From a virus, in IMG/VR virus record IMGVR_UViG_3300010883_000010, positions 1 through 64,000 of that record: DNA of 64,000 nucleotides. One strand, given 5' to 3'. Positions 1 through 64,000 of the stretch are shown piece after piece; within the stretch, counting starts at the first letter, position 1, and the number at the start of each line of letters is the position of its first letter. The position numbers and the translations under genes are program-made. The notes under the pieces are model-generated. The model had not been told where the DNA came from. It saw only the letters and a list, made by a program, of their open reading frames with translations, and ran no database searches.

Positions 1-597
1 CAAATCAATCCAGAAGAAAATGAGCTTATTGAAACAGCACAGGGAGTCAATCCTTATCATCTTCTTAAAGGAAAAGATTTTGTATGTATAGTTGGGAAGA
101 AGACAAAAATATTTAGAGATTGGGGTAAATGTAAATTTATGGAAGAAGTTACTCCCCTTGTATTTAAAGTTGGAGATAAACAAGTAATTGTTGAAAATAA
201 TGAAAAATCCATTAATCTTGTTCAAGAATTTTTAAAGAAAAATACTCCAGTCTTAGATGAGTATAAACATCGAGAATGGACTGATGATACTTATAATAAA
301 GTTGCAGAGTTTATGATTTCTACAATATCTAATAAGACAATACTTAATATGGTAATAGATAGAAGTAAAGATGAGAAAATTAAAACCTTATTGAGAGCAA
401 AATTATCAGGGAAGCCTGTAACTAATTCTACTCCCAAAGTAGAGGATGATTTAGTATTCTCTGGAACAAATAACGAGCCGTTTGCGAAAGAAAAAGTAGA
501 GACTGCTGCTGCTCCAGCTGCTGCTCCAGTTGCTGCTGCAAAATCTGATAGCACTACTGGAAATGATGATTACGATGATTTATTTTCAGACCTATAA
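1..597 (+). CDS. 32: Single-stranded DNA-binding protein gp32, C-terminal part (5' end outside window)
   Basis: The frame is open from base 1, so the gene begins upstream; 198 codons are visible. The visible part has the pattern of the end of the gp32 OB core (NPYHLLKGKDF followed by GKCKF, like the T4 DPxEGxNF...KF stretch). An Ala/Pro-rich linker follows, then an acidic tip ending DDYDDLFSDL, close to T4 gp32's LDDLLNDL tail. In T4 this protein coats ssDNA and its acidic tail recruits replication and recombination partners. RNase H lies two genes downstream, a recognised T4 neighbour. The first internal Met (139) would remove part of the core, so it is not taken as the start. Confidence 0.8.
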   Translation, partial: QINPEENELIETAQGVNPYHLLKGKDFVCIVGKKTKIFRDWGKCKFMEEVTPLVFKVGDKQVIVENNEKSINLVQEFLKKNTPVLDEYKHREWTDDTYNKVAEFMISTISNKTILNMVIDRSKDEKIKTLLRAKLSGKPVTNSTPKVEDDLVFSGTNNEPFAKEKVETAAAPAAAPVAAAKSDSTTGNDDYDDLFSDL

Positions 598-624
598 TAA
601 ATATTTATAAAAAAACCAATTAAA

Positions 625-999
625 ATGGCGAAAAACAAAAATTTAAAGAAAGTAGAAGATGATTCTACTGAAGATGTAATGGTAAAAGAAGCTGGTGAAC
701 AAAGACCTAATCAAAAAGAAGCTCCCGATGCACCTGGAACTCCTGAAGATTCAAAGAAGGGACATGTTTTACTAGGTACTATTTCTTATCAAAGTTTAGA
801 AGATTACGAGAAATTTCTTAATAATTTAGATATAAATCAATCTTTATTCGTTTTAATATCAGGATGTGGATTCGCACAATCTAGAGGAGCATATAGTTTA
901 GAAGAATCTGAGCTAATATCTAGAGCTATAAAGACTATCAAGAAAACATCTGATTCCTCTCAACCGGCCAAGGATATTGCCAAGGAGGATAAAGAATAA
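625..999 (+). CDS. Hypothetical 124-aa protein between gp32 and RNase H
   Basis: Not recognised. The first 45 residues are charged and probably disordered. Residues about 46-105 look folded (HVLLGTISYQSL, then SLFVLISGCGFAQSRGAY, then a helix), and the tail is charged. It starts 27 bases after gp32 and ends 15 bases before RNase H. In T4 the interval between rnh and 32 holds dsbA, 33 and 59, so a role in late transcription or helicase loading is possible from position only; no sequence match to those proteins was seen. Confidence 0.7.
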   Translation: MAKNKNLKKVEDDSTEDVMVKEAGEQRPNQKEAPDAPGTPEDSKKGHVLLGTISYQSLEDYEKFLNNLDINQSLFVLISGCGFAQSRGAYSLEESELISRAIKTIKKTSDSSQPAKDIAKEDKE

Positions 1000-1014
1000 A
1001 ATTAAAAATGATAA

Positions 1015-2154
1015 ATGGATTTTGTTATAGATGGAAACGCATACTTAAATGTAGCACTAAGTGTTACAAGATCTATCCTTTATAAAGACAAGGGAGTAGG
1101 TAAAAAGTACTACGTCAATGATATTTTTAATGAAGGAAAACTTATTTTAAAGGAAGAAGTCAAGCTTCAATTCAAAAAATTCTGTATAAGTTACTTAGGA
1201 TCACTAATTGCGCCTGTTGGAAATAAACTCGAACAGGTGCATTTAGTGTTCGACTCAAGAAGTTGGAGAAAAGAATATATTACTAAAGCTTTTGAAAAAA
1301 ATATATTTGATTCAGAAGTTGCTCCAGTAAAATTTGAGTATAAGGGAAACAGAAAAAGAGACGATAAAATATATCTATTCTTTGAATATTTTCAAAAAGA
1401 AATAATTCCAGCTTTAGTAAGAGAAACTAATATAACTTATTACAGAATACCTGGAACAGAGGGAGACGATATCATTGCTTTTCTATGTGAAAGACTAGAA
1501 AATGATATACTAGCATATACAGTAGATGGAGATCTAAAACAATTAGTATATAATAAAGATAAAAATATTATTTTAATATATCCTAAGCAGATGTCAAAAC
1601 ATAAGAAGGTATTTGTTCCTAAGGAATTACACCCAGATTTAGCTGATGACGAGGATGATAATTTCTTTTCTTTAACAGAATCTCATATAATAGAACCATC
1701 AATGTCTAGAACTATAAAGGTTCTAAAAAATAAAGATTATTTTGAATATGTAGTAGACCCAGTCACAGAAATATTTACTAAAATACTAAGGGGAGACAAA
1801 AAGGACAATATTCCTAAGATTTATAAAATGACTCCAACTAAAACTAATAAATTAATATTAGACATCAAAAAAGATTATGGAAATAGTGCAATCGATCTAC
1901 TTGATGTTTTAGATAAAGATTTTATTAGTTATGTTGTTGAAAAAATAAGTATCCTAAATAAGATAACTGATCTTAATAAATTACATAATATTCAAAAACA
2001 TTTTATATTTAATTCTAAAATAATAAGACTATCTTCTAGTCTTTTTCCTGAAAAAATAAAAAAATCTTTAGAAAATGACTTGAAAAGTAAAACCTTTTTG
2101 CAGTTCGATAATAAAAGATTTAGTACTATAAAAAATAATATATCATTAATATGA
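1015..2154 (+). CDS. rnh: T4-type RNase H (5'-3' FEN-family exonuclease)
   Basis: This enzyme removes RNA primers and flap DNA during lagging-strand synthesis. Metal-binding motifs of the FEN/5' nuclease family are visible in order: D6 in FVIDGN, D80 in HLVFDS, the basic YKGNRKRDD patch (about 109-117), GTEGDDI (147-153), VDGDLKQL (170-177) and a late GDKKDNIP (about 259-266), the helix-hairpin acidic pair. At 379 aa it is somewhat longer than T4 RNase H (305 aa), mainly through an insertion around residues 195-235. Its last codons overlap the start of the GroES-like gene by 4 bases, suggesting coupled translation. Confidence 0.88.
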   Translation: MDFVIDGNAYLNVALSVTRSILYKDKGVGKKYYVNDIFNEGKLILKEEVKLQFKKFCISYLGSLIAPVGNKLEQVHLVFDSRSWRKEYITKAFEKNIFDSEVAPVKFEYKGNRKRDDKIYLFFEYFQKEIIPALVRETNITYYRIPGTEGDDIIAFLCERLENDILAYTVDGDLKQLVYNKDKNIILIYPKQMSKHKKVFVPKELHPDLADDEDDNFFSLTESHIIEPSMSRTIKVLKNKDYFEYVVDPVTEIFTKILRGDKKDNIPKIYKMTPTKTNKLILDIKKDYGNSAIDLLDVLDKDFISYVVEKISILNKITDLNKLHNIQKHFIFNSKIIRLSSSLFPEKIKKSLENDLKSKTFLQFDNKRFSTIKNNISLI

Positions 2155-2450
2155 AACCACTATACGAAAGGATATTAATTAAGCCTTTAGAAAAAGAAAC
2201 AACAACTGCACATGGAATAATGCTTCCAGAAAAAGCAGTAAAGCGACCAAACTTAGGAATAGTAATAAAAGCTGGGCCTGGAACAAAACATCAGCCAATG
2301 GCAGTTAAAGAAGGAGACAAAATTATATGCAACCGATTTGCAGGAGTAGATATGATGTATAAAGGAGAAAAGCACTATATTGTAATGGCAAATGATGTAA
2401 TTGCGATACTAGATTCATTTGATGATGTAAACCTGGAGGAATACGAATAA
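2151..2450 (+). CDS. GroES-like co-chaperonin (functional counterpart of T4 gp31)
   Basis: 99 aa, the usual Cpn10 size. The start KPLYERILIKPL matches the Cpn10 opening RPLxDRVxVK. A mobile-loop segment (THGIMLPE, about 20-27) should contact GroEL. GIVIKAGPG and VKEGDKIICNRFAG match the conserved GxVxAVGxG and VKVGDxVxF blocks, and the end NDVIAILD matches ESDILAI. T4 gp31 replaces host GroES so that GroEL can fold gp23; this protein probably serves the gp23 at 27946. It looks more like true GroES than like gp31. It overlaps rnh by 4 bases. Confidence 0.88.
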   Translation: MKPLYERILIKPLEKETTTAHGIMLPEKAVKRPNLGIVIKAGPGTKHQPMAVKEGDKIICNRFAGVDMMYKGEKHYIVMANDVIAILDSFDDVNLEEYE

Positions 2451-2452
2451 AG

Positions 2453-2560
2453 ATGGTGACTGCTATAATATTACATACTAGTCTATATCTATTCTTTTTT
2501 GCTCTAGGATATAAGATTGGAAGAAAAGTAGAAAAATATGAAAATAACCAAAAACAATAA
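2453..2560 (+). CDS. Small predicted membrane peptide, 35 aa
   Basis: ATG at 2453 lies 3 bases after the GroES-like stop, and the frame closes at 2560, six bases before the next gene. One hydrophobic segment (about residues 3-19, AIILHTSLYLFFFALG) is followed by a positively charged, Lys-rich tail, the usual pattern of a single-pass membrane peptide with a cytoplasmic C-terminus. No family is recognised. Tight packing supports it as a real gene. Confidence 0.55.
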   Translation: MVTAIILHTSLYLFFFALGYKIGRKVEKYENNQKQ

Positions 2561-2565
2561 TATAT

Positions 2566-2781
2566 ATGTTACCCGAATTATTTGACATGCTGGAGTCAGA
2601 CTGTCTAGCACAGATTAAAAAAGCTAAATTAAGCCTAGAATTACTAGGAAACAAATCATCAGGAATTGGAGATCATTCGACTACTGATTTCTATAAAAAT
2701 GCTAATGACGCACTATCTAGCTTAGCTGATGCAGAGGATAAAATAGATTGCCTATATAAGAATTATCCAAAAATATTATAA
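2566..2781 (+). CDS. Hypothetical 71-aa helical protein
   Basis: Not recognised. The composition suggests an all-helical protein (MLPELFDMLESD, then a DALSSLADAEDKIDCLY helix near the C-terminus). It is the last gene of a compact run from gp32 and has a short A/T-rich leader. A 64-base gap separates it from the vWA-domain gene. Confidence 0.6.
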   Translation: MLPELFDMLESDCLAQIKKAKLSLELLGNKSSGIGDHSTTDFYKNANDALSSLADAEDKIDCLYKNYPKIL

Positions 2782-2845
2782 AATAAATTAAAACCTTCCC
2801 ATAAGGTGCAGTATTAGATATAATCGTTAAAACAATATTACTATT

Positions 2846-4285
2846 ATGAAATTTATGGAAGCTTTAAAATCAAAAAACAAAGAGACTGAAAATGGAATGC
2901 CTACTAATTCCACATCTCTTAATAATTGTCTAGATCTATTCTTTAGATCAGGTGCAATGAGAGCATCTTCTCCTATTGAAATAAACACACTTATCACTAA
3001 AGCATTTTCTGAAGATCCTGCCAGGGCAATAAAGATATTATTCTGGGTAAGGGATATTAGAGGAGGAGCAGGAGAAAGAAGATTCTTTAGAGTATCAATG
3101 AGACACCTATCTAGTTTATTTCCTAATAAAATGTCTAAGGTCTTACCTTTAATTCCAGAATATGGAAGATGGGATGACCTAGTGTCCCTTGAAGGGACTA
3201 AAGTAGAAAGACAAGTATTACTTATTATAGAGGGAGCTTTGTTAAACGAGGATGCCCTATGTGCTAAGTGGATGCCTAGAAAGGGAACGTTTGCTAATAA
3301 ACTTAGAAAATACTTAGGGTGGTCGCCAAAACAATATAGAAAAAAATTAGTTGAATTAACTAAGGTTGTTGAAACACAAATGTGTGCCAAAGAGTTTGAT
3401 AAAATAGAGTATTCTAAGGTTCCTTCTTTAGCTATGTCTAGATATGGTAGAGCATTTATAAAAAATGACGAGAATAGATTTGGCGAGTATGTAAAAGACT
3501 TACTTGATAATAAAGATGGAGTTAAAATTAATGCCGGAGCCGTATATCCATATGATGTAATAAAAGGAATGAGAGCAGGAAATGAAGCATCTCAATCTCA
3601 ATGGAATAACCTTCCTAATTATATGGAAGAAAATAAAGAAAGAATTCTTCCCCTAGTCGACGTTTCAGCTTCAATGACCAGTACGTGCGGTGGAAATCTA
3701 ACATGTTTAGACGTTGCCTTGTCACTTGGTTTATATATAAGTGAAAGAAACATTGGTCCATATAAAGATCACTTTATAACATTTTCTGGAGCACCGGAGC
3801 TTCAACATTTATCTGGAGATTTAATGTCAAGATTACAACAATTAGAAACTGCCAATTGGGATCAGAATACTGATTTATCTTTAGTATTTGATTTAATATT
3901 AAATCAAGCAATAAAACATAATATTTCTACAGAAGAAATGCCAACTCAGTTACTAATACTATCTGATATGGAATTTGATGAGGCAGTAGATACTAATTCT
4001 GGATGGAGTGAGGAAATTTCAGATTGGAATCCAAATGCACAGGAAATGATATCTAAAAAATATAATGAGGCTGGATACCAAGTTCCAAATATTATATATT
4101 GGAATATACAAAGTAGAGGTTCAAATATTCCAGTAAAATTTAATGAAGATGGAACTGCTCTAATAAGTGGATTTTCTCCCTCAATATTAAAATCTATTCT
4201 AAGTGGATCTAATATAAATCCATTAGATATAATGGATAATACAATATTTAACGAAAGATATGATAAAATTATTTTAGAAAAATAA
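2846..4285 (+). CDS. DUF2828-like protein: helical repeat region plus vWA (MIDAS) domain
   Basis: 479 aa. The N-terminal half (about 20-240) is helical with DUF2828 hallmarks: RDIRGGAGERRFFR (about 69-82) and PEYGRWDDLV (104-113). The C-terminal half is a von Willebrand A domain with a complete MIDAS: D272, S274 and S276 in DVSASM, T342 in QNTDLS and D374 in ILSDME. The layout of helical repeats followed by vWA resembles TROVE/Ro60 proteins, which bind small structured RNAs; common ancestry with Ro60 is not claimed. Two tandem hairpin RNA units lie directly downstream. The start 2846 is chosen over the internal ATG at 2855 because it is the first ATG after an A/T-rich leader. Confidence 0.8.
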   Translation: MKFMEALKSKNKETENGMPTNSTSLNNCLDLFFRSGAMRASSPIEINTLITKAFSEDPARAIKILFWVRDIRGGAGERRFFRVSMRHLSSLFPNKMSKVLPLIPEYGRWDDLVSLEGTKVERQVLLIIEGALLNEDALCAKWMPRKGTFANKLRKYLGWSPKQYRKKLVELTKVVETQMCAKEFDKIEYSKVPSLAMSRYGRAFIKNDENRFGEYVKDLLDNKDGVKINAGAVYPYDVIKGMRAGNEASQSQWNNLPNYMEENKERILPLVDVSASMTSTCGGNLTCLDVALSLGLYISERNIGPYKDHFITFSGAPELQHLSGDLMSRLQQLETANWDQNTDLSLVFDLILNQAIKHNISTEEMPTQLLILSDMEFDEAVDTNSGWSEEISDWNPNAQEMISKKYNEAGYQVPNIIYWNIQSRGSNIPVKFNEDGTALISGFSPSILKSILSGSNINPLDIMDNTIFNERYDKIILEK

Positions 4286-4301
4286 TATAAATATATAAAT
4301 A
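4286..4301 (+). promoter_or_regulatory. Candidate late promoter, doubled TATAAATA
   Basis: Two back-to-back TATAAATA octamers (4286-4293 and 4294-4301) begin at the stop codon of the vWA gene and end 3 bases before the first hairpin RNA unit. TATAAATA is the T4 late promoter core. Initiation 6-7 bases downstream would start a transcript close to the GGGATAG stem at 4305. Confidence 0.45.
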
Positions 4302-4304
4302 AAA

Positions 4305-4424
4305 GGGATAGTTACAGCAAACACTAACTATAGAAATCAAACATCTACAAATCTATCCCGATTTTTAATTAAAGGATTGCTACAGCAAATACTACTTACA
4401 TAACTAATATGAAAAGTCAATCCT
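4305..4424 (+). ncRNA. Candidate structured RNA: two tandem related hairpin units
   Basis: No ORF explains this stretch. Unit 1 (4305-4359) is closed by GGGATAG pairing with CTATCCC. Unit 2 (4373-4424) is closed by AGGATTG pairing with CAATCCT. The closing stems differ in sequence but both keep pairing, and both units share the core TACAGCAAAYACTA immediately inside the 5' strand. Unit 1 can also form ATAGTTA/TAACTAT (4308-4314 with 4325-4331), which competes with part of the closing stem. A strong terminator follows. The combination of conserved loop and compensated stems suggests a real RNA; family unknown. Confidence 0.5.
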
Positions 4425-4432
4425 GTATTATA

Positions 4433-4462
4433 AAAGAGTAACTTAACGGTTGCTCTTTTTTT
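4433..4462 (+). terminator. Rho-independent terminator after the tandem RNA units
   Basis: AAAGAGTAAC (4433-4442) pairs with GTTGCTCTTT (4449-4458) over 10 bp with one G-T wobble, with a 6-base loop and a run of seven T beginning within the 3' arm. It ends + strand transcription before the convergent gene at 4518-4742. Confidence 0.8.
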
Positions 4463-4470
4463 ATAAACAA

Positions 4471-4499
4471 AAAAAGGGAAGCCTTTCAGCCTCCCTTTT
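4471..4499 (-). terminator. Rho-independent terminator for the minus-strand genes at 4518-5201
   Basis: Read on the minus strand, AAAAGGGAGGC and its imperfect complement form a hairpin around a GAAAG loop, followed by a run of T (the A run at about 4469-4475). It lies 18 bases beyond the stop of the small membrane protein. Confidence 0.75.
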
Positions 4500-4517
4500 C
4501 AATTAAACAATGATACT

Positions 4518-4742
4518 TTACTTCTTGTCGATCAACCTAACCAGTAATATTACTGCTAATAACCCCACAAATCCAGAGTTTCCTAAAGATTCAATAATTG
4601 CGGTTACGTTTCCAATGACATCAACACCAAATACAGGTGCTCCAAAAAGTACTTGAACTAATATTCCAACTGATAACAGTGTCATAAGAGTTTCTCCTAC
4701 TCCGTCAAAGAAATTTTTAATCATTTTAAAAATGTTTTCCAT
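4518..4742 (-). CDS. Small two-TM membrane protein, holin or virion membrane protein candidate
   Basis: 74 aa. An amphipathic N-terminus (MENIFKMIKNFFDGVG) is followed by hydrophobic segments at about 18-37 (TLMTLLSVGILVQVLFG) and about 50-69 (GNSGFVGLLAVILLVRL), ending in charged IDKK. The size and topology fit a class II holin. Small Gly/Val-rich proteins of this kind are also found as structural proteins in T4-like marine phages. Function is not settled. It is the last gene of a minus run after the beta-barrel protein and is followed by a terminator. Confidence 0.6.
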   Translation of the reverse strand: MENIFKMIKNFFDGVGETLMTLLSVGILVQVLFGAPVFGVDVIGNVTAIIESLGNSGFVGLLAVILLVRLIDKK

Positions 4743-4784
4743 CTTATTTTGATTTTTTTTGGTTTTGGCATTACTACCACTGAC

Positions 4785-5201
4785 TTAAAATTTAAGCCCG
4801 AATCCAAGAGTTAGATTAGTGGTTTTTAAACCAGAATCATAAATAACCTTTGGATCTACGAAAATACTTTCATTATGAAATGAGAACATTTTGCCTACTC
4901 CCAGTTTAAGACCTTCCGTAGAAAATCCATCACTTTCGATGCATGCAAAGTACTCATTCCAAAAGTATCTCGCGGTAAAATCTAAATCTAGATCAGCACT
5001 CGAGTCAGCCTGTGCAACTGAACATCCAACAACTAAGTTGTTTGTAAAGCCATATCCTACAGTAGGACTAACCGACCAGTCGGTCCACGAAACATTCCCG
5101 ATGTCTCCTGTTCCAACATACCAATCACCTTTTGCCTGACCGTTTGATGTATAGCAAACTGCTAACATACAAACTAATAAGCTCAAAAAGAATTTTTTCA
5201 T
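4785..5201 (-). CDS. Secreted outer-membrane beta-barrel-like protein
   Basis: 138 aa. A signal peptide (MKKFFLSLLVCMLAVC, cleavage near SNG-Q, residues about 21-22) is followed by alternating polar and hydrophobic strands separated by Gly/Asn/Asp turns, and a terminal TLGFGLKF ending in Phe, the usual recognition signal for the outer-membrane assembly machinery. The mature length of about 115 residues would allow an eight-stranded barrel. An outer-membrane protein is unusual in a phage; changing the host surface or blocking superinfection are possible roles, both inferred. It lies 42 bases upstream of the small membrane protein. Confidence 0.65.
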   Translation of the reverse strand: MKKFFLSLLVCMLAVCYTSNGQAKGDWYVGTGDIGNVSWTDWSVSPTVGYGFTNNLVVGCSVAQADSSADLDLDFTARYFWNEYFACIESDGFSTEGLKLGVGKMFSFHNESIFVDPKVIYDSGLKTTNLTLGFGLKF

Positions 5202-5342
5202 TTGTTACTTGATTTTTTTAATTTAGAATCTAAAAACACATAAATCTGCTACGAGTTTCTAAACCCTATTGCGCATAATTGTTAATTACGCATTTGTAAA
5301 ACAATAAAAAATTGGGATAAACAATTTGATTTTTTTAAAAAA
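5202..5342. other. Intergenic region upstream of the beta-barrel gene
   Basis: Between the barrel gene and the sheath terminator there is no supported ORF. It contains an imperfect inverted repeat around 5269-5292 (TGCG and TAATT pairing with AATTA and CGCA, with two bulged bases) that could be an operator or part of a leader for the barrel gene. It must hold the minus-strand promoter for 5201-4518 unless the sheath transcript reads through. Confidence 0.3.
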
Positions 5343-5372
5343 AAAGGAGAAAACCGCTAGGCTCTCTCCTTT
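5343..5372 (-). terminator. Rho-independent terminator after the tail sheath gene
   Basis: On the minus strand AAAGGAGA pairs with TCTCCTTT across a 14-base loop and is followed by a run of nine T. It begins 8 bases beyond the sheath stop codon. Confidence 0.8.
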
Positions 5373-5379
5373 AGTTTTT

Positions 5380-8307
5380 TTAGAAGCTAGGCGTAAATCC
5401 AGTAGAATCTGAACTTAATTGGCCATCAGCTCTAGTAATAGTAATCCTATTAATAAATTTATGAATTCCTCTTGGGAAATTAACTAATACATCAAGTATA
5501 GCTGAGTTATTTTCAATAACCTCAGTCGTATTATTTGAAGCATCAAATATAACTTCGTAAGAAGATAATCCTCTAGCAGCAACTACTGAATCCATATAGT
5601 TTTCAACAATAGTTTTTACTCTTAATCTAGTAATTTCGTCATTGAAATCAAATAAGAAATTAAATAAGATTCTAGCAAGATCTTTTTCAATAGTAGAAAG
5701 ATTATCTCTAACGTGAGCATTATTCAATGCTGAGTTAATCTTCTGATATGCTGTATTATTTGAGAATAATAAGATACCAAACCCTCTTCTCTTAACAATT
5801 AAGTTATGTCCAATAGGCTCTAAGAAATCTCTATCTTCGTTTGTAAGTTCATATTCAACCCCTACTAATTCAGGATCGGTTATAACTCCTCGCTTACCTC
5901 CAGCTACAATCATAAATGGCGTACCATTTTTGAATTTTCTAACATATAAGTTAGAAATATATGCTGCGGGAGGAACTGACATATTTCTATTACCATTTCT
6001 AATTATTAAATTAGGGAAAGTAAAATTAGAATATGACGATAACGGAACTCCATTAACATCTTCTTCAGCAAATGCAAAAGTATAGCTAGGATTCAAGTTT
6101 AAATCTCCTCCTTCAGAAATTAATCTAGCAGAAACAAGTTTATTAGAAGTATCAATAAAGCTTGGATCAACTGATTGTTCAAATTGCTCAATAGATGGAG
6201 AATTTAACAATGCCATTGCTTGTCCGTGCATTGCAGCAAGTTTAGCTAAGTAATATTTAGAGCTAGAAGATATTTCACCCTCATATGTATCTACAATATA
6301 TCTAAAGTCGATTACTTCTTTTCCAGCAAGTGCTTCAGGTATAGATGTATAATCAAATAAGTATGATAATATATCTTGTTGTCTAGCAGCAGTAGAATTA
6401 GGAAGTAACGCGTTTCTAAGTTTAAATCCTGATAAAAATTGTCCTCTAAGAGTATCTACAAAATTATGAATTCCCTTATAAACAGATATCGTATTGTTAC
6501 TAACCTCTAGTCCAGAAATTTCATCAACACTAGGAGCCATCGTAGTAACAGTATATTCTAATCTATATGGACTTAACGTTTCTTTTGATTGAACCGCTAT
6601 AATCTTATAAAGTTTAGTTCTAGTACTTCCAATTGTGTTTCCTTTAATATAGTGATTTACTTTTATAAATTCATCAATTTCTGCTTTATTAGCAGGAGAA
6701 GCAGTCTCTATTCCTAAAATTAATTTATTAGGTTGAACTACTTGAAAATCAGTAAAGTAATTTGTATCTGATAAATCAAACTCTGCTTTAAAGTCTTTTT
6801 CATCAGCATTAATTCTAAAGTTATTCGAGTTTGGTCCCACATAAGAAACCGTACTTTGTTGATTTAATAAACTAGCATCGGAATAGCTTTCAATACTAAC
6901 GTAAGGAACAGCTCCACTATCTAAATTATCAGTAAATTTAGCGTATCCGATTATCGCATTAGAAGCATTTAAAAATTCATCTCCAGATACAATAAATCCG
7001 TTTTTATATGAAACATAAGCATTAGTATCTTTACCTGCAGCATAATAATCATTACCCGATGCAGTTGCAGTAACCAATACACAATCTGCTCCCGTTAAAG
7101 TTCCACCTGCAAGTAATTGTGCTTCAGTAATTGAGGCAGTTTCTACATATATTAAATTACCATCCGCTGGTTTAGTGTAGCTTATTGTATCTAAAAGTGG
7201 TGTAGCTAATACTCCACCCGGTCCTTCACCATCATCTGCTGGTCTTATTGAATCATCGTATCCATGTCCAACAATATCTACTCTATGAGTATCTACTTCT
7301 TGATCTACATATGACGATGTTTCTAAATCAACTAAATCTAGTTTATCAGAATCTAATGAACATAAAATTCCAGTAGATGGAAATAATCTATTAATTAATC
7401 TATCAATTGAAATTGAATTTCCAGATTGATCTATAAAGTCAGGAAGTAAGCATCCCACTGTTCTATTAATAACTTTAATTTCTCTAAGTGCAAAGAATTC
7501 AGTAGATTTATCCTCTTTTAATCCGGTAGGCTCAAAATAAGTAGCATATACTGGATCCTTAGCTAATTTTAGATAATTAGTCCAGTCTCCTGCAACCATC
7601 ATTACTTCAACCATATAGTCTGATATAAAATCATCCTTATGTAAATAAGTTGGGAATTCAATATCTGCGCCAACGGTGCTATACCATTCTTTTGCAGTTA
7701 CATCAAATCCGCTAACATTTGCGCGTCTAACCCATATTGTAGCGTTAGTTTTGCCAGTGTTGCAGAATGATAGTATTTTATTAGATGGTGATGATACCAT
7801 ACCTAGTCCTCCAGGATTAGTAACAAAGTCATCACCTAAGTCTAAATTTTTAGTTCGGTTTAAGTATTCAGAGCTAGCAAACCACAATCTTCTCTTATTA
7901 AAGAAGTTAATAGTTGGCGATTGCTGTGGTCCAGTTAGATTGTTATATGATGATGATTCAGTATTAAAGGTAGTAAAATAAGATTTATCTAAGTTTGTAC
8001 TACCCTCTGTTGTATCAAGAGGCATCACATTTAAAGCAAATACTGGTCCTTCTCTTAAGGCAACCTCTATTGAGCGATGGAAGTAACTCCCCGCTTTTTC
8101 TAATTTAGAGTCAATCATGCCAAATACTGCATTTAATGTTCTAACATCATTAATTAGTACAACAGTATTAAAGGGTCCTACTCTACTAGATCCAACTACT
8201 AATCTACCAGTAGTTAAAGGAAGAGCAACATTTTCGCTTTGATCAATCTCGACGGTATATACTCCGCTAGACTTATAATTATTTAAATTGATCGTTCTTT
8301 CAGCCAT
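5380..8307 (-). CDS. 18: Tail sheath protein gp18
   Basis: 975 aa, longer than T4 gp18 (659 aa). Sheath hallmarks are the N-terminal strand region (GVYTVEIDQSENVALPLTTGRLVVG) that begins gp18-type sheaths, and a conserved C-terminal domain with VVAARGLSSYEVIFDAS and the closing INRITITRAD region, which joins neighbouring subunits in the contractile lattice. The middle (about 130-600) holds large, poorly conserved, surface-exposed insertions. It has its own candidate late promoter and terminator, unlike T4 where 18 and 19 are adjacent; here gp19 is 14 kb away. Confidence 0.85.
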   Translation of the reverse strand: MAERTINLNNYKSSGVYTVEIDQSENVALPLTTGRLVVGSSRVGPFNTVVLINDVRTLNAVFGMIDSKLEKAGSYFHRSIEVALREGPVFALNVMPLDTTEGSTNLDKSYFTTFNTESSSYNNLTGPQQSPTINFFNKRRLWFASSEYLNRTKNLDLGDDFVTNPGGLGMVSSPSNKILSFCNTGKTNATIWVRRANVSGFDVTAKEWYSTVGADIEFPTYLHKDDFISDYMVEVMMVAGDWTNYLKLAKDPVYATYFEPTGLKEDKSTEFFALREIKVINRTVGCLLPDFIDQSGNSISIDRLINRLFPSTGILCSLDSDKLDLVDLETSSYVDQEVDTHRVDIVGHGYDDSIRPADDGEGPGGVLATPLLDTISYTKPADGNLIYVETASITEAQLLAGGTLTGADCVLVTATASGNDYYAAGKDTNAYVSYKNGFIVSGDEFLNASNAIIGYAKFTDNLDSGAVPYVSIESYSDASLLNQQSTVSYVGPNSNNFRINADEKDFKAEFDLSDTNYFTDFQVVQPNKLILGIETASPANKAEIDEFIKVNHYIKGNTIGSTRTKLYKIIAVQSKETLSPYRLEYTVTTMAPSVDEISGLEVSNNTISVYKGIHNFVDTLRGQFLSGFKLRNALLPNSTAARQQDILSYLFDYTSIPEALAGKEVIDFRYIVDTYEGEISSSSKYYLAKLAAMHGQAMALLNSPSIEQFEQSVDPSFIDTSNKLVSARLISEGGDLNLNPSYTFAFAEEDVNGVPLSSYSNFTFPNLIIRNGNRNMSVPPAAYISNLYVRKFKNGTPFMIVAGGKRGVITDPELVGVEYELTNEDRDFLEPIGHNLIVKRRGFGILLFSNNTAYQKINSALNNAHVRDNLSTIEKDLARILFNFLFDFNDEITRLRVKTIVENYMDSVVAARGLSSYEVIFDASNNTTEVIENNSAILDVLVNFPRGIHKFINRITITRADGQLSSDSTGFTPSF

Positions 8308-8323
8308 TTCGTTTAAGATATTT

Positions 8324-8335
8324 TTTATTATTTAT
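8324..8335 (-). promoter_or_regulatory. Candidate late promoter of the tail sheath gene
   Basis: ATAAATAATAAA on the minus strand, ending 17 bases before the gp18 ATG. It is one of five exact copies found before late genes. Confidence 0.65.
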
Positions 8336-8420
8336 TCTATTAAACCAATAATAAATCTAAAAAATATGTAAAATTGAAGATCCTAATAGTATATTGACAG
8401 TATAAAAAACAAAAAGGTTT

Positions 8421-8924
8421 ATGCGAATATTTAAGATCAGAGACGTAAAGACTCCAACAAGAGGAACAAATATGTCTGCTGGGATAGATTTATACATCCC
8501 AAATGATTTTTATATTAAAAAAGGAGATGAACTACATCCTGCTCCTTCGTATGATAAAGACGAACAATCATTAAAATTAGAGCCGGGAGAATCCGCCCTT
8601 ATTCCATCCGGAATAAGAGCAAATGTTCCAAAAGATAGAGCATTAGTTGCTTTTAATAAAAGCGGTGTCTCTGTAAAAAAGAATTTAATGGTTGGGGCAT
8701 GTGTAATAGATGAAGATTATACTGGAGAAATACACATAGATATAAAAAATGTAGGAAATAAAAGAACTTGGATAACATCAGGTGATAAAATAATACAATT
8801 ATTATGTATACCTGTTGATTATGTTGATATAGAAGTCTCTGATTCGGAGTTAGAATGTTTTGGAGATTCAATAAATACGTCAGAAAGAGGCTCCGGTGGA
8901 TTTGGATCAACTGGAACTAAATAA
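8421..8924 (+). CDS. dut: dUTPase (trimeric, Dut family)
   Basis: Hydrolyses dUTP to dUMP, keeping uracil out of DNA and supplying dUMP. All five family motifs are in order: SAGIDLYIP (about 20-28), NKSGVSVKKNLMVGA (about 78-92, motif 2), VIDEDYTGEI (motif 3, about 95-104), GDKIIQLLC (motif 4) and ERGSGGFGSTG (motif 5, P-loop-like tail). 167 aa with a modest insertion after motif 1. It opens the + strand nucleotide and replication operon, divergent from the sheath gene. Confidence 0.95.
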   Translation: MRIFKIRDVKTPTRGTNMSAGIDLYIPNDFYIKKGDELHPAPSYDKDEQSLKLEPGESALIPSGIRANVPKDRALVAFNKSGVSVKKNLMVGACVIDEDYTGEIHIDIKNVGNKRTWITSGDKIIQLLCIPVDYVDIEVSDSELECFGDSINTSERGSGGFGSTGTK

Positions 8925-8940
8925 AAAAAAGAATAATGAT

Positions 8941-9201
8941 ATGAAGATAGTTAAAGATAATGAAGGAAAAAATCAAGACGCACAGCCTAATACAGAAGCG
9001 CCTGGATTAAATGTAAATATTAAAGACTCTGAAGAAGTAGTATGTGACAGTTGCGGAGGAAAGATTTTTCAAGAAAAAATGATGATTAGAAAATTATCTA
9101 AATTTATGACTGGATCTGACCGTGATAGCATTACACCAATTCCAGTGATTGCATGTGCTGATTGTAATCACATAAACGATATATTTAAACCAAATATCTA
9201 A
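8941..9201 (+). CDS. Zinc-ribbon hypothetical protein
   Basis: 86 aa from ATG 8941. This start is preferred to ATG 8896, which lies inside the dut gene. Two CxxC knuckles (CDSCGGKI near residue 40 and CADCNHIN near residue 73) flank a basic segment, giving a four-Cys zinc ribbon. The first 30 residues are polar and probably disordered. No specific family is recognised; zinc ribbons of this layout often bind nucleic acid. It sits between dut and the polymerase N-half. Confidence 0.7.
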   Translation: MKIVKDNEGKNQDAQPNTEAPGLNVNIKDSEEVVCDSCGGKIFQEKMMIRKLSKFMTGSDRDSITPIPVIACADCNHINDIFKPNI

Positions 9202-9212
9202 AGAGTAAATAT

Positions 9213-10649
9213 ATGATAATAGGAGTAGAGGTAAAAAATAATAATTTGTTAATCTCATATTATGATGAGAGCGGGAAAATATCATATATAAGTAAGCGAG
9301 TATTAGACCACGAGATATTTAATTGGGTAGAAGCAGATAAGCCATCTATTCTAAAGAATTGGAACGGCAAGAATATAAGAAAGGCGAAATCTGATGAAAA
9401 ATGGCTATCTAGAACTAGATTAGAAGAACTTTTAATAGAAAAGTTATCCCCTTCCGAAATAGAAACCATATATAACAGTGACTATTTTCCTAAGAAAGCT
9501 TTTTTAGATATCGAGATAAAGCTAACCAGTGACGAATTTCCAGATCCATCCCAAGCTAAAATGCCAGTAAATATGATATCTTTTTGTAATGAAGAAGGAG
9601 TAAGCTATGTTTTATCTAATTTAACGTCAGAGGATCATCCAACTGGATTAAGTCAATCTGAAATAGATAAGATGGAAAAAGATGTAAATAATTATTTTGC
9701 AAAAGTTATTCCACATTCAGAAGAAGATAAAATAATATTTGAGGCAGACTTTAAAATAAAACTTAAGCATTTTGATACTGAAAAAGAACTATTAGAATTT
9801 TATTTTCATAAGATATTACCAAAGCAGCCATTTATTACAGGTTGGAATGTAATTGATTTTGACTGGCAATATCTAATGAATCGCGCTAAAAAACTAAAAA
9901 TAGATCCCCTAGCAAATATGGTATCTGATAAAACCTTTTCTAAAAGTCATAAGTTACCAGTTCACGTAGGAATAATTGATTATATGAAATTATTTATGGA
10001 TCCAGGATATAAACCATATAAGGTTGTAGAAAACTATACACTAGATTATATTTCTAGGCTATGTTTAAATACAACTAAATTAAAGCACCCATATAAAAAC
10101 ATGCTAGAGTTTCAAAAGGATGTCCCTCTATTTACTATGTATAATGTCATAGATAATTTACTTGTTAAATTAATAGATGATAAACATAACATGTTAGATG
10201 TTGCCTTTTCGCTAGCAAATGTAGCACAAGTAGAGGTAAATAAAATACAAGCACCCGTTCATATAACTGAAGTATTAATGTGCAGGGAATTTTTAAACAA
10301 GAATTTAAGAATGCTTAAGAAACCATGGAATAGCGGAAATAATCAAAAAAATGAAACTTACGAGGGAGCATATGTAATGCACCCTACTCCTGGTCATTAT
10401 GATTTTGTTGCGTGCTATGATTTTAAATCAATGTATCCTAACATACAAATGCAATTTAATATTTCCCCAGATACTTATATCGGAAAGACAGGAAAATATC
10501 GAGAAACTGGTAGAGAAATAAGAACAAAAAATGAAACCTTATTTTCAAATAAGGAAGACTCAGTAACTCGTACTATTTTAAGTAGATTATATAGTGCTAG
10601 AGTCAAAGCGCAAAATAAAATAAAAAACTTAATTTATAAAAATGAGTAA
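9213..10649 (+). CDS. 43A: DNA polymerase gp43, N-terminal half (exonuclease and palm motif A)
   Basis: 478 aa of family B polymerase. Present: N-terminal domain; 3'-5' exonuclease motifs ExoI (FLDIEI, about 97-102), ExoII (ITGWNVIDFDWQYL, about 206-219) and ExoIII (ENYTLDYISRL); palm motif A (YDFKSMYPNIQMQ, about 408-420). The protein ends in the first fingers helix (RLYSARVKAQNKIKNLIYKNE) at a normal TAA. Motifs B and C are absent here but are encoded at 61477-62886, so the enzyme must assemble from two chains. No intein-like sequence is visible at the end. Split gp43 genes are known in some T4 relatives; the distance here is unusual. Confidence 0.9.
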   Translation: MIIGVEVKNNNLLISYYDESGKISYISKRVLDHEIFNWVEADKPSILKNWNGKNIRKAKSDEKWLSRTRLEELLIEKLSPSEIETIYNSDYFPKKAFLDIEIKLTSDEFPDPSQAKMPVNMISFCNEEGVSYVLSNLTSEDHPTGLSQSEIDKMEKDVNNYFAKVIPHSEEDKIIFEADFKIKLKHFDTEKELLEFYFHKILPKQPFITGWNVIDFDWQYLMNRAKKLKIDPLANMVSDKTFSKSHKLPVHVGIIDYMKLFMDPGYKPYKVVENYTLDYISRLCLNTTKLKHPYKNMLEFQKDVPLFTMYNVIDNLLVKLIDDKHNMLDVAFSLANVAQVEVNKIQAPVHITEVLMCREFLNKNLRMLKKPWNSGNNQKNETYEGAYVMHPTPGHYDFVACYDFKSMYPNIQMQFNISPDTYIGKTGKYRETGREIRTKNETLFSNKEDSVTRTILSRLYSARVKAQNKIKNLIYKNE

Positions 10650-10785
10650 TATTAATATACCTTACGCTGGAACTACTTATAATTATCCAGCAATACAGAT
10701 AGTGTCAAAACTAAATAGTAAAAAAGTAGTTAAAAATGATAAAGAAATTGTCAAGTTGGCTAGACCAAATAAGAAGCAAATTTAA
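10642..10785 (+). CDS. Small hypothetical protein, 47 aa
   Basis: ATG at 10642 overlaps the last 8 bases of the polymerase N-half; the frame ends at 10785 after Lys-rich codons. It overlaps the following gene by 50 bases if that gene starts at 10736, or not at all if that gene starts at its internal ATG 10802. Not recognised; supported only by tight coupling to the polymerase stop codon. Confidence 0.45.
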   Translation: MSNINIPYAGTTYNYPAIQIVSKLNSKKVVKNDKEIVKLARPNKKQI

Positions 10786-11464
10786 AAAAAATAACAAAGT
10801 TATGTTTTCAGAAGAAAAATTAATAAACTATAAACAGAACTTTACGGGAGTAAAGTTTCAATGGATTAAACCAGACGATCCTTCAAAGTTAGGAACATTA
10901 GTAACATGTAAAGAGATATTCCCAAAAGGGAATGATATAATTGCAAAATTCGATGATGGGTCCACATGTTTTGCAAGTCAAATTACTAAAAATCTTCTTA
11001 TGATACAGGGAGATATGCCTCCTTTGTCTAAAGAAGAAGTGGCTTCAATATATGGATCAAAGAGATCAGTAAATTCTATTCCAACTGAGCCTTCTGTGAA
11101 GGATACTGTATATTTTGATACTCCTAATAAGAATGGAAATAATCAAAAGGCCGCGGCGCCTCCACTAAAGTCAACCCAGGATAATCCATTTAAAATGTTT
11201 AATTCTGAAGAAACAAATCTATCTATAAAACTAAAAATAAATTTACCAGATAAGAAATTATTAAAATTAATGTATAATAATGCAGAAGATAAAGAGGTAT
11301 TTTTAAAACAGCTTTCTGGTTTTGTATTATCAATGATAAATAATAAAGTAGTTAAAGAGTCAATGCTTGATATGTTTGATCCTAAGCTTAAAGCTAAACC
11401 TATAACTAAATCAAAAGTTAGTAAAAAACCTAGCATAAAAGTAACAGAAGTTAAAAATGGATAA
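10736..11464 (+). CDS. Hypothetical 242-aa protein
   Basis: Not recognised. Residues about 35-85 look like a small beta domain (GVKFQWIKPD, then GTLVTCKEIF and FDDGSTCFASQI). A disordered linker rich in Pro/Ser/Asn follows (about 100-160), then a helical C-terminal part (about 165-215) and a very basic tail. The alternative start is ATG 10802 (residue 23), which would avoid overlap with the 47-aa ORF. It overlaps the next gene by 8 bases. Confidence 0.65.
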   Translation: MIKKLSSWLDQIRSKFKKNNKVMFSEEKLINYKQNFTGVKFQWIKPDDPSKLGTLVTCKEIFPKGNDIIAKFDDGSTCFASQITKNLLMIQGDMPPLSKEEVASIYGSKRSVNSIPTEPSVKDTVYFDTPNKNGNNQKAAAPPLKSTQDNPFKMFNSEETNLSIKLKINLPDKKLLKLMYNNAEDKEVFLKQLSGFVLSMINNKVVKESMLDMFDPKLKAKPITKSKVSKKPSIKVTEVKNG

Positions 11465-12011
11465 TAAAAAGTTAATACATAAGGACGAATACGATGATGG
11501 AAAATATAATATAATTTCTATGAATGGAGGTGATAATCACCTTAGGAGAATTGTATGCAAGTCTGACGGCATCTGTATAATTCCATTCGACACAAATCAA
11601 AATGGTAAAATAAGAAATTTATATCTTGCAAAATATCTAGACTATCTTAATAATGAACATGGATATACATGTATGAATACTGAATTTAAGGGAGATAAGG
11701 AATCCGATTATGATGAAATATCTGATTACTTAAATTCAGAGCTAGGAATAGAGCCCGATGTAGACACGCTGTATTATTTAGGAAGTATAAACCATCGCCT
11801 TCCATTTTCAAAGCAATACAAATGTTATGGACTAGACCTAACTAATTTCTCAAAAGATCCTAATGGATTTTCAGTAAGTATATCAGATTCCGAGAAAGAA
11901 AATAAGTTGTATACTGTTGAAAAAATAAAGTTCAATAGGGTAATTAAGGGAGATATTTCAGATTCCCTATGCTTATCTGCAGCAATGTTGTTAATTTCTT
12001 ATCTTAACTAG
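11457..12011 (+). CDS. Hypothetical protein, possible degenerate Nudix fold
   Basis: 184 aa. A strand-rich core (IISMNGGDNHLRRIVCKSDGICIIPFDTN) is followed by a helix ending YLNSELGIEP, which matches the last part of a Nudix box (LxxELGI) but lacks its upstream Glu and the REUxEE core. A Nudix-like but catalytically altered protein is therefore possible, not shown. It sits between the polymerase N-half and uvsX in the replication operon, with 45 A/T-rich bases before uvsX. Confidence 0.6.
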   Translation: MDNKKLIHKDEYDDGKYNIISMNGGDNHLRRIVCKSDGICIIPFDTNQNGKIRNLYLAKYLDYLNNEHGYTCMNTEFKGDKESDYDEISDYLNSELGIEPDVDTLYYLGSINHRLPFSKQYKCYGLDLTNFSKDPNGFSVSISDSEKENKLYTVEKIKFNRVIKGDISDSLCLSAAMLLISYLN

Positions 12012-12056
12012 AAACTAAAATTTATTTTCTTAGTAAAATAATATAAAAACATAAAC

Positions 12057-13250
12057 ATGGCAAATACTAAAGATTTAATGTCGGCTTTCAGTAGATTTAA
12101 CGATAATCTTGAAAAACACACAAAGAAAAGAGTAAAACTTAGAGGATTCTCTGATGTAACTGAATATATTGATACCGGCAATTATTTATTGAATGCACAA
12201 ATGTCCGGCTCTCTTAGGGGAGGATATCCGAATGCTCGAAGCTTAGGAATAGGGGGAGATTCAGGAACGGGTAAGACCTTTCTATGCTTAAACGCTATAA
12301 AAAATGCACAAGCCATTGACTATGCCGTATTCTATATAGATACAGAAGGAGCATTAGATAGCAATGATTTTGAAAATTTTGGAGTAAACATGGACCTATT
12401 GAATTACAAAAGAATAGGTATTATATCAGAGGTAAAGTTTTTTATTAATGATATAATTAAAATGGTGGAAGAAAATCCAGGACTAAAGATAATGATTATT
12501 GTAGATTCGCTTACTCACTTAGAAACTAATAAAGAAGTTGACGACATTACTAAAGGAAGTAACGCTCAAGATATGGGATTAAGAGCGAAAGAATTAAGAC
12601 AGCTATTTAAATCATTTACGTTAGATTTGTCTAATTTAAAAATACCTTTAATATTTACTTCTCATACATATGCGAGTATGGATCAATATACCCCAAAAGC
12701 GATGAGTGGAGGGGCAGGTCCTTTATATGGAGCATCAGTAGTTATGATGTTGTCTAAGGGACATTTAAAAGATGATAGTAAAACAAAAACAGGAGTAATT
12801 GTTAGAAGTCAAACGGATAAAAATAGATTAGCTAAGCCAGATAAAATTGAGTTTCACATTAGCTTTCACAAAGGAATGAATCCATATGTTGGATTACAAG
12901 ATTATATTAGTTGGGAAAACTGTGGAGTAGGTAGAGGAAATAAGCTGACTGAAAAGGAATTTAGTAAATTAAAAGGAGCTGAATCTGATAAGTGTAATAA
13001 ATTTGAAGTAGATGGAGAAACACTCTACTTTTTACCAAAAGAAACAGCAAGAAATTATATAATTAGACACAATGGTGATGTTGTCCCATGGAGGGAAATA
13101 TTTACTAACAAAGTGTTTATAGAGCCAGTTCTAGATGAGTTGGACAAAAACGTAATAATCCCTAAATTCAAATATAGCTCTCTTGCTGAAGTTGAAAACG
13201 ATGAATTATCTGATTTAGAACAAATGGAAGGTAATGATTCTAACGACTAG
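12057..13250 (+). CDS. uvsX: UvsX, RecA-family recombinase
   Basis: Forms presynaptic filaments and drives strand invasion in recombination-dependent replication. Walker A GDSGTGKT lies at residues 67-74; FYIDTEGA follows with the catalytic Glu region; Walker B is IMIIVDSLTHLE (about 143-154); loop L1/L2 and the FTSHTY strand follow. 397 aa, close to T4 UvsX (391). The acidic C-terminus (DLEQMEGNDSND) is typical. Start ATG 12057 follows an A/T-rich leader. The partner UvsY candidate is at 43940. Confidence 0.95.
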   Translation: MANTKDLMSAFSRFNDNLEKHTKKRVKLRGFSDVTEYIDTGNYLLNAQMSGSLRGGYPNARSLGIGGDSGTGKTFLCLNAIKNAQAIDYAVFYIDTEGALDSNDFENFGVNMDLLNYKRIGIISEVKFFINDIIKMVEENPGLKIMIIVDSLTHLETNKEVDDITKGSNAQDMGLRAKELRQLFKSFTLDLSNLKIPLIFTSHTYASMDQYTPKAMSGGAGPLYGASVVMMLSKGHLKDDSKTKTGVIVRSQTDKNRLAKPDKIEFHISFHKGMNPYVGLQDYISWENCGVGRGNKLTEKEFSKLKGAESDKCNKFEVDGETLYFLPKETARNYIIRHNGDVVPWREIFTNKVFIEPVLDELDKNVIIPKFKYSSLAEVENDELSDLEQMEGNDSND

Positions 13251-13566
13251 TCAAGATATATCAATAAAATATGCGTTAAACATGCATCTTATGGAATCCT
13301 TCATTGAGAAGGATTCTGTTGTGTTTGAGATAATCAAATACTTGATAAATCAAGACTTATTTAAAAATGATATGAAAAACATTAAGTTTTCCACTAAAAC
13401 TTTAAAATATATCTTTGGAGAAGATAAAATAAAAGAAGAAAAATTTAAAGAGTTTATTATTAATAGTATTAAAGAATTAATAAAGGAAAACTTAATCACG
13501 ATAAAGGGTAAAACATTCTATATATCGGAGGTGCTTGTTAAAAAATTTTATAATATAACAGATTAA
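13234..13566 (+). CDS. Hypothetical 110-aa protein, possible winged helix
   Basis: It overlaps the end of uvsX by 17 bases. Helices (DSVVFEIIKYLINQDL, KFKEFIINSIKELIKE) followed by a hairpin-like NLITIKGKTFYISEVLVKKF suggest a winged-helix fold. In T4 this uvsX-41 slot holds gene 40, with which no similarity is seen. The start may instead be ATG 13282. Not recognised by family. Confidence 0.6.
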   Translation: MILTTSQDISIKYALNMHLMESFIEKDSVVFEIIKYLINQDLFKNDMKNIKFSTKTLKYIFGEDKIKEEKFKEFIINSIKELIKENLITIKGKTFYISEVLVKKFYNITD

Positions 13567-13571
13567 AAAAA

Positions 13572-15104
13572 ATGATAGATTTTACAGAAAATATAAATTC
13601 ACTAGAGTCAATGGTTTGGAATTTTATACTAAATTCAGAAAACGATATAAATGACATTAGACCACAAAATCACGCGTCTCTTCCTAAAGAAGAAATAATA
13701 CCATTGATTCAACCTAAATATTTCTCTGATGAAACTAGACAGGATACTTATAAATATGCTCTAAAATTCTTTAAGGAATATAGTAAAATTCCAAATAAAA
13801 AGGAATTAAAGAGCTATATTGACTTAAATAATTATTTTCTTGAGGATTCAGACTTTGATGAACTCTATTTCTTTAGTTTAAATGAATATAGTTATGATTA
13901 CTTATACCAATATGTTAAATCATTCGTAATGTTAAGGAACTTAAACTTAACTATGTTTGAGATGTTAGCTTACTTAAAGACAACAGCAGTTAGTCCAAAT
14001 AATATTGATAGTATAACTGAAAAAATAAGAAACGACATAAATAATAATTTATCTGTAAACTTTAGTTCAAATAGTAATGGATTAAATTTCTTTGATCCCA
14101 AATCTCACATACAGATACCTAAATATGGTACTCCAAGTGGATTTGAATTTTTTAATAAAACATTAGGTGGAGGATGGAATCTAAAAACGCTGGTTGTTCT
14201 ACAGGGTAGACCAAAGGTAGGAAAATCTATGGTTTTAGGTAATATTGCAGCACGGGCATTTCTATCTGGAAATAATACTGGACTCGTAACAGTCGAGCTA
14301 GCAGACAGGAGCTATATGAAAAGAATTGGATCAAATATCTTAGGAATTCAAAAAGATGAATACGAAAACATCACGGATGATAATAGAGCAAAACTTGTAG
14401 AAGATAAAATAAATGAATTAAAGGAATCCGGTCAAAATTTAGGATATTTAGAGGTTGTTGAGTTTCCAACTGGAGGAGCAACTGCAATAGACGTAGAAAA
14501 CTACTTTATACGACTAGAAAGTAGGTTAAATAAAAAATTCAAAATTATTGTCGTTGATTACCTAAACTTACTAAAACCAATTAAAGATCAAAATGGTTTA
14601 TATGAAAAGGTTAAAACAATATGCGAAGAACTTAGAGGAGTTGCTATGAGAAATGAGTGGTGTATAATATCAGCTACTCAAATTAGAAGAGAAGATGTAG
14701 AAAACTTTGACTTAGGAATGGATTCAGTTGCTGAATCTTTTGGACTAGTACACACAGTTGATTCTCTATATGGATTAATGAGGAGCCCTCTTGAAGGAAG
14801 AATGAAAATAAAGGTGATAGCAAATAGAGATAATGGGTATGAAGAAAGTTATAAGTTTTATACTATGGAAAAAGATTTCTTTAGATTAACTGAAGAATCG
14901 GGATCTAATAGCGAATATTATAGCGATGATGATGTAGCAGGAGGGTTGCAAGATCAAGTGAGAGAAGAATATAAAAATATTACTCCTGTTATTCCAGAAA
15001 ACGGAACTCACCCTAATTCCATTGAATTAAATGGTGTAGATAAAAAGAAAGATACTAGCGCATATTCTGATGATGAATATGACAAGCTCTTTAACTCTAT
15101 ATAA
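13572..15104 (+). CDS. 41: Replicative DNA helicase gp41 (DnaB family)
   Basis: Hexameric 5'-3' helicase that unwinds the fork and carries the gp61 primase. The N-terminal helical domain (about 1-165) precedes the RecA-like core: Walker A GRPKVGKS (212-219), TVELADRSY, Walker B KIIVVDYLNLLKP (about 323-335), SATQIRRED (H3-like) and DSVAESFGLVHTVDSLYGL (DnaB motif 4 region). 510 aa versus 475 in T4; the extra length is an acidic C-terminal tail ending YDKLFNSI, similar in kind to the gp32 tip. Confidence 0.93.
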   Translation: MIDFTENINSLESMVWNFILNSENDINDIRPQNHASLPKEEIIPLIQPKYFSDETRQDTYKYALKFFKEYSKIPNKKELKSYIDLNNYFLEDSDFDELYFFSLNEYSYDYLYQYVKSFVMLRNLNLTMFEMLAYLKTTAVSPNNIDSITEKIRNDINNNLSVNFSSNSNGLNFFDPKSHIQIPKYGTPSGFEFFNKTLGGGWNLKTLVVLQGRPKVGKSMVLGNIAARAFLSGNNTGLVTVELADRSYMKRIGSNILGIQKDEYENITDDNRAKLVEDKINELKESGQNLGYLEVVEFPTGGATAIDVENYFIRLESRLNKKFKIIVVDYLNLLKPIKDQNGLYEKVKTICEELRGVAMRNEWCIISATQIRREDVENFDLGMDSVAESFGLVHTVDSLYGLMRSPLEGRMKIKVIANRDNGYEESYKFYTMEKDFFRLTEESGSNSEYYSDDDVAGGLQDQVREEYKNITPVIPENGTHPNSIELNGVDKKKDTSAYSDDEYDKLFNSI

Positions 15105-15119
15105 AATAATCATGTATAT

Positions 15120-15680
15120 ATGGCAGATAAAACTAAAGAAGAGTTAGCAGAAATTAGGAAGAAACGTAGAGAAGATAAAATATTTAATAATAGATATAAG
15201 TCTGGGGAAGGATTAAGAGAAGATGACGAGTGGAAACGACAAACCACAATTGCAATAAATCCAAATTACGCCGATCAATATTTAAACGACATCTATAACT
15301 ATGAAGAAACTCTAGATTATAATATTGGAATAGAAAGAATATTTAAATTTATAAAAGCAGATAGTGAATTAAATAGTTTATTATCTAGAAAAGATGAGAC
15401 CACAAAAATAAAATTATCAAAGGAAGAGATTAATAAATGCTTTACTAAAATTTTAAATTTAATGGAGCAGTCAGGTGCAGAAGCTGAACAATTCTATAAT
15501 CCAATATACATACTGGAAGCACTATCTTCTATTTTATTCATTAATTCAGCAGATCCAGTAAAAGACTATAAAAAAATATTCGATGCACTAGATGTCGAGT
15601 TTCAAGAAGAATTAATAGTTGAGCTTAATAAGAAATACCAATTTTTAGAAGGAAAAATGAATAAGCGAAAAATACATTAA
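15120..15680 (+). CDS. Hypothetical 186-aa helical protein
   Basis: Not recognised. The N-terminus is highly charged (TKEELAEIRKKRREDK) and the remainder is helical, with a hydrophobic C-terminal segment (PIYILEALSSILFIN). It ends immediately before the gp47 start, inside the helicase/nuclease operon, so a role in replication or recombination (for example helicase loading) is a positional guess only. Confidence 0.65.
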   Translation: MADKTKEELAEIRKKRREDKIFNNRYKSGEGLREDDEWKRQTTIAINPNYADQYLNDIYNYEETLDYNIGIERIFKFIKADSELNSLLSRKDETTKIKLSKEEINKCFTKILNLMEQSGAEAEQFYNPIYILEALSSILFINSADPVKDYKKIFDALDVEFQEELIVELNKKYQFLEGKMNKRKIH

Positions 15681-16793
15681 ATGTCATTAAGCGGAATACG
15701 AAATATATATCTTTTAGGAGATCTCCACTTAGGCGTACGGAATAACTCAATAGAATGGTTTGAAATTCAAAAATCATTTATATTAGATTGGTTTATACCG
15801 AAAATACTAGAAGATGGCTTTGATCCAGATCAAGACATTTTATTTCAGGCTGGAGATTGGAATCATGTTCGAGAATCAACTAATGTTAGAATATCAAATG
15901 GATCTCTAGAAATATTTAAGATATTATCTGATACTTTTAAGAGAGGAATTCACATCATTCTTGGAAACCATGACGTTTATTATAAAGACAGGAATGATAT
16001 ACACTCTTTAAAAGAGATAAGCTCAATTTTTAATAATATTAATATATATGAACAACCTGAGGCTATAAAAATTAATAGCCACAATATATTGATGCTACCG
16101 TGGGAGCACGACGCAGATATATTATCAAAAACAGTAGAATCCTATGCAAACTCATGTGATTACATATTATGTCATGCAGATATTAAAGATTTTAAATTAA
16201 ATAAATGGGCCAAAATAGAACACGGCCTAGAGTTATCTAAGCTATCATCATATAAAAGAATATACTCGGGACATATACACACCCGTCAAGAACATAAAAA
16301 TGTTTTATATATTGGTACACCTTACCACTTAGATAGGGGAGATGTTGATAACATAAAGGGATTTTATAAGCTAAATTTAGAGGGAGAAAACATAAAAGAA
16401 TATTTCTATGAAAATACCTATTCTCCTAGATACATTAAATACGATATTAATAGTATTATTAATTTAAATATAAAAGAAATCAGATCAATATTTAATAATA
16501 ATTTTGTTGATATCAGTATATCTAACGATTTAGCAAAAACGTTTCCACTTACTAAGTTTTTAGACTTAGTAAAGGATGGACATAGATCAATCGAATTTAG
16601 ACCATATTCTGATACTGAGGAAATAAATATAGAAAAGATAAGTTCAACAGGTACATATGATTATAATATATATGAGGTATTATCAGATTATATTGATATG
16701 AGGGAAATTCCAAAAACATTATCTAATAAGATAATTAATAAGTTTAAGGAAATTCACACTGAACTTAAAAATAACCAAAAATACTATGAATAA
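15681..16793 (+). CDS. 47: Recombination nuclease subunit gp47 (SbcD/Mre11-like)
   Basis: Mn-dependent nuclease subunit of the gp46/47 complex that resects DNA ends. Metallophosphatase motifs are in order: GDLHLG (about 13-18), AGDWNH (about 56-61), LGNHDVYY (about 94-101), a LPWEHD segment, CHAD (about 162-165) and SGHIHT (about 194-199). 370 aa (T4 gp47 is 339). It overlaps the following nuclease gene by 8 bases. Confidence 0.93.
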   Translation: MSLSGIRNIYLLGDLHLGVRNNSIEWFEIQKSFILDWFIPKILEDGFDPDQDILFQAGDWNHVRESTNVRISNGSLEIFKILSDTFKRGIHIILGNHDVYYKDRNDIHSLKEISSIFNNINIYEQPEAIKINSHNILMLPWEHDADILSKTVESYANSCDYILCHADIKDFKLNKWAKIEHGLELSKLSSYKRIYSGHIHTRQEHKNVLYIGTPYHLDRGDVDNIKGFYKLNLEGENIKEYFYENTYSPRYIKYDINSIINLNIKEIRSIFNNNFVDISISNDLAKTFPLTKFLDLVKDGHRSIEFRPYSDTEEINIEKISSTGTYDYNIYEVLSDYIDMREIPKTLSNKIINKFKEIHTELKNNQKYYE

Positions 16794-17358
16794 AATAATA
16801 ATAATACTACTTTTCTTAGGTTTAAACCTCGCATGTTTTAGCCAAGTTGTAGTAGAAGGAGATATCTTTAAAATAACATATTCTGAAAAATATGAGCAGC
16901 CCTTAGAAGTAATCTACACAGTAGATTGTCCTTTAGGAAAAGCGAGCCGCAAAGGAATGGATTTTTATAAAGTAGACTCTATTAAAACATCAGATAATTA
17001 TGATTATAAAGGTAATGTATGGGATAAGGGACATATGGCCCCTGCCGCTGCTTTTAATTGTGACGAGGAGACTTTGCGCAAAACATTTAGCTATTTAAAC
17101 TGTGCTTTACAACATCAAGGATTAAATAGAGGCCCTTGGAAAGAATTAGAAAGATTTGAAAGAGATTTAGCAAAATTATTCACAGTAAATGTTAAAATAC
17201 AGGTAATATTTGATAAAAATAGTGAAAAATTAGAAACTGGAGCAACTGTCCCGTCATTTTTTATAAAAACTATTACATTTGAAAATTACGAATTTATTTA
17301 TAAATTTCCAAATGGAGATGTTAAGGGAAAAAACTGGGCAACTTTTAAAATAAAATAA
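16786..17358 (+). CDS. Secreted DNA/RNA non-specific endonuclease (NUC1 family)
   Basis: 190 aa. The signal peptide (about 1-19, IIIILLFLGLNLACFS before Q) has the Bacteroidetes style with Gln at +1. The catalytic motif is WDKGHMAPAAAF (the family's DRGHxxP), with the metal-binding helix LNCALQHQGLNRGPW matching NxxxQxxxxNRGxW. It should cleave ds/ss DNA and RNA in the periplasm or outside the cell. The gene is embedded between 47 (8-base overlap) and 46 (1-base gap), which T4 does not have. Whether it degrades incoming rival DNA, host DNA after lysis, or recycles nucleotides is unknown. Confidence 0.82.
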   Translation: MNKIIIILLFLGLNLACFSQVVVEGDIFKITYSEKYEQPLEVIYTVDCPLGKASRKGMDFYKVDSIKTSDNYDYKGNVWDKGHMAPAAAFNCDEETLRKTFSYLNCALQHQGLNRGPWKELERFERDLAKLFTVNVKIQVIFDKNSEKLETGATVPSFFIKTITFENYEFIYKFPNGDVKGKNWATFKIK

Positions 17359-17359
17359 T

Positions 17360-19066
17360 ATGAAGTTTAAGAAGTTAAAGTGGAAAAACTTACTATCCTA
17401 TGGAAATATTATACAGACAATAGAGTTTGGTGATACTCCTAAGCTTGTATTAGTTGAGGGAGAAAATGGAAGTGGTAAATCTTCTATAAAGGAGGCTCTT
17501 ACTATATCCGCCTACGGTAAATCCGCTCTTCGTAAAATGAAGGATATCCCAAATTGGGTAAATAGGTCAGCATATACATATAATGAGTTTGAAACCGATA
17601 AGGGAGATACTGTCATAATTGAAAGAGGAATAGACCCAAATTTTAGTAATATTAAAATAAATGGAGTAAATCATAATCTTCCAGATAAGAGAAAAATAGA
17701 TGAATTTATAGAAAACGAGCTATTTAATCTATCTTTTCCTATTTTTTGTAATACAATAAGTTTATCTTTTGATGATTTTAAGTCATTTGTTAATTTAAAT
17801 GCAAGTGATAAAAGAAAAATAGTTGATCCTATTTTTGGAATAGATATATTATCTGATATGAAATCTAAAGTAAAAGATGACATAAAGGAAAGTAAGAACA
17901 ACCTACAAATAATTGATTCTAGAATATCCGCAAATTCGACACTATTAGAAAAGTCTATATCTCAATTAAAGAAGCTAAGAGAAAAGTTAAATGAAGAAAT
18001 AGAAGATAGGACAGAAGAGATAGGTAAAAGCATATCCGACAATAATATAAAACTATCCGATAAAAAAGAAGAGTTTTTAAAAATTAAAAATAGTATAGAT
18101 GATATTAGATCAAAGGTTGCCACTCTTAGATCAGATATATCTTCATCAAATACTAAAATATTAGAGTATGATAAGAAACTAGATATCTTTAAGAATAATA
18201 GATGTCCACATTGTCTAAGCGATCTAACTGGAGAAAAGACTTTAGAAATAAAAGAAGCAATACTTAAAAAGAAAGAATCAGAATCTGTATTAGTGACGAG
18301 CTTGACTGATAATTTTAATAAATTAAACTCTTCTATATCTAATCTAGTGAAGTCGCAGGAATCTAGCAGAGAAGAGTACTCTATAATTAAATCTGAGATA
18401 ACTTCTTTACAAAAAGAATTAGAAAAAACTCAAAAAGACACCGATAATGACCAAGAAGATTCTATTAATGAAATACTATTAACGATAAAGGGAGAAATAT
18501 CCCAATCTGAGAAAAATAGAGTTGAGCATAGTGAAAATGTAGAATTATATAGTGCTTTAGAAGACGTATTATCTGATACTGGGATAAAGAGAATACTAAT
18601 AGATAAGGTTATACCTCTTTTAAATTCTAGAATATCTGAAATATCTGACCGGCTAGATTTTAAGTTTAATTTCTCATTTGATAACGAATTTAATCCAATA
18701 ATTTTGTATATGGGATTAAATATTTCGCCAGAGAGCCTATCAACAGGGCAAAGGAAAAAAATGAACCTAATTGTTTTACTATCATTCATAGAACTAATAA
18801 AAATGAAACATAGTGGAATGAATACCATGTTTCTAGATGAAATATTTAGCGGATTAGACAAAAAGAATGTATATATGGCAATAGAGATATTAAAAGAGTA
18901 CTCAATTAAGTATAATATGACTATATTTGTAGTATCTCATGAATCTCTTCCAGAAGAATTTTTTGACACCAGGATAAACGTAACAATGCCTAATCATTTT
19001 TCAGAAATAACAATAACATCGAATATAGGAGATAAACAAGAACCTACTAATAGTATTAAAGTATAA
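17360..19066 (+). CDS. 46: Recombination nuclease ATPase gp46 (SbcC/Rad50-like)
   Basis: 568 aa, close to T4 gp46 (560). Walker A GENGSGKS (34-41), then coiled-coil arms (about 165-275 and 290-390) flanking a zinc hook RCPHCLSD (Cys282 and Cys285), then the C-terminal ATPase lobe with the signature LSTGQRKKMN and Walker B MNTMFLDEIFSGLD, followed by the FVVSHE switch. It pairs with gp47 to resect ends for UvsX and helps degrade host DNA. Confidence 0.94.
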   Translation: MKFKKLKWKNLLSYGNIIQTIEFGDTPKLVLVEGENGSGKSSIKEALTISAYGKSALRKMKDIPNWVNRSAYTYNEFETDKGDTVIIERGIDPNFSNIKINGVNHNLPDKRKIDEFIENELFNLSFPIFCNTISLSFDDFKSFVNLNASDKRKIVDPIFGIDILSDMKSKVKDDIKESKNNLQIIDSRISANSTLLEKSISQLKKLREKLNEEIEDRTEEIGKSISDNNIKLSDKKEEFLKIKNSIDDIRSKVATLRSDISSSNTKILEYDKKLDIFKNNRCPHCLSDLTGEKTLEIKEAILKKKESESVLVTSLTDNFNKLNSSISNLVKSQESSREEYSIIKSEITSLQKELEKTQKDTDNDQEDSINEILLTIKGEISQSEKNRVEHSENVELYSALEDVLSDTGIKRILIDKVIPLLNSRISEISDRLDFKFNFSFDNEFNPIILYMGLNISPESLSTGQRKKMNLIVLLSFIELIKMKHSGMNTMFLDEIFSGLDKKNVYMAIEILKEYSIKYNMTIFVVSHESLPEEFFDTRINVTMPNHFSEITITSNIGDKQEPTNSIKV

Positions 19067-19072
19067 AATTTT

Positions 19073-19942
19073 ATGAAACTTTACTCAGGTAACAGCTTTG
19101 CTCAGGTATATAAAGATAGTTTAAATGGCTTACTAAATAATCCAGAATTTATAACTAGTCCTAGGGGATTAGAAATAAAGGAAAATTTAAATGTCTCTCT
19201 TGAAATCAATAATCCTTTATTATCTACATATGATAATAGTAGAAGGGGATCTCAGGACAAATATATTGCAGCGGAGTTAATATGGTATTTCTCTGGAAGA
19301 AATGATGTTGACTATATAAAAAAATATGCAAAATTTTGGGAATCTATTCAAAATGAAGATGGAACGGTAAATTCTGCCTATGGCAATTTAATTTTTACCG
19401 AAAGAAATGATAATGAGTATAATCAATATGGATGGGCACTAGATTCTTTATCAAAAGACAAAGATAGTAGACAGGCGATTCTACATTTTAATAAACCTTC
19501 ACACCAATGGCCTAGAAATAAAGATTTTGTGTGTACAATGTATGGTATTTTTCATATAAGAAACAATAAGTTAGACTTCACTGTAACTATGAGAAGCAAT
19601 GATGCAATACTAGGTACACCAACTGATGTCGCATTTTTTACATGCTTGCAGCAACAAATGTTAGCCCATTTACAAATATTGAAATACCCTGATTTAGAAT
19701 TAGGAAAATATACTCATATTGTCAATTCCTATCACCTATATCATAAACACTTTAACCTTGTAAAAGAAATGCTTATGGAAGAATTTAAACCAATAGAATT
19801 TCCTAGGTTAGAGGCAGATTTAGTTCTCCCATCTGGATGTCCTTCAAATCAACTAAATAAGTTTATTGATAATGAAGATAATATAGAAAAAATAATAACT
19901 AGCGACGCATTGCTTAGCTGGATAAAAAATAAATTAATATGA
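19073..19942 (+). CDS. ThyA-superfamily enzyme, T4 gp42-like (dCMP hydroxymethylase or thymidylate synthase)
   Basis: 289 aa. The ThyA fold is clear: AELIWYFSG, catalytic Cys in DFVCT, MRSNDAILG, and SYHLYHKH for the substrate phosphate/ribose site. Several blocks match T4 dCMP hydroxymethylase rather than bacterial ThyA: NSAYG, DSRQAI, DFVCT (T4 DFMCT) and MRSND. In LGTPTDVA, the residue that reads cytosine versus uracil (Asn in ThyA LGxPFN) is Asp, the state known from dCMP-specific members. I infer a dCMP-specific enzyme, which would mean modified cytosine in phage DNA. Plain thymidylate synthase remains possible. It lies near dCMP deaminase. Confidence 0.7.
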   Translation: MKLYSGNSFAQVYKDSLNGLLNNPEFITSPRGLEIKENLNVSLEINNPLLSTYDNSRRGSQDKYIAAELIWYFSGRNDVDYIKKYAKFWESIQNEDGTVNSAYGNLIFTERNDNEYNQYGWALDSLSKDKDSRQAILHFNKPSHQWPRNKDFVCTMYGIFHIRNNKLDFTVTMRSNDAILGTPTDVAFFTCLQQQMLAHLQILKYPDLELGKYTHIVNSYHLYHKHFNLVKEMLMEEFKPIEFPRLEADLVLPSGCPSNQLNKFIDNEDNIEKIITSDALLSWIKNKLI

Positions 19943-20199
19943 AACAATTAACTAAAGTAACATCCTGGGCACTAGCATCCGCCCTATTAGCATTAATATG
20001 TTATTCACTATATAATATATTTTTAATTTCTGAATTTAAGTTAAACTTAAATTATATACAGTGGTTATCCATAATTATAATATTTCAATGCATAATACCA
20101 ACAGGAATAAAGCAGAATGCTGAAAATACCTCTGGAAAGTCAAATACATCGAAAAATGGATTTGTAAATGACTTCATTAACTATAAAAATTTAAAATAA
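19939..20199 (+). CDS. Hypothetical two-TM membrane protein
   Basis: 86 aa. Hydrophobic segments at about 9-31 (SWALASALLALICYSLYNIFL) and about 41-57 (IQWLSIIIIFQCIIPTG) precede a polar Asn/Ser/Lys-rich tail. The start overlaps the previous stop by 4 bases (ATGA). No family recognised. Confidence 0.6.
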   Translation: MKQLTKVTSWALASALLALICYSLYNIFLISEFKLNLNYIQWLSIIIIFQCIIPTGIKQNAENTSGKSNTSKNGFVNDFINYKNLK

Positions 20200-20203
20200 A
20201 TCT

Positions 20204-20344
20204 ATGGTAATCCTTATATACTTAATAGCAATATCCGTGTTTATACTTTTATTCAGATATGCGATAAGTGAGGGACATAGAATTGAGAAACAAAAAAAGT
20301 TCATGCGGGATATGAACAAGTATGGTAAGAATAAAAATAAGTAA
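20204..20344 (+). CDS. Small single-pass membrane protein, 46 aa
   Basis: ATG at 20204, 4 bases after the preceding stop; stop at 20342-20344, directly before the dCMP deaminase ATG at 20346. A hydrophobic N-terminal segment (VILIYLIAISVFILLF) is followed by a strongly basic tail (HRIEKQKKF and KYGKNKNK). The exact fit between its neighbours supports translation. Function unknown. Confidence 0.55.
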   Translation: MVILIYLIAISVFILLFRYAISEGHRIEKQKKFMRDMNKYGKNKNK

Positions 20345-20345
20345 A

Positions 20346-20774
20346 ATGGAATATAAATCAGATAAATTAACAAGACGACATATATCATATCTTAAGATGG
20401 CAGAAGAATGGGCGAATAACTCATGCTGCAGTAGAAAAAAGGTAGGCGCTCTTATTGTTAAAGGAGATATGATTATATCAGATGGATATAACGGAACTCC
20501 TTCCGGTTTTCCAAACGATTGCGAAGACGGAAATGGCGATACTTATTTTTATGTATTGCATTCTGAGGCAAACGCTATTACTAAACTCTCAAGATCTACT
20601 CAAAATGGAGAAGGAGCTACTCTATATGTAACTATGGCTCCATGCAAAGATTGCGCTAAACTAATTATACAATCAGGAATAAAGACTGTTATATACAAAG
20701 AGGAATATAGAGAAAATATAGGTATAAAACTCTTACGCCAAGCGTCTATTAATGTTATAAAATTAGAATACTAG
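20346..20774 (+). CDS. cd: dCMP deaminase
   Basis: 142 aa from ATG 20346 (residue 9 of the longer reading from 20322, which would overlap the previous gene). It deaminates dCMP to dUMP, feeding dTMP synthesis. The zinc site is His/Glu in LHSEANAI and two Cys in APCKDCAK. GYNGTPSGFPN is the usual substrate loop of the dCMP/ComEB group. It follows the gp42-like gene and two membrane peptides and precedes a 146-aa unknown protein by one base. Confidence 0.92.
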   Translation: MEYKSDKLTRRHISYLKMAEEWANNSCCSRKKVGALIVKGDMIISDGYNGTPSGFPNDCEDGNGDTYFYVLHSEANAITKLSRSTQNGEGATLYVTMAPCKDCAKLIIQSGIKTVIYKEEYRENIGIKLLRQASINVIKLEY

Positions 20775-20775
20775 A

Positions 20776-21216
20776 ATGGACGAAAACGAATTAGAAATAG
20801 ACGAAAACGAATTAGAAATAGATAATAGGGTGCTTAACATAATATTTGTTAGGGAGTTTAGGAGCTTTACTAGCATCTACTCTAAAAAAACAAAGGAAGA
20901 CTATATACTAAATGTAAATAAAATAATAAAGGATAAATTTAACACTAAATTTATAATTCCAAATAAAGTGCAGTCCTTTTTAATAAATTATGAGATTAAA
21001 AAACTATTAGACAAAGCAATTCATATAAAAAACAAGAAATATAAAAAAATAATATATCTAAATTCTAACTTATCAATAAGCTTAATAAAGAACGCTATGA
21101 TGTTTGTTGAGGAAGAATATCACCCGGTAACCTTTGAATATCTATTAATAGAACCAAAGGAATTCGATAATACAGGATTAGATCAAATAAAAAACTTAGA
21201 TATAATAACCCTATAG
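20776..21216 (+). CDS. Hypothetical 146-aa protein with duplicated N-terminal heptapeptide
   Basis: Not recognised. It begins with two exact copies of DENELEI, then a Lys-rich helical body (NKVQSFLINYEIKKLLDKAI) and a C-terminal part with strands (TFEYLLIEP, DIITL). The start is fixed by ATG 20776 one base after the dCMP deaminase stop. It is the last gene of the long + operon before a bidirectional terminator. Confidence 0.6.
   Translation: MDENELEIDENELEIDNRVLNIIFVREFRSFTSIYSKKTKEDYILNVNKIIKDKFNTKFIIPNKVQSFLINYEIKKLLDKAIHIKNKKYKKIIYLNSNLSISLIKNAMMFVEEEYHPVTFEYLLIEPKEFDNTGLDQIKNLDIITL
20779..20820 (+). repeat. 21-bp perfect tandem duplication
   Basis: The 21-base unit GACGAAAACGAATTAGAAATA (unit 1 at 20779-20799) occurs twice head to tail, directly after the ATG, encoding DENELEI twice. 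The two copies are identical at DNA level, suggesting a recent slippage or duplication. Confidence 0.9.
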
Positions 21217-21229
21217 TTTCTTCATAAAA

Positions 21230-21253
21230 AAAGCGAACCTTTCGATTCGCTTT
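21230..21253. terminator. Bidirectional terminator between convergent operons
   Basis: AAAGCGAA (21230-21237) and TTCGCTTT (21246-21253) form an 8-bp stem with an 8-base loop. The A run at 21226-21232 gives a good T run on the minus strand (ending 21278-22239 transcription); the + strand side has only TTTAATAATT. Confidence 0.8.
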
Positions 21254-21277
21254 AATAATTTAAATATTGTTACTATC

Positions 21278-21664
21278 TTATTCAGATATCATAAAAGATG
21301 TAAAATCAGTGAAACATTTACCTTCGTTAGTTTTTCCTTTTTCTACTGTATCTATAACTTGATCTAGATTAGAATTAAAATAAGGATCTGGGTAATCATA
21401 AGGATTTTTACCATCTTCTTGTTTGTGTATAAGATCTCCTCCCATTGCTTTATATGTAGAATCATATACTGAATGTCCATGCAAAGTCTCATCTCTTTTT
21501 ACTTTTCTGGCAAATTGTTCTAATTTAGGCTCTTTATTTGCACGTTTTCCTTTAGCATCTTTAAAAGGTTCAGCGCTATTAGGTCCACCAAACCCTGGAT
21601 TCTTTAAATCCATATATTGATCAAAGGTGTGAACGTCTCTTCTGTGTACATTAAACATTTCCAT
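21278..21664 (-). CDS. Hypothetical 128-aa protein downstream of tail tube
   Basis: Not recognised. It is polar and rich in Asp/Lys/Tyr (KNPYDYPDPYFNSN, KEPKLEQFARKVKRDE) with no hydrophobic core segment of note, so it may be partly disordered. It starts 5 bases after the gp19 stop, so the two are co-transcribed from the late promoter at 22253; a virion or tail-assembly role is inferred from that alone. Confidence 0.65.
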   Translation of the reverse strand: MEMFNVHRRDVHTFDQYMDLKNPGFGGPNSAEPFKDAKGKRANKEPKLEQFARKVKRDETLHGHSVYDSTYKAMGGDLIHKQEDGKNPYDYPDPYFNSNLDQVIDTVEKGKTNEGKCFTDFTSFMISE

Positions 21665-21669
21665 AATTA

Positions 21670-22239
21670 TTATACGTTTATTTGACCTACTCTTGTTTCT
21701 TTATAAGCATCACATATAAAGCTAGCAGTAATTTGATATACTCCAGTAGCTGAATAATCTAGCTTAATATCATTTATTTGTTTAGATAAAAATGCAGGTT
21801 TAAATCTATATTCTCTAAAAATATCTCCTGCCTTATTTGCTACCCCTACGAATATTTCTCCAATGTAATCTTTCTTTAATCCCTGTCTCCCAGTTAATGG
21901 ATCATATATTAAATCTCCCCATCCTCTTAATATATTATATACATACATATTATTTTCGTCATTTAAGTTGACTTCAAATTTTACATTAAGGGTTGTTAAT
22001 GTATCGTTAGGCACTGCCGCAGCATATGCTCTCTTAGCAAACTTATAATTTTGTACTGCTGTTCCTGGTGTTAAGAACTCAGGTAAGCCGTCAATAGTTA
22101 AAACTTGTTCAACGAGTAAGTCTACGTTGTCAGTTATTGTTGCAGGAGGTGTAATAATAACCTCGAATTGGTTTTGAAATACCGGTTCGTAGTATGATCT
22201 TGCCGCCTGTGAATTGTCCCAATGTGGTAATCCAGCCAT
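21670..22239 (-). CDS. 19: Tail tube protein gp19
   Basis: 189 aa (T4 gp19 is 163). It forms the inner tube within the sheath. The pattern of the T4_gp19 family is visible: N-terminal FQNQFEVIITPP strand, EQVLTIDGLPEFLTPGT linker, KRAYAAAVPNDTLTTLNVKFEVNLN strands, a YVYNILRGWGDLIYDP helix with the conserved WxxxxYDP-like end, and the final YQITASFICD strand. It has its own candidate late promoter overlapping the end of the upstream gene. Confidence 0.88.
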   Translation of the reverse strand: MAGLPHWDNSQAARSYYEPVFQNQFEVIITPPATITDNVDLLVEQVLTIDGLPEFLTPGTAVQNYKFAKRAYAAAVPNDTLTTLNVKFEVNLNDENNMYVYNILRGWGDLIYDPLTGRQGLKKDYIGEIFVGVANKAGDIFREYRFKPAFLSKQINDIKLDYSATGVYQITASFICDAYKETRVGQINV

Positions 22240-22252
22240 GTTAATTAGATTA

Positions 22253-22266
22253 TTTTAATTATTTAT
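22253..22266 (-). promoter_or_regulatory. Candidate late promoter of the tail tube gene
   Basis: ATAAATAATTAAAA on the minus strand, ending 14 bases before the gp19 ATG and overlapping the stop codon of the upstream gene. The same 14-mer occurs at 61434-61447. Confidence 0.6.
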
Positions 22267-23052
22267 TTGATTAACTGTTAAAGTTTCTTCATTTTCTCTT
22301 TCTTTAAATATTGATTCTACATCTATTTTAGACTTAAATGCGACTTCACTCGATCTAGATCCATATTTTTCAATACTTACACCATCACCTTTAAATTCTA
22401 TAACAACTGATGGGAGTATAGTTTGGAATATAATATCCCATTTATTGTCAACATCGTCATATTCAACAATTTTAGATATAGGAGTATTTGACTTGCTATT
22501 AATAGCTAATTGTATTCCTCCTCCATTAACATCAACATTAAATTTATTCCAAGTCTCAATCTTATTTCCATCTAACTGATCAACCATACCGGTTGATACT
22601 TTTAATACAATAGATGGGGATCCTGAGTCTATCCCAGAAGATGATACCTCTCTTAAAGCAATTTTATCAGTATTAAATATTACTTTGAATTTAGAGTTAT
22701 TAAAGTACTTTGAACTAATATCGCTATACTTGTCAGGGTTATCTTTAATTTCAGTGGCATATTCTGAACTAATTTGCTTTTTAATCGATTCCGAAGCAAG
22801 TTGAAATTTTCTTTTAAGAATATTAACCTCACTTAATATGTAATATGTTGAGGTAGCATATCCTTCTTTATAATTTAAATCTGGAAACAAATCTATGCGA
22901 TGTAATTTTGAATTTATCGAATTTTGATCAAAAACGGTCTCCCCGTTAATTATGTCCCATTCTAGATTATGGCTTATTATTGCTTGAAATATAGCTCCGC
23001 CGTCTTTTGCGACAGTTTGAGATGAATATGCTTCATTTGTTATCATATTCAA
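22255..23052 (-). CDS. Hypothetical 265-aa protein upstream of tail tube
   Basis: Not recognised. It is mixed alpha/beta with a helical middle (YYILSEVNILKRKFQLASESIKKQISSEY) and a strand-rich C-terminal half (SIVLKVSTGMVDQL, IIFQTILPSVVIEFKGDGVSIEKYG). Late expression in the gp19 run suggests a virion or assembly role. It begins 6 bases after the stop of the preceding Lys-rich gene. Confidence 0.65.
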   Translation of the reverse strand: MNMITNEAYSSQTVAKDGGAIFQAIISHNLEWDIINGETVFDQNSINSKLHRIDLFPDLNYKEGYATSTYYILSEVNILKRKFQLASESIKKQISSEYATEIKDNPDKYSDISSKYFNNSKFKVIFNTDKIALREVSSSGIDSGSPSIVLKVSTGMVDQLDGNKIETWNKFNVDVNGGGIQLAINSKSNTPISKIVEYDDVDNKWDIIFQTILPSVVIEFKGDGVSIEKYGSRSSEVAFKSKIDVESIFKERENEETLTVNQINN

Positions 23053-23058
23053 TTGGAT

Positions 23059-23349
23059 TTACTTTTTCTTACTTTTCTTCTTCTTTTCTTCTTTAGCGTC
23101 TTTAGCATCTCTAGTTTTAGTGTAATTTTTCCAAAGTTCATTATAAATGTTACATGATGCTCCTAAGAAATTAATTATTCCAACATATTTCTTCTTTTGT
23201 ATACCATCCATATTCGCTACTTTTTTGCCAATTCGCTTAGCATCATTCACGCTTAATTCTTCCTTTGGTTTTTTACCAACTAGTTTCTTAAGATCTCCTT
23301 TTTTCTCAAGTAGAGAAAATTCATTAAAATTTGTAATAGCTCTATTCAT
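23059..23349 (-). CDS. Lysine-rich small protein with capsid-targeting-like N-terminus
   Basis: 96 aa, about one quarter Lys, ending in a poly-Lys tail. The N-terminus MNRAITNFNEFSLLE resembles the T4 capsid-targeting sequence MKTYQEFIAE: a short basic/hydrophobic start, aromatic residues spaced by three, and LxE, the consensus at which the gp21 protease cuts. A basic, DNA-associated internal head protein is therefore suggested. It sits in the late minus-strand group with another Lys-rich protein. Confidence 0.6.
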   Translation of the reverse strand: MNRAITNFNEFSLLEKKGDLKKLVGKKPKEELSVNDAKRIGKKVANMDGIQKKKYVGIINFLGASCNIYNELWKNYTKTRDAKDAKEEKKKKSKKK

Positions 23350-23361
23350 AGTAATTTGGTT

Positions 23362-23616
23362 TTACTTACCTACAACGTTTCTCTTTTTAGCTTTCTTTAA
23401 AAAACCTTTAGTATATTTGTCTAAATTAGGAGTCCCTTTAGATTTAACTCCGCTCGCTAAATCTTGTTTAATTTTAGATGCCTTTGTAGAATCTTTTGAA
23501 TCCTTGTTACCCTTAGTTGCATACTTTTTAGCTGCGCTTTTAAAAATAGACATAAATTGGTTGTAGTTCATAACAGGGTTCTTTTTCTGCTTTAAAATAT
23601 CATTCATTGATTTCAT
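23362..23616 (-). CDS. Lysine-rich small basic protein, possible internal head protein
   Basis: 84 aa, very basic (SAAKKYATKGNKDSKDSTKASK, condensed here to its theme of Lys/Ser/Ala), with a likely helical N-terminus. First gene after a candidate late promoter; it starts 15 bases from the motif end. No family recognised. The charge fits DNA binding or packaging into the head; ATG at residue 16 is an alternative start. Confidence 0.55.
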   Translation of the reverse strand: MKSMNDILKQKKNPVMNYNQFMSIFKSAAKKYATKGNKDSKDSTKASKIKQDLASGVKSKGTPNLDKYTKGFLKKAKKRNVVGK

Positions 23617-23630
23617 CGTAATCCGATTTT

Positions 23631-23642
23631 TTTATTATTTAT
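23631..23642 (-). promoter_or_regulatory. Candidate late promoter of the lysine-rich/tail-tube run
   Basis: ATAAATAATAAA on the minus strand, ending 15 bases before the ATG at 23616. Same motif and spacing as at the sheath and protease genes. The rest of the 107-base divergent gap (23643-23723) should hold the + strand promoter of the topoisomerase genes; it has a weak inverted repeat TTTAAT/ATTAAA at 23676-23692. Confidence 0.65.
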
Positions 23643-23723
23643 CTTTAATATTGGGAACTTTTTTAGTAAATTAGGTTTAATAATTCATTAAATAAAGTTA
23701 TATTAAGTAAAAATTGACTAAGT

Positions 23724-25589
23724 ATGGCAGATAAGAGAATAGAGAAGAAATATAGAAAGCTTACTGATATAGAGCATGTTCTGCATCGTCCTTCTATGTA
23801 TATTGGATCAATAAAGCCACATAGTGGGTTTCAATATATGTATGACGGTGAGAATATCTCATATGAGAATATAACATATAACCCTGGATTTTTAAAATTA
23901 TTCGATGAAATACTATCTAATTCAATAGATGAGCATAGGAGATCTAATAAGTTAAATAAAATCGATATCACAATAAACTTAGATGAAAATTCAATAACAG
24001 TCAGGGATAATGGTGGAATACCTGTTACCAAACACCCAGTACATAAAGAATGGATACCAGAGATGATATTCTCCAATCTTAAAGCAGGATCTAATTTTAA
24101 TGATGAAGAAGATAGAATAGTATCAGGTACAAATGGAGTGGGATCAACCCTCACTAATATATTTAGTAATAAATTTATAATATCTACATGTGACGGCAAA
24201 AATAAATTTGTGCAGACATATAAAGATAACATGCATAAAAGAAGTAAAGCTTCGGTTAGCCCAGCTAAAATAGGATTCACCGAAGTTAAGTTTATACCGG
24301 ACTTAGAAAGATTTGGAATGAAAGCGATAGGCGAATCTAGTGTAAAATTGATATACAAAAGATGTATAGATGCAGTCGCATGTAACACTAAGCTTGCACT
24401 AACATTCAATACCATTCAAAATAAAATAAAAGTTAGTGATAGAATAAAATACTCTTCATTTAAAGATTACGTTTCTTTATATTCTGATGAATTTTACTAT
24501 GAGGATTCTAAAGATTGGAAAATTGCTTTTTCGTATTCTAAAGATGGATATAAAAACGTTAGTTTTGTAAATTCAGTACATACTAAGGATGGAGGTACCC
24601 ATGTTGAATATATTACCTCTCAATTAGTTAATCATTTACGAGTAATGATAAAGAAAAAGCATAAAGTAGATGCTAGGCCCAGTGAAATAAAAAATCACCT
24701 ATGTGTTTATATTGATTCAACAATAGTAAATTCTTTATTTAGTTCTCAAACAAAAGAAAAGCTTATCACTGAGGCTAGAGATTTTAATACGGATCACGAA
24801 GTATCTTTAAAAATAGCTAAAAAAATATTTTCCTCTGAAATAATTGAGTCTCTTCTTGATTGGATTGAGAAAAAACAGTTAGCTTCTGAAAGAGCAGAGC
24901 TTAGGAAGCTTAATAAATCTTTAAGTAGAGGAAGGATATCTAAGTTAATTGATGCTCAATCTAAATCTAATAGAGAAAATTGTGTTCTTGGAATATATGA
25001 AGGCATGTCCGCTTTATCCGCAGTTAGAAAGTTTAGAAATACACAAATGATGGGAGCATATCCTCTAAAGGGAAAATTTATAAATGTACATGAACTTCCT
25101 AATTCAAAGGTTATTAAAAATGAAGAAGTAAAGGGATTAATGGGATCTATCGGATTAAAATTAGGGGAAGAACCTAAAAATCTAAGGTATGGTAAAATAT
25201 ACATATATACTGATGCAGATCCTGATGGAAATTCAATAGCAGCTCAACTAATAAACTTTTTTGCAAAATATTGGCCAGAATTATTTGAACTTGGTATAAT
25301 ACATAAAGTTATGACTCCTCTCGTTGTAGCCAAAAAGGGTAAAATCGCCATCGACTTCTATACTAATAAAGAATTTGAAGATTGGTGCAACAAAGGTAGT
25401 GTAAATATTAATACTTGGAATATTGAATATAAAAAAGGATTAGCTGCACTAGAAGATGATGAATATAGAGAAATAATAGTAAATCCTAATACATTAAAAG
25501 TAAATTTAGATAAAGAATCAAAAAATTCTTTAGAATCTTGGTTTGGAAAAGACTCTCAACCTAGAAAAGATAGATTATTGAAACAATGA
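23724..25589 (+). CDS. 39: Type II DNA topoisomerase large subunit (T4 gp39+gp60 in one chain)
   Basis: 621 aa. GHKL ATPase: DEILSNSIDEH (about 60-70), DNGGIP (about 95-100), GTNGVGSTL (about 136-144). Transducer domain, then TOPRIM: IYEGMSALSAV (about 422-432) and YTDADPDGNS (about 493-502). In T4 the TOPRIM part is the separate gp60; here it is one gene. The usual EGDSA reads EGMSA; the Glu is kept. With gp52 it makes the ATP-dependent topoisomerase. The 4-base ATGA overlap leads into the SLOG gene. Confidence 0.93.
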   Translation: MADKRIEKKYRKLTDIEHVLHRPSMYIGSIKPHSGFQYMYDGENISYENITYNPGFLKLFDEILSNSIDEHRRSNKLNKIDITINLDENSITVRDNGGIPVTKHPVHKEWIPEMIFSNLKAGSNFNDEEDRIVSGTNGVGSTLTNIFSNKFIISTCDGKNKFVQTYKDNMHKRSKASVSPAKIGFTEVKFIPDLERFGMKAIGESSVKLIYKRCIDAVACNTKLALTFNTIQNKIKVSDRIKYSSFKDYVSLYSDEFYYEDSKDWKIAFSYSKDGYKNVSFVNSVHTKDGGTHVEYITSQLVNHLRVMIKKKHKVDARPSEIKNHLCVYIDSTIVNSLFSSQTKEKLITEARDFNTDHEVSLKIAKKIFSSEIIESLLDWIEKKQLASERAELRKLNKSLSRGRISKLIDAQSKSNRENCVLGIYEGMSALSAVRKFRNTQMMGAYPLKGKFINVHELPNSKVIKNEEVKGLMGSIGLKLGEEPKNLRYGKIYIYTDADPDGNSIAAQLINFFAKYWPELFELGIIHKVMTPLVVAKKGKIAIDFYTNKEFEDWCNKGSVNINTWNIEYKKGLAALEDDEYREIIVNPNTLKVNLDKESKNSLESWFGKDSQPRKDRLLKQ

Positions 25590-25945
25590 AAGTAATAATA
25601 GCAGGAAGTAGGAACTTTAATAATTATGACAAGCTAAAGAAGTCATGTGATCATCTTTTATCTAATAATAAAGATACTGAGATAGAAGTAATCAGTGGCA
25701 CTGCAGAGGGGGCCGATTCTTTAGGAGAATATTATGCATCTGAGAATGGATACAATTTAAAGCAATTTCCGGCTGAATGGGATAAGTATGGTAAGGGTGC
25801 AGGATTTAGAAGAAATGTAATAATGGCAAAATACTCAGAATGTCTTATTGCCTTTTGGGATGGGAAGAGTAGAGGAACAAAGCACATGATTAATACAGCT
25901 AAAAAACACGGGTTAGTAATTAAAATTATCAAAACAGATGAGTAA
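25586..25945 (+). CDS. SLOG-fold protein (YspA/DUF2493-like)
   Basis: 119 aa. Rossmann-like start MKVIIAGSRNF, then VISGTAEGADSLGEYYA, GFRRNVIMAKYSECLIAFWDGKSRGTKHMI: the hallmarks of the YpsA-related DUF2493 group (GSRxF, SGxAxGAD, RNxxM, D/WxGxSxGT). SLOG proteins bind or cut nucleotide-derived molecules, and several act in bacterial conflict systems. It overlaps both topoisomerase genes (4 bases upstream, 8 bases downstream), so it is made together with the two subunits. Its ligand is unknown. Confidence 0.8.
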   Translation: MKVIIAGSRNFNNYDKLKKSCDHLLSNNKDTEIEVISGTAEGADSLGEYYASENGYNLKQFPAEWDKYGKGAGFRRNVIMAKYSECLIAFWDGKSRGTKHMINTAKKHGLVIKIIKTDE

Positions 25946-27305
25946 AGAAATAACAATAAGCGAATATTTAGATACTGACTATCGTGAGTATGCTAGATAT
26001 GTGGTTGAAAATAGAGCAATCCCCTCCGTTATAGATGGATTAAAGCCTACTCAAAGAAAGGTAATATACATAGCAGATAAAGTATGGAAGACTGGCAAGG
26101 AAAAACCATATAAGATATTTCAATTGACGGGTAGAATTGCAGCAGATGCACATTACCATCACGGTGACTCTAGTTTAAACTCTTCAATAATAGGTATGGC
26201 TCAAAAATTTAAAAATTCAATGCCGCTACTGGAAGAAATTGGACAGTTTGGGTCATTACGTTCCCCTGTTGCAGGGGCTCCTAGATATATTTCTACTAAA
26301 TTACATTCTAATTTTAGATTATTATATAAGGACTTTGAATTACTATCTCCTAGGATGGAAGAGGGAGCCCAGATTGAACCCGAATACTTTCTGCCAATAA
26401 TACCTACTGTTCTATTAAACGGGAGCTCAGGGATTGCCGTAGGGTTTGCTACCAATATACTAAATAGAAATCCATTAGACCTAATAAATGCGTGTCTTAA
26501 AGAATTAGAGGGAAAAGGATATCAAGATCCTGCCCCGTGGGTAAATGGATTTAGGGGAGAATGCGTAAAGAATCCAGAATCAGTTAATTCTTGGATATTT
26601 AAAGGAATTCATGAAGTAAAAAACATGTCTACTGTAGATATATTAGAAGTTCCACCCTCAGTTACATATGAAAAATATGATAACTGTCTTAATCTACTAG
26701 AAGATTCTAAATCGATAACATCATATGATAATAATTGTAAATCAGATATAAACTATACTCTTAAGTTTACAAGATCCAATCTTAGTAATCTTATAGAAAA
26801 TAATAGGCTAACTAGAGTATTAAAGCTAGAGGAAAAACAAACAGAAAACTTTACGGTTCTTGATGAGAATGGAAAGTTAAAGATTTTCAATAACTGTAAG
26901 GAAATTATATCTTATTTTGTAAAATTTAGGCTAAGCTTCTATGAAAAAAGAAAAAGATATATTATTGATAAACTATCTAAGGAATTACTATTTTTATCAA
27001 ATAAAGCTAGATTTATAAAGGATATCATTTCTGGAAAATTAAAAGTTAATAATGTTCTTAGACAAACCATTATATTATATCTAGGATCAAATAAGTATAA
27101 TTCAATAGATGATTCATATAATTATCTATTGAATATGGCAATACATACTCTTACTAAAGAAAAGTATGAAGAATTACTAAATCAAGTTTCTAATAAAAAA
27201 GAAGAACTTGAAGAAATAAAAAAGATTAAACCAATTGATATGTATAAAACTGATCTAAGTGATTTAAAGAAAGTACTATCAAAGGACCCTAGTTATAAAG
27301 TATAA
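25938..27305 (+). CDS. 52: Type II DNA topoisomerase medium subunit gp52
   Basis: 455 aa (T4 gp52 is 442). DNA-cleaving subunit. The GyrA/ParC pattern is visible: IPSVIDGLKPTQRKVIY (about 28-44), AHYHHGDSSL (about 71-80), and the catalytic Tyr117 in APRYIST. A coiled-coil end (VSNKKEELEEIKKIK) replaces the beta-pinwheel domain of GyrA, as in T4. Confidence 0.94.
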   Translation: MSKEITISEYLDTDYREYARYVVENRAIPSVIDGLKPTQRKVIYIADKVWKTGKEKPYKIFQLTGRIAADAHYHHGDSSLNSSIIGMAQKFKNSMPLLEEIGQFGSLRSPVAGAPRYISTKLHSNFRLLYKDFELLSPRMEEGAQIEPEYFLPIIPTVLLNGSSGIAVGFATNILNRNPLDLINACLKELEGKGYQDPAPWVNGFRGECVKNPESVNSWIFKGIHEVKNMSTVDILEVPPSVTYEKYDNCLNLLEDSKSITSYDNNCKSDINYTLKFTRSNLSNLIENNRLTRVLKLEEKQTENFTVLDENGKLKIFNNCKEIISYFVKFRLSFYEKRKRYIIDKLSKELLFLSNKARFIKDIISGKLKVNNVLRQTIILYLGSNKYNSIDDSYNYLLNMAIHTLTKEKYEELLNQVSNKKEELEEIKKIKPIDMYKTDLSDLKKVLSKDPSYKV

Positions 27306-27323
27306 TCTATTAAATATTGAAAT

Positions 27324-27674
27324 ATGAAATTAAAATTAGATAATATAGGTGGAAGCATTATTAAAGATAATGATACCTACACCCTCACGGACAATAACTT
27401 CCTTAGCAATTTAACACTATCTCAAACATATTTAAAGCCCGGAATGGCAACACGGGGGCATTCTCATGATAATCAAGAAGAGGTTTATACCTTTACTAGA
27501 GGATACGGAACCATGGTTATCGGAGAAGTTGAGCACGATGCAATACCAGGAGATACTTTTTTAATTAAAGCTGGAAACTTTCATCGTGTAATCAATAAAT
27601 CAAATCAACAACCGTGTGTTTTTACATGTGTGTTTGAAAAGTATGATAGAAATAGCGATGTTGCTAAATATTAA
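27324..27674 (+). CDS. Cupin-domain protein
   Basis: 116 aa. A single conserved double-stranded beta-helix with the metal-binding motif TRGHSHDNQEEVYTFTRGYG (His, His, Glu) and second motif PGDTFLIKAGNFHRVIN (His). Likely an isomerase, epimerase or small metal enzyme; the substrate cannot be told from sequence. It ends the topoisomerase operon with a 59-aa protein. Confidence 0.8.
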   Translation: MKLKLDNIGGSIIKDNDTYTLTDNNFLSNLTLSQTYLKPGMATRGHSHDNQEEVYTFTRGYGTMVIGEVEHDAIPGDTFLIKAGNFHRVINKSNQQPCVFTCVFEKYDRNSDVAKY

Positions 27675-27705
27675 TTAATATATAAACCATTTAAATCAGA
27701 ATAAA

Positions 27706-27885
27706 ATGAAAGAATTCGATGAACTAATAGATCTTTTATCCTGGGCATACGTCCAAGGATACAAACACGCGTCCGACGTAGTTGCTCAAACTGTTCCTAA
27801 ATCAGATAAACTAAAGGACATGTTTACCAAAATGATGAAGGATAAACAAGAAAAAGAAAAGAACCCTCCCTTAAAAAAAGAATAA
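27706..27885 (+). CDS. Small hypothetical protein, 59 aa
   Basis: Begins at ATG 27706 and ends just before the capsid terminator. The N-terminal half is an amphipathic helix with aromatic residues (ELIDLLSWAYVQGYKHASD) and the C-terminal half is highly charged (MMKDKQEKEKNPPLKKE). Not recognised. Confidence 0.55.
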   Translation: MKEFDELIDLLSWAYVQGYKHASDVVAQTVPKSDKLKDMFTKMMKDKQEKEKNPPLKKE

Positions 27886-27889
27886 AAAA

Positions 27890-27911
27890 AAGGGAGTCTT
27901 TCGACTCCCTT
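27890..27911 (-). terminator. Rho-independent terminator after the major capsid gene
   Basis: AAGGGAGTC and GACTCCCTT form a perfect 9-bp stem with a TTTC loop. On the minus strand it is followed by a run of eight T (A run 27884-27891). The + strand side has a weak T run and may also end the cupin operon. Confidence 0.85.
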
Positions 27912-27945
27912 CTTAAGATGATACTTGCGTATCGTACTGTTACAA

Positions 27946-29607
27946 TTATGCAATTGCAGCAGAACCCGTAAGAACGTCTGTTCCACCAACAATGTTCATC
28001 ATACAGTATTGCGTTTCTGGATGCCATCCTGCTTCAGTAATCGCGTATCTTGATTTCATACCGATTTTTGGAGAGAATGTACCTTCAGCAATAGTCTGTA
28101 ATGACTCAGCCATTATATAAGGCATAAACTTAACACCTGGCTCTTCATCAGCTCCTTTTCTACCGATACAAATTCTTTCATCACCGAACGATAAGTTAGG
28201 ATCAACATAAACTTGTACACCGTAGACTTTACCAGCTGGGTAAAGATTACCTGCAACTCCAGCCATATCAGTTGGTACACTCGCAATTGAGTAACCAGCA
28301 ACATCAGCCATCGCAGAAGCAACTTTACCATTAGTAACCATAAATGTTCCAGCTCCGAATCTACCTCTATGGTAAATCAAGTTAGCTAGTTCAAGAACTT
28401 TAGTTACTAATCTTCTTTGCAAAGTAGAAACGTTTTCGAAACCAACACCACCAGTAGTTAGGTTAAGTGTTGCGACGTTAGCGCCCTCAACAGCTGCAAC
28501 TTCAGTAGCGTGAACAGCACCTAAATTAAAGATGTTGTCTACTAACCTCTTGTTGATTGATTGAGCTAAATCGTTAACTGCAACGTTTTCTAACATAGAA
28601 ACAACGTCATAGTTCCAAACTCTATTCAAGTCTTGGATTTGCTCAACAGTAGCTGAGATAGCAACTTGGTCAGTTTCAGCCTCGATGAATTTAGTGAACA
28701 TTCTAAGACCCATGTTTCTGAATCTAGAAGACTCACTAGCCTCTCTTGACATTGAACCTGCAACATTACCAGTTCCAGGTAAATAAGGACCAGAGAAATT
28801 ACCAGCCGGAGCTTGGTCATAATCTGCATCACTTACTCCTGAGAAACCAGAAATGTGGTTTTCAAGTGCTGAGACGAGCTGAACCATAGCTGCAGTAGTA
28901 GCAACCGGTACGGTTACGTTAGCTGCACCTCCAACACCGTCCAGAGTAGCACCTGCCGCAATATCTGCAGCAACTGTATCTGTACCGGTAGGGCCAGTCA
29001 TCACTTTAAGGATAGCGTGACCGTCCACACGTGAGAATCCTACAAGATCATAAGTACCAGTAACTGCTGCTGAGAATGTTACATTTGACCCTGGAGTCAA
29101 AGTACCACCTGCAAGACCAGCTTCTGTTATGCCTTGTAATTTTATCATGTACGGTTCAGTCTCATTATCTGTTTTACCACCTGTATATAGGTAGTCTAAA
29201 TATGGAAGAAATCCTACTGGAGAATCCATAGGTACAACTGGAACTAGGTCGAAACCAATAGTTTTAGCTGCCACCTGAATCGCAACCGGTAAAAGTGATG
29301 GAAATTTATCACCTGAACCAGTACCTGCGCTAGTATAAGAACCTTTTGCACCAGCTGCAAACGGAGTATCCGTTGCTGGAACACCAGCTCCCATTCCAGG
29401 AACTGCAGGGGGCGTCTGTAGAAATTGACCTGGTCCTGTGTATTGCTCAAATAACGGAGCGCTATTATCAAAAATAGCGTGGTTATGTGCATACTCAGCT
29501 AACCATGGTGTCTTTTCCATGTCTGCGCCGTGAGATTCTAAAATAGGCTTCCACGTTTTGTTCAAACTGTTATCATTTGAACGTTTAAAAATTTTTGTAC
29601 GTGCCAT
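27946..29607 (-). CDS. 23: Major capsid protein gp23
   Basis: 553 aa (T4 gp23 is 521). HK97-fold major head protein. The gp23 family region is visible: FDLVPVVPMDSPVGFLPYLDYLY (like T4's DIVGVQPMxxPxGL), FTKFIEAETDQVAISATVEQIQDLNRVWNYD (backbone and A-domain region) and MMNIVGGTD near the end. The N-terminal about 60 residues are a likely propeptide removed by the head protease. Base composition is richer in G+C than its neighbours, probably codon choice for very high expression. Folding likely depends on the phage GroES-like protein. Confidence 0.93.
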   Translation of the reverse strand: MARTKIFKRSNDNSLNKTWKPILESHGADMEKTPWLAEYAHNHAIFDNSAPLFEQYTGPGQFLQTPPAVPGMGAGVPATDTPFAAGAKGSYTSAGTGSGDKFPSLLPVAIQVAAKTIGFDLVPVVPMDSPVGFLPYLDYLYTGGKTDNETEPYMIKLQGITEAGLAGGTLTPGSNVTFSAAVTGTYDLVGFSRVDGHAILKVMTGPTGTDTVAADIAAGATLDGVGGAANVTVPVATTAAMVQLVSALENHISGFSGVSDADYDQAPAGNFSGPYLPGTGNVAGSMSREASESSRFRNMGLRMFTKFIEAETDQVAISATVEQIQDLNRVWNYDVVSMLENVAVNDLAQSINKRLVDNIFNLGAVHATEVAAVEGANVATLNLTTGGVGFENVSTLQRRLVTKVLELANLIYHRGRFGAGTFMVTNGKVASAMADVAGYSIASVPTDMAGVAGNLYPAGKVYGVQVYVDPNLSFGDERICIGRKGADEEPGVKFMPYIMAESLQTIAEGTFSPKIGMKSRYAITEAGWHPETQYCMMNIVGGTDVLTGSAAIA

Positions 29608-29631
29608 TTTAAAAATGATTTTTTTTAGTTT

Positions 29632-31617
29632 TTACTTTCGATAGTCTGCTTCTCTAAGCATTCTGTCTAGGTAGTTTGAGGTATAACCTCTTGCATTCTC
29701 AACTACCCTTTCAATGGGCATCATACCTTCTGTACTTTGGCTTTCGTTAAGATTTTGCAATTTCTTATTATTTTTTCCTTGTTCAATTCTTTCTACTATT
29801 CCGTTTAAGTTTTGCTCATCCCAAAATGTTTTAACTTGGTATGGAGTATTTAAAGTATATAATTGAGATTTAGAATAGATGTGATTTTTCTCTGATTCAT
29901 CCATTTTACTCCAAGTATTCTTATACTCATCTGGCATAAACTTAATCATTACAGGAATATCTTTAGTAGTTTCAGTATATACTGATTCCATTATAGAAAT
30001 AACATCAGTTTCGTTAAACCAAACTGAAGCTCCTAGTGTTTCAACAATTGATTGTTTAATTCCTTTATCTAGTGCGTAAAATTTATCTTTATTAGCATCG
30101 CCTAATACCTTTAAGAAAGGATATTTTGCTTCTAATACTGCTTTAGAAGAATCTGAAGTAACCTCAGCAATAACTTCATCAACTTTTTCAACTAAGCTAT
30201 CGATAGTTGCACTTTCATTTAATTTAGCAACACTTCCTAATACATTTCTTTTTGTCGGAACAGCAGCTCCTTCGTTAAGTTGCTCTGCTATATATTCAGC
30301 ATATCCTATTCCTTGAGCGGATTTTTCTCCAATGTATTGAGAGTATTGTCTATTAGCGTTAACGTTCTCTGCTAAATAATTAGCAAATTCATTAGTATTA
30401 TTAGATCCTTCAGCAACATATTCAGTATATTGAATTCCCTTATCAACTTCTTCAGCTAAATAGTTTTGATAATTAATAGAGTTATTTAAATTCTCTTTAA
30501 TATATTCAGTATAATTAATAGTTTCATTTAATTTTTCAGCTACATGATCTTGATGGCCGATGCTAGTATCTAACTTTTCTCCTAAATAAGAACTATAATC
30601 AATAGCCTTATTTGTAGTTTCAGCAACGTGCTCTGTATAGTTAACTGATTTGTTAACCATTTCTTGCAAATAATCAGAGTAATTAATTACTCCTTCTAGA
30701 TGCTCAGCTAAATAATTAACAAAGTTAACCAATTTAGGCATATCTACCGTTGAATTACTTTGATCTGATTCAAATGTAGCTTTCTGATTTTTTAATTCGC
30801 CTTTAATAGCGTTAATCTGATCCTTAACTAAGTTAGAATACTTATTCATTGACTCAGAGGTTACAAATTTGTTATTATCACCCATCGTTTTTCTATTTTT
30901 TTGAGGTTCGATAGAATCTTCAAAAACCGATTCTATAGTATTATTTATTCTATAGATTTTGAAATTATTAGAATATTCTAAGCTCTCAGAAATTTCTTCT
31001 AATCCATTTTGCTTAACAAAGGAATTACTCTTTAAAGAGTCATAACTTTCAGTCAACATTTTAAAATCATTTTGTAAAGATTCATTAGTTACTTTATTCA
31101 AAATAGCTTCAGTAAAACCAGGTTCACCTACTAAATCATAAGTAAATATTCTTTGAAGTTTAACTTTTCCTTCATTCATAACTTGACCGGCTGCTCTAGA
31201 TGAAATGGATAAGTTTACTCCTCCGTTTAATAAAGCTTTCGCGATTTTACCATTGGGTGTATCCTCTAATATTCTTAATTTTATATTAACCTTAGTGTCT
31301 CCGTCATACTCTAGTTCTTCAATGATATGAGAAGCACTTTTTAATGTAACGTCAAAGTGAGGTGGATGATCTAAATCTCCAACTAATTGTCGCTTTTCTA
31401 TCTTTTCTTTTAAGTAAGTTAAGTGAGGTAGATATTCGTCTTTTTCGTAGACTCGATTATTATTATTCTTCGATCCAAATACAGCGCAAACCCCTTCTAA
31501 TATTGTGTTATTAGGTTGATTAGATTTTACACTTAAATCTTCTCCTACGTTTTCAACGATTAATACGTAATCCTCATTCTTTTTTAAATTACCAGCATTT
31601 ACTGAACGTGTATTCAA
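29632..31617 (-). CDS. Prohead protease (gp21-type) fused to a repeat-rich scaffold (gp22-like role)
   Basis: 661 aa. Residues about 35-175 are a U9/gp21-type prohead protease: His in GDLDHPPH (about 80-87) and Ser in NLSISSRAAG (about 135-144). Residues about 245-660 are acidic and helical: eleven tandem 14-residue repeats (299-450), then a C-terminal helical region. In T4 the protease (21) and scaffold (22) are separate genes. An ATG at 30885 (residue 245), preceded by an A-rich leader inside the gene, could give a scaffold-only product, as in lambda C/Nu3; this is inferred. It lies upstream of gp23 in a late operon. Confidence 0.83.
   Translation of the reverse strand: MNTRSVNAGNLKKNEDYVLIVENVGEDLSVKSNQPNNTILEGVCAVFGSKNNNNRVYEKDEYLPHLTYLKEKIEKRQLVGDLDHPPHFDVTLKSASHIIEELEYDGDTKVNIKLRILEDTPNGKIAKALLNGGVNLSISSRAAGQVMNEGKVKLQRIFTYDLVGEPGFTEAILNKVTNESLQNDFKMLTESYDSLKSNSFVKQNGLEEISESLEYSNNFKIYRINNTIESVFEDSIEPQKNRKTMGDNNKFVTSESMNKYSNLVKDQINAIKGELKNQKATFESDQSNSTVDMPKLVNFVNYLAEHLEGVINYSDYLQEMVNKSVNYTEHVAETTNKAIDYSSYLGEKLDTSIGHQDHVAEKLNETINYTEYIKENLNNSINYQNYLAEEVDKGIQYTEYVAEGSNNTNEFANYLAENVNANRQYSQYIGEKSAQGIGYAEYIAEQLNEGAAVPTKRNVLGSVAKLNESATIDSLVEKVDEVIAEVTSDSSKAVLEAKYPFLKVLGDANKDKFYALDKGIKQSIVETLGASVWFNETDVISIMESVYTETTKDIPVMIKFMPDEYKNTWSKMDESEKNHIYSKSQLYTLNTPYQVKTFWDEQNLNGIVERIEQGKNNKKLQNLNESQSTEGMMPIERVVENARGYTSNYLDRMLREADYRK
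30268..30723 (-). repeat. Eleven tandem 14-residue (42-bp) repeats in the scaffold domain
   Basis: Residues 299-450 of the protease-scaffold protein divide without gaps into 14-residue units of form Y-x-x-Y-[LVI]-A-E-x-[LV]-N-x-x-[IV]-x, for example YTEYIKENLNNSIN and YQNYLAEEVDKGIQ; the last unit is short. Fourteen residues equal two heptads, so a continuous rod-like helix or coiled coil is expected. Copies have diverged, so the array is old. Confidence 0.85.
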
Positions 31618-31631
31618 AAGTCTATAATTTT

Positions 31632-31643
31632 TTTATTATTTAT
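31632..31643 (-). promoter_or_regulatory. Candidate late promoter of the head gene operon
   Basis: ATAAATAATAAA on the minus strand, preceded by AAT so that it also reads TATAAATA, ending 15 bases before the ATG at 31617. It would drive the protease-scaffold and gp23 genes. Confidence 0.68.
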
Positions 31644-31669
31644 ATTAGACTTGTTAAAAAAAAATGAAA

Positions 31670-32623
31670 TTATTTATTATAATATGACATTAAGTGATTC
31701 TTAAGCTGCTTTAAATTCGATTTGCTTAACTTAGATAAATCGGGAGACTCTATATCGAAGGTGACAATGTACTTTCCAAGTTCTCCATCCTTTGATTTTA
31801 TTCCTTCTCCTGGAATGTTAAAGCTTAATCCGTTAATTAGCTCAGGTGAATTTATTTCAGCATTGTATGACTTATTAAATATAGTATCAACTAATATCCC
31901 CTCTTCTTTAAATATGACTTTATATAGCGGAATCTTTACATTATGTATAATATTTCCACAGTCAATTGATATATCATCAGGAACATTTATATCTATTTTT
32001 ATATTTAAGTTCCCACATAGGTGCTCAATCTCACTTTGTCCCCATACATTTAATCTAGATATAATATCCTCATTTCCCATCCCGTCAATTTTAAGACTTA
32101 GCTGAAAACCTGAATCCGTTTCTACTAGATTCATATACTTTTTCCTTAAATTAATCTTTACAATGATATTTTTATCTTCCCTTTCTTTACTGTTTATCTC
32201 TTTTGAAATATATCTCTCAAAGGATACTTCAATATTTGCTCCTTTGGCTAACTCTGTAAATTCCGCGCTAACTCTCATAGATATATCCAAATACTCACTT
32301 TGTCTTCTTCTAGATTTAGTATATGATTTTTCAAAGGGAGCATCCTTAAATGATGAATTTGAAAAATCATTAACCCAATCATCAAAATTCATTCCTCCTC
32401 CTCCTCGGGTTCTTCTTCTAGGCTGAGGTGTGTCATATTGCTGTCGCTTCTTTGGATCTCCTAAAATAGAGTAAGCTTCAGCTATTTCCTTAAATTTAGC
32501 CTCTGCGTCCGACGAATTATTTTTATCTGGATGGTATTTTAAAGCAAGCTGCCTATACGCCTTCTTTATGTCAGATTCTGGCGCATTTTTTGGCACTCCT
32601 AATATTTTATAATAATCTGTCAT
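31670..32623 (-). CDS. DnaJ-family co-chaperone (CbpA-like, without zinc domain)
   Basis: 317 aa. J-domain at 1-65 with the HPD motif (ALKYHPDKN) that stimulates DnaK ATPase. An Arg/Gly-rich linker (RRRTRGGGG, about 72-80) follows, then two C-terminal substrate-binding subdomains (from about 115) and a C-terminal helix. No CxxCxGxG zinc repeats, so it is closer to CbpA than DnaJ. It would direct host DnaK, perhaps to capsid or tail proteins. It lies just upstream of the protease-scaffold gene and is divergent from the glycan cassette. Confidence 0.9.
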
Positions 32624-32636
32624 TTAAATAAACTTG

Positions 32637-32656
32637 CTTATACTATATTGTATAAG
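32637..32656. promoter_or_regulatory. Inverted repeat, candidate operator between dnaJ and the glycan cassette
   Basis: CTTATAC-TATATT-GTATAAG: two perfect 7-bp arms with a 6-base spacer inside the 61-base divergent gap. The position between two divergent start codons suits an operator or overlapping promoters that control both directions. Confidence 0.4.
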
Positions 32657-32684
32657 ATAATACAAATAAGTTTTATTATTATAT

Positions 32685-33320
32685 ATGTTAGTTAAAAGAC
32701 TCATAGAATTAAAAAATATTTATAAAGGAAAAAAGATTATAGTATGTGGATGTGGTAAATCACTAAACACGTTCTATGACTCACCTGAGTTTGCTAAGAT
32801 TGCGAATAACAACAATGTAATAACAATAGGTGTGAACGACGTTCCTCGACTATTTGATCCAACACATTTAGTTATAACAGATCACACAACTAGGTTCAAC
32901 AAAAATAGAATAGATCTAATAAATAATTGTAGAAGTAAAAGTGTATTAACTTGTGTTAAAGGATGGCAACATCCAAAACTAGTATATTTTGAATTAGGAA
33001 AAAGAGGAGGACTTACATTAGATGATTATTCTAGAGTAGACCACCACCTTAATTCTCCATACGCTGCAATAAACATAGCATATAAACTTGGAGCTTCTAA
33101 AATAGGTATGGTTGGAGTAGATTTTATAGACGGTCACTTTTATAGTCCCAAAGACGGGCCTCATAATTTAACTAGAAAACATCTTCCTTCAATTAACTTG
33201 GCTTATAAAAAAATATACCTTCAATTAAAAAATAGAAAGGTTGATTTATATAATTTAAGTGACATAAGTAAAATAGACGCTATTCCGTACCTAAGTATTA
33301 AAAAATTTATAGAAATATAG
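32685..33320 (+). CDS. DUF115/sialyltransferase-like Rossmann protein, glycan cassette
   Basis: 211 aa. The N-terminal IIVCGCGKSLNTFYDS is a nucleotide-sugar-type loop, and VITIGVNDVPRLFDPTHLVITDH and YKLGASKIGMVGVDFIDGHFY match the layout of DUF115/MptE-like and GT42/GT29-like proteins that bind CMP- or nucleotide-linked substrates. As the first gene of a cassette with NeuA and NeuB, transfer of a CMP-activated nonulosonic acid is a reasonable inference. A non-transferase role cannot be excluded. Confidence 0.65.
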   Translation: MLVKRLIELKNIYKGKKIIVCGCGKSLNTFYDSPEFAKIANNNNVITIGVNDVPRLFDPTHLVITDHTTRFNKNRIDLINNCRSKSVLTCVKGWQHPKLVYFELGKRGGLTLDDYSRVDHHLNSPYAAINIAYKLGASKIGMVGVDFIDGHFYSPKDGPHNLTRKHLPSINLAYKKIYLQLKNRKVDLYNLSDISKIDAIPYLSIKKFIEI

Positions 33321-33326
33321 ACACTA

Positions 33327-33962
33327 ATGAAAATTATTATACCAGCACGAAAGGGATCAAAAGGTTTTCCCTTTAAAAATAGAAAACTGTTTGAGTATAC
33401 TGCAGATATTATACCGATCAGTTTATATGATAGTGTATATGTTCTAACTGACGACTTGGAAATCTCCAAAATATCAGAGTCATATGATTTTAACGTATTA
33501 CCAAGACCTAGAAGAGTATCCAATGACTCAGCTTCTACAAAAGCTTCAATAGAATACGCTTTAGAAAACATAGAATTAGATAATAAAGATGAGACTATTC
33601 TAATGTTATACTTAACCTATCCTTATAGAACCTGGAGCGAGGTTGAAGATGCGATAGCTGATTTTGCTCGTTCTGGATCTGATTCACTTCTTTGTAGAAA
33701 GGAAATAGAAACTTCTCCGTTTCTAGTTTTAAAAGAAGAAGAGAATGGAAAGGGATCTCAGTTATTCTATCATGATCTTTATAGAAGACAGGATTACCCT
33801 AAATGTTTTGAAATAAGCCACTATATTTCAATATTTAGAGCAGGTTCTATTTCTAAACTAAACAGCAATTTATATAATTCAAATACCTACTTCTTAAAGA
33901 TAGAAAAAGAAATACTAGATGTAGATTCAAAAAAAGACTTCAATAAAATAGATGGAAAATAA
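33327..33962 (+). CDS. neuA: Acylneuraminate cytidylyltransferase-like (NeuA)
   Basis: 211 aa. Activates a nonulosonic acid with CTP to form CMP-sugar. The signature IIPARKGSKGFPFKNRK (about 3-19) matches the NeuA IPARGGSKGIPxKN CTP loop; VLTDDLEISKISESYDFNVLPRPRRVSND fits the SDDxxIxxIAxxYG..RPxxLxxD region, and TYPYRTWSEVEDAI the LQPTSPLR region. It is slightly short (typical 220-230 aa). Some Arg/Gln substrate residues differ, so the exact sugar is uncertain. It overlaps the following glycosyltransferase gene by 11 bases. Confidence 0.85.
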   Translation: MKIIIPARKGSKGFPFKNRKLFEYTADIIPISLYDSVYVLTDDLEISKISESYDFNVLPRPRRVSNDSASTKASIEYALENIELDNKDETILMLYLTYPYRTWSEVEDAIADFARSGSDSLLCRKEIETSPFLVLKEEENGKGSQLFYHDLYRRQDYPKCFEISHYISIFRAGSISKLNSNLYNSNTYFLKIEKEILDVDSKKDFNKIDGK

Positions 33963-35685
33963 AATAGATAACTTTTGTGCTATTACTGAAATTAGTAATA
34001 GGGAGTTTCACCTATGTAGAACAGCAATATTCTCATTCATATCAACAAATAAGTGGTTTAATGGATATTTAATTTTACTAAATATAGATGGAGAAGAAAT
34101 AACAGACCATAATATTAATATCTTAAAATTAACATATGAAAAATTTAATATAATTTCTCCTGATGATTCTAAAATATTACAAAAACTAAGAAAGAAAAAA
34201 AATGTAAATAAAAGATCATCATTCCTATATCTTCAGGCATTTAATATTAAGTCTAAAGGAAATATCTTTTTTTCCAAGTCCAGTCTATTTATGAATGAGA
34301 TTTCGTCAATCTTAAGTAATAAAGAATTAAACGTTCCAATAAAGTCGCCTATTTTCCCAGAACTTAACCCAACCGGTAGCGAAGATCTTAATACTAATTT
34401 AATGTTTATTCCTAAAAAATATATTTCTAATAAACGATATAATGATATACTAAATATAGTAAGCTCGTCTGAAATTTATAAAAACGAATCGGAATCTAAC
34501 GTATTAAAAAAATACATTAAGCAATATTCAATAGATGTTAAACTCTGTTCAAATACCCTATCAGTTAACTCGTCGTTTTTTGATAATTCTAAATATTCTA
34601 ACTTTATCAGATACCATAAAGCAATTGGAAGCTTAAATATGGATACTGCTAGTGCTTCTGGGACTTTTAACTTTAAGAGAATACATAATTATTGGAAACA
34701 ATATAATCACAACTTAGTAAATGGGCTGACTAAATCAGTTCCTACTAAAATTAATACTAAGAATATAAAGATTGCTAGAAAAAAATATAAACATAAAATA
34801 AACAAGTCGCATTCGTTAAAAAATACATTCTCAGATAAATTAGCAATATACACAACATCTGATGAAAATTATATCGAGCACGCAATTGTTGCATTTCAGA
34901 CTTTCCGCGAAATTAATCCACATCTAAATCTAGATTTTTTTATTATTTCAAAAGAACTGAGTCATCATAAATTAGAATTATTAGATAGAAATTCAATATC
35001 ACATATTGAATTAGATTTAAGTGGAGTATTTAAAATAGAAGAAAACTGGCCATACCCCAGCGAATGCTTTTGGTTATTTAAAGGACCTGATCTTTTAAAT
35101 AATTTAGGATATAAATATTCTATGTATATAGATTCTGATGTGCAGTGTAATCAACCAATGGATTTAAGCTGGCTATATTCTTTAGATTTAATTGCTGGAG
35201 CGGAAAGGGGAGCTTCGTTAATTAAATTTCTATCTCACGTAGAAAATATTCATAAAATAACAAAAGGATTTAATATAGATAGATCAAATATACAAGATAT
35301 TCCTTCTGTTAATACTGGCGTCTTATTTTTTAATAATGCTGAATATTCTAGATTAAATTTTTATCAAAAAGCAATAGATGCGTTCACACTAAGTAAGGAA
35401 TTAGGTATTCCACGAAAAGGAGATGATTCATTAATGTGTCTTCTAATGTCAATATATTATGAATATTCATATAAAACTTTACCTAGTTCTTGGAATGACT
35501 ATAAATTTTACCATAAAAATCCAGGAAAATCGGTTAATCACTTTAACTCTATAATAATTCACCACTCACGCCATAAACCTTGGAATAAAAGAGATACGAG
35601 GTTTTATAAAAATCAATTTAACACATTATTAGTTTCAAGATGGTGCGAAATGTCAAAAAAATTAAAGCTAGATGGAAAACTATAA
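33952..35685 (+). CDS. Tandem glycosyltransferase: degenerate N-domain plus GT8-like C-domain
   Basis: 577 aa in two similar halves. The C-half (about 293-577) is GT8-like: KLAIYTTSDENYIEHAIVAFQTF, the DxD motif YIDSDVQC (Asp394, Asp396), VNTGVLFFNNAEY and a His-rich IIHHSRHKPW end. The N-half (about 5-230) starts alike (FCAITEISNREFHLCRTAIFSFI) but has GNIFFSKSSLF where DxD is expected, so it is probably inactive and may bind acceptor. It transfers a hexose from a nucleotide sugar in the cassette. It overlaps the next gene by 14 bases. Confidence 0.78.
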   Translation: MENKIDNFCAITEISNREFHLCRTAIFSFISTNKWFNGYLILLNIDGEEITDHNINILKLTYEKFNIISPDDSKILQKLRKKKNVNKRSSFLYLQAFNIKSKGNIFFSKSSLFMNEISSILSNKELNVPIKSPIFPELNPTGSEDLNTNLMFIPKKYISNKRYNDILNIVSSSEIYKNESESNVLKKYIKQYSIDVKLCSNTLSVNSSFFDNSKYSNFIRYHKAIGSLNMDTASASGTFNFKRIHNYWKQYNHNLVNGLTKSVPTKINTKNIKIARKKYKHKINKSHSLKNTFSDKLAIYTTSDENYIEHAIVAFQTFREINPHLNLDFFIISKELSHHKLELLDRNSISHIELDLSGVFKIEENWPYPSECFWLFKGPDLLNNLGYKYSMYIDSDVQCNQPMDLSWLYSLDLIAGAERGASLIKFLSHVENIHKITKGFNIDRSNIQDIPSVNTGVLFFNNAEYSRLNFYQKAIDAFTLSKELGIPRKGDDSLMCLLMSIYYEYSYKTLPSSWNDYKFYHKNPGKSVNHFNSIIIHHSRHKPWNKRDTRFYKNQFNTLLVSRWCEMSKKLKLDGKL

Positions 35686-36484
35686 GCTATTTTGGTGGAG
35701 AGGTAAACATTATAATTTTGGTGATGAAATTACGCCTTGGTTGTTTAAAAAAATGTGTGACATTAATCAATCTTCTCCTTGTAATATAAAATTAGAGAAA
35801 GGTCCAATAATACTTGCAGTTGGTAGCATAATGCGGCTTTCTTCTGCTAAAACCTCGATATGGGGATCAGGAATTAGAAATATAGATCAATCTGATTTTA
35901 CCGAAGCTAAGAAATACCACGCAGTTAGGGGACCATTTACTAGAAAACAATTATTAAATCTTGGATATACATGCCCTGCAATATATGGAGATCCTGGATT
36001 ATTGCTTCCCAAATACTATAATCCTTCTATTTCTAAAAAATTTAAATTAGGTATAATACCTCACGTTAGTGAATATGAAGATATTAAAAAGAAGTATTCT
36101 AAGCTTAAAGATGTTTTAATAATTAATTTAACAACTAATGATATTGAAAAAGTAGTTGATGATATTGTTTCATGTGAGACTACAGTTTCTACTTCTTTAC
36201 ATGGAATAATAACATCTGTTGCATATGGAATACCAACTAGGTGGCTAAAATATTCTGATCGTATAACAGGAGATGACATAAAATTCTATGATTTCTTTGC
36301 TTCTCTAGATAATAGAGTATTTTCAACCTTTAATTATAAAGATATTACATCTCCTATATCTAAATACAACCCTATTATCCCTTCAAATAGTATTTCAGAT
36401 ATTATTAAACAGACTGAGCTATATCCAATGGATTCATTGGATATTAATCGTCTCATATCTTCCTGTCCAGTTAAAATAACTTAA
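35672..36484 (+). CDS. Polysaccharide pyruvyl transferase, copy 1
   Basis: 270 aa. Adds a pyruvate ketal from PEP to a sugar of a surface glycan. Family marks: FWWRGKHYNFGDEITPWL (the NxGD start), SIMRLSSAKTSIWGSGI, HAVRGPFTRKQLLNLG, IYGDPGLLLPKYY, GIIPHVSEYE and TSLHGIITSVAYGIP. The following gene is a paralogue. Ketal pyruvate adds negative charge, as does a nonulosonic acid, so the finished glycan would be acidic. Confidence 0.85.
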   Translation: MENYKLFWWRGKHYNFGDEITPWLFKKMCDINQSSPCNIKLEKGPIILAVGSIMRLSSAKTSIWGSGIRNIDQSDFTEAKKYHAVRGPFTRKQLLNLGYTCPAIYGDPGLLLPKYYNPSISKKFKLGIIPHVSEYEDIKKKYSKLKDVLIINLTTNDIEKVVDDIVSCETTVSTSLHGIITSVAYGIPTRWLKYSDRITGDDIKFYDFFASLDNRVFSTFNYKDITSPISKYNPIIPSNSISDIIKQTELYPMDSLDINRLISSCPVKIT

Positions 36485-36493
36485 ATATAATTT

Positions 36494-37252
36494 ATGCATA
36501 AAACTGTTAATTTACATTGGTATAAAAAAGATTATAATTTTGGAGATATGTTAAATCCATATTTAATACCTAAGTTATTTAATATTAAAGTAAATTGGAT
36601 AACCCCTGGGTCTAATACTCCTCATATATTTTCTATAGGTTCAATACTTCAAAAGGCCAATAATTCAACTGCAGTATGGGGATCCGGCTTTATAAGTAAT
36701 AATAGTCGTATTTCAAATCCTTCTAAGATATTCGCAGTTAGGGGACCTCTCACATATGCTAGACTAATTAATGCAGGTATACCCACTCCTAAAATATTTG
36801 GAGATCCTGCCTTACTTTTGCCCAATGTATATTCTCCACAATTTAATAAAAAGTGGAAAATAGGAATAATTCCGCATTATGTTGACAAAAAATCAAATGT
36901 TATTAACATGTGTTCTAAAATAAAAGGAGTCAAAATAATAGACGTTCAAGAAAAAAGTATAGAATCGATTATCAACGATATTCTTGCATGCGAAATAATT
37001 TTATCAAGTAGTTTGCACGGTCTCATTGTCGCAGATGCTTATGATATTCCTAATATATGGATAAAAATATCAAATAAGTTAATCGGAGGAAACTTTAAAT
37101 TTAATGACTATTTTAAGTCAGTTAGTCGAAATATTCGCGAACCTATTATATTTACAACTAAGTCAAATATTTTTGATATAGTAAAAAACTATTCACTAGA
37201 AAAAATTATTTTTAATTCTCAACCTCTACTAAAATCTAATCCCTTTATATGA
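36494..37252 (+). CDS. Polysaccharide pyruvyl transferase, copy 2
   Basis: 252 aa, clearly paralogous to the gene before it: LHWYKKDYNFGDMLNPYL, SIGSILQKANNSTAVWGSGF, FAVRGPLTYARLINAG, IFGDPALLLPNVY, GIIPHYVDKK and SSLHGLIVADAYDIP. Divergence in the acceptor-facing parts suggests two different sugars or positions are pyruvylated. It overlaps the next gene by 4 bases (ATGA). Confidence 0.85.
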   Translation: MHKTVNLHWYKKDYNFGDMLNPYLIPKLFNIKVNWITPGSNTPHIFSIGSILQKANNSTAVWGSGFISNNSRISNPSKIFAVRGPLTYARLINAGIPTPKIFGDPALLLPNVYSPQFNKKWKIGIIPHYVDKKSNVINMCSKIKGVKIIDVQEKSIESIINDILACEIILSSSLHGLIVADAYDIPNIWIKISNKLIGGNFKFNDYFKSVSRNIREPIIFTTKSNIFDIVKNYSLEKIIFNSQPLLKSNPFI

Positions 37253-38079
37253 AATTAGGAGTATCATATACAGTATTTGATGGGATAGAGCTCTTAGAGC
37301 ATTCTATTAAACAAATAAGAAATCACGTTGATTTTATACACGTAGCATATCAAAAATATTCTTGGTTTAATAAGGCAATGTCAATTGAAGATTTTAATAC
37401 ATTAAATCGATTAAAAACAATAGGGTTAATCGACTCCTTAGAATGTTTTACAGATTTTAAAATAATAAAACTAAATACGAGTAATATTCAAATATCTAAA
37501 AAATATGAGACCGAAAAAAGACAATTTGGAATGAATGCTTGTTTAAAAACAGGATGCACCCACTTTATATCTATGGACGTTGATGAATTTTATATAGCAG
37601 ATGAATTTAAAAAAGCAAAGAATATAATAGTAGAAAATAATATATCCCAATCTTCTTGTTCTTTTATAAATTATGTAAAATTACCAATATACACAAGAGG
37701 AATAGATGGATCTACCGTGCCATTCATATGCAAAGTAAATAATTATTCAAATATGTCAAAATACTTTTTTACGAAATGTGATCCAACCAGAGGAATAACT
37801 GATAATATACGAGGAGCCAAGAAAAAATTTACTAAAGATATAATATTAATGCATCACATGGAGACAGTTAGAAAAGATTTGACTAAAAAATATGAGTCAA
37901 CAACGAGAGCAATATTTAATAGGAGTAGAACCAAAGATTTAGTAAAAGGTATAAAATCAGTAAATAAACAAACAAATATGTTTAGTTTTGATAAAATAAT
38001 ATTTCCAGGAACACCTCCTGTAAAACTTAAAGAAACCGATAATATATTTAATATACCTTATAAAATATGGGACCTGTAA
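37249..38079 (+). CDS. GT2-like glycosyltransferase
   Basis: 276 aa. Starts MKLGVSYTVFDGIELLEHSI, the opening strand and loop of GT-A enzymes of the GT2/GT92 type, with DxD in FISMDVDEFYI (Asp110, Asp112) coordinating the sugar nucleotide metal. Substrate unknown. It lies between the pyruvyltransferases (4-base overlap) and NeuB (13-base overlap) in a translationally coupled cassette. Confidence 0.72.
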   Translation: MKLGVSYTVFDGIELLEHSIKQIRNHVDFIHVAYQKYSWFNKAMSIEDFNTLNRLKTIGLIDSLECFTDFKIIKLNTSNIQISKKYETEKRQFGMNACLKTGCTHFISMDVDEFYIADEFKKAKNIIVENNISQSSCSFINYVKLPIYTRGIDGSTVPFICKVNNYSNMSKYFFTKCDPTRGITDNIRGAKKKFTKDIILMHHMETVRKDLTKKYESTTRAIFNRSRTKDLVKGIKSVNKQTNMFSFDKIIFPGTPPVKLKETDNIFNIPYKIWDL

Positions 38080-38930
38080 AGATAGTAGCAGAAATAGGAA
38101 TAAATTATGCATACGGTAAAGATAAGTTTAAGTTTTTAGATAATGCTAAAAAATTAATAGACGCCGCTGCTTTGGCTGGATGTAATTGGGTAAAATTCCA
38201 AAAAAGAAATCCAGATATATGTGTAAGTGAAGATCAAAAATTAAAACCAAAGAAAGTTCCGTGGAGAAAAGAAGAAACCACATATCTACAATATAAAAAA
38301 GATATAGAATTTGGAGTAAATGACTACGCTGAAATTGATGTATATTGCAATAAAAAAGGAATTGGATGGTTTGTATCGGTATGGGATAAGTCATCCGTCG
38401 ATTTTATAGTAGATAACGATTATTCTAATTGGGGGTCATTCATAATGAAAATTCCATCAGCTTTAATAAACGATATTGATTTATGTAAGTATGCAAGTGA
38501 AAAGTCTGACCTTTTAATTATATCAACTGGAATGAGTACGGAAAAAGAGATTATAACATGTATAAAAGCATGTGATCCCGACGTAATCATGCATACCAAT
38601 TCAACATACCCAGCAAAAGTAGATGAGCTTAATCTTGAATATATACATTGGCTTAAAGATAAACACTATGGAAAAGAAATAGGGTACTCTGGTCATGAGT
38701 TTGGCTTAGTTACAACATGGGCAGCAGTTGCCATGGGAGCATCGTGGATTGAAAGACATATTACTCTTGAAAGAACACTATGGGGATCTGATCAGATTGC
38801 ATCGGTAGAGCTAGGCGGGCTTATTAAGCTTGTTAAAGGAATACGGGATATTGAAAAATCTTTTAAAGGATACGGAGAAAGAGAAGTTTTAGGATCAGAA
38901 TTAGAAAAATTGAAAACCTTAAGAAAATGA
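38067..38930 (+). CDS. neuB: Sialic/nonulosonic acid synthase (NeuB catalytic domain, no SAF domain)
   Basis: 287 aa. Condenses PEP with a hexosamine-type sugar (ManNAc or relative) to a nonulosonic acid. TIM-barrel motifs: IVAEIGINYAYGKDKF, NWVKFQKRNPD, KIPSALINDIDL, LIISTGMST, HTNSTYPA, GYSGHEFG and SWIERHITLERTLWGSDQ. The protein stops at the point where NeuB normally continues into the SAF antifreeze-like domain that closes the partner's active site, so the enzyme is shorter than usual (about 340 aa). No epimerase gene (NeuC) is present, so the sugar must come from the host. Confidence 0.87.
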   Translation: MGPVKIVAEIGINYAYGKDKFKFLDNAKKLIDAAALAGCNWVKFQKRNPDICVSEDQKLKPKKVPWRKEETTYLQYKKDIEFGVNDYAEIDVYCNKKGIGWFVSVWDKSSVDFIVDNDYSNWGSFIMKIPSALINDIDLCKYASEKSDLLIISTGMSTEKEIITCIKACDPDVIMHTNSTYPAKVDELNLEYIHWLKDKHYGKEIGYSGHEFGLVTTWAAVAMGASWIERHITLERTLWGSDQIASVELGGLIKLVKGIRDIEKSFKGYGEREVLGSELEKLKTLRK

Positions 38931-39217
38931 TTACACCAAAACTAATACTTCAATTTATTGAAGGAAATCTTAAAATGCTTGGAGATAAGTTTGGAACCCT
39001 TTCGGAACATACTAAGGAACAAGTTTTATATAGATCTCAAGTATGTAAAAATGATTGTATAGAAAGGGGATATTGCGTTCAATGTGGATGCTCAATTCCT
39101 GGTAAATTATATGTTACTAAATCATGTAATAAAGGAAGTAGATTCCCGGACTTAATGGATGCTGAATCTTGGGAAACATATAAAAAGGATAATAATATAA
39201 AAATAGAAGGAAAATGA
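38927..39217 (+). CDS. Cys-rich zinc-binding hypothetical protein
   Basis: 96 aa. Cysteines in CKNDC, GYCVQCGCSIPGK and KSCNKG can form a zinc site; the end DAESWETYKKDN is a typical helix. Similar small CxxC proteins occur in phage and polysaccharide clusters without known role. Both edges overlap neighbouring genes by 4 bases, so it is made with NeuB and the HAD phosphatase. Confidence 0.65.
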   Translation: MITPKLILQFIEGNLKMLGDKFGTLSEHTKEQVLYRSQVCKNDCIERGYCVQCGCSIPGKLYVTKSCNKGSRFPDLMDAESWETYKKDNNIKIEGK

Positions 39218-39513
39218 TTTACTATATAGATATAGATGATACTATATGTAGATCAGGGTCACCTAGCGATTACTCTACGGCCATTCCAATAGATAACGCA
39301 ATTAAAAAAGTTAATGCACTATATGATGCCGGACATGAAATAGTTTTTTGGACGGCGCGTGGATCTGGAACTGGAGTAGACTGGAGGGAAGTCACCAAAA
39401 ATCAATTAGAAAAATGGGGAGTAAAATATCATAAACTTCGCCTCGGAAAACCAATATATGATTTCTTTATAGATGATAAAAACATAAACGCAAGAGACTG
39501 GTTAAATGAATAG
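39214..39513 (+). CDS. HAD-family small phosphatase
   Basis: 99 aa. HAD motif I is YIDIDDTIC (DxDxT), motif II WTARGSG, motif III/IV region VKYHKLRLGKPIYDFFIDDKNINA with the late Asp pair. No large cap domain. In sialic-type pathways a HAD enzyme removes the 9-phosphate before NeuA activation, which would suit this gene between NeuB and the last cassette gene; the substrate is inferred. Confidence 0.8.
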   Translation: MIYYIDIDDTICRSGSPSDYSTAIPIDNAIKKVNALYDAGHEIVFWTARGSGTGVDWREVTKNQLEKWGVKYHKLRLGKPIYDFFIDDKNINARDWLNE

Positions 39514-40111
39514 ATATAAAAATAAAGTATTAATTCTTGGAAACGGTCCTGATATTAATAATATAGAATTTAATCGCCTTCCAAAAATAATAAAAACAGC
39601 AGGAGTAAATAGAATATGGCTAAAACACTTTCCTAAATACTATTTCTACCATGATGCTGACATAATGAAGGAAATAGATCGTGATATAGTTCTCAGATCT
39701 CAACTCATAGCTAAAAGTGTATGCTATACTAGCGATTGGTTGCATACGCAAACATCTAATATTCCAAATTATTTAAAAGTAATTAATAGATCTAATCCTT
39801 CTATATTTGTAGATTCGGTAAACACGTTTATGAGAATTTTAATAAATGATAATGTATTTAACACGAATGATACTATATTTTATATAGCAGGAGTTCCACT
39901 AAATTGGACAAACCCGAGTCACTTTTGGAAAGATTTAAAATACCATTCTCTAAATAAAAAAGATAAAATATGGTATGATGCTAGATTTACTAGAATGCTT
40001 TCTAATTTTAAAAATTTAAAAAAATTAGGATATAATATGGTTTCAGTTACTCCTAATTCTAAGTTAAATAAAATAATGAGATATGAAGGTATAGGTAATT
40101 TATATACTTAA
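39506..40111 (+). CDS. GT42-like sialyltransferase candidate
   Basis: 201 aa. The start VLILGNGPDINNIEFNRLPKI closely matches the N-terminal CMP-binding loop of GT42 sialyltransferases such as CstII (NGPSLKEIDYSRLP). The following strand and helix (TAGVNRIWLKHFPKYYFYHD) keep the asparagine-centred loop expected there. A CMP-nonulosonate transferase at the end of a cassette that makes CMP-nonulosonate is consistent. It is shorter than CstII (about 260 aa). Last gene of the cassette, 24 bases from a convergent gene. Confidence 0.65.
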   Translation: MNRYKNKVLILGNGPDINNIEFNRLPKIIKTAGVNRIWLKHFPKYYFYHDADIMKEIDRDIVLRSQLIAKSVCYTSDWLHTQTSNIPNYLKVINRSNPSIFVDSVNTFMRILINDNVFNTNDTIFYIAGVPLNWTNPSHFWKDLKYHSLNKKDKIWYDARFTRMLSNFKNLKKLGYNMVSVTPNSKLNKIMRYEGIGNLYT

Positions 40112-40135
40112 AGTATCAACCTTAAGATATTAATT

Positions 40136-42130
40136 CTATTCTTCATAAGTACATGAACCATCATCAATTGTTGCTAAAGGATCAAAATTTAATGCTGTTG
40201 GGTCTGTACAACCGAATACGGCTTCTAAGAAGTGATCATCAGATTTAGATCTTGCTGCTATTGTCTTATCACTTCCGTCTTCAACGAATTCCTTATCCTG
40301 TGGACTTGCCTTCTTAATAAATTCCAATTCTACCTCTTCAACTATTAAATCATCTCTATCATCTAGTTGAGCTTTTGATTTTTTCGCTTCCCCAGATTCA
40401 ATAACGAACTCTTCTAATACTTTTTCTTCACCTAATACCTCTTCTACTTTTATAAGCTTTACATCTTGCTCTTCGTTTACATAAATAGCTTCTTCTGTTC
40501 TAACTGCACCTTCTATTTCAGCATCTTTCACAACTGGTTCTTCTGCAGGAAAAACTTTATCTAATACTATCTTATCTAGATCAGAATTAACTGCTGCATC
40601 TGCAGCAGATGGCAGAGCAGGTAGTTTTTTTGGATCCCCTAATTCTAATTTGTCAGAAGGAGGAAGTTTTATACTAGCTATATCATTAGCTGCCATATAA
40701 GCTTCTAATGTTACAATTTCTGAAATATATGCTTGTTTTTCTTTATGCCTTTCGTCTGCTTCTTCACCAATTAAACTAGTTATAGTATATACATGTTTAC
40801 CAGATAATACTTTATGTTCTTGAGCATCCGAATTCGGCCAGTTATATCTATATAAAATGTCGATTCCTTCACCTACTAATTTTCCTACTTTTGAAGTAGT
40901 CCATACATTAGCTCCAATTGTAAACGATTTAGCATATATTCTAGCTTGATGTGCAAATAATTGGATATTTCCATCCGATTCAGAAGCAAGTATATCTCCA
41001 AAATAATGAACAGTCGCCTCAAATATTCCATATCCAGAATAAGATTCCTCTATTACATTTTCTTGGCTTGGGTCAAGTTGAGCAATCAGACTTCTACCTT
41101 CAGTAAAATCATCCCTCATATGATTTACTCCTAAATAATTATTTAGCCATTCTAAATCACCTGATTGATCCTCATCTCCATCAACTAAGAATGTAATAAG
41201 ATTTAGTTTTTTCTTTTTTGCAACCATATTAATTGATTGCAATGCTACAGTTTGATGATTTATATTAAGAGCTTGGTTACCTGAAACATATGATATTTCT
41301 TGTTTACATTGCACAAACACCGTACTTGCTGCCTCCTTCATCGCGTCAGTAATAGTAATAGCTTCAGAAATAGATCCAATTACTGCACTTGGAAGTAATT
41401 CATCGTGATTAATAATTTTAGTAGCGATGTCATTCCAACACTCATTTTTTCTAGTTTTATAATGACCATCAAAGGCAGCATCTTCAGCATTACCTTCAAC
41501 GTCATTTCCAGCAAGCACATTAGCTGAAATATCTGCCAATATTTCAAGGCTATTAGCCATAGCTTGTATTGTTAATGCACCATCCTCATTCTTAATAATG
41601 GCATCATTAATATAATCAATTTCCAGCAATCTTTCTTTAACGTCATCATTAACAGGTAAAAGATCAAATTCATTTACCATTTTTTCTAATAACAATGTTA
41701 TAGCTCCCTCTTTTGTTTTACCAGAATCCATAATTATCGATATAACAGTTGAAACGGGACTAACTATAAGAGTTCCTATGGGTGCTTCTAATTCTCCAGT
41801 ATATTCAAAACCAGTAAATGTATCTATTCCTCCAGTCACTTTTAATTTTCCTATTGGCAAAGACTTAACTCTAAATTTTCCAAGTGTATTGGTAGTATAT
41901 GTTTCTCCAGACGCAATATCTGTAACTGTTGCTCCATGCAGAGGACCATCTAATGCTAATCCACCAATTCCACCGGCCGCGGATCCACCTACAGATCCAA
42001 CTTTGGAACCACTTTCTTTTTTAGCAGCTTCAACCAGTCTCCATCTTGCCTGCTCTGCCATTTGTGCATTTTCCCAGTCTTCACGTAGTCTTCTTTCCTC
42101 AGGTGATTCGTCTGTTCTCCATAATATCAT
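40136..42130 (-). CDS. Large virion-associated protein with C-terminal Cys motif
   Basis: 664 aa, from its own candidate late promoter. Residues about 45-70 are Gly-rich; about 60-125 form a beta-sandwich like carboxypeptidase-regulatory domains (GATVTDIASGETYTTNTLGKFRV). A mixed central part follows, then an acidic, disordered tail (about 500-620). The last about 25 residues carry FGCTDPTALNFDPLATIDDG and end DGSCTY, a two-Cys motif common in extracellular proteins of marine Bacteroidetes. Probably an exposed structural or adhesion protein; exact place in the virion unknown. Confidence 0.65.
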   Translation of the reverse strand: MILWRTDESPEERRLREDWENAQMAEQARWRLVEAAKKESGSKVGSVGGSAAGGIGGLALDGPLHGATVTDIASGETYTTNTLGKFRVKSLPIGKLKVTGGIDTFTGFEYTGELEAPIGTLIVSPVSTVISIIMDSGKTKEGAITLLLEKMVNEFDLLPVNDDVKERLLEIDYINDAIIKNEDGALTIQAMANSLEILADISANVLAGNDVEGNAEDAAFDGHYKTRKNECWNDIATKIINHDELLPSAVIGSISEAITITDAMKEAASTVFVQCKQEISYVSGNQALNINHQTVALQSINMVAKKKKLNLITFLVDGDEDQSGDLEWLNNYLGVNHMRDDFTEGRSLIAQLDPSQENVIEESYSGYGIFEATVHYFGDILASESDGNIQLFAHQARIYAKSFTIGANVWTTSKVGKLVGEGIDILYRYNWPNSDAQEHKVLSGKHVYTITSLIGEEADERHKEKQAYISEIVTLEAYMAANDIASIKLPPSDKLELGDPKKLPALPSAADAAVNSDLDKIVLDKVFPAEEPVVKDAEIEGAVRTEEAIYVNEEQDVKLIKVEEVLGEEKVLEEFVIESGEAKKSKAQLDDRDDLIVEEVELEFIKKASPQDKEFVEDGSDKTIAARSKSDDHFLEAVFGCTDPTALNFDPLATIDDGSCTYEE

Positions 42131-42144
42131 AATATAAGTATTAT

Positions 42145-42158
42145 TTTTATTTATTTAT
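42145..42158 (-). promoter_or_regulatory. Candidate late promoter, variant motif
   Basis: ATAAATAAATAAAA on the minus strand, ending 15 bases before the ATG at 42130; one-base variant of the common motif with the same spacing. Confidence 0.55.
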
Positions 42159-42222
42159 CACTACAAAAATACAAGAAAACCAAACCTATAACTATAAAAT
42201 TGGTATTAGGAGTAAAGGTATA

Positions 42223-43932
42223 CTATATATTATCTAGGTATATAGTGCTGGGCTTAAGAACTTCAAACTTCTGATCTTTGTATATTTTATTTCTAGCTTC
42301 GGAATGCCTTACTGAATATCCATCCAGGTCGTCTATTATATCCCATATTACAACCTTATCTTTTCCTTTAAGGTATCTCATCCCTCTTCCTATTGCTTGT
42401 CGTATAGTAATCTCTGCCTTAGTAGATTCGGCAAATATTATATTATGAACATTCTTAAGATCTATACCTGTCGCGAAAGTTCCATATGATGCAACTATCA
42501 CAACATCATTATATTTTTCCATATTTTCCTTAAATTCTTCTCTAAATGAGTTTTCAACTGTCCCGTCAATATAATAAGTTCTGTCATTCCACTCCTTTAT
42601 AGTATTACTTATATTGATACCATACTCATCTTTAACATTTGAAAAAAGAATTAAAGTATTTTTACCAAGCTTTTTAATTAAGGTACTTATAAAACCTAGC
42701 CGCTGTTTACTATCAAAAATTATTCCCTTTTCTATCTCAAGCATATTTTTACCAAAATCTTTAGGGTCATTGAATTGGCTTTTAATCTTATTTCTAAGTT
42801 CACTATCTCTTTGAACCTTTAAATATTCTGATACAGCAGGGTGATCTTCGTTATATTTTAAGTATACTTGTTTTATTTTTACGCTTGGAGAATATTTATT
42901 GTCCTGTAGAAATTTTGCATCCAACATCATCACTAGAGGTCCCATATTTTCTTGCATCTTAAAGAAGTCTGAGTATTCAACATCCATCTTTAAGGTTCCA
43001 GATAATCCCAGCTTATACTCCCATTCTTTACATGATTTTAATATATCTGAAATAGAGTCTCCTCTAGATTTATGCGCTTCATCTATACATACTACTTTAA
43101 AACTAGAACATAAGTCTAATATTTTTGCCCCACTAAGTTTCTTCTTTAATTTAGTTATTTCAGCCGCCCTCTTATCTTCATCTTCCTTCTTTACTCTCTT
43201 CTTTATTAATTTTTCTAATCTCTTGTCTATACATATTGGAATCATATTAATTAAACTTTGATATGTTGTAATTAATATATTGCATTCATTAAATTCCTCT
43301 AAGTTAAAATCATTATCAGATCCTCCTATTTTATGTATATTCCACTTCACCGTTCCATTATTATATTGATTAAATGCTTTAGCTGTTTGGTTAACTAATG
43401 TAATATTTGGCACAACAAGTAGAGCTTTTGATTCAGTGTTAGTTATATTATTATTATTTAAATAAGAACAAAAAGTATAGAATAAAGCAGTTTTACCTGC
43501 TGATGTTGCTAATTCTTGACAACAAAATTTATTTTTTAAAGCTCGATATGCACCTTCTTTTTGATAATCTCTTGGATAAAAAGGTTCCCCTTTATCCGTC
43601 TTTATTCCTTTAAATAAAATATCAACAAAATCCTCATATTCTTCTTTATTAAAGGACGGAGGAATTATGTTATCTATTCCATTAATTTTTACCTCTATTC
43701 CTGTTTTTTTAGAAAAACTGTATACCTCTTTCCATAATTCTATTTTAATTATCCCCTGTTTAGTTATAAAATGATCGAGGCCATCCCATATTCCTCTTTT
43801 TACAAGAATATTAAACTTAGCATCTTTGGATTTCTTTTGAAAATGTTTGAATATTGCTTTCTTTTCAGAATTAAGAGACCACTCTGAAACCTTTAAAAAT
43901 TTTTGGTTATCTGATATTTCTAAAGTTATCAT
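42223..43932 (-). CDS. uvsW: UvsW helicase (SF2)
   Basis: 569 aa (T4 UvsW 587). Unwinds branched DNA and R-loops and shifts the phage from origin- to recombination-dependent replication. After an N-terminal domain, SF2 motifs appear: YPRDYQKEGAYRALKN (Q-like), ELATSAGKTAL (motif I, Walker A), CIDEAHKSRG (II, DEAH), LGLSGTLK (III), GTFATGIDLKNVHNII (V) and RQAIGRGMRY (VI). UvsY lies immediately upstream (8-base gap), as in T4. Confidence 0.93.
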   Translation of the reverse strand: MITLEISDNQKFLKVSEWSLNSEKKAIFKHFQKKSKDAKFNILVKRGIWDGLDHFITKQGIIKIELWKEVYSFSKKTGIEVKINGIDNIIPPSFNKEEYEDFVDILFKGIKTDKGEPFYPRDYQKEGAYRALKNKFCCQELATSAGKTALFYTFCSYLNNNNITNTESKALLVVPNITLVNQTAKAFNQYNNGTVKWNIHKIGGSDNDFNLEEFNECNILITTYQSLINMIPICIDKRLEKLIKKRVKKEDEDKRAAEITKLKKKLSGAKILDLCSSFKVVCIDEAHKSRGDSISDILKSCKEWEYKLGLSGTLKMDVEYSDFFKMQENMGPLVMMLDAKFLQDNKYSPSVKIKQVYLKYNEDHPAVSEYLKVQRDSELRNKIKSQFNDPKDFGKNMLEIEKGIIFDSKQRLGFISTLIKKLGKNTLILFSNVKDEYGINISNTIKEWNDRTYYIDGTVENSFREEFKENMEKYNDVVIVASYGTFATGIDLKNVHNIIFAESTKAEITIRQAIGRGMRYLKGKDKVVIWDIIDDLDGYSVRHSEARNKIYKDQKFEVLKPSTIYLDNI

Positions 43933-43939
43933 ATATCAT

Positions 43940-44368
43940 TTATATACCTAGAGTTTTTTCTATTTCTACTCTAGTCTTTATTCCAAACAGTACATTATCT
44001 ACTGTCTTAATAGTATCTGTAAAAAAGGATATTTGATTTTCAATTAAGTCTAGTGACTCTTTTGTATCAGCGGTTTTTCCATCAATTATAGCATTCTTCT
44101 CATTGTACTGGTATCGCTGTTGTAGATTTGTAGATATTTGTTCCATATGTCTACTTCTTTCAGATCTATACTTTTTACGTAAAATAGAAGAGTGTTCCAA
44201 TAATGTATGGCTATCTTCTAATAGTCTTTGTCTTAAGGATAACATTAGAATTTGTACGTCCTTCAAATTTTTAAAATTTCCCATAGTTTCGACACAATTA
44301 AGTATCTCAAGCGAAATCTCTTCTCTTTTTTTCTTAAAGGATGCTGAAATTTGATCTATTTTTGACAT
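43940..44368 (-). CDS. uvsY: UvsY-like recombination mediator
   Basis: 142 aa (T4 UvsY 137). It loads UvsX onto gp32-coated ssDNA. Despite low identity the pattern matches UvsY: LLEHSSILRKKYRSE (T4 has LNKHSSIKKEM), RYQYNEKNAIIDGKTAD (T4 RYEKSEMKTVLSADK), and a last helix with the spacing DNVLFGIKTRVEIEK (T4 DAIKSRGFAIKHI). Helical throughout. Its place next to uvsW is the T4 order. Confidence 0.78.
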   Translation of the reverse strand: MSKIDQISASFKKKREEISLEILNCVETMGNFKNLKDVQILMLSLRQRLLEDSHTLLEHSSILRKKYRSERSRHMEQISTNLQQRYQYNEKNAIIDGKTADTKESLDLIENQISFFTDTIKTVDNVLFGIKTRVEIEKTLGI

Positions 44369-44433
44369 GAAATAAATATTTTAAATATTTTACTCACGTT
44401 TATGATAGGGTTTTTAGAAATTATGATAAAATA

Positions 44434-44697
44434 TTATATTTCTTCTTCCTCTGAGTCATCTGGTTTAGTTGATTTATTTGGCGCCCATCTTTCAGCTCCA
44501 ACAATTCCTAATCCAGCAATAACTATATACATCACAGAAGAAAATATAAATTCTTCTATTGTAAAATCAAAAAATAAGTTCGCAAAGAATCCAATTATTA
44601 CCAAAACAAATGATAATAAGGTTATCAATCTTTTAGATGATATCTTAGATCCATCCGATAGTAAATCGTTCATGAAATTTTTCTTTTTTCTAGCCAT
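44434..44697 (-). CDS. Small two-TM protein, holin candidate
   Basis: 87 aa. Polar N-terminus with SDGSKISSKRLITLLSF, two hydrophobic segments (LITLLSFVLVIIGFFANLFF, about 24-43; FIFSSVMYIVIAGLGIVG, about 50-67), then GAERWAPN and an acidic tail. The SSKR-TM-TM-GAE layout recurs in small phage membrane proteins sometimes called holins. Late position next to uvsY. The one at 4518 is a competing holin candidate. Confidence 0.6.
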   Translation of the reverse strand: MARKKKNFMNDLLSDGSKISSKRLITLLSFVLVIIGFFANLFFDFTIEEFIFSSVMYIVIAGLGIVGAERWAPNKSTKPDDSEEEEI

Positions 44698-44718
44698 TTT
44701 GTGTTGTGTTTTTTTAAT

Positions 44719-45201
44719 TTAGTTAATTAATCTATAATATGTAGATTCAAACTTATAGTAATCATCTCCTCCGATATCATCTGGAGTTCTACTTGTTATT
44801 ATTTCTCCGCCATATTCCATGGATTCTCCTCCAGCATAAAGAGTAGATTCGGCTTGTCCCATTTTTCCGACAATTATTCTTTTAATATCGTAGTTTTTAA
44901 TCAATGATTTAACTTTATCTATTAATTTATCACTTTCTTCAAATATAAAAAGACTAGGATACTTATTTACTTTTAATTTTCCTTCACCATCACCTAGATA
45001 ATATCTTTGCTTAACATATGATTCGTCATATACTTCATTTTCTATACATAAGTCCCTAGACTCTGAATCATTAAAGTCAATTATAATATAAGGCAAGCGA
45101 GATTGAAATCTATCTCTAAGGTCCGACCATCCCTTAGAACTTCCAGTATCAGATCCTTCCCCATCTACATAGTCCTCGAAGAGTTTTAAATATTTAGTCA
45201 C
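44719..45201 (-). CDS. Hypothetical protein, start set at GTG 45201
   Basis: 160 aa from GTG 45201. A longer reading from TTG 45231 would run through the late promoter motif at 45217-45228; the GTG lies 16 bases after the motif, matching the 14-17 bases seen at other late genes, so it is preferred. Not recognised: acidic, alpha/beta, with SRLPYIIIDFNDSESRDLCIE and IKRIIVGKMGQAEST strands. First gene of the minus run that includes the holin candidate, UvsY and UvsW. Confidence 0.6.
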   Translation of the reverse strand: MTKYLKLFEDYVDGEGSDTGSSKGWSDLRDRFQSRLPYIIIDFNDSESRDLCIENEVYDESYVKQRYYLGDGEGKLKVNKYPSLFIFEESDKLIDKVKSLIKNYDIKRIIVGKMGQAESTLYAGGESMEYGGEIITSRTPDDIGGDDYYKFESTYYRLIN

Positions 45202-45216
45202 TATTTCTTGAAACTT

Positions 45217-45228
45217 TTTATTATTTAT
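45217..45228 (-). promoter_or_regulatory. Candidate late promoter for 45201-42223 run
   Basis: ATAAATAATAAA on the minus strand (with G before it, reading GATAAATAATAAA). One of the five exact copies. Confidence 0.6.
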
Positions 45229-45245
45229 CAATAAAATATTATTGA
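45228..45245. promoter_or_regulatory. Inverted repeat, candidate operator in divergent gap
   Basis: TCAATAA-AATA-TTATTGA: perfect 7-bp arms with a 4-base spacer, adjacent to the late promoter and 12 bases before the + strand kinase gene. A/T-rich, so chance is possible. Confidence 0.35.
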
Positions 45246-45257
45246 AATCTAATTAAT

Positions 45258-45854
45258 ATGATAGTTTTAATCGAAGGACCCAGGGGAGCTGGCAAATCAC
45301 ATCTAGTAAATAATTTCTTCAAAGGAAATAATAATCAAAATATTTTATACTATAAGTTTGCTTTTTCTGATTATATCAAAAAATTACGAATAGAAGATCA
45401 TGAATCTGGTCCAGGGGTACATTATTTTAGTATATCTAATATATTAACAATACTTGGAATATCATCAACTTTCTTTAAAGATAAATGTATAGTATTCGAT
45501 AGATCAATATTCTCAGCTTACGTTTGGTCAATATATAGAAAAAGAATGGGAAAGGATAGGTTGATTAGTGAATTCGATAAAATATTAAAAGATATTGAGT
45601 ATAATAATTGTAAACTGATATATTTAACTAGAGATAGCTCGATATCTAGCATATCTAGGACGAAAGAAGATGTATTTAGTGAATATGAAAACTATTCAGA
45701 AGAAAAGTTAATATTTGATATGGTACTATCTAAATTTAAGAATCACACATCGGATAAAAATAGAAATAATGAATTTTTTGAATTTGTAAATAAATTTGAT
45801 CAAGATAGTGAAGAAGAATTTAATCGTTTATTAAAAAATATCACAGATAAATAA
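45258..45854 (+). CDS. P-loop deoxynucleoside/dNMP kinase-like protein
   Basis: 198 aa. Walker A IEGPRGAGKSHLV (about 5-17); the lid-proximal DRSIFSAYVWS (about 79-89) matches the DRS/DRxxxS motif of thymidylate and deoxynucleoside kinases; LIYLTRDSS follows as the third strand. In T4 the dNMP kinase gp1 phosphorylates modified dCMP; this protein could serve that step for a gp42-like pathway, but the sequence does not show the substrate. Confidence 0.68.
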   Translation: MIVLIEGPRGAGKSHLVNNFFKGNNNQNILYYKFAFSDYIKKLRIEDHESGPGVHYFSISNILTILGISSTFFKDKCIVFDRSIFSAYVWSIYRKRMGKDRLISEFDKILKDIEYNNCKLIYLTRDSSISSISRTKEDVFSEYENYSEEKLIFDMVLSKFKNHTSDKNRNNEFFEFVNKFDQDSEEEFNRLLKNITDK

Positions 45855-45872
45855 TAAAAAATCTTACGTATA

Positions 45873-46406
45873 GTGAAAAATCGTGTAAATAAATTTAAAG
45901 ATTATGAGCATCTTAATGAGGATGATGGTAAACAAACTCCTCTGCGAGGATATACCGCATCTGTTATGATATCAAGAATAGAGCAATTAATGGAAGTTAT
46001 GCCAGACCGAATTAAGTTTGGAGTTCCGGCGGATATTAAAGGATATTCTACGTCATATAGAGATGCAAATGGTGCTATTCAAAAAATTATGGACATAAGC
46101 CATTACTATTCTGGAAAAGGAGAAGATGTTTCTTTCTACTGTTGGAATGTTAGCTACTCAGGAAGCTGGGATGCAACCAAAGGACTAAGAGCTAAAATTG
46201 ATGAATTTGGCGGATTTGGTAGAGAACAAAATATGAATCTAAAAAAAGTAGTTGAATATTTTGGAGATAATACTGAGGATGCTGATAACGTGAGAAGTCT
46301 ATCAATATCTATAGATACTATGTCAATTAGAAAAGCAACAAATAAACAATCAGAAGCAGAAGAGACTCCACCATCTAGAGAACCTATTGAAGATAGTGAA
46401 GTTTAA
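45873..46406 (+). CDS. Hypothetical protein with capsid-targeting-like N-terminus
   Basis: 177 aa, start GTG 45873. The N-terminus KNRVNKFKDYEHLNE fits the same pattern (basic start, spaced aromatics, then LxE) as other proteins here and as T4 capsid-targeting sequences. The body is mixed alpha/beta (GEDVSFYCWNVSYSGSWDATKG) and not recognised. The acidic tail is likely disordered. Packaging into the head with processing by the gp21-type protease is inferred. Confidence 0.55.
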   Translation: MKNRVNKFKDYEHLNEDDGKQTPLRGYTASVMISRIEQLMEVMPDRIKFGVPADIKGYSTSYRDANGAIQKIMDISHYYSGKGEDVSFYCWNVSYSGSWDATKGLRAKIDEFGGFGREQNMNLKKVVEYFGDNTEDADNVRSLSISIDTMSIRKATNKQSEAEETPPSREPIEDSEV

Positions 46407-46427
46407 TATTTAAATATTAACGCGAAC

Positions 46428-48227
46428 ATGGCTGGAATAAATCATTTAAAGCAAATAAAAGAAAGGAAAGGAGACGACTTTTTAAATAGTCTACTTAATA
46501 ATTATGTTATCATTAATAAGAAAACAGACGGCACTTTCTTTGGTATGAAGAAGGATAAAGATACTGATTCCTTTAAATACTATAAAAAAGCTGGAGAAAT
46601 TACTTATGTCGATAGAATGTTAATGAAATATTATAATCCGGCAATATCACACTTTGAAAAGCTAGATAAAGATAAAAAACAAAGAATCCCTTCTAATTTC
46701 TATTTTGGATTTGAATATATGACTAAAAAAGATTCTAATTCTAATAATAGAATAGTATTATCATATATTCATAGATTAGATGACGAAGGAAAACCTATTG
46801 AAACATTTCAAACTAAGCAAGACTTAGAAAAGTGGGCATATTATTTAGGGGTAGATAATCCTCCAATATTATTCGAAGGAATGCTAGATGATAGTCAAAA
46901 GACTAAAATACTAGAATTTGTATACTCGCCATATGAAGAATTAGTAGAAAAATTTAAAACTACGTCATTTAGTAAATATATTATTTCTATGTTATCGGAA
47001 GATCACGAAGATTCAAAGTCTGATACTGAAGATTTAGATATAAGTAGTATTATATTTAGATTTTATGATGAAAATGATGAAAACCCAAAGCAATCTGCCT
47101 TTTTAGCTAAAATAGTAGATCCCTTATTTCAAGAATCTAATAAGTCAAATAAGCAAGAAAATCCTAAAAAATCAAGTGACTATATTTGGTTAATTGTAAT
47201 TGATTTAATGAATCATATAGAGATGTTTAGTGAGGATGATCTAAAAAACATGTGCGGCGATACTGAGTCATATGACTCTAAGTATATCGGATTAATTAAC
47301 GGCATATTTAAAGAATTTATATCGACTTATGAATATAAGTATGATGGATTGGTTCTAGATATTCCAGAATACCTAAAAAGAGAAGAATTTGATGTAGATT
47401 ATAGCTTAATAAATGATGCGAAAGTAACAGATCTAATTAAAGAAAATTCTACGTATCGAGAAATATATCGTATTCTAATAAACTTCTTTAGAAAAGTAAG
47501 AAGGAAATCATCAGCTCCCTTTTTTAATGAAGAGCTAATAGCTCAATTAAACATACAAGTTGGTAAAATAAAAAGAATTGTAATGGGAGACGTGTTATAT
47601 GAGGGACTATTTCCGTCATTTAACGAATATATTGGAGCAGATATCAATGACCATATATATGTTGGGGAGCATGAAAATTTTATAAAGACTAAAAATAAAA
47701 AAATAGAACCAATAAAGGTAAACTTATTAATTGGCAAATTTCAACCAATTAATAACGGACATATTAAAGCGGCAGAAAGCCTACTTAATAAAAATAACCA
47801 TCCTTGTATATTTGTTTCTGTTATGAATACGCCGAACCCAATATTTAGTGAAAAATCAGTAAATATTATGCTTAAAAAGGTTCAACAGGAATATTCTAAC
47901 GTTATAAAAGACGTTAAAATAGTAAAAGATTCATCAATAAAGAATATATTGAAGTCAATTATGCCAGAATACGAGCCTATCTTATGGGCATCGGGCTCAT
48001 CTAAGATAAAGGACTATGCTTTACAATTAGAATATATTAAAAACAAAGATATCCCATTAAGGATATCCAATAGTTTAAGATTAATTGAAATTCCATCCTA
48101 TTATAAATCTAAGGATGTAATATCTGCAATTAATAGCTTAGATTTTAATAAATTCAAAGAAATGGTACCAAAAAGCATAGCTTCAGAGTTTTTTAACCTA
48201 CAACGGGAAATGGAAAGCAATAGGTAA
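46428..48227 (+). CDS. RNA-ligase-like domain fused to NMN-adenylyltransferase-like domain
   Basis: 599 aa. The N-terminal part has covalent nucleotidyltransferase marks: motif I KTDG (Lys32), FYFGFEYM around Glu96 (motif III), SSIIFRF near 206-212 (motif IV position) and FLAKIVDP with Lys228 (motif V). These spacings closely follow T4 Rnl2 (35, 99, 204, 225/227). Residues about 430-560 form a HIGH-type nucleotidyltransferase: LIGKFQPINNGH (434-445), as in NadR/NMNAT proteins, with a later ISNSLR segment. The fusion suggests linked NAD or RNA-end chemistry; activity is unproven. Similar phage proteins are usually filed as DUF6267. Confidence 0.7.
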   Translation: MAGINHLKQIKERKGDDFLNSLLNNYVIINKKTDGTFFGMKKDKDTDSFKYYKKAGEITYVDRMLMKYYNPAISHFEKLDKDKKQRIPSNFYFGFEYMTKKDSNSNNRIVLSYIHRLDDEGKPIETFQTKQDLEKWAYYLGVDNPPILFEGMLDDSQKTKILEFVYSPYEELVEKFKTTSFSKYIISMLSEDHEDSKSDTEDLDISSIIFRFYDENDENPKQSAFLAKIVDPLFQESNKSNKQENPKKSSDYIWLIVIDLMNHIEMFSEDDLKNMCGDTESYDSKYIGLINGIFKEFISTYEYKYDGLVLDIPEYLKREEFDVDYSLINDAKVTDLIKENSTYREIYRILINFFRKVRRKSSAPFFNEELIAQLNIQVGKIKRIVMGDVLYEGLFPSFNEYIGADINDHIYVGEHENFIKTKNKKIEPIKVNLLIGKFQPINNGHIKAAESLLNKNNHPCIFVSVMNTPNPIFSEKSVNIMLKKVQQEYSNVIKDVKIVKDSSIKNILKSIMPEYEPILWASGSSKIKDYALQLEYIKNKDIPLRISNSLRLIEIPSYYKSKDVISAINSLDFNKFKEMVPKSIASEFFNLQREMESNR

Positions 48228-48276
48228 TAATTAAAACCTGGCGCTTCTTAATGATATAATATAACAAAAATACTTT

Positions 48277-49947
48277 ATGAGATTTAAAGAATTAACACAA
48301 AAAGATAAGGACTTTTTCAAGCAAACATACCTTGATAAAACATATAAGTGGGATCAAAGAATAAGCATATTAATGGAATATGCTGGAGTATCTAGACGTA
48401 CTATACAAAAATGGCTTTCTAAACTTGAGCTAACTTCGTACATAGAGGCAGAATCCCCGGAGCTTATTAAAGCAAAGGAAAAGAAATTTGATAAAAAGAA
48501 GAAAAGATTTATTATATCTTGGGCACAGAATAATACTCCGATTCATGAAAAATTTCTAAATAACATTGAAGGGTACGCTGAGTATATAGATGCGAGTATA
48601 CATATAATTGCAGGCAGATATAGAAATCCTACTTCGATATTCACTGATAGTAAAAAAGATATTTGGCACGATAGAGTAATACAATATTTAGATGCAGCGA
48701 GACATGATGTTCATGAGTATGTATCTATAATGTCAGATGTTAAAATTCAACCGACGGCAATTAATCCAATGACTGGTTTACAAGGAATGAGTGGAATAAA
48801 TTCTTGTGTATTCGGTTCTCCTAAAACTCAATTTATAACTATTCCAGTATTGGAAGGATGTAAGCCAAAGGCAATGGTTACTACTGGCGCATGTACTGTT
48901 AAAAATTATACAGATTCTAAATCTGGTAAAAAAGGAGAATTTCACCATACTCTAGGATTTGTTGTTGTTGAAATAAAAGATAACGAAACGTTTTTTATTA
49001 GACAAGTCACAGCAATGGAAGATGGAAGTTTTACCGATCTATACTATGACATATCATTTAATGGATCAGAAGATCCTATTGAGTTCGACACTAAAACTGA
49101 AGAGATAAATTGGTCCACTTCTAATTTTGGAGCTGAGCCAATTAAATTAAATGGAGAATCTATAGTTTCTAAAATTAAAGAAATAGATGCATGTGTTCTT
49201 GGAGATATACATTATGGACATGAAGATGGCGAAGTAATGTCATCAACCTTTAAAATGCTAGATATTCTTAAACCAAGTCATGTAATTTTACATGATGTAT
49301 TTGACGGAAGCTCAATAAGCCACCATCAAATGAAAGATCCTTTTATTCAATATAGAAAGGAAAAGCATGGAACTAATAATTTGAAAAAGGAAGTAGATTA
49401 CATGATAGATGAACTTTCTAAATTTAAAAAGTTTAAAAATGTAATAATTGTTAGAAGTAATCACGATGATTTTGTAGATAGGTGGTTAAAAAATACAGAT
49501 TGGAAAAAACAACCAAGCTATATTAATTCTCCAGAATATATGAGATATAGCCAAATATTATTAACTCAATATGCAGGAGAAGGAGAAGTAAAAGGAGTTA
49601 TCCCCGCTCTTATAAATGAAGAATATCCAGAATACATTACATTAGGAAGATCTGAAAGCTATAAAGTCAATGGTTGGGAAGTAGGTCAACATGGAGACGT
49701 AGGATCAGGCGGAAGTAGAGGATCTTTACAGCAATTTAGAAAACTAAATACTAAAATTATAGTTGGACACTATCATTCTCCTGGTAGATTTGATGGAGCT
49801 CTTGCTGTTGGGACGTCATCTAATTTAAGGGTTGGATATAATCTTGGACCGAGTGGATGGTTGCAATCCCATGTTATTATACATAAAAATGGAAAGGCTC
49901 AGCATATTAATTTTATAGACGGAGAATATACTACGTTAAAATATTAA
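48277..49947 (+). CDS. T5 A1-like protein: HTH plus metallophosphatase nuclease
   Basis: 556 aa. The N-terminal helix-turn-helix (ISILMEYAGVSRRTIQKWLSKL, theme residues about 28-49) is followed by a long middle domain (TTGACTV, HHTLGFVVVE). A calcineurin-type metallophosphatase with VLGDIHYGHEDG (about 306-317), LHDVFDG, VRSNHDDF and GHYHSPGRFDG follows. This order matches the T5 pre-early protein A1, needed for host DNA breakdown and completion of DNA entry. Recognition is from memory of the family. Its stop overlaps the convergent lysozyme-like gene by 4 bases. Confidence 0.65.
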   Translation: MRFKELTQKDKDFFKQTYLDKTYKWDQRISILMEYAGVSRRTIQKWLSKLELTSYIEAESPELIKAKEKKFDKKKKRFIISWAQNNTPIHEKFLNNIEGYAEYIDASIHIIAGRYRNPTSIFTDSKKDIWHDRVIQYLDAARHDVHEYVSIMSDVKIQPTAINPMTGLQGMSGINSCVFGSPKTQFITIPVLEGCKPKAMVTTGACTVKNYTDSKSGKKGEFHHTLGFVVVEIKDNETFFIRQVTAMEDGSFTDLYYDISFNGSEDPIEFDTKTEEINWSTSNFGAEPIKLNGESIVSKIKEIDACVLGDIHYGHEDGEVMSSTFKMLDILKPSHVILHDVFDGSSISHHQMKDPFIQYRKEKHGTNNLKKEVDYMIDELSKFKKFKNVIIVRSNHDDFVDRWLKNTDWKKQPSYINSPEYMRYSQILLTQYAGEGEVKGVIPALINEEYPEYITLGRSESYKVNGWEVGQHGDVGSGGSRGSLQQFRKLNTKIIVGHYHSPGRFDGALAVGTSSNLRVGYNLGPSGWLQSHVIIHKNGKAQHINFIDGEYTTLKY

Positions 49948-50936
49948 GAATAGTTATATTCTATTATCTTAGAATCCCTAGCTGCTTTTGCCCACATATG
50001 ATTTTTCCAAGCGTGAAAATACTTATCTGGTTTATTATATTTACCCATCGAATATACGATATACTTATATAAAATATCAGCAGCATCCTTAGTATTCTTT
50101 GCATTCTTGAAACTATTGAACTTAGATACTCCCATTTCTGACTTGATAAACTTAATCATTTCTAATATAGTATCGTATGTACTTCCTATAATCTTATTAT
50201 CTTTATATACTCCAGATTCAGCTAGTTTAACTAAAAGAGATTTTCTACGAGATCCCTGCCAACTTATTATTCCAAAATTAGTAGCATGATTTTTTGGATC
50301 AGAATGGCTAGATGTTATTTTAGACCATCTTAAATTATTTTCTCTTCCTACGTTTCCTATTAAAGCTGCTATTGAATTAGTGTTCATTCCTAAACTTTTA
50401 CCTCCTTTTCTAATAGATTCAGCTACCTCCTTTTGTTTATCTGAATTTCTAGAAATATATAATTTTGCCATTTCGAAATTACTCTGTTCTTTTTTGCTAG
50501 AAAAAACTAACTTATTTGAATCAGAGTCATATACCTTTAAGCTTTTAGAGTATTTCTCATTTAATTCCTTTACACTTTTTTTGTTTTCAACAAGAGTCCA
50601 CGACGTAGATCCCATTTTTTGATATTCCCAATATTTCTTAGACGAATCTATCTTATAATAAAAATTAGCCCTGCTTGATATTTTGTGCTTATCATATCCA
50701 GGTTTAGCATATACTCCTAATTTCTTATTATATTTTGAATTTAATGCAGATACACTTTGCTCATTCTGAACAAAGAACCAACTATCAGCATCCTTTTTCT
50801 TATACGCCCAATATTTTTTACTACTAGATACTTTGTATACATGGCTTGGACGCGAAGGTATAGTATACTTCTCTTCATTATCTTTAGATACTTCTTTTTG
50901 TTCAAATATTTTAGTAAACGATATTATTCTTTTCAT
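49944..50936 (-). CDS. Tail-lysozyme-like protein with two N-terminal repeats
   Basis: 330 aa. Residues 1-14 (MKRIISFTKIFEQK) have the capsid-targeting-like pattern with IxE. Two related repeats follow (about 33-75 and 88-135; shared SSKKYWxYxK, W, SVxxLNxKY). The C-terminal domain (about 165-325) has NSIAALIGNVGRENNLRW, NFGIISWQGSRRKSLL and KNAKNTKDAADILYKY, like the phage tail lysozyme family, with Glu in GREN as likely acid. It should cut peptidoglycan. The baseplate hub at 58594 lacks a lysozyme domain, so this may be the entry or lysis enzyme. Confidence 0.65.
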   Translation of the reverse strand: MKRIISFTKIFEQKEVSKDNEEKYTIPSRPSHVYKVSSSKKYWAYKKKDADSWFFVQNEQSVSALNSKYNKKLGVYAKPGYDKHKISSRANFYYKIDSSKKYWEYQKMGSTSWTLVENKKSVKELNEKYSKSLKVYDSDSNKLVFSSKKEQSNFEMAKLYISRNSDKQKEVAESIRKGGKSLGMNTNSIAALIGNVGRENNLRWSKITSSHSDPKNHATNFGIISWQGSRRKSLLVKLAESGVYKDNKIIGSTYDTILEMIKFIKSEMGVSKFNSFKNAKNTKDAADILYKYIVYSMGKYNKPDKYFHAWKNHMWAKAARDSKIIEYNYS

Positions 50937-50951
50937 ATCTTAATTAAGAAT

Positions 50952-51035
50952 TTAATTTAATAGATCCTCCTGCTTTTTTAACCACTCTTCGGACACTGCT
51001 TCATTTAAACTATCGAAGGTTATTACTCTTTTCAT
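50952..51035 (-). CDS. 27-aa peptide resembling the leader of the lysozyme-like protein
   Basis: ATG 51035 to TAA 50952. The peptide begins MKRVITFDSLNEAVSEE, matching MKRIISFTKIFEQKE of the next gene downstream at the same positions, including a LxE site. Both are on the minus strand 16 bases apart. Either a short head-targeted peptide or the remnant of a duplicated gene. Confidence 0.45.
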   Translation of the reverse strand: MKRVITFDSLNEAVSEEWLKKQEDLLN

Positions 51036-51080
51036 ATATCAAAGTTAGCTTTTATTATATAAATATTTATTAGAATTATG

Positions 51081-51094
51081 ATAAATAAAATAAA
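51081..51094 (+). promoter_or_regulatory. Candidate late promoter, variant, for the structural run
   Basis: ATAAATAAAATAAA ending 10 bases before ATG 51104. A second TATAAATA at 51058-51065 overlaps an ATAAATATTTAT palindrome in the same divergent gap and could serve either strand. Confidence 0.45.
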
Positions 51095-51103
51095 AGATTG
51101 CAA

Positions 51104-51310
51104 ATGGCTAAAAAGAAAAATTCGTCATACAATAATTATCTAAAATATTTAAATGGAACTGAGAAATTATCTAATGCTGTATTGCAGCATCCTGATGAGG
51201 CCGATGATAATAGTTCAATGTATTCATATATGAAGGGAGAAGTTAAAAGAAACATATGGATAATGCCGTGGAAGAAATTTAGAAATATAGGTCTACCTAA
51301 AAAGAAATAA
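51104..51310 (+). CDS. Small basic hypothetical protein
   Basis: 68 aa from ATG 51104; the TTG 51098 alternative adds two residues only. Basic, with Tyr-rich N-terminus (SSYNNYLKYLNG) and a KRNIWIMPWKKF segment near the end. First gene of the baseplate run, so a virion role is possible. Not recognised. Confidence 0.6.
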   Translation: MAKKKNSSYNNYLKYLNGTEKLSNAVLQHPDEADDNSSMYSYMKGEVKRNIWIMPWKKFRNIGLPKKK

Positions 51311-51319
51311 ACTTATTAC

Positions 51320-53275
51320 ATGAATGTTAAAGATGCTATAAAATTAATGTCCAATAAAGTAGGAGGTAAGTCGAGTAATCAGGTGAGCCGACAGGCATCA
51401 CTAGATGCTGTCAAAAAGACATTTGATGTACTACCTAATAATCTATTAGAAGTTGAACCGAATGACCCGAATATACAAAGGTTATTTTTCTATTTAACTG
51501 ATCCTAAAAAATTAGAATATATTGAGGAATTTACTAAAAGCGAAGCATATGCTTTAGAACAAATAATAAAAAAAGAAGATCCTTCTGGTGGTTCTAAAAA
51601 AATAGAAAATAATGATAAAGAGTATGCTAATTCATTTAGTGCCGCAGCTGTTCTGCTTGCTAGATTAGAAAAACTATATAAAATATATTCTAAAGGAATA
51701 GAGCAGATAGAAATAGACAGGGATAAGCACCTAATTTCCTCTCTTAGAAACATGGGAATAGTATTAAATTTAGAGCCAATTTTAGGTAAAGGCAATGTTG
51801 GTACCATCGGTAAAATTGGAGGTATTGATAGTGATATAGATAAAGACTCATTTGAGCTAATTGTAAAGAGAGAATCTCACATCACATCTAAAAAAGATAT
51901 ACATAAAATTCTTAAAAAGCTTCCGGCAAGCAGTAATCTAAATAGTAGATCTAGGGGTAACCACCTAAAGACAATGAGCGATATTAAGAAAACTAGCTCT
52001 GACTCTATAAAGAGTTGGTATGAATGGGCATCAAAGACATTTGAAAAAACAATAGATACAATAGAAGCAGATGTAGAAGAAGATGCAGTAATAAAAATAG
52101 AAAACATAAAAGATTTTTCAGAAAGAGTTGGAGGAGATATTATATTAAATTTAGTAGTCAACCATAAAGGAAAAGAAACTAGTTTTGGATCCAAAATTAA
52201 AGAAAAGGAATTATCTTTACCTAGCTCTAAAAATTTAAAGGAAAAAAGGCAATTATTAACTAGAATTAGACGAGTTCTTGGCGTAGCAGAGCTTCCTGCA
52301 TTTGACGATAATCAAATACAAAGACAGGGAGATTACTTTAGATTGTTTAATACGTTAAGAAATGAGAATATTGGATGGATGGATACAATACTATTAACTG
52401 ATATATTTAAAGGAGAAACTAATAAGTTTAATGGGTTTAAACAATACATTGAAAACGAAAGTGCTGAAGAGGCCGAGCAACTTAATTACTTAACAGCATC
52501 TGAGCTTTGGATACTTAAATTTATTGAAAGCGACTATCTCGGGGATTTTAGTCCAAGGGAAATAAAGCAGCATACTGCTACAATTCAATCCATGACTCTT
52601 GATAAATCTAAAGATATTAAAAACTCATATCTTTCAAAAGGATTTAATCTAGGTAACTTTAACTCTGTTCAAATTAACCCAGAAATAAGTTTACCTTTAT
52701 ATAAAAAAGTTAAACTAGCAGTAAACGAAGCCGATAGAAAAAAAGAAAATCCCTTTAGAAATATAATGTCTGGGATTGGATCAGTAATAATGGGAATTAT
52801 GCCAACTAAACTAGATAATTTTGATGCGGGCAGAGCAAAACAAAATAATGACCAAAATAAAGCAGTATTTAAAGGAATAAGTAATGTAGTTAAAGGACTT
52901 GTTGGAATTACCGGAGGAAAAGATGCTGCTAGAAAATATGAAAAAGGTATGAAAAAAGTAACTAATAATATGGTATCAAAATCTATAGGTGCAACCACGT
53001 TTGATCAAAACGATAATTCTATAAAAGAGGATATGGTAGCTCCACTTGACAGCGGACCTGGGGCGTTTCACCAAACTGGTCCAAGTATGGGAGGGGGATT
53101 TTCCCATCCTGATGGAACACCGGATCCATTTGCACTGATTGGTCCAGCTAGAAACACCACAACAAATAAGAAGAAAAAGAAGAAGAAGACTAAACCGGTT
53201 GACTGGAGAAAGTCTAGTTCTTTTGCAAGTAGCAAAGTACTTTCTTTTTCAGATTTTATAAACAGAGACAGCTAA
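51320..53275 (+). CDS. Large probable virion structural protein
   Basis: 651 aa, not recognised. Mostly helical, with a long charged middle and a Gly/Pro-rich segment near the end (about 590-620: GPGAFHQTGPSMGGGF), a poly-Lys run (about 627-633) and a C-terminus SSKVLSFSDFINRDS that resembles the F-x-x-F part of the capsid-targeting-like motif, though placed at the C-terminus. Followed by a baseplate-type gene with its own late promoter. Weak hydrophobic stretches at about 480-500 (IMSGIGSVIMGIMP) are possible membrane-active segments. Confidence 0.65.
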   Translation: MNVKDAIKLMSNKVGGKSSNQVSRQASLDAVKKTFDVLPNNLLEVEPNDPNIQRLFFYLTDPKKLEYIEEFTKSEAYALEQIIKKEDPSGGSKKIENNDKEYANSFSAAAVLLARLEKLYKIYSKGIEQIEIDRDKHLISSLRNMGIVLNLEPILGKGNVGTIGKIGGIDSDIDKDSFELIVKRESHITSKKDIHKILKKLPASSNLNSRSRGNHLKTMSDIKKTSSDSIKSWYEWASKTFEKTIDTIEADVEEDAVIKIENIKDFSERVGGDIILNLVVNHKGKETSFGSKIKEKELSLPSSKNLKEKRQLLTRIRRVLGVAELPAFDDNQIQRQGDYFRLFNTLRNENIGWMDTILLTDIFKGETNKFNGFKQYIENESAEEAEQLNYLTASELWILKFIESDYLGDFSPREIKQHTATIQSMTLDKSKDIKNSYLSKGFNLGNFNSVQINPEISLPLYKKVKLAVNEADRKKENPFRNIMSGIGSVIMGIMPTKLDNFDAGRAKQNNDQNKAVFKGISNVVKGLVGITGGKDAARKYEKGMKKVTNNMVSKSIGATTFDQNDNSIKEDMVAPLDSGPGAFHQTGPSMGGGFSHPDGTPDPFALIGPARNTTTNKKKKKKKTKPVDWRKSSSFASSKVLSFSDFINRDS

Positions 53276-53307
53276 CTAATTTGTAATATCCTATTCTGTA
53301 TTTTTTA

Positions 53308-53319
53308 ATAAATAATAAA
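53308..53319 (+). promoter_or_regulatory. Candidate late promoter of the baseplate run
   Basis: ATAAATAATAAA on the + strand, ending 14 bases before ATG 53333. It shows that the motif works with the same spacing on either strand. Confidence 0.68.
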
Positions 53320-53332
53320 AAGAATCTATAAT

Positions 53333-55381
53333 ATGGGCAATATGCCAACTTTACCATTAGTACCCATGATTAATGACTTGGCTAGCGGTGTATCCTTATC
53401 GCTTGGTGACGAAGCCGGCGATCAATTTCATCTTCTGCAAGAAGCATATAGAGAGAAAGGTGATGCAATCGTTGATAAACATGAACCTGTTCCAGGATCT
53501 CAGTCTCTATTTAATCCATTTAAAATATTTAAATATAGTAAATTTGGATTAAGTGATTATAATTTAGATTTACATTTTGATACTCCAAATAGTTCAATGA
53601 ACCAAAATGATAGAGCAGCAATGTCTGGTTTATCAAACGGGGATTCATATTCTGCTCCTGGTGAAGGAGGAGGAACTGTAACTTCTGGCGGATATGGAGA
53701 AATGGCAGCAAATTTCCAACCGTTTTCTGATACTAGACGGTGGATGGAAAATCCAACAGCTACAAATATTATACAATGGAGTAATCTTCAAACTCAAGCG
53801 GATAACACTGCAATTAGCCCTACACCATATGCTACTACTGATTTCCTATGGTGTAAGCATTATGGTAAAGTTCCAAATAATAGAATGCTAACTCTTAGGA
53901 GATATGCTCTTCCAGTTGAAGATAACTTACAGATTAGACCGGATAAAGGTCCATTAGTTCCGACTGCCCAAGCAGTAAGCTGGTATGGAACTGATCTTGG
54001 AAATCCGCTTAATAGTATCTTAGGATTAAGTTGGGGAATGAATTGGACTGAAGATAAATCTAAAGTTCAAGATATAACAGGTAATGAAATATCAGTAGAA
54101 GATATTGCGGCTGCTGCTGGCGTAGATGACCCAAAAGTCATAAATATCCTTAAAACTCAAGTTTTTTCTGGGAGTGGAGGAAAAGTAGACATACTTAAAC
54201 TCGCAGGATACGATACAGAAATTCAAAAGTATATTAGAGAAGCATATTCTAACGATGGTCCATATTGGAATAGAGTACTTGGTCCGGTCAACGTAATTGA
54301 TAGTACTAAAAGAAGAGATAGAGGATTCACAAAGCAAAAGGGAATAACTATGAAATTTCATTATTCTCTTAGATCATATGCTGGAATTAATCCTAAAATT
54401 GCATTCTTAGATTTATATTCTAATTTCTTGAGCTTGACTATGAATACTGCGCCGTTCTGGGGAGGAGGAGCTAGGTATTTCCAAAAAACTGGAGTAACTC
54501 TTCCAGGTTTTGGTATAGAAAATAAAATGTTAGATGGCGATGTAATTGGAGCAATATCCTTAGGATCTAAGCAAATACAACAAGCTGCACAACAAAATAT
54601 TGAGCAATTAGTTGCTTTTGCTCAATCAATTAATGCAGGTAATTATAAAGGATCAAATTCAGATAAGGCAATTGAAGAAAGAAGAAAGGAATTAGATCAG
54701 GGCTTTTTAGATAACGTTCCAGAAGGAGAAACGGATCCAATATCTAAGCTTCTTGCTCCTAGGGTAGGTGAACTTCTTAGAAAGCCTCTTATATATCGAG
54801 CAATATTAGACGGTAGAGCAGTTGGAGAATGGCACCTAACTGTAGGTAATCCTATGAATCCAATGGCGGTAATTGGAAATCTATGTTTAACTACGGCATC
54901 TGTTGAGTTTGGGGAAGTGCTAGGAATAGATGATTTTCCAACAGAAGTAACATTTACAGTTAATCTAGATCATGGTAGACCGAGAGCAAAACAAGACTTA
55001 GAATCAATATTTAACTTAGGTAATGGGGCATTAGGATATTCTCAATTACCTCCACCTCCGTCGGCATCAAATAGCTATGGCGATAATAATACACAGAAAA
55101 TGAATTCGGCCTATGGAGGTAGGGTAGATGCAAGCACGAATCCTGATCAAATTGGAAACAAAGTCACTGAATCAGTTGACGATGCTGGAATGGGATATGA
55201 GGGAGTAACTAATACAAACTTAAACAGTAACGTATCTGATTCAGAAAATGCTGTAAATTCAGAACAGTTAGACGCCCTAGTGAAGCATTATGGAAAAAGA
55301 GTTACTGCAATGTATGGGGAAGGATTTGGAAATAGTCCAATACTTAAAGATTATTTCACAGAATTAAAAACTAAAGATTAA
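53333..55381 (+). CDS. Baseplate or tail structural protein
   Basis: 682 aa, not assigned to a specific T4 gene. Pro-rich start, Gly/Ser-rich loops (GEGGGTVTSGGYGEM), then alpha/beta with PPPPS near the end of the folded part. The C-terminal third contains YRAILDGRAVGEWHLTVGNPMNPMAVIGNL and VEFGEVLGIDDFPTEVTFTVNLDHGRPRAKQD, a fold suggestive of tube-like or hub-like beta domains. First of six consecutive genes that include gp53- and gp5-like proteins, so a baseplate role is likely. Confidence 0.65.
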   Translation: MGNMPTLPLVPMINDLASGVSLSLGDEAGDQFHLLQEAYREKGDAIVDKHEPVPGSQSLFNPFKIFKYSKFGLSDYNLDLHFDTPNSSMNQNDRAAMSGLSNGDSYSAPGEGGGTVTSGGYGEMAANFQPFSDTRRWMENPTATNIIQWSNLQTQADNTAISPTPYATTDFLWCKHYGKVPNNRMLTLRRYALPVEDNLQIRPDKGPLVPTAQAVSWYGTDLGNPLNSILGLSWGMNWTEDKSKVQDITGNEISVEDIAAAAGVDDPKVINILKTQVFSGSGGKVDILKLAGYDTEIQKYIREAYSNDGPYWNRVLGPVNVIDSTKRRDRGFTKQKGITMKFHYSLRSYAGINPKIAFLDLYSNFLSLTMNTAPFWGGGARYFQKTGVTLPGFGIENKMLDGDVIGAISLGSKQIQQAAQQNIEQLVAFAQSINAGNYKGSNSDKAIEERRKELDQGFLDNVPEGETDPISKLLAPRVGELLRKPLIYRAILDGRAVGEWHLTVGNPMNPMAVIGNLCLTTASVEFGEVLGIDDFPTEVTFTVNLDHGRPRAKQDLESIFNLGNGALGYSQLPPPPSASNSYGDNNTQKMNSAYGGRVDASTNPDQIGNKVTESVDDAGMGYEGVTNTNLNSNVSDSENAVNSEQLDALVKHYGKRVTAMYGEGFGNSPILKDYFTELKTKD

Positions 55382-55383
55382 TT

Positions 55384-55965
55384 ATGTTACTTAGCGATAT
55401 TTTAAATAGTAAGAAAACAATATATAACAATGGATTTAGATCCACTGATATAGTTAGTGGAACTTTTAGATATCCTACTAATTCTAAATCAAATTTAGTA
55501 TTGGTTGGATTCGACGAAAATATGAGACCTGATCTTGTTGTTAATAGAATATACGGTAATCAGATGATGTGGGATATTCTTTTAAAGTTTAATGGAATAT
55601 CTAATCCATTCTCAATAGAACAAGGAGATTTATTATATGCTATGCCATTTGGTGATGGAGCGGGAGCTATTAAAAAACCACTCAATATAATAAGTAGAGA
55701 TAAAGGAAAAAGTGAACTTCCAGTAAGTCCTCTTTTAGATCCTAAGACAAAGAAAGATAAAGATAGATTAAAAAATCTTCAAAATAAGATTGGAGAAGTA
55801 GTTCCGCCTAATGTAAATAGAGCAGGAGATAAAAACGTTAAGATAAAAAATGGAAAGGTAATATTTGGCGAAGATGTAACTACCATCAAAAAAGATAATT
55901 GTCCAGTTCCTATATCTAGAAATAGATTACAAGCTGCCCTATTAAAAGATAAAATATTTATTTAG
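55384..55965 (+). CDS. Baseplate wedge protein, gp53-like (LysM-like)
   Basis: 193 aa (T4 gp53 196). The LysM-like segment RPDLVVNRIYGNQMMWDILLKFNGISNP (theme: residues about 48-75) parallels T4 gp53 RPEELANAIYGNPQLYWVLLMCN. Then IEQGDLLYAMPFGDG. gp53 completes the wedge and helps join wedges to the hub. It starts 2 bases after the previous gene. Confidence 0.7.
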   Translation: MLLSDILNSKKTIYNNGFRSTDIVSGTFRYPTNSKSNLVLVGFDENMRPDLVVNRIYGNQMMWDILLKFNGISNPFSIEQGDLLYAMPFGDGAGAIKKPLNIISRDKGKSELPVSPLLDPKTKKDKDRLKNLQNKIGEVVPPNVNRAGDKNVKIKNGKVIFGEDVTTIKKDNCPVPISRNRLQAALLKDKIFI

Positions 55966-55966
55966 T

Positions 55967-57439
55967 ATGTCGTATTCTGATACTATAAAAGGAGTATTAC
56001 TCCCAAAGATTGCTACAAAGGAAATATCAGTAAGTGATACGGGTTCAGTAACTTCTGAAAATATCCAGTATAAACAACAGGGAGATACTGGAGCCCCAGA
56101 AGATAAGCAGGGATCGGATGCACCTCTGGTATTTGTAAATAAGATTAGTATTACTCCTCAGTACTTATGTATTGATGAAACCGGATATTTACCTAGAATT
56201 AAGTTAATATTTAAAGATCCAAGTGGAGCATTAACTGGTCCTAATTATCCTAAAAAAGATCCAATACTCAGTGTTTATATTAAATCAGGTAATCCTAAAC
56301 TTAAACCAATAGCATGTGATTGGCTGATAACTAATATTAAAACATCGCTGGACGAGGTTCTCGATGTAGATGACCCAGAAGGATTAACTATATTCACCGT
56401 AACAGGAGAATTGTTTATACCTAAAATATATGATAATAAATCAACCGCATATCCTAATCTTAGTTCAAAAGATGCACTAGAAAAATTAGCAGGGGATTTA
56501 GATTTAGGTTACGCAATCAATAACGTTAGTACCGATGATTCTATGACTTGGATAAATACCAATAGAAATTCTCTTGATTTCATAAGGCATATATCTATGC
56601 ATTCTTATTTAAACGAGGATTCCTTTTTCAATTCATTTATTGATAAGTATTACTATTTAAATTTTATTAACGTATCTGAACAGATGAAGGGAGGTCATGA
56701 TTTAAATTTAACCTATGATAATCAGGTTGATTCTAGTGAATTCTCTAAATCTTCAGCAATGAAGAATGCTGATTCTACAGATACTTCAGAACAACTTTCA
56801 GCAATGATGCTTACTAATAAACCAAGTAATAAGGGGAAACCTGATTTTATTATAAAGTATTCTTTACAGGGATCAAACGGAAGAGTTCTTAAAACTAAAG
56901 GATATAGAAAGAAAATATATTATTATGATCATACTCTAGATTCCGATGATAAGTTTACTAGTTTTTACATGAGCCCTCTTAGAACAAGTGGAGACAATGA
57001 CGATCTTGCTCTAATTCCAGAAAATGAATTTTTAAAAGATAGTATGATTAAGAAGTGGATGAATATTGACTATGGTAATAATCATAGAGAATATAATGCA
57101 GCTGCTTTAATCAATAACCATAATATTAATGAATTAAATAAGATAAAGTTTAAAGTAGAAACAGCCGGTATTAATTTTCAAGTTGTTAGAGGAGCAGCCC
57201 TTCCGGTTGCAATATATCAACCTTCTCTTGCTGCACAGCAGAGAGAAGCAAAAACTGAAAAAATAATAGAAGAAGAAAAGAAGTTGACCGAGGGAGGTCT
57301 TGAAACGGATGATGTATTAAGTGGAAGATACTATGTAATGGGAACAAGATACATATATGATGAATTAAATGGAGCATTCCCATTTAAAACTGAATTTACA
57401 CTAGGAAGAGTTGAATGGCTAGGAGAAAATAATATTTAA
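55967..57439 (+). CDS. Baseplate hub-like protein (gp27-type role)
   Basis: 490 aa. Beta-rich N-terminal half with PLVFVNKISITPQYLCIDETGYLPRIKLIF strands and a SSKDALEKLAGDLDLGY region, typical of gpD/gp27 hub proteins, and a C-terminal GRYYVMGTRYIYDELNGAFPFKTEFTLGR that resembles the closing strands of such hubs. A coiled Glu/Lys segment (about 430-450) interrupts it. Followed by a tube-like and a spike-like gene. Assignment by layout and context. Confidence 0.55.
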   Translation: MSYSDTIKGVLLPKIATKEISVSDTGSVTSENIQYKQQGDTGAPEDKQGSDAPLVFVNKISITPQYLCIDETGYLPRIKLIFKDPSGALTGPNYPKKDPILSVYIKSGNPKLKPIACDWLITNIKTSLDEVLDVDDPEGLTIFTVTGELFIPKIYDNKSTAYPNLSSKDALEKLAGDLDLGYAINNVSTDDSMTWINTNRNSLDFIRHISMHSYLNEDSFFNSFIDKYYYLNFINVSEQMKGGHDLNLTYDNQVDSSEFSKSSAMKNADSTDTSEQLSAMMLTNKPSNKGKPDFIIKYSLQGSNGRVLKTKGYRKKIYYYDHTLDSDDKFTSFYMSPLRTSGDNDDLALIPENEFLKDSMIKKWMNIDYGNNHREYNAAALINNHNINELNKIKFKVETAGINFQVVRGAALPVAIYQPSLAAQQREAKTEKIIEEEKKLTEGGLETDDVLSGRYYVMGTRYIYDELNGAFPFKTEFTLGRVEWLGENNI

Positions 57440-57441
57440 AT

Positions 57442-58572
57442 ATGCATAATTTTACAGGATTAAATTTAAAACACGATAATTTTAGAAAAAGTACATTCAT
57501 TGACCCGTTTGATGAGCCTACTTATCTTACCTTTGCTCTTGATTTTATGTTTGAACATACTCCTTCTTCTAGTAATGTTGACGAAATAAACCTATGGAAT
57601 AGCCCGTTATTTAATAAGGAGTCAGGGGCAATTGATTTTTTAGTTAATAGAGGATATAACCCGCAAGCCGATGGTCTTGTTACTTTTAGAGAAATATTAA
57701 GATACCTAACATTTCAAGCACCTTGGTATTTCCAATCAATTAGTGGGTTAGATAAATTATATGCAGCAGCAACTGATCTAGATAAGAAATCACTTAGATC
57801 AGGTGGAATAAGTTTAGGAATAGAAACATTAGAAGCAATAGATTTAAGAATAAACGAATTAGCTGGAATTTATCGTAATTCAGTATACGATACTAAATAT
57901 AGAAGAGAAAGAGTTCCTGATAATTTAAGATGGTTCTCAGTTGATGTATATATTGCAGAATTTAGAAATATGAGATATAGATTACCTGGAGTGGCTCAAA
58001 ATGCTGGAAATTTGTTAGGAATAAATACTGCCGCCATTGGTAATATTATGGGTGGAGGTAATATATTATCTAATGTATTAAAACAATACGGATATGTTAA
58101 ATTTAGATTAAGACAATGCGAGTTTGATTTCAGTGGAACTTTACCAATTGGCTCAACTGTAAAGGTTGGATCAGATGGAAGATCTATGGAAAAGAATAAT
58201 TTTAATATTAAAGTAGGGTGGGTTGAAGAAGAATCAAAATTTGGAGATGGCACTATCGTGTATGATGATCCTATGAAAACTGATATAAGAAACCCATGGG
58301 GAACTAGAAATATTGGAACTTCAGTTCAAAATGCAGGATCTTGGCTAAGCGGCTTACCTGTAATTGGAGATTCTATATCTGGGTTTGGAGAAAAAATAGG
58401 AGATGCATTGGGAAGTGTTGGCGGGTTAATTAATCCAGCTTTAAATGCAGCAAGTAATTTTATAGATCCTCCAATAACTGAACTAGGGGATATATATCAA
58501 ACTGGATACCGATCAAATGGAGATACTCCACCTACACCACCACCGGAGCCAAGTGGAAACCTGTATCCTTAA
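57442..58572 (+). CDS. Baseplate/tail-tube-junction protein (gp48/gp54-type role)
   Basis: 376 aa (T4 gp48 364, gp54 320). N-terminal half mixed; middle strands RWFSVDVYIAEFRNMRYRLPG and YVKFRLRQCEFDFSGTLP fit the tube-like domain found in tail-tube initiators. The C-terminus is Gly-rich and ends in a Pro-rich tail (TPPTPPPEPSGN). Position between hub- and spike-like genes supports a baseplate role. Exact T4 equivalent is uncertain. Confidence 0.5.
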   Translation: MHNFTGLNLKHDNFRKSTFIDPFDEPTYLTFALDFMFEHTPSSSNVDEINLWNSPLFNKESGAIDFLVNRGYNPQADGLVTFREILRYLTFQAPWYFQSISGLDKLYAAATDLDKKSLRSGGISLGIETLEAIDLRINELAGIYRNSVYDTKYRRERVPDNLRWFSVDVYIAEFRNMRYRLPGVAQNAGNLLGINTAAIGNIMGGGNILSNVLKQYGYVKFRLRQCEFDFSGTLPIGSTVKVGSDGRSMEKNNFNIKVGWVEEESKFGDGTIVYDDPMKTDIRNPWGTRNIGTSVQNAGSWLSGLPVIGDSISGFGEKIGDALGSVGGLINPALNAASNFIDPPITELGDIYQTGYRSNGDTPPTPPPEPSGNLYP

Positions 58573-58593
58573 AAATAGTATAATTTTTATTAT

Positions 58594-59397
58594 ATGAGTA
58601 TTGACAATCACGAAATAGAAAAAAGAAAAGAGGATTACGTTGACAAGAGTTACATGGGAATTGTCGAAGATCCTAATGATCCTAGAAAGGAAGGAAGATG
58701 TAAGGTAAAGATATTTGGAATTCACGATGATATTGAGACAGAAGATTTACCGTGGGCTTATCCTAAACAGAAGAGTGCGTTTTTTGGACAGGACGGTAAA
58801 GCAGGATCATTATCTATTCCTAAGAAAAATTCAATAGTTGCTGTTCAATTTAATAACGGTAACATATATTCTCCAGAATATTATTCTATACATGAGCTTG
58901 CCGATGATGCAAAGGAACAGTTAGAAAAAGATGGAGAATATCTAGGATCTCATATTATTTTATTTGACGGAGATGAGGAGTTAAAAATATGGTTCAGTGT
59001 AAATAAAGGATTGACTATTGAATTAAAGAAATCTAGAATAAACATTGGACAAGATAGTGCAATAACAATAGAGCACTCTGACTATAATTCTTCACCCTCA
59101 TCAATTGAATTAAGGGGAAGTGAAATCAATATAACAACAAAGAGTACTATTAACCTAACAGCCCCGAGTGAGATCGAGTTAGCTTCAAATGATATACATG
59201 TTAATGGAAATACTGTAAAGGTTGGACATAGTCCAATTCAAGGAAGTGCAGTATTAGGAGATCAATTATTTATATTATTAAAAGCAATGGCTTCTTTAAT
59301 TGATGCAAAAGTTCCAACAAGTTTAGGAGCAGCAACTGCTCTAGTTGAGATGTATAAAACAATGGCTCTATCTGAAACGGTCAAGGTTTCTAAATAA
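58594..59397 (+). CDS. Baseplate hub/spike protein, gp5-like without lysozyme
   Basis: 267 aa. N-terminal OB-fold like gp5/gpV: YMGIVEDPNDPRKEGRCKVKIFG followed by LPWAYP (about 50-55). After a linker, the C-terminal part is a repeated beta-helix (INIGQDSAITIEHSD, SSIELRGSEINITTKSTINL, EIELASNDIHVNGNTVKVG) forming the triple-stranded spike. The lysozyme domain that sits between these in T4 gp5 is absent; see 49944. Confidence 0.75.
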   Translation: MSIDNHEIEKRKEDYVDKSYMGIVEDPNDPRKEGRCKVKIFGIHDDIETEDLPWAYPKQKSAFFGQDGKAGSLSIPKKNSIVAVQFNNGNIYSPEYYSIHELADDAKEQLEKDGEYLGSHIILFDGDEELKIWFSVNKGLTIELKKSRINIGQDSAITIEHSDYNSSPSSIELRGSEINITTKSTINLTAPSEIELASNDIHVNGNTVKVGHSPIQGSAVLGDQLFILLKAMASLIDAKVPTSLGAATALVEMYKTMALSETVKVSK

Positions 59398-59767
59398 ATT
59401 TAATCAGTATAATATTTTATTAAAGGAAGATTGGAAAGATACTTCATGGGAAGATGATGATGGCAAAATAACCATAGAGGATGTATTAGATTATATAGGA
59501 GATAATTTGGTTGATATTCCCATTAGTTATTTGAAAAAGGTATTGAAAACACAATTAGATAAAGTTACAAAGGAAGACGATAGGATAATGCGAGCTGATT
59601 TACAATATCCCATTATAGTAGTTAAAAAAGATGGGTACATTTCTTACGTGTTAGACGGAAACCATAGACTACAAAAAGCAATAATTATAGGGGTAAAATA
59701 TATTAAAGCTAAGGTATTGGATATGAACAATCCAGATACTCCAGAAGAATTTAAAAGGTTATTATAA
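59345..59767 (+). CDS. ParB/Srx-like domain protein
   Basis: 140 aa from ATG 59345, overlapping the spike gene by 53 bases in another frame; no later ATG precedes the conserved region, so the overlap may be real. The core YPIIVVKKDGYISYVLDGNHRLQKAIIIGVKYIKAKVL is the ParB-like fold with its GNHR motif (NTP-dependent or nuclease-like in relatives). Near the start, FLNKFNQYNILLKE again shows the spaced-aromatic-then-LxE pattern of the capsid-targeting-like group. Role unknown. Confidence 0.6.
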   Translation: MRCIKQWLYLKRSRFLNKFNQYNILLKEDWKDTSWEDDDGKITIEDVLDYIGDNLVDIPISYLKKVLKTQLDKVTKEDDRIMRADLQYPIIVVKKDGYISYVLDGNHRLQKAIIIGVKYIKAKVLDMNNPDTPEEFKRLL

Positions 59768-59789
59768 AGCCATATCTAAGGGTTGATAG

Positions 59790-59990
59790 CTAGTCTCCCA
59801 CATATGCCTTAACCTTTTCTCTTTTACTAGAAATAAGGTGATCTAACTCAGATTTATCTAAAAGACTTTCAAATCTATTATAAAAAAGTTCGACATATTT
59901 TTCTGCACCAGATAGTTGCTCTAGGGTTTCGCAGCTCTCTATTACTTTTTCTGCTTTAACTTTTGCGTTTATTAGTTCTAGAATTTCCAT
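59790..59990 (-). CDS. Small coiled-coil hypothetical protein
   Basis: 66 aa, helical and charged (ELINAKVKAEKVIESCETLEQL). It overlaps the end of the phoH gene by 35 bases in a different frame, so it is probably translated after it. Not recognised. Confidence 0.5.
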   Translation of the reverse strand: MEILELINAKVKAEKVIESCETLEQLSGAEKYVELFYNRFESLLDKSELDHLISSKREKVKAYVGD

Positions 59991-60762
59991 TTCTTTTTCC
60001 GTTTAATTGTTCTTGCTCTTCTATATCGTCAAAAACCTTGATTATTTTTTTAATTATTGGATGACGCTGTACATCATCTCCACTTAATTCAACTATACCA
60101 ATTTCTGGTATATTATTAAAATGCTCTAATAATATTTCTAATGCACTTTTTTGATTTTTATTTACAGATTTTTGAGAAACATCTCCTAAAAATATCATTT
60201 TAGAGCTTGGCCCAATTCTAGTTATCAACGTTCTTAAATTATCTTTAGATATTTGTTGAGCTTCGTCTACAATAACAATTGAATCATCTAAAGTTACACC
60301 TAGAGCGAACTTTATTGGGAGAATATCGATTGCACCACTCGCCCTCAACTCCTGTGTTGCTGCTTTTCCTATAACCTTTTGAAAGTTATGTATAAATGGA
60401 TATATATAAAGCTCCATCTTCTCTTCCATAGTTCCCTTTAAATATCCAATCTCTTCGTCTTTAGGAACATTTACTGACTTAACTAATACTATTCGCTTAT
60501 ATGTTCTAGGTTTTTCCTTTAGTAGTTTTAGGGCCTGTGCACAAGATAAAAAAGTTTTACCGGTTCCAGGAGGCCCTATTACGATAGTTATATCTTTATC
60601 CTTTATGGACTTTATTACTTCTTTTTGTGTTACTGATCTGCATTTAATGCTAACTTTGTTTTCTTTTAATGTTTTATTCATAATTTGATTTTTTCTATCC
60701 TGTTCCCATCCTTCGATCTCCTCGCGTAGCTCTTCATCGGTTAAGCGGTGTTTATTTTTCAT
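59956..60762 (-). CDS. phoH: PhoH-like ATPase
   Basis: 268 aa. Walker A IGPPGTGKTFLS (about 58-69), the PhoH block LVKSVNVPKDEEIGYLKG (about 93-110), Walker B IVIVDEAQQIS (about 166-176), and FLGDVSQKS. PhoH-like genes are common in marine phages; the biochemical role is still debated (RNA helicase/RNase-linked or phosphate-starvation ATPase). Arg/Lys/Asn-rich tail (GKRNGNSRTNKRKS). Confidence 0.88.
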   Translation of the reverse strand: MKNKHRLTDEELREEIEGWEQDRKNQIMNKTLKENKVSIKCRSVTQKEVIKSIKDKDITIVIGPPGTGKTFLSCAQALKLLKEKPRTYKRIVLVKSVNVPKDEEIGYLKGTMEEKMELYIYPFIHNFQKVIGKAATQELRASGAIDILPIKFALGVTLDDSIVIVDEAQQISKDNLRTLITRIGPSSKMIFLGDVSQKSVNKNQKSALEILLEHFNNIPEIGIVELSGDDVQRHPIIKKIIKVFDDIEEQEQLNGKRNGNSRTNKRKS

Positions 60763-60798
60763 ATTATAGTTAATATTTTTTTAAAAAGTCATATATAA

Positions 60799-61410
60799 TT
60801 AGTATATTTTTATAGAAATGACAATACCTAATAATATTTTTAGGTGATGTAAGTGTAAATCATAAAAAGACGTAATGATAGATTCTTCAGTTTTACCATA
60901 TTTATGTTCAGCTGCCTTTATTTTTTTTAGTTTAATATCTTTAATCGATTCGCGGCTAAATGAATGCTCGTTATGCTCAAGTAAATCATCTAATAATTTA
61001 TTAAATGATGATCCGGCAACTAAGCTTTTTCCTATTTTTTTAATAAAGCGTTCACCAATCTTTATGGATTTTAATTTAATATGTAAATCACTAGAATCTA
61101 ATCCGTTATCTAATGATTTTCTTACGTCATCAAATTTTAGAATGTCTACTGAATTATTAACTATAAAATTAATATCGTATGTATAAAATGAAAGGGTTAT
61201 TCTATTATCTTTTCCGGTGTGCAGAAAGTTTACAAAGTCAGGAGCAGCAATTCCGCCTCCACCTGCACTCAAGACAATTGGGTCTATTCCTAAATCGTCT
61301 AAGTAATCGGCTCCCTGTTCTAATGTAATAGTATAATCATCAAAAGGGAAGGACAATAGGAATGGAAATATATCGAATATGCTTGTATCTTTTTTATAAG
61401 CCTTTTCCAT
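60799..61410 (-). CDS. Hypothetical protein under a late promoter
   Basis: 203 aa. The N-terminal half (FPFLLSFPFDDYTITLEQGADYL, LSAGGGGIAAPDF) looks folded, and a helical C-terminal region ends in a hydrophobic helix (HHLKILLGIVISIKIY) that could be membrane-associated. Not recognised. It is preceded by a motif identical to the tail tube promoter, so it is probably a late, perhaps structural, gene. Confidence 0.6.
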   Translation of the reverse strand: MEKAYKKDTSIFDIFPFLLSFPFDDYTITLEQGADYLDDLGIDPIVLSAGGGGIAAPDFVNFLHTGKDNRITLSFYTYDINFIVNNSVDILKFDDVRKSLDNGLDSSDLHIKLKSIKIGERFIKKIGKSLVAGSSFNKLLDDLLEHNEHSFSRESIKDIKLKKIKAAEHKYGKTEESIITSFYDLHLHHLKILLGIVISIKIY

Positions 61411-61433
61411 TTTTCCGCGTATTTAAAACCTCC

Positions 61434-61447
61434 TTTTAATTATTTAT
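61434..61447 (-). promoter_or_regulatory. Candidate late promoter for 61410 gene
   Basis: ATAAATAATTAAAA on the minus strand, identical to the 14-mer at 22253-22266 and also reading TATAAATA. It is followed by AAAGGAGG (an SD-like stretch, about 18 bases before the ATG) and ends 24 bases before ATG 61410, longer than elsewhere. Confidence 0.55.
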
Positions 61448-61476
61448 ATAAGATACGTACAAACAATAAGTAATAT

Positions 61477-62886
61477 ATGGACTTAAGTAAAGAAAAAAAC
61501 ATAAAAAAATTAGGACTTCAACAAGGGGCAATAAAAATTCTTATTAACTCAATATATGGAGCATTTGGAAATAAGTGGTTTTATTTCTATGATCCAGATA
61601 TTGCACAGTCAATTACTCTTCAGGGACAAGATATGATTAAATTTGCAAATCAAGCAATTGACTTCTATTTTAAGAATAGGTGGCATATTGATTCTGAATT
61701 ACATGAAAAATTAGGAATATCTGACAAAACAATAATTCCAATAGAAAAAGATGAAAATATTGCTGTATATACAGATACAGATTCTACATATGTAAACTTT
61801 GGCCCGGCAATAAGATCAATTCAAGGATTAGATTTAACCGAAGACGAGAGCGTAAAGCTAGTTATTGCAATCGATGATAATAGAATTAGTGAATTCTATG
61901 ATAAGGCATTCATAAAATGGTCAGAACGATTTAATACAACAAATAGACAAACATTTAAGCTAGAGAATATATCAACCGAAGGAATATGGATTAAGAAAAA
62001 AAATTATAGCTTACGTGTAGTTTACGAACCTAACCCAAAACAAGAATTATTTCAGTTAAAAGAGCGGTATCTTCTCATTAAAGGATTAGAGCCGATTAAA
62101 TCATCTTATCCAATTTGGGCAAGAGAACATCAAAAGAAATTTCTAGATTACATTATGAAAAATGGTAAAGAGTTTGACTTAGAGGAAGATCTTATTCCAA
62201 TGATAAAGAAAGTTAATGATGAATTCAATACCTTAGATCCGGATGATATAGCTATGAATTTTAATATACGCCAATATGATAAGTATGTGGAAAGCGAAGA
62301 AGACTGTTTATTTAAAAAAGGAGCAACTACTTACCCAAAAGCGGTAATCCATCATAATCACCTAGTTATTAAAAATCAATTAGAAGGAAAATATCCTAAA
62401 CTTAGACAAGGTAACAAAATTAAATTTTTATACTGTGAACCCGGTCCTCAAGAAATAGATGTATTTGCATATAATCCTGGCAACTATCCTGAGGAATTTG
62501 CGCCAGATATTGATACTAGGCAGCAGTTCTTCATATTAATAGTTGAGCCAATTAATAGAATTTTAGGAGCAATTGGACTAAATAAATTAGATGAAAATCT
62601 AAAGAGAGCAGTTGAGTTTAAAACAACTAAAAGTAAAAAACCTCTTACTGATGCACAAAAATATCCGTTTCATGTAATTAATAGCGAAACTTTGGAACAC
62701 GAAGAAGTAGATGAAAAATTCTGGAGCTTAATTGAAAATAAAGATTCAGACATACCGGAAGACATGTTTGATGAATATCTTCAAACTATAACAAGATATG
62801 GATTAAATACAGTTATTCTAATAAACAAGAATTTAACTCCTTATAAAAAAAGAATATCTAAAAAGCTAGAACTTGATGTTTCATAA
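61477..62886 (+). CDS. 43B: DNA polymerase gp43, C-terminal half (fingers, palm motifs B and C, thumb)
   Basis: 469 aa. Begins in the second fingers helix (LGLQQGAIK) and continues with motif B KILINSIYGAFGN (about 20-32), then motif C VYTDTDSTYVNFG (about 97-109) with the catalytic Asp pair, and IWIKKKNYSL (KxY motif). It has its own ATG and upstream gap, so it is a genuine separate gene. Together with 9213-10649 it makes a complete family B polymerase of about 947 aa. No C-terminal clamp-binding motif like T4's was seen. Primase follows with an 11-base overlap. Confidence 0.92.
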   Translation: MDLSKEKNIKKLGLQQGAIKILINSIYGAFGNKWFYFYDPDIAQSITLQGQDMIKFANQAIDFYFKNRWHIDSELHEKLGISDKTIIPIEKDENIAVYTDTDSTYVNFGPAIRSIQGLDLTEDESVKLVIAIDDNRISEFYDKAFIKWSERFNTTNRQTFKLENISTEGIWIKKKNYSLRVVYEPNPKQELFQLKERYLLIKGLEPIKSSYPIWAREHQKKFLDYIMKNGKEFDLEEDLIPMIKKVNDEFNTLDPDDIAMNFNIRQYDKYVESEEDCLFKKGATTYPKAVIHHNHLVIKNQLEGKYPKLRQGNKIKFLYCEPGPQEIDVFAYNPGNYPEEFAPDIDTRQQFFILIVEPINRILGAIGLNKLDENLKRAVEFKTTKSKKPLTDAQKYPFHVINSETLEHEEVDEKFWSLIENKDSDIPEDMFDEYLQTITRYGLNTVILINKNLTPYKKRISKKLELDVS

Positions 62887-64000
62887 AGAAAATTATAAAA
62901 TACAAGATTTTGTAGAAGATTTATTAAAGCAAAGGTTTCCTCGGATTACATTGAAGCAGTCAATAAATGATGAAGATCCTACTAAATTAAATTTTGCATG
63001 CCCATACTGTGGGGATTCGGAAAAAGATAGCTCTAAGAAAAGAGGGAATCTATACTTAAATACTAATTCGTATAAATGCTTTAATGATGGATGTTTAACG
63101 TGGGTTCCGCTCCATAAGTTTGTTTCTAAATTCTCGCTAGAATATTCTTTATATATTCCTAATATAGATATGACTTCTAAAATTCCGTCTATTGACTTAG
63201 GCAATAATAGAGGATCTATAATAGAGGCAATAGTTAATCCTAAAGTAAGAAATAGCTTGCTTGATTTTGCGTATGTGTCTGATAGGTTTTCCTTAATACC
63301 ATGTAAAGATGCGAATCCTAATAGCAAAATAGGAGAGTATGTAAATAGCAGAAACCTTACTGGCCTTCCAGCGTTTGATAAGTCCTGTTATTATGACAGT
63401 AGAGAAAATAAAATATACATATTTAACCTTGATCTTATATCCGGTAAAGTTCTAGGATTAGCCATAAGAAAAATAGACGAGGACGCGTATGGACCGAAAT
63501 ATAATATAAAAAATTATACCGACCTTAAAAAAAATAATATAGTATCTGAAATAGATGAAGATATTTTAAATAAAATAAATGCGATTAATAACTATTTTAA
63601 TATTCTAAATATTAATTTTAATGCTCCAGTAATAGTAACTGAAGGACAAATAGATTCTATGTTTTTAGATAACTCTATTGCTACAACCGGGGTATCTAAA
63701 AGTAAAACAATATTAGGGGCAGTTATTTCTAAAAAGAATGCTAGAATATTATTTGACAACGATAAAGCAGGTAAGCAAGAGTCTTTGAAATTTATAAATC
63801 AAGGATATAGAGTATTCATGTGGTCTAAGCTAATATCTGAGCTGAAAATTAAATATCCTAATAATATTAAAGATATAAACAATATAAAGGATGTAAACGA
63901 TTTATATTCTTTTTATAAAAAGATAAATTATGATATTAGATTTTTAGAGTTCAATGAAATGATATCTAATAATTTTACTGAATCAATGTACGATTTACTA
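62876..64000 (+). CDS. 61: DNA primase gp61, N-terminal part (runs off the window)
   Basis: 375 codons visible, open to the window end. ATG 62876 overlaps the polymerase C-half by 11 bases. The N-terminal zinc ribbon FACPYCGDSEKDS...YKCFNDGC (Cys at about 43, 46, 70 and 75) matches gp61. TOPRIM marks are VTEGQIDSMF (about 256-265) and RILFDNDKAGKQE (about 290-302). With gp41 it primes lagging-strand synthesis. Placing the primase next to half of the polymerase suggests this end continues into more replication genes. Confidence 0.9.
   Translation, partial: MFHKENYKIQDFVEDLLKQRFPRITLKQSINDEDPTKLNFACPYCGDSEKDSSKKRGNLYLNTNSYKCFNDGCLTWVPLHKFVSKFSLEYSLYIPNIDMTSKIPSIDLGNNRGSIIEAIVNPKVRNSLLDFAYVSDRFSLIPCKDANPNSKIGEYVNSRNLTGLPAFDKSCYYDSRENKIYIFNLDLISGKVLGLAIRKIDEDAYGPKYNIKNYTDLKKNNIVSEIDEDILNKINAINNYFNILNINFNAPVIVTEGQIDSMFLDNSIATTGVSKSKTILGAVISKKNARILFDNDKAGKQESLKFINQGYRVFMWSKLISELKIKYPNNIKDINNIKDVNDLYSFYKKINYDIRFLEFNEMISNNFTESMYDLL

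What the first reader, a model, noticed from the sequence alone, without database searches (positions are those of the whole stretch)
9213..10649. DNA polymerase split in the fingers, halves about 51 kb apart
The N-half (exonuclease plus motif A) ends in the first fingers helix at 10649; the C-half (motifs B and C) starts in the second fingers helix at 61477. Both have normal start/stop signals and open neighbours, and no intein or homing endonuclease is visible. Each half sits in a replication neighbourhood: the N-half with uvsX/41, the C-half with the primase. Split gp43 is known in some T4 relatives with small gaps, but wide separation points to a rearrangement that was tolerated because the chains reassemble.
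Basis: partly seen in the sequence, partly recalled or inferred. Interest (0 to 1): 0.78.

Follow-up and report, generated by a model that had tools for sequence, protein, structure and literature searches.

The report
Two-gene phage DNA polymerase, halves 51 kb apart
This T4-like virus of bacteria makes its DNA-copying enzyme as two separate proteins, cut at the tip of the 'fingers' and encoded about 51,000 bases apart; the cut is old and shared by a large group of related viruses (including some of the largest known phages), so it looks like a working two-part enzyme and not a broken gene or an assembly error.

Summary
A family-B (T4 gp43-type) polymerase is encoded as an N-half (9213-10649: exonuclease, motif A, first fingers helix) and a C-half (61477-62886: second fingers helix, motifs B and C, thumb), 50.8 kb apart on one strand. 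No other polymerase-B match exists in the 87.6-kb record. It is not a misassembly: 13 related contigs carry both halves, N before C, 38-67 kb apart, with the same boundaries, down to about 48% identity. The cut is at the fingers tip (RB69 residues 485-557 missing). Catalytic residues are invariant and shared between the chains; both genes are under purifying selection (dN/dS mostly below 0.1). The fingers split forms one clade (97/98) with a sister group (halves 3-7 kb apart), metagenomic huge phages and PAU/MA9V; Lak phages carry it too. Aeromonas phage 44RR split independently at the same spot. In the sister group the C-half lies upstream of uvsX-gp41; here it adjoins primase, so an already split gene was later separated by relocation. 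Most likely the chains form an obligate heterodimer; split gp43 of an Aeromonas phage is the biochemical precedent, and assembly here is inferred. New variant of a known kind.

The parts
9213..10649 (+). N-half of split gp43-type DNA polymerase B: exonuclease domain (D99/E101, D217, Y310/D314), palm motif A (D403..SMYPN), first fingers helix with R463 (= RB69 R482)
61477..62886 (+). C-half: second fingers helix and motif B (K20 = RB69 K560, N24 = N564, NSIYG), motif C (YTDTDS 98-103), thumb, plus a C-terminal extension of about 90 aa (from about residue 380)
8421..8924 (+). dUTPase just upstream of the N-half
   Evidence: PF00692 6.7e-21
10736..11464 (+). unknown 242-aa protein following the N-half; conserved in the clade (41-45% identity in G003 and G002)
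12057..13250 (+). UvsX/RecA-like recombinase
   Evidence: PF00154 3e-16; synteny
13572..15104 (+). DnaB-like helicase (gp41 equivalent)
   Evidence: PF03796 9.5e-18
15681..16793 (+). SbcD/gp47-like phosphoesterase (weak Pfam match, syntenic homologue in sister group)
   Evidence: PF00149 3.7e-4, just below cut-off; synteny
17360..19066 (+). SbcC/gp46-like ATPase
   Evidence: PF13476; synteny
59956..60762 (-). PhoH-like ATPase, part of the divergent unit upstream of the C-half
   Evidence: PF02562 1.7e-57; conserved next to the C-half in G002 and G003
60799..61410 (-). unknown 203-aa protein, divergent from the C-half, conserved beside it in G002 and G003
62873..64000 (+). DNA primase, its start (TTG 62873 or ATG 62876) overlapping the end of the C-half; runs past the window end
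   Evidence: phrog_47 2.3e-23; homologue follows the C-half also in G002 and G003 and a similar ORF in G026

Best explanation
This is the phage's replicative family-B DNA polymerase (gp43 orthologue) made as two polypeptides that must associate to be active. The chain break lies in the loop joining the two antiparallel helices of the fingers. The exonuclease and the first catalytic aspartate (motif A) are on one chain; motif B, the aspartates of motif C and the thumb are on the other, so neither chain should be able to polymerise alone. The two fingers helices, one from each chain, are expected to pack as in the one-chain enzyme and close over the incoming nucleotide. Shown by sequence: the break, its grouping in one deep clade, its conservation, selection on both halves and congruent histories. 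Inferred: heterodimer formation and activity. History (inferred from gene order): an ancestor split gene 43 at the fingers tip; in the sister group the C-half stayed 3-7 kb downstream, before uvsX and gp41; in the window's clade the C-half moved about 50 kb away and became the gene before the primase.
For: Only one N and one C piece in the record, no intact copy. Thirteen contigs with both halves, same strand and order, gaps 37.8-67.0 kb, one match for each half and no unsplit copy seen. All 128 phage N-halves with a stop in the locus end 70-109 codons after motif A, and every C-half with a motif B hit and a 5' end in the locus starts at most 58 codons before it apart from one record where the first Met could not be placed; only cellular archaeal polymerases run through. 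The break maps between RB69 484 and 558. Catalytic residues invariant across 11 N-halves and 5 C-halves. dN/dS 0.035-0.16 for N and 0.018-0.086 for C where dS could be estimated. N and C trees recover the same five groups; the concatenated tree puts the fingers-split forms other than 44RR in one clade, 97/98. Gene order: sister N-nrdB-nrdA-x-C-uvsX-gp41-47-46; window N-x-x-uvsX-x-gp41-x-47-46 with C beside PhoH and primase, also in G002 and G003. Unsplit cyanophage order is 43-uvsX-gp41. Precedent: the review PMC2988022 states that split 43A and 43B of Aeromonas phage 25 co-purify and have polymerase activity.
Against: No biochemical or structural evidence for this phage. AlphaFold models were poor (mean pLDDT 53 and 47; shallow alignments), so the interface could not be modelled. 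The contigs may be fragments, so absence of an intact copy is shown for the contigs and not for complete genomes. PAU/MA9V and RM378 sit on long branches.
Confidence: 0.87

Rival explanations
1. Assembly artefact: the two halves are one gene broken by a chimeric or inverted contig.
For: Metagenomic contig; no reads available to check.
Against: Same boundaries and arrangement in 13 contigs at 48-100% identity from several metagenomes; each half has its own stop or start and conserved neighbours.
Confidence: 0.01
2. The halves are rejoined before action by trans-splicing: a split intein or a split group I intron.
For: Split inteins and introns do occur in phage polB genes (MIJ3, PMC6892783; Aeromonas phage intein, PMC11923092; phage 25 intron, PMC2993671).
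Against: The N-half ends about 15 residues past the conserved fingers residue R463 and the C-half starts about 20 residues before motif B: no room for intein halves. No Rfam match in the 64-kb window.
Confidence: 0.03
3. The halves act separately: the N-half as a free exonuclease, the C-half as a remnant or another enzyme, with replication done by a host polymerase.
For: In RM378 the exonuclease and polymerase domains are separate genes, so a free exonuclease is conceivable.
Against: Here motif A and the first fingers helix are on the N-half and motifs B and C on the C-half, all invariant; selection is similarly strong on both and their trees agree. A lone exonuclease would not need motif A.
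Confidence: 0.03
4. The window's C-half was not relocated from beside the N-half but acquired by lateral transfer from another split phage.
For: The C-half neighbourhood (PhoH, primase) differs from that of the sister group.
Against: N and C trees place the window clade as the same separate group with largely the same inner order.
Confidence: 0.06

Closest known systems
gp43A/gp43B of Aeromonas phages 44RR and 25 (Petrov, Ratnayaka and Karam 2010, read here only through the review PMC2988022)
   Same: T4-type PolB cut at the same fingers-tip position in 44RR; the chains of phage 25 are reported to co-purify and to polymerise.
   Different: Halves adjacent, 49 bp apart in 44RR; 44RR groups with unsplit T4, so an independent origin.
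Split polymerases of Sphingomonas phage PAU, Chryseobacterium phages MA9V, Lak and other huge phages (in GenBank as separate polymerase genes or unannotated; PHROGs 2062 and 1918)
   Same: Same fingers split; PAU, MA9V and three huge phages fall in the same clade (Lak not in the tree); halves 2.4 kb to more than 100 kb apart.
   Different: Other gene orders; several huge phages have the halves on opposite strands; Lak-C1 seems to have the C-half in two pieces.
Rhodothermus phage RM378 polymerase
   Same: Far-T4 phage with its polymerase in two genes about 57 kb apart.
   Different: Cut between the exonuclease and polymerase domains, so motifs A, B and C stay on one chain.
PolB split inteins (phage MIJ3, PMC6892783; Aeromonas phage Aes123, PMC11923092)
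   Same: PolB on two ORFs.
   Different: There protein splicing is expected to rejoin the chains; no intein here.
Split PolB of Methanothermobacter (from memory, not tested)
   Same: Family-B polymerase working as two chains.
   Different: Cellular archaeal enzyme, other lineage.

Membership tests
T4-type family-B DNA polymerase (gp43) | Exonuclease domain with Exo I-III acidic residues | tested here: met
   PF03104 4.9e-15; D99, E101, D217, Y310, D314 invariant in 11 sequences
T4-type family-B DNA polymerase (gp43) | Motifs A, B and C with catalytic aspartates | tested here: met
   D403 in motif A; K20, N24, NSIYG; YTDTDS, all invariant; RB69 gp43 is the best solved relative of both halves
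T4-type family-B DNA polymerase (gp43) | One polypeptide chain | tested here: not met
T4-type family-B DNA polymerase (gp43) | C-terminal clamp-binding peptide | tested here: inconclusive
   Sister C-halves end in ..SSLF or similar, as T4 ends ..SLDFLFG; window-clade C-halves continue about 90 aa or more past that point with no recognised motif
Split gp43A/gp43B of 44RR and 25 | Break at the fingers tip | tested here: met
   alignment
Split gp43A/gp43B of 44RR and 25 | Adjacent cistrons separated by a short intercistronic sequence or homing endonuclease | tested here: not met
   50.8 kb apart
Split gp43A/gp43B of 44RR and 25 | Chains co-purify and polymerise | not testable with these tools
   bench assay needed
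Split gp43A/gp43B of 44RR and 25 | Common origin with those phages' split | tested here: not met
   44RR groups with unsplit T4 at 100/100
Fractured PolB with split intein | Intein halves at the junction | tested here: not met
RM378-type split | Break between exonuclease and polymerase domains | tested here: not met
   RM378 C-gene matches PF00136 41-378 on its own; here the break is at about position 140 of that model

The most novel reading that the evidence does not exclude
A whole deep lineage of T4-like phages, from aquatic phages like this one to Lak and other huge phages, replicates with an obligate two-subunit family-B polymerase cut once at the fingers tip; the two genes have since drifted apart in the genome (2 kb to more than 100 kb, sometimes on opposite strands) and come under different neighbourhoods, making the mobile fingers an inter-subunit joint.
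Probability: 0.72. Interest if true: 0.6.

Novelty: new variant of a known kind. Interest (0 to 1): 0.5.

Why it matters
The fingers are the moving part that closes on each incoming nucleotide, so an enzyme whose fingers are made from two proteins is a natural test of how much covalent connection a replicative polymerase needs there. The clade-wide conservation means that it is the normal state of a large phage group and not damage. It also affects annotation and trees: surveys that drop short PolB fragments, or count one half, would miss or misread these replicases, and a search of open-access papers found none that describes the conserved split.

Tried and rejected
Misassembly: rejected by independent contigs. 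Intein or intron: rejected by lengths, junction alignment and Rfam. Intact copy elsewhere: none in the record. Host by relatives in bacterial genomes: the genome-contig scan found only archaeal polymerases at 23-28% identity and two short 40-residue matches, also archaeal. AlphaFold of each half: low confidence, so not used for fold search. C-terminal extension: no Pfam, PHROG or convincing PDB relative. Apparent 745-aa frame of the C-half in G026: not a fusion, the extra length is mostly open frame upstream of the likely start. Promoter scan at the C-half: not above shuffles. In the N-half tree the T4 row was cut short by my motif rule (22% of columns) and adds little.

Full report
Observation. 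The window holds an ORF at 9213-10649 (478 aa) with a PolB exonuclease domain and the first part of the polymerase domain, and an ORF at 61477-62886 (469 aa) with the rest. They are the only PF00136 and PF03104 matches of the whole 87,618-bp virus record. The C-half ATG is preceded two codons upstream by an in-frame TAA, so the reading frame itself marks the start. A separate 118.6-kb contig carries both halves at 100% identity with a 50.9-kb gap.

Not an accident of one assembly. Searches with alignments of each half found 13 contigs with both: gaps 50.9, 53.6, 53.6, 48.4, 67.0, 52.1, 52.8, 54.1, 57.7, 56.6, 37.8, 48.0 and 47.2 kb (computed from the coordinates), always same strand, N before C, with one N and one C match each. 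All phage N-halves found with their stop (128) end 70-109 codons after motif A, and the C-halves begin no more than 58 codons before motif B where both could be placed; the only sequences that run through are eight archaeal cellular polymerases.

Where the cut is. Profile alignment to RB69 gp43 aligns the N-half up to residue 484 and the C-half from residue 558. N-half R463 aligns with RB69 R482; C-half K20 and N24 align with K560 and N564, residues known (from general knowledge of RB69 gp43) to contact the nucleotide triphosphate. By simple counting RB69 K486 would fall on a nearly invariant Q467, so that contact may differ. In the alignment with one-chain enzymes the break falls in the loop between the two fingers helices. 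Exonuclease and polymerase catalytic residues are invariant across the aligned relatives. dN/dS is 0.035-0.16 for the N-half and 0.018-0.086 for the C-half in pairs where dS could be estimated; many dS values are near saturation, so the closest pairs (L009/L010 0.091, L026/L028 0.018, window/L024 0.056) weigh most.

Neighbours and history. In a sister group at 32-36% identity the same split exists but the C-half is only 3-7 kb downstream of the N-half. In the contig examined in detail, L105, ribonucleotide reductase genes (nrdB, nrdA) and one unknown ORF lie between the halves, then uvsX, gp41, 47 and 46 follow. In the window's clade uvsX, gp41, 47 and 46 still follow the N-half, but the C-half sits beside PhoH and a 203-aa gene (divergent) and directly before the primase; the same block is found in G002 and G003. 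The unsplit cyanophage order is 43-uvsX-gp41. The simplest history is one split at the fingers tip, then relocation of the C-half in the window's clade.

Relatives. A concatenated tree puts the window clade, the sister group, three huge phages and PAU/MA9V in one clade (97/98), apart from T4, cyanophages and 44RR. N and C trees separately recover the same groups. Lak phages have the same split but were not put in the tree. 44RR, whose gene is annotated as split, is broken at the same place but groups with unsplit T4, so the fingers tip has been cut at least twice. RM378 is split elsewhere, between exonuclease and polymerase. In the huge phages the halves are about 10 kb to more than 100 kb apart, in some on opposite strands, and Lak-C1 seems to have three pieces.

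Mechanism. Shown: two genes, two reading frames, a shared active site, conservation, selection, matched histories. Inferred: the chains assemble, with the fingers hairpin made from one helix of each. The precedent is Aeromonas phage 25, whose 43A and 43B products are reported to co-purify and polymerise (PMC2988022). Structure prediction could not help: mean pLDDT 53 and 47.

Novelty. Split gp43 is known, and PHROGs already hold the halves as separate families. Papers on far-T4 phages, jumbo phages, Lak phages, MA9V-1 and PolB evolution, when searched for it, gave no description of this conserved split; a preprint on gut huge phages reports polymerase genes split by endonucleases, a different arrangement (PMC12363816). 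The library holds open-access papers only, so a subscription paper may describe it. I file it as a new variant of a known kind.

Noticed in passing
62602-62883 (C-half residues about 376-469): Window-clade C-halves carry a conserved C-terminal extension of about 90 aa or more where T4 and the sister group end in a clamp-binding-like peptide; no relative found in Pfam, PHROGs or PDB.
   Followed up: partly
61441-61448 (-): A T4-type late promoter motif TATAAATA lies upstream of the divergent 203-aa/PhoH genes, and the longer string around it is kept at that place in close relatives; the motif is rarer than chance in the window (11 against 25.8 expected), as if avoided elsewhere.
   Followed up: partly
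L031, L050, L058 (Lak-C1, MK250029.1, near 162 kb, 391.0 kb and 393.5 kb): The Lak-C1 polymerase appears to be in three pieces: the C-half is itself interrupted; LR756500 may have a similar break (261-aa C fragment).
   Followed up: no
L105:6117-9002: In a sister-group contig the ribonucleotide reductase genes nrdB and nrdA lie between the two polymerase halves.
   Followed up: partly
16786-17358: DNA/RNA non-specific endonuclease gene between the gp47-like and gp46-like genes; a homologue is at the same place in G003 but gave no match in G002.
   Followed up: no
5380-8307 (-): Long tail sheath protein (975 aa), encoded divergently near the N-half.
   Followed up: no
2846-4285: 479-aa protein with DUF7788 and DUF2828, called RNA-binding in PHROGs; role unknown.
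   Followed up: no

Follow-up and report, generated by a model that had tools for sequence, protein, structure and literature searches.

A putative exported NUC-family nuclease encoded at the gp47-gp46 insertion hot spot of a Bacteroidetes phage

Introduction

Export of enzymes during infection is seldom ascribed to apparently virulent phages. The gp46/47 pair of phage T4 takes part in host DNA breakdown. Why, then, does a phage genome carry a gene for a nuclease with a signal-like N-terminus between gp47 and gp46? The locus lies in a 64,000-nucleotide stretch of phage DNA (IMG/VR record IMGVR_UViG_3300010883_000010, positions 1 to 64,000), hereafter the window. An initial annotation proposed that an exported nuclease made together with the gp46/47 nuclease would degrade DNA in a coordinated manner on both sides of the membrane, possibly to block superinfecting DNA. 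By analogy, the closest studied relatives in kind are the secreted DNases of Campylobacter CJIE elements, which block transformation. According to the excerpted text of PMC4372405, the DNases of the CJIE1, 2, and 4 elements are predicted to be extracellular, degrade extracellular DNA, and prevent natural transformation. In Bacteroidetes, Gln immediately follows the cleavage site in, on average, 71% of predicted signal peptidase I substrates (PMC5837995).

Materials and methods

Relatives of the NUC protein were collected by a scan of IMG/VR. The scan found 108 stretches, of which the best 80 were kept, and these contained 67 distinct NUC proteins. A NUC gene was scored as lying elsewhere than gp47-gp46 when profiles made from near relatives found no gp47 or gp46 relative in the locus, the contigs being fragments.

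A single gp46 query found two relatives only; hence, alignments were used for the gp46/gp47-seeded searches. In two of these searches, the best 80 of 178 loci and the best 80 of 467 loci were kept. Among the loci kept, 177 (window included) carried both gp46 and gp47 and gave 81 distinct junction sequences. The distinct junctions are not independent: L105 and L108 are identical in gp46 and gp47, and L102-L104 are nearly so. Insert classes were set by motif, and a Pfam scan covered a subset of each class.

Hydropathy, motif, and conservation served as criteria for the signal peptide. A first, stricter Q pattern matched 45 of the 67 distinct homologues (best 80 of 108 loci) and was widened after obvious misses. 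Active-site conservation was read from alignment A3, which comprises 44 proteins of the family. The concatenated gp47 and gp46 tree comprised 71 of the 81 junctions, ten having been dropped for short genes. AU tests were run on 36 of the 71 rows, which were chosen by hand.

Results and discussion

The NUC gene is tightly packed between gp47 and gp46

The NUC gene starts with ATG at 16786 and stops with TAA at 17356-17358 (Table 1). The initial annotation correctly described its 8-base overlap with gp47 and its spacing of one base from gp46, the ATG of which is at 17360. Judging from the overlap, gp47, NUC, and gp46 are probably carried on one transcript, and a NUC protein encoded at this place would probably be produced at about the time of the replication proteins. 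Neighbours in the window include thymidylate synthase-like and dCMP-deaminase-like genes, names that represent a reading of the sequence. The GC content of the NUC gene (29.8%) is close to that of its neighbours (27.5-30.0%) and thus gives no sign of very recent arrival. In comparisons with the L002 counterparts, dN and dS were 0.119 and 1.66 for NUC and 0.104 and 1.85 for gp46; for gp47, dN was 0.106 and dS was saturated. Purifying selection on NUC is strong and equals that on gp46 and gp47.

Table 1. Coordinates of features at the NUC locus of the window, and classes of insert found between gp47 and gp46
Feature	Position	Strand	Remarks
gp47 / SbcD-like nuclease subunit	15681..16793	+	upstream of NUC; phrog_100, 8.2e-57
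NUC nuclease ORF, exported (predicted)	16786..17358	+	190 aa; PF01223, 6.3e-25; phrog_14168; AlphaFold mean pLDDT 92.7; EndoG/EXOG/Serratia nuclease fold
Probable Sec/SPI signal peptide, residues 1-19	16786..16842	+	Gln20 (16843-16845) is the expected new N-terminus; hydropathy, Q-motif
Cys48, candidate disulfide partner of Cys92	16927..16929	+	Cys92 at 17059-17061; both Cys in 42/44
DKGH, NUC signature (DRGH in characterised members)	17023..17034	+	D80, G82, and H83 in 44/44; K81 in 40/44
NRGPWKELE, with metal-site Asn114, Trp118, and Glu122	17125..17151	+	all three invariant in 44/44
gp46 / SbcC-like subunit	17360..19066	+	downstream of NUC; phrog_77, 7.6e-83
NUC_K (window family) at gp47-gp46			4 distinct junctions (among loci kept)
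NUC_R (second NUC subfamily) at gp47-gp46			3 distinct junctions (among loci kept)
SNase at gp47-gp46			6 distinct junctions (among loci kept); without signal peptide
SET-domain-like protein at gp47-gp46			7 distinct junctions (among loci kept)
~180-aa protein without assigned family at gp47-gp46			6 distinct junctions (among loci kept)

The product belongs to the Endonuclease_NS/NUC family

The product of the window gene is a protein of the Endonuclease_NS/NUC family. Its PF01223 (Endonuclease_NS) profile match scored 88.6 bits (cut-off, 23) and covered residues 28-188, and its PHROG match, annotated as 'nuclease', had a value of 3.3e-20. EndoG and EXOG are its PDB relatives by sequence, with Serratia nuclease weaker. 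The AlphaFold model (pTM 0.85) has the beta-beta-alpha metal fold of EndoG and Serratia nuclease. The top Foldseek match was mouse EndoG (6m3f; 6.6e-14, TM 0.79 by query length); Serratia nuclease (1qae, 1.4e-11) and Anabaena NucA (5.4e-11) were also clear, and EXOG was among the best folds.

The full NUC1 active site claimed by the initial annotation (DKGH, NRGxW) stands as regards the conserved residues: R55, D80, G82, H83, N105, Q109, N114, W118, and E122 are invariant in all 44 proteins of the A3 alignment. The signature Arg does not, since position 81 is Lys in 40 of the 44 and Arg in 4, a conservative change. We take the spacing to match R57, R87-G-H89, N110, Q114, N119, W123, and E127 of Serratia nuclease. 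By the roles assumed from Serratia nuclease and EndoG, His83 would be the general base, and Asn114 and Glu122 presumably act as metal ligands like the NUC metal Asn/Glu. Serratia nuclease, NucA, EndoG, and EXOG thus resemble the window protein in fold (Foldseek TM ~0.8 by query length), signature, and metal-site residues; the window protein differs in having DKGH instead of DRGH, a short mature part of ~170 aa, and the conserved Cys48-Cys92 pair, and in being phage-encoded. Cys48 and Cys92 are jointly absent in two of the 44 proteins. These two are sister rows, so the joint loss represents one event. A pair that is kept or lost together would suit an oxidising compartment, and a Cys48-Cys92 disulfide is possible. 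Based on these likenesses, we tentatively assign to the product the activity of a non-specific DNA/RNA endonuclease.

The N-terminus has the features of a Bacteroidetes signal peptide

The N-terminus, MNKIIIILLFLGLNLACFS/Q, is hydrophobic and has Gln at the expected cleavage point. It consists of an n-region, a hydrophobic core, and a small residue followed by Gln at +1. Among the 67 distinct homologues from the best 80 of 108 loci, 65 have a 9-residue stretch with mean hydropathy >2.2, and 51 have the Q-motif after the hydrophobic stretch. The N-termini of the remaining 16 are hydrophobic without Gln, and four of them are lipoprotein-like (L043, L045, L050, and L052). The same Q-motif occurred in 2.2% of 13,400 control windows of mature sequence. 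By comparison, 155 of the 935 other genes in the NUC loci had a hydrophobic stretch, with a scan range slightly different from that of the NUC count. The window and L002 proteins differ at 11 of 20 residues in the signal region, where the pattern is kept, and at 23 of 170 in the mature part. With the conserved Q-rule motif far above the chance rate of ~2%, export of the NUC protein is well supported as a prediction. The Bacteroidetes-style signal peptide of the initial annotation is supported by hydropathy, Gln20, and the Q-motif of the homologues.

The hydrophobic+Q pattern was also found in 45 of 935 other genes of the NUC loci, which supports Bacteroidetes hosts. Clustering of NUC genes with other exported genes was not seen, the pattern occurring in 9 of 219 near genes vs 42 of 716 far genes. 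A lipoprotein reading of the window protein through Cys17 was rejected: the residues before Cys17 fit a lipobox poorly, and Gln20 fits signal peptidase I.

Most NUC homologues lie away from gp47 and gp46

Within the best 80 of 108 loci, the NUC gene was found between gp47 and gp46 only in L001-L004 (3 of 67 distinct NUC proteins); the other 64 lie elsewhere. Neighbours at the other sites include genes for a 4HBT thioesterase, a flavodoxin-like protein, an M43 peptidase, a DNA methylase, and a phosphoesterase. The homologue of Flavobacterium phage immuto_3-5A (50.6% identity) lies downstream of genes for ribonucleotide reductase and a resolvase-like protein. The 38 loci obtained by a GTDB scan were mostly in MAGs of Flavobacteriales or other Bacteroidota, with chromosomal and phage contigs taken together. 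Being mostly away from gp46/47 and having varied neighbours, the NUC gene behaves as a mobile accessory gene among phages of Bacteroidetes. The family persists in many phage groups (best 80 of 108 loci). This distribution does not support coordinated action with gp46/47 as a general rule.

In L027, the gene directly upstream of NUC (3786-6008) encodes an M43-type metallopeptidase with a hydrophobic N-terminus ending in ...FITFSQ, which is possibly exported.

An insertion hot spot at gp47-gp46

Among the loci kept, 55 of the 81 distinct junctions are empty (gap of -4 to 29 bases) and 26 are filled. Half of the filled ones (13/26) hold nucleases of three groups, NUC_K, NUC_R, and SNase (Table 1). 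NUC_R proteins are 26-29% identical to the window protein and have DRGH and a hydrophobic N-terminus. The Pfam scan confirmed two of three NUC_R inserts (PF01223), three of six SNase inserts (PF00565), and three of seven SET inserts (PF00856), and it found no family for the two of six ~180-aa inserts covered. SET-domain proteins lie between gp47 and gp46 in phage loci L189, L193, L195, L199, and L200, with PF00856 in 3/3 scanned. Named phages yielded no close gp46 relative, the matches listed being at ~28%.

Control junctions were compared in the same contigs. The dnaB-orf186 junction was filled in 0 of 74 cases and the gp46-TS junction in 1 of 55. The orf186-gp47 junction was filled in 39 of 75, apparently by one ~75-aa family. 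The TS-dCMP deaminase junction was filled in 9 of 19, and the inserts printed were one type of small membrane protein. Varied content is thus found only at gp47-gp46 among the junctions compared, and this junction is an insertion hot spot.

A strict 'nuclease slot' interpretation of the junction is weakened by the SET-domain and ~180-aa proteins and by nucleases making up only half of the filled junctions among the loci kept. Insertion of homing endonucleases was rejected: no LAGLIDADG, GIY-YIG, HNH, or similar domain was among the Pfam matches, and the NUC_K, NUC_R, and SNase inserts scanned match PF01223 or PF00565.

Two further small genes were noted at the control junctions. The ~75-aa family between orf186 (15120-15680) and gp47 (15681) is absent in the window and present in relatives, e.g., L094:2668-2895; the one member scanned matched nothing in Pfam or PHROG. 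A small protein with hydrophobic stretches is encoded at 19939-20199 (+), on the downstream side of the thymidylate synthase-like gene. Its relatives or similar small membrane proteins lie at the same place in many related phages, and its size and form, to our mind, recall T4 Imm.

The SNase inserts bear on where the window nuclease acts. They carry no signal peptide, so the slot as such implies no exported function and a nuclease in it can be cytoplasmic. An intracellular role is conceivable: the N-terminus would anchor the protein or be skipped, and NUC would help gp46/47 in host-DNA breakdown in the cytoplasm. Its position between gp47 and gp46 would suit such a role. We nevertheless consider it very unlikely, given the Q-rule pattern shared by most homologues, the 64 of 67 (best 80 of 108 loci) that lie away from gp47-gp46, and the description of such DNases as toxic inside cells. 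According to the excerpts of PMC4372405, intracellular expression of such eDNases can cause cell death, and the insert has no obvious inhibitor gene.

NUC_K occupies the junction in two lineages

The gene is shared by relatives at this position, contrary to what a recent random insertion, the alternative named by the initial annotation, would leave. Proteins of the same family at the same junction are 100% (L001/L085), 82% (L002/L086), and ~62% (L003-L004/L105/L108) identical to that of the window. In the gp47+gp46 tree, NUC_K falls in two separated places, the window pair and L105/L108. The nearest phages to the window pair have an empty junction, whereas L105/L108 stand beside the SNase clade. 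Forcing the four NUC_K rows together was rejected (p-AU 5e-6), as was forcing all seven NUC-bearing rows together (p-AU 3e-6). In the NUC_K tree, path length places L003 closest to the window pair, without support. As a sister relation of the two is unsupported, locus exchange fits as well as two independent insertions: either NUC_K entered this junction twice or it was passed between lineages. The empty junctions nearest to the window pair likewise give no support to coordination with gp46/47 as a general rule. NUC is probably linked to gp46/47 by the timing of expression and by a site that permits insertion, not by a shared reaction.

NUC might instead be a neutral passenger at a junction that tolerates inserts, bringing no steady benefit. 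The SET-domain and ~180-aa inserts and the empty junctions of related phages agree with this. Purifying selection as strong as that on gp46 and gp47, the presence of NUC_K at the junction in two separate lineages, and the persistence of the family in many phage groups argue otherwise, and we regard a passenger as unlikely.

A tentative role outside the cytoplasm

The explanation that we favour, with some reserve, is that of an accessory enzyme, inserted at the gp47-gp46 hot spot, that would cut periplasmic DNA or DNA in the cell's surroundings, with a barrier to incoming DNA as the preferred function. The Sec machinery of the host would export the protein, signal peptidase I would cut before Gln20, and the mature enzyme would act in the periplasm and/or outside the cell. 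During infection, it could destroy DNA outside the cytoplasm, namely superinfecting phage genomes, transforming DNA, and surrounding free DNA, and after lysis it could continue on released DNA. Within the cytoplasm, a NUC-family enzyme would be expected to threaten the DNA of the phage itself. NUC_K and NUC_R are each inserted alone, with no obvious inhibitor gene alongside; thus, no immunity gene came along, and export, which would keep the nuclease off the phage DNA, fits this. Against a barrier, DNA that a tail passed directly across both membranes would escape a periplasmic nuclease. The Lys in place of the signature Arg and the absence of clustering with other exported genes also count against the favoured explanation. 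No relative with a superinfection-exclusion phenotype and no direct link of NUC to superinfection or transformation were found in the searches run. Under a broader proposal, accessory nucleases would be swapped in repeatedly at a docking site between gp47 and gp46 of Bacteroidetes myoviruses, and exported NUC would form a barrier in the periplasm and surroundings that destroys DNA of competing phages and transforming DNA as long as the infected cell is exploited; this appears doubtful.

A close rival of the DNA barrier is lysate clearing or nutrient salvage, in which exported NUC would chiefly break down host and environmental DNA surrounding the cell. Acting at or after lysis, or during infection, it would free virions from DNA, dissolve DNA-based biofilm, or supply nucleotides and phosphate. 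The Campylobacter DNase CJE1441 degrades biofilm DNA, according to the excerpts of PMC4372405. In favour of this rival, the window NUC lies beside gp46/gp47 and the thymidylate synthase-like and dCMP-deaminase-like genes, and the immuto_3-5A homologue lies near ribonucleotide reductase. However, the neighbours differ widely between phages, which indicates no steady link to nucleotide metabolism, and both the window and immuto genes sit with replication-type rather than recognised lysis genes. This use of the enzyme is possible rather than probable.

Relation to known systems

By sequence, the window NUC would be an element-encoded secreted nuclease. It shares with the CJIE1/2/4 DNases (dns, cje0566, and cje1441/nucA) a predicted signal peptide and the character of an element-encoded non-specific nuclease, and nucA of the CJIE4 phage gave a tblastn match (30% identity over 62% of the query). 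The CJIE DNases belong to temperate Campylobacter elements, whereas the window represents a Bacteroidetes phage with contractile-tail genes, a Q-rule peptide, and insertion of NUC into the gp47-gp46 operon. The NUC of Flavobacterium phage vB_FspM_immuto ('DNA/RNA endonuclease G'; 50-51% identity over 91% of the query) is included in A3. Unlike the window gene, it is flanked by a resolvase-like gene upstream and a lectin-domain gene downstream. Porphyromonas phages encode proteins with signal peptides of the Bacteroidetes type; in the excerpts of PMC10367356, these Q-rule proteins are reported as genes of unknown function, unlike the window NUC. A limited literature search brought up no description of an exported NUC nuclease from phages of Bacteroidetes, and the words nuclease, signal peptide, and Immuto are absent from PMC7077304. 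The NUC family is known; as far as our searches show, neither its wide distribution with Q-rule peptides among phages of Bacteroidetes nor the insertion hot spot at gp47-gp46 has been described.

At least 67 distinct NUC versions with host-adapted signal peptides in environmental phage contigs suggest a phage interest in extracytoplasmic DNA, whether in connection with rival phages, with the uptake of genes, or with free DNA serving as a resource. The cultured phage immuto (host Flavobacterium sp. LMO8) carries a homologue and makes NUC export testable now. The variable gp47-gp46 junction is also a simple place to seek further accessory genes.

Other genes of the window

A family-B DNA polymerase is split into two genes, 9213-10649 (+) and 61477-62886 (+), ~51 kb apart. 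The N part matches positions 19-140 of PF00136 and the C part positions 131-237; visual inspection of the split ends showed no evident intein remnant. A 479-aa protein with DUF7788 and DUF2828 is encoded at 2846-4285 (+). The 556-aa product of 48277-49947 (+) matches phrog_1745 'DNA transfer protein' (1.8e-149) and is, we presume, probably a relative of phage T5 A1. In T5, A1 is essential for host DNA degradation, according to the excerpted text of PMC13250531.
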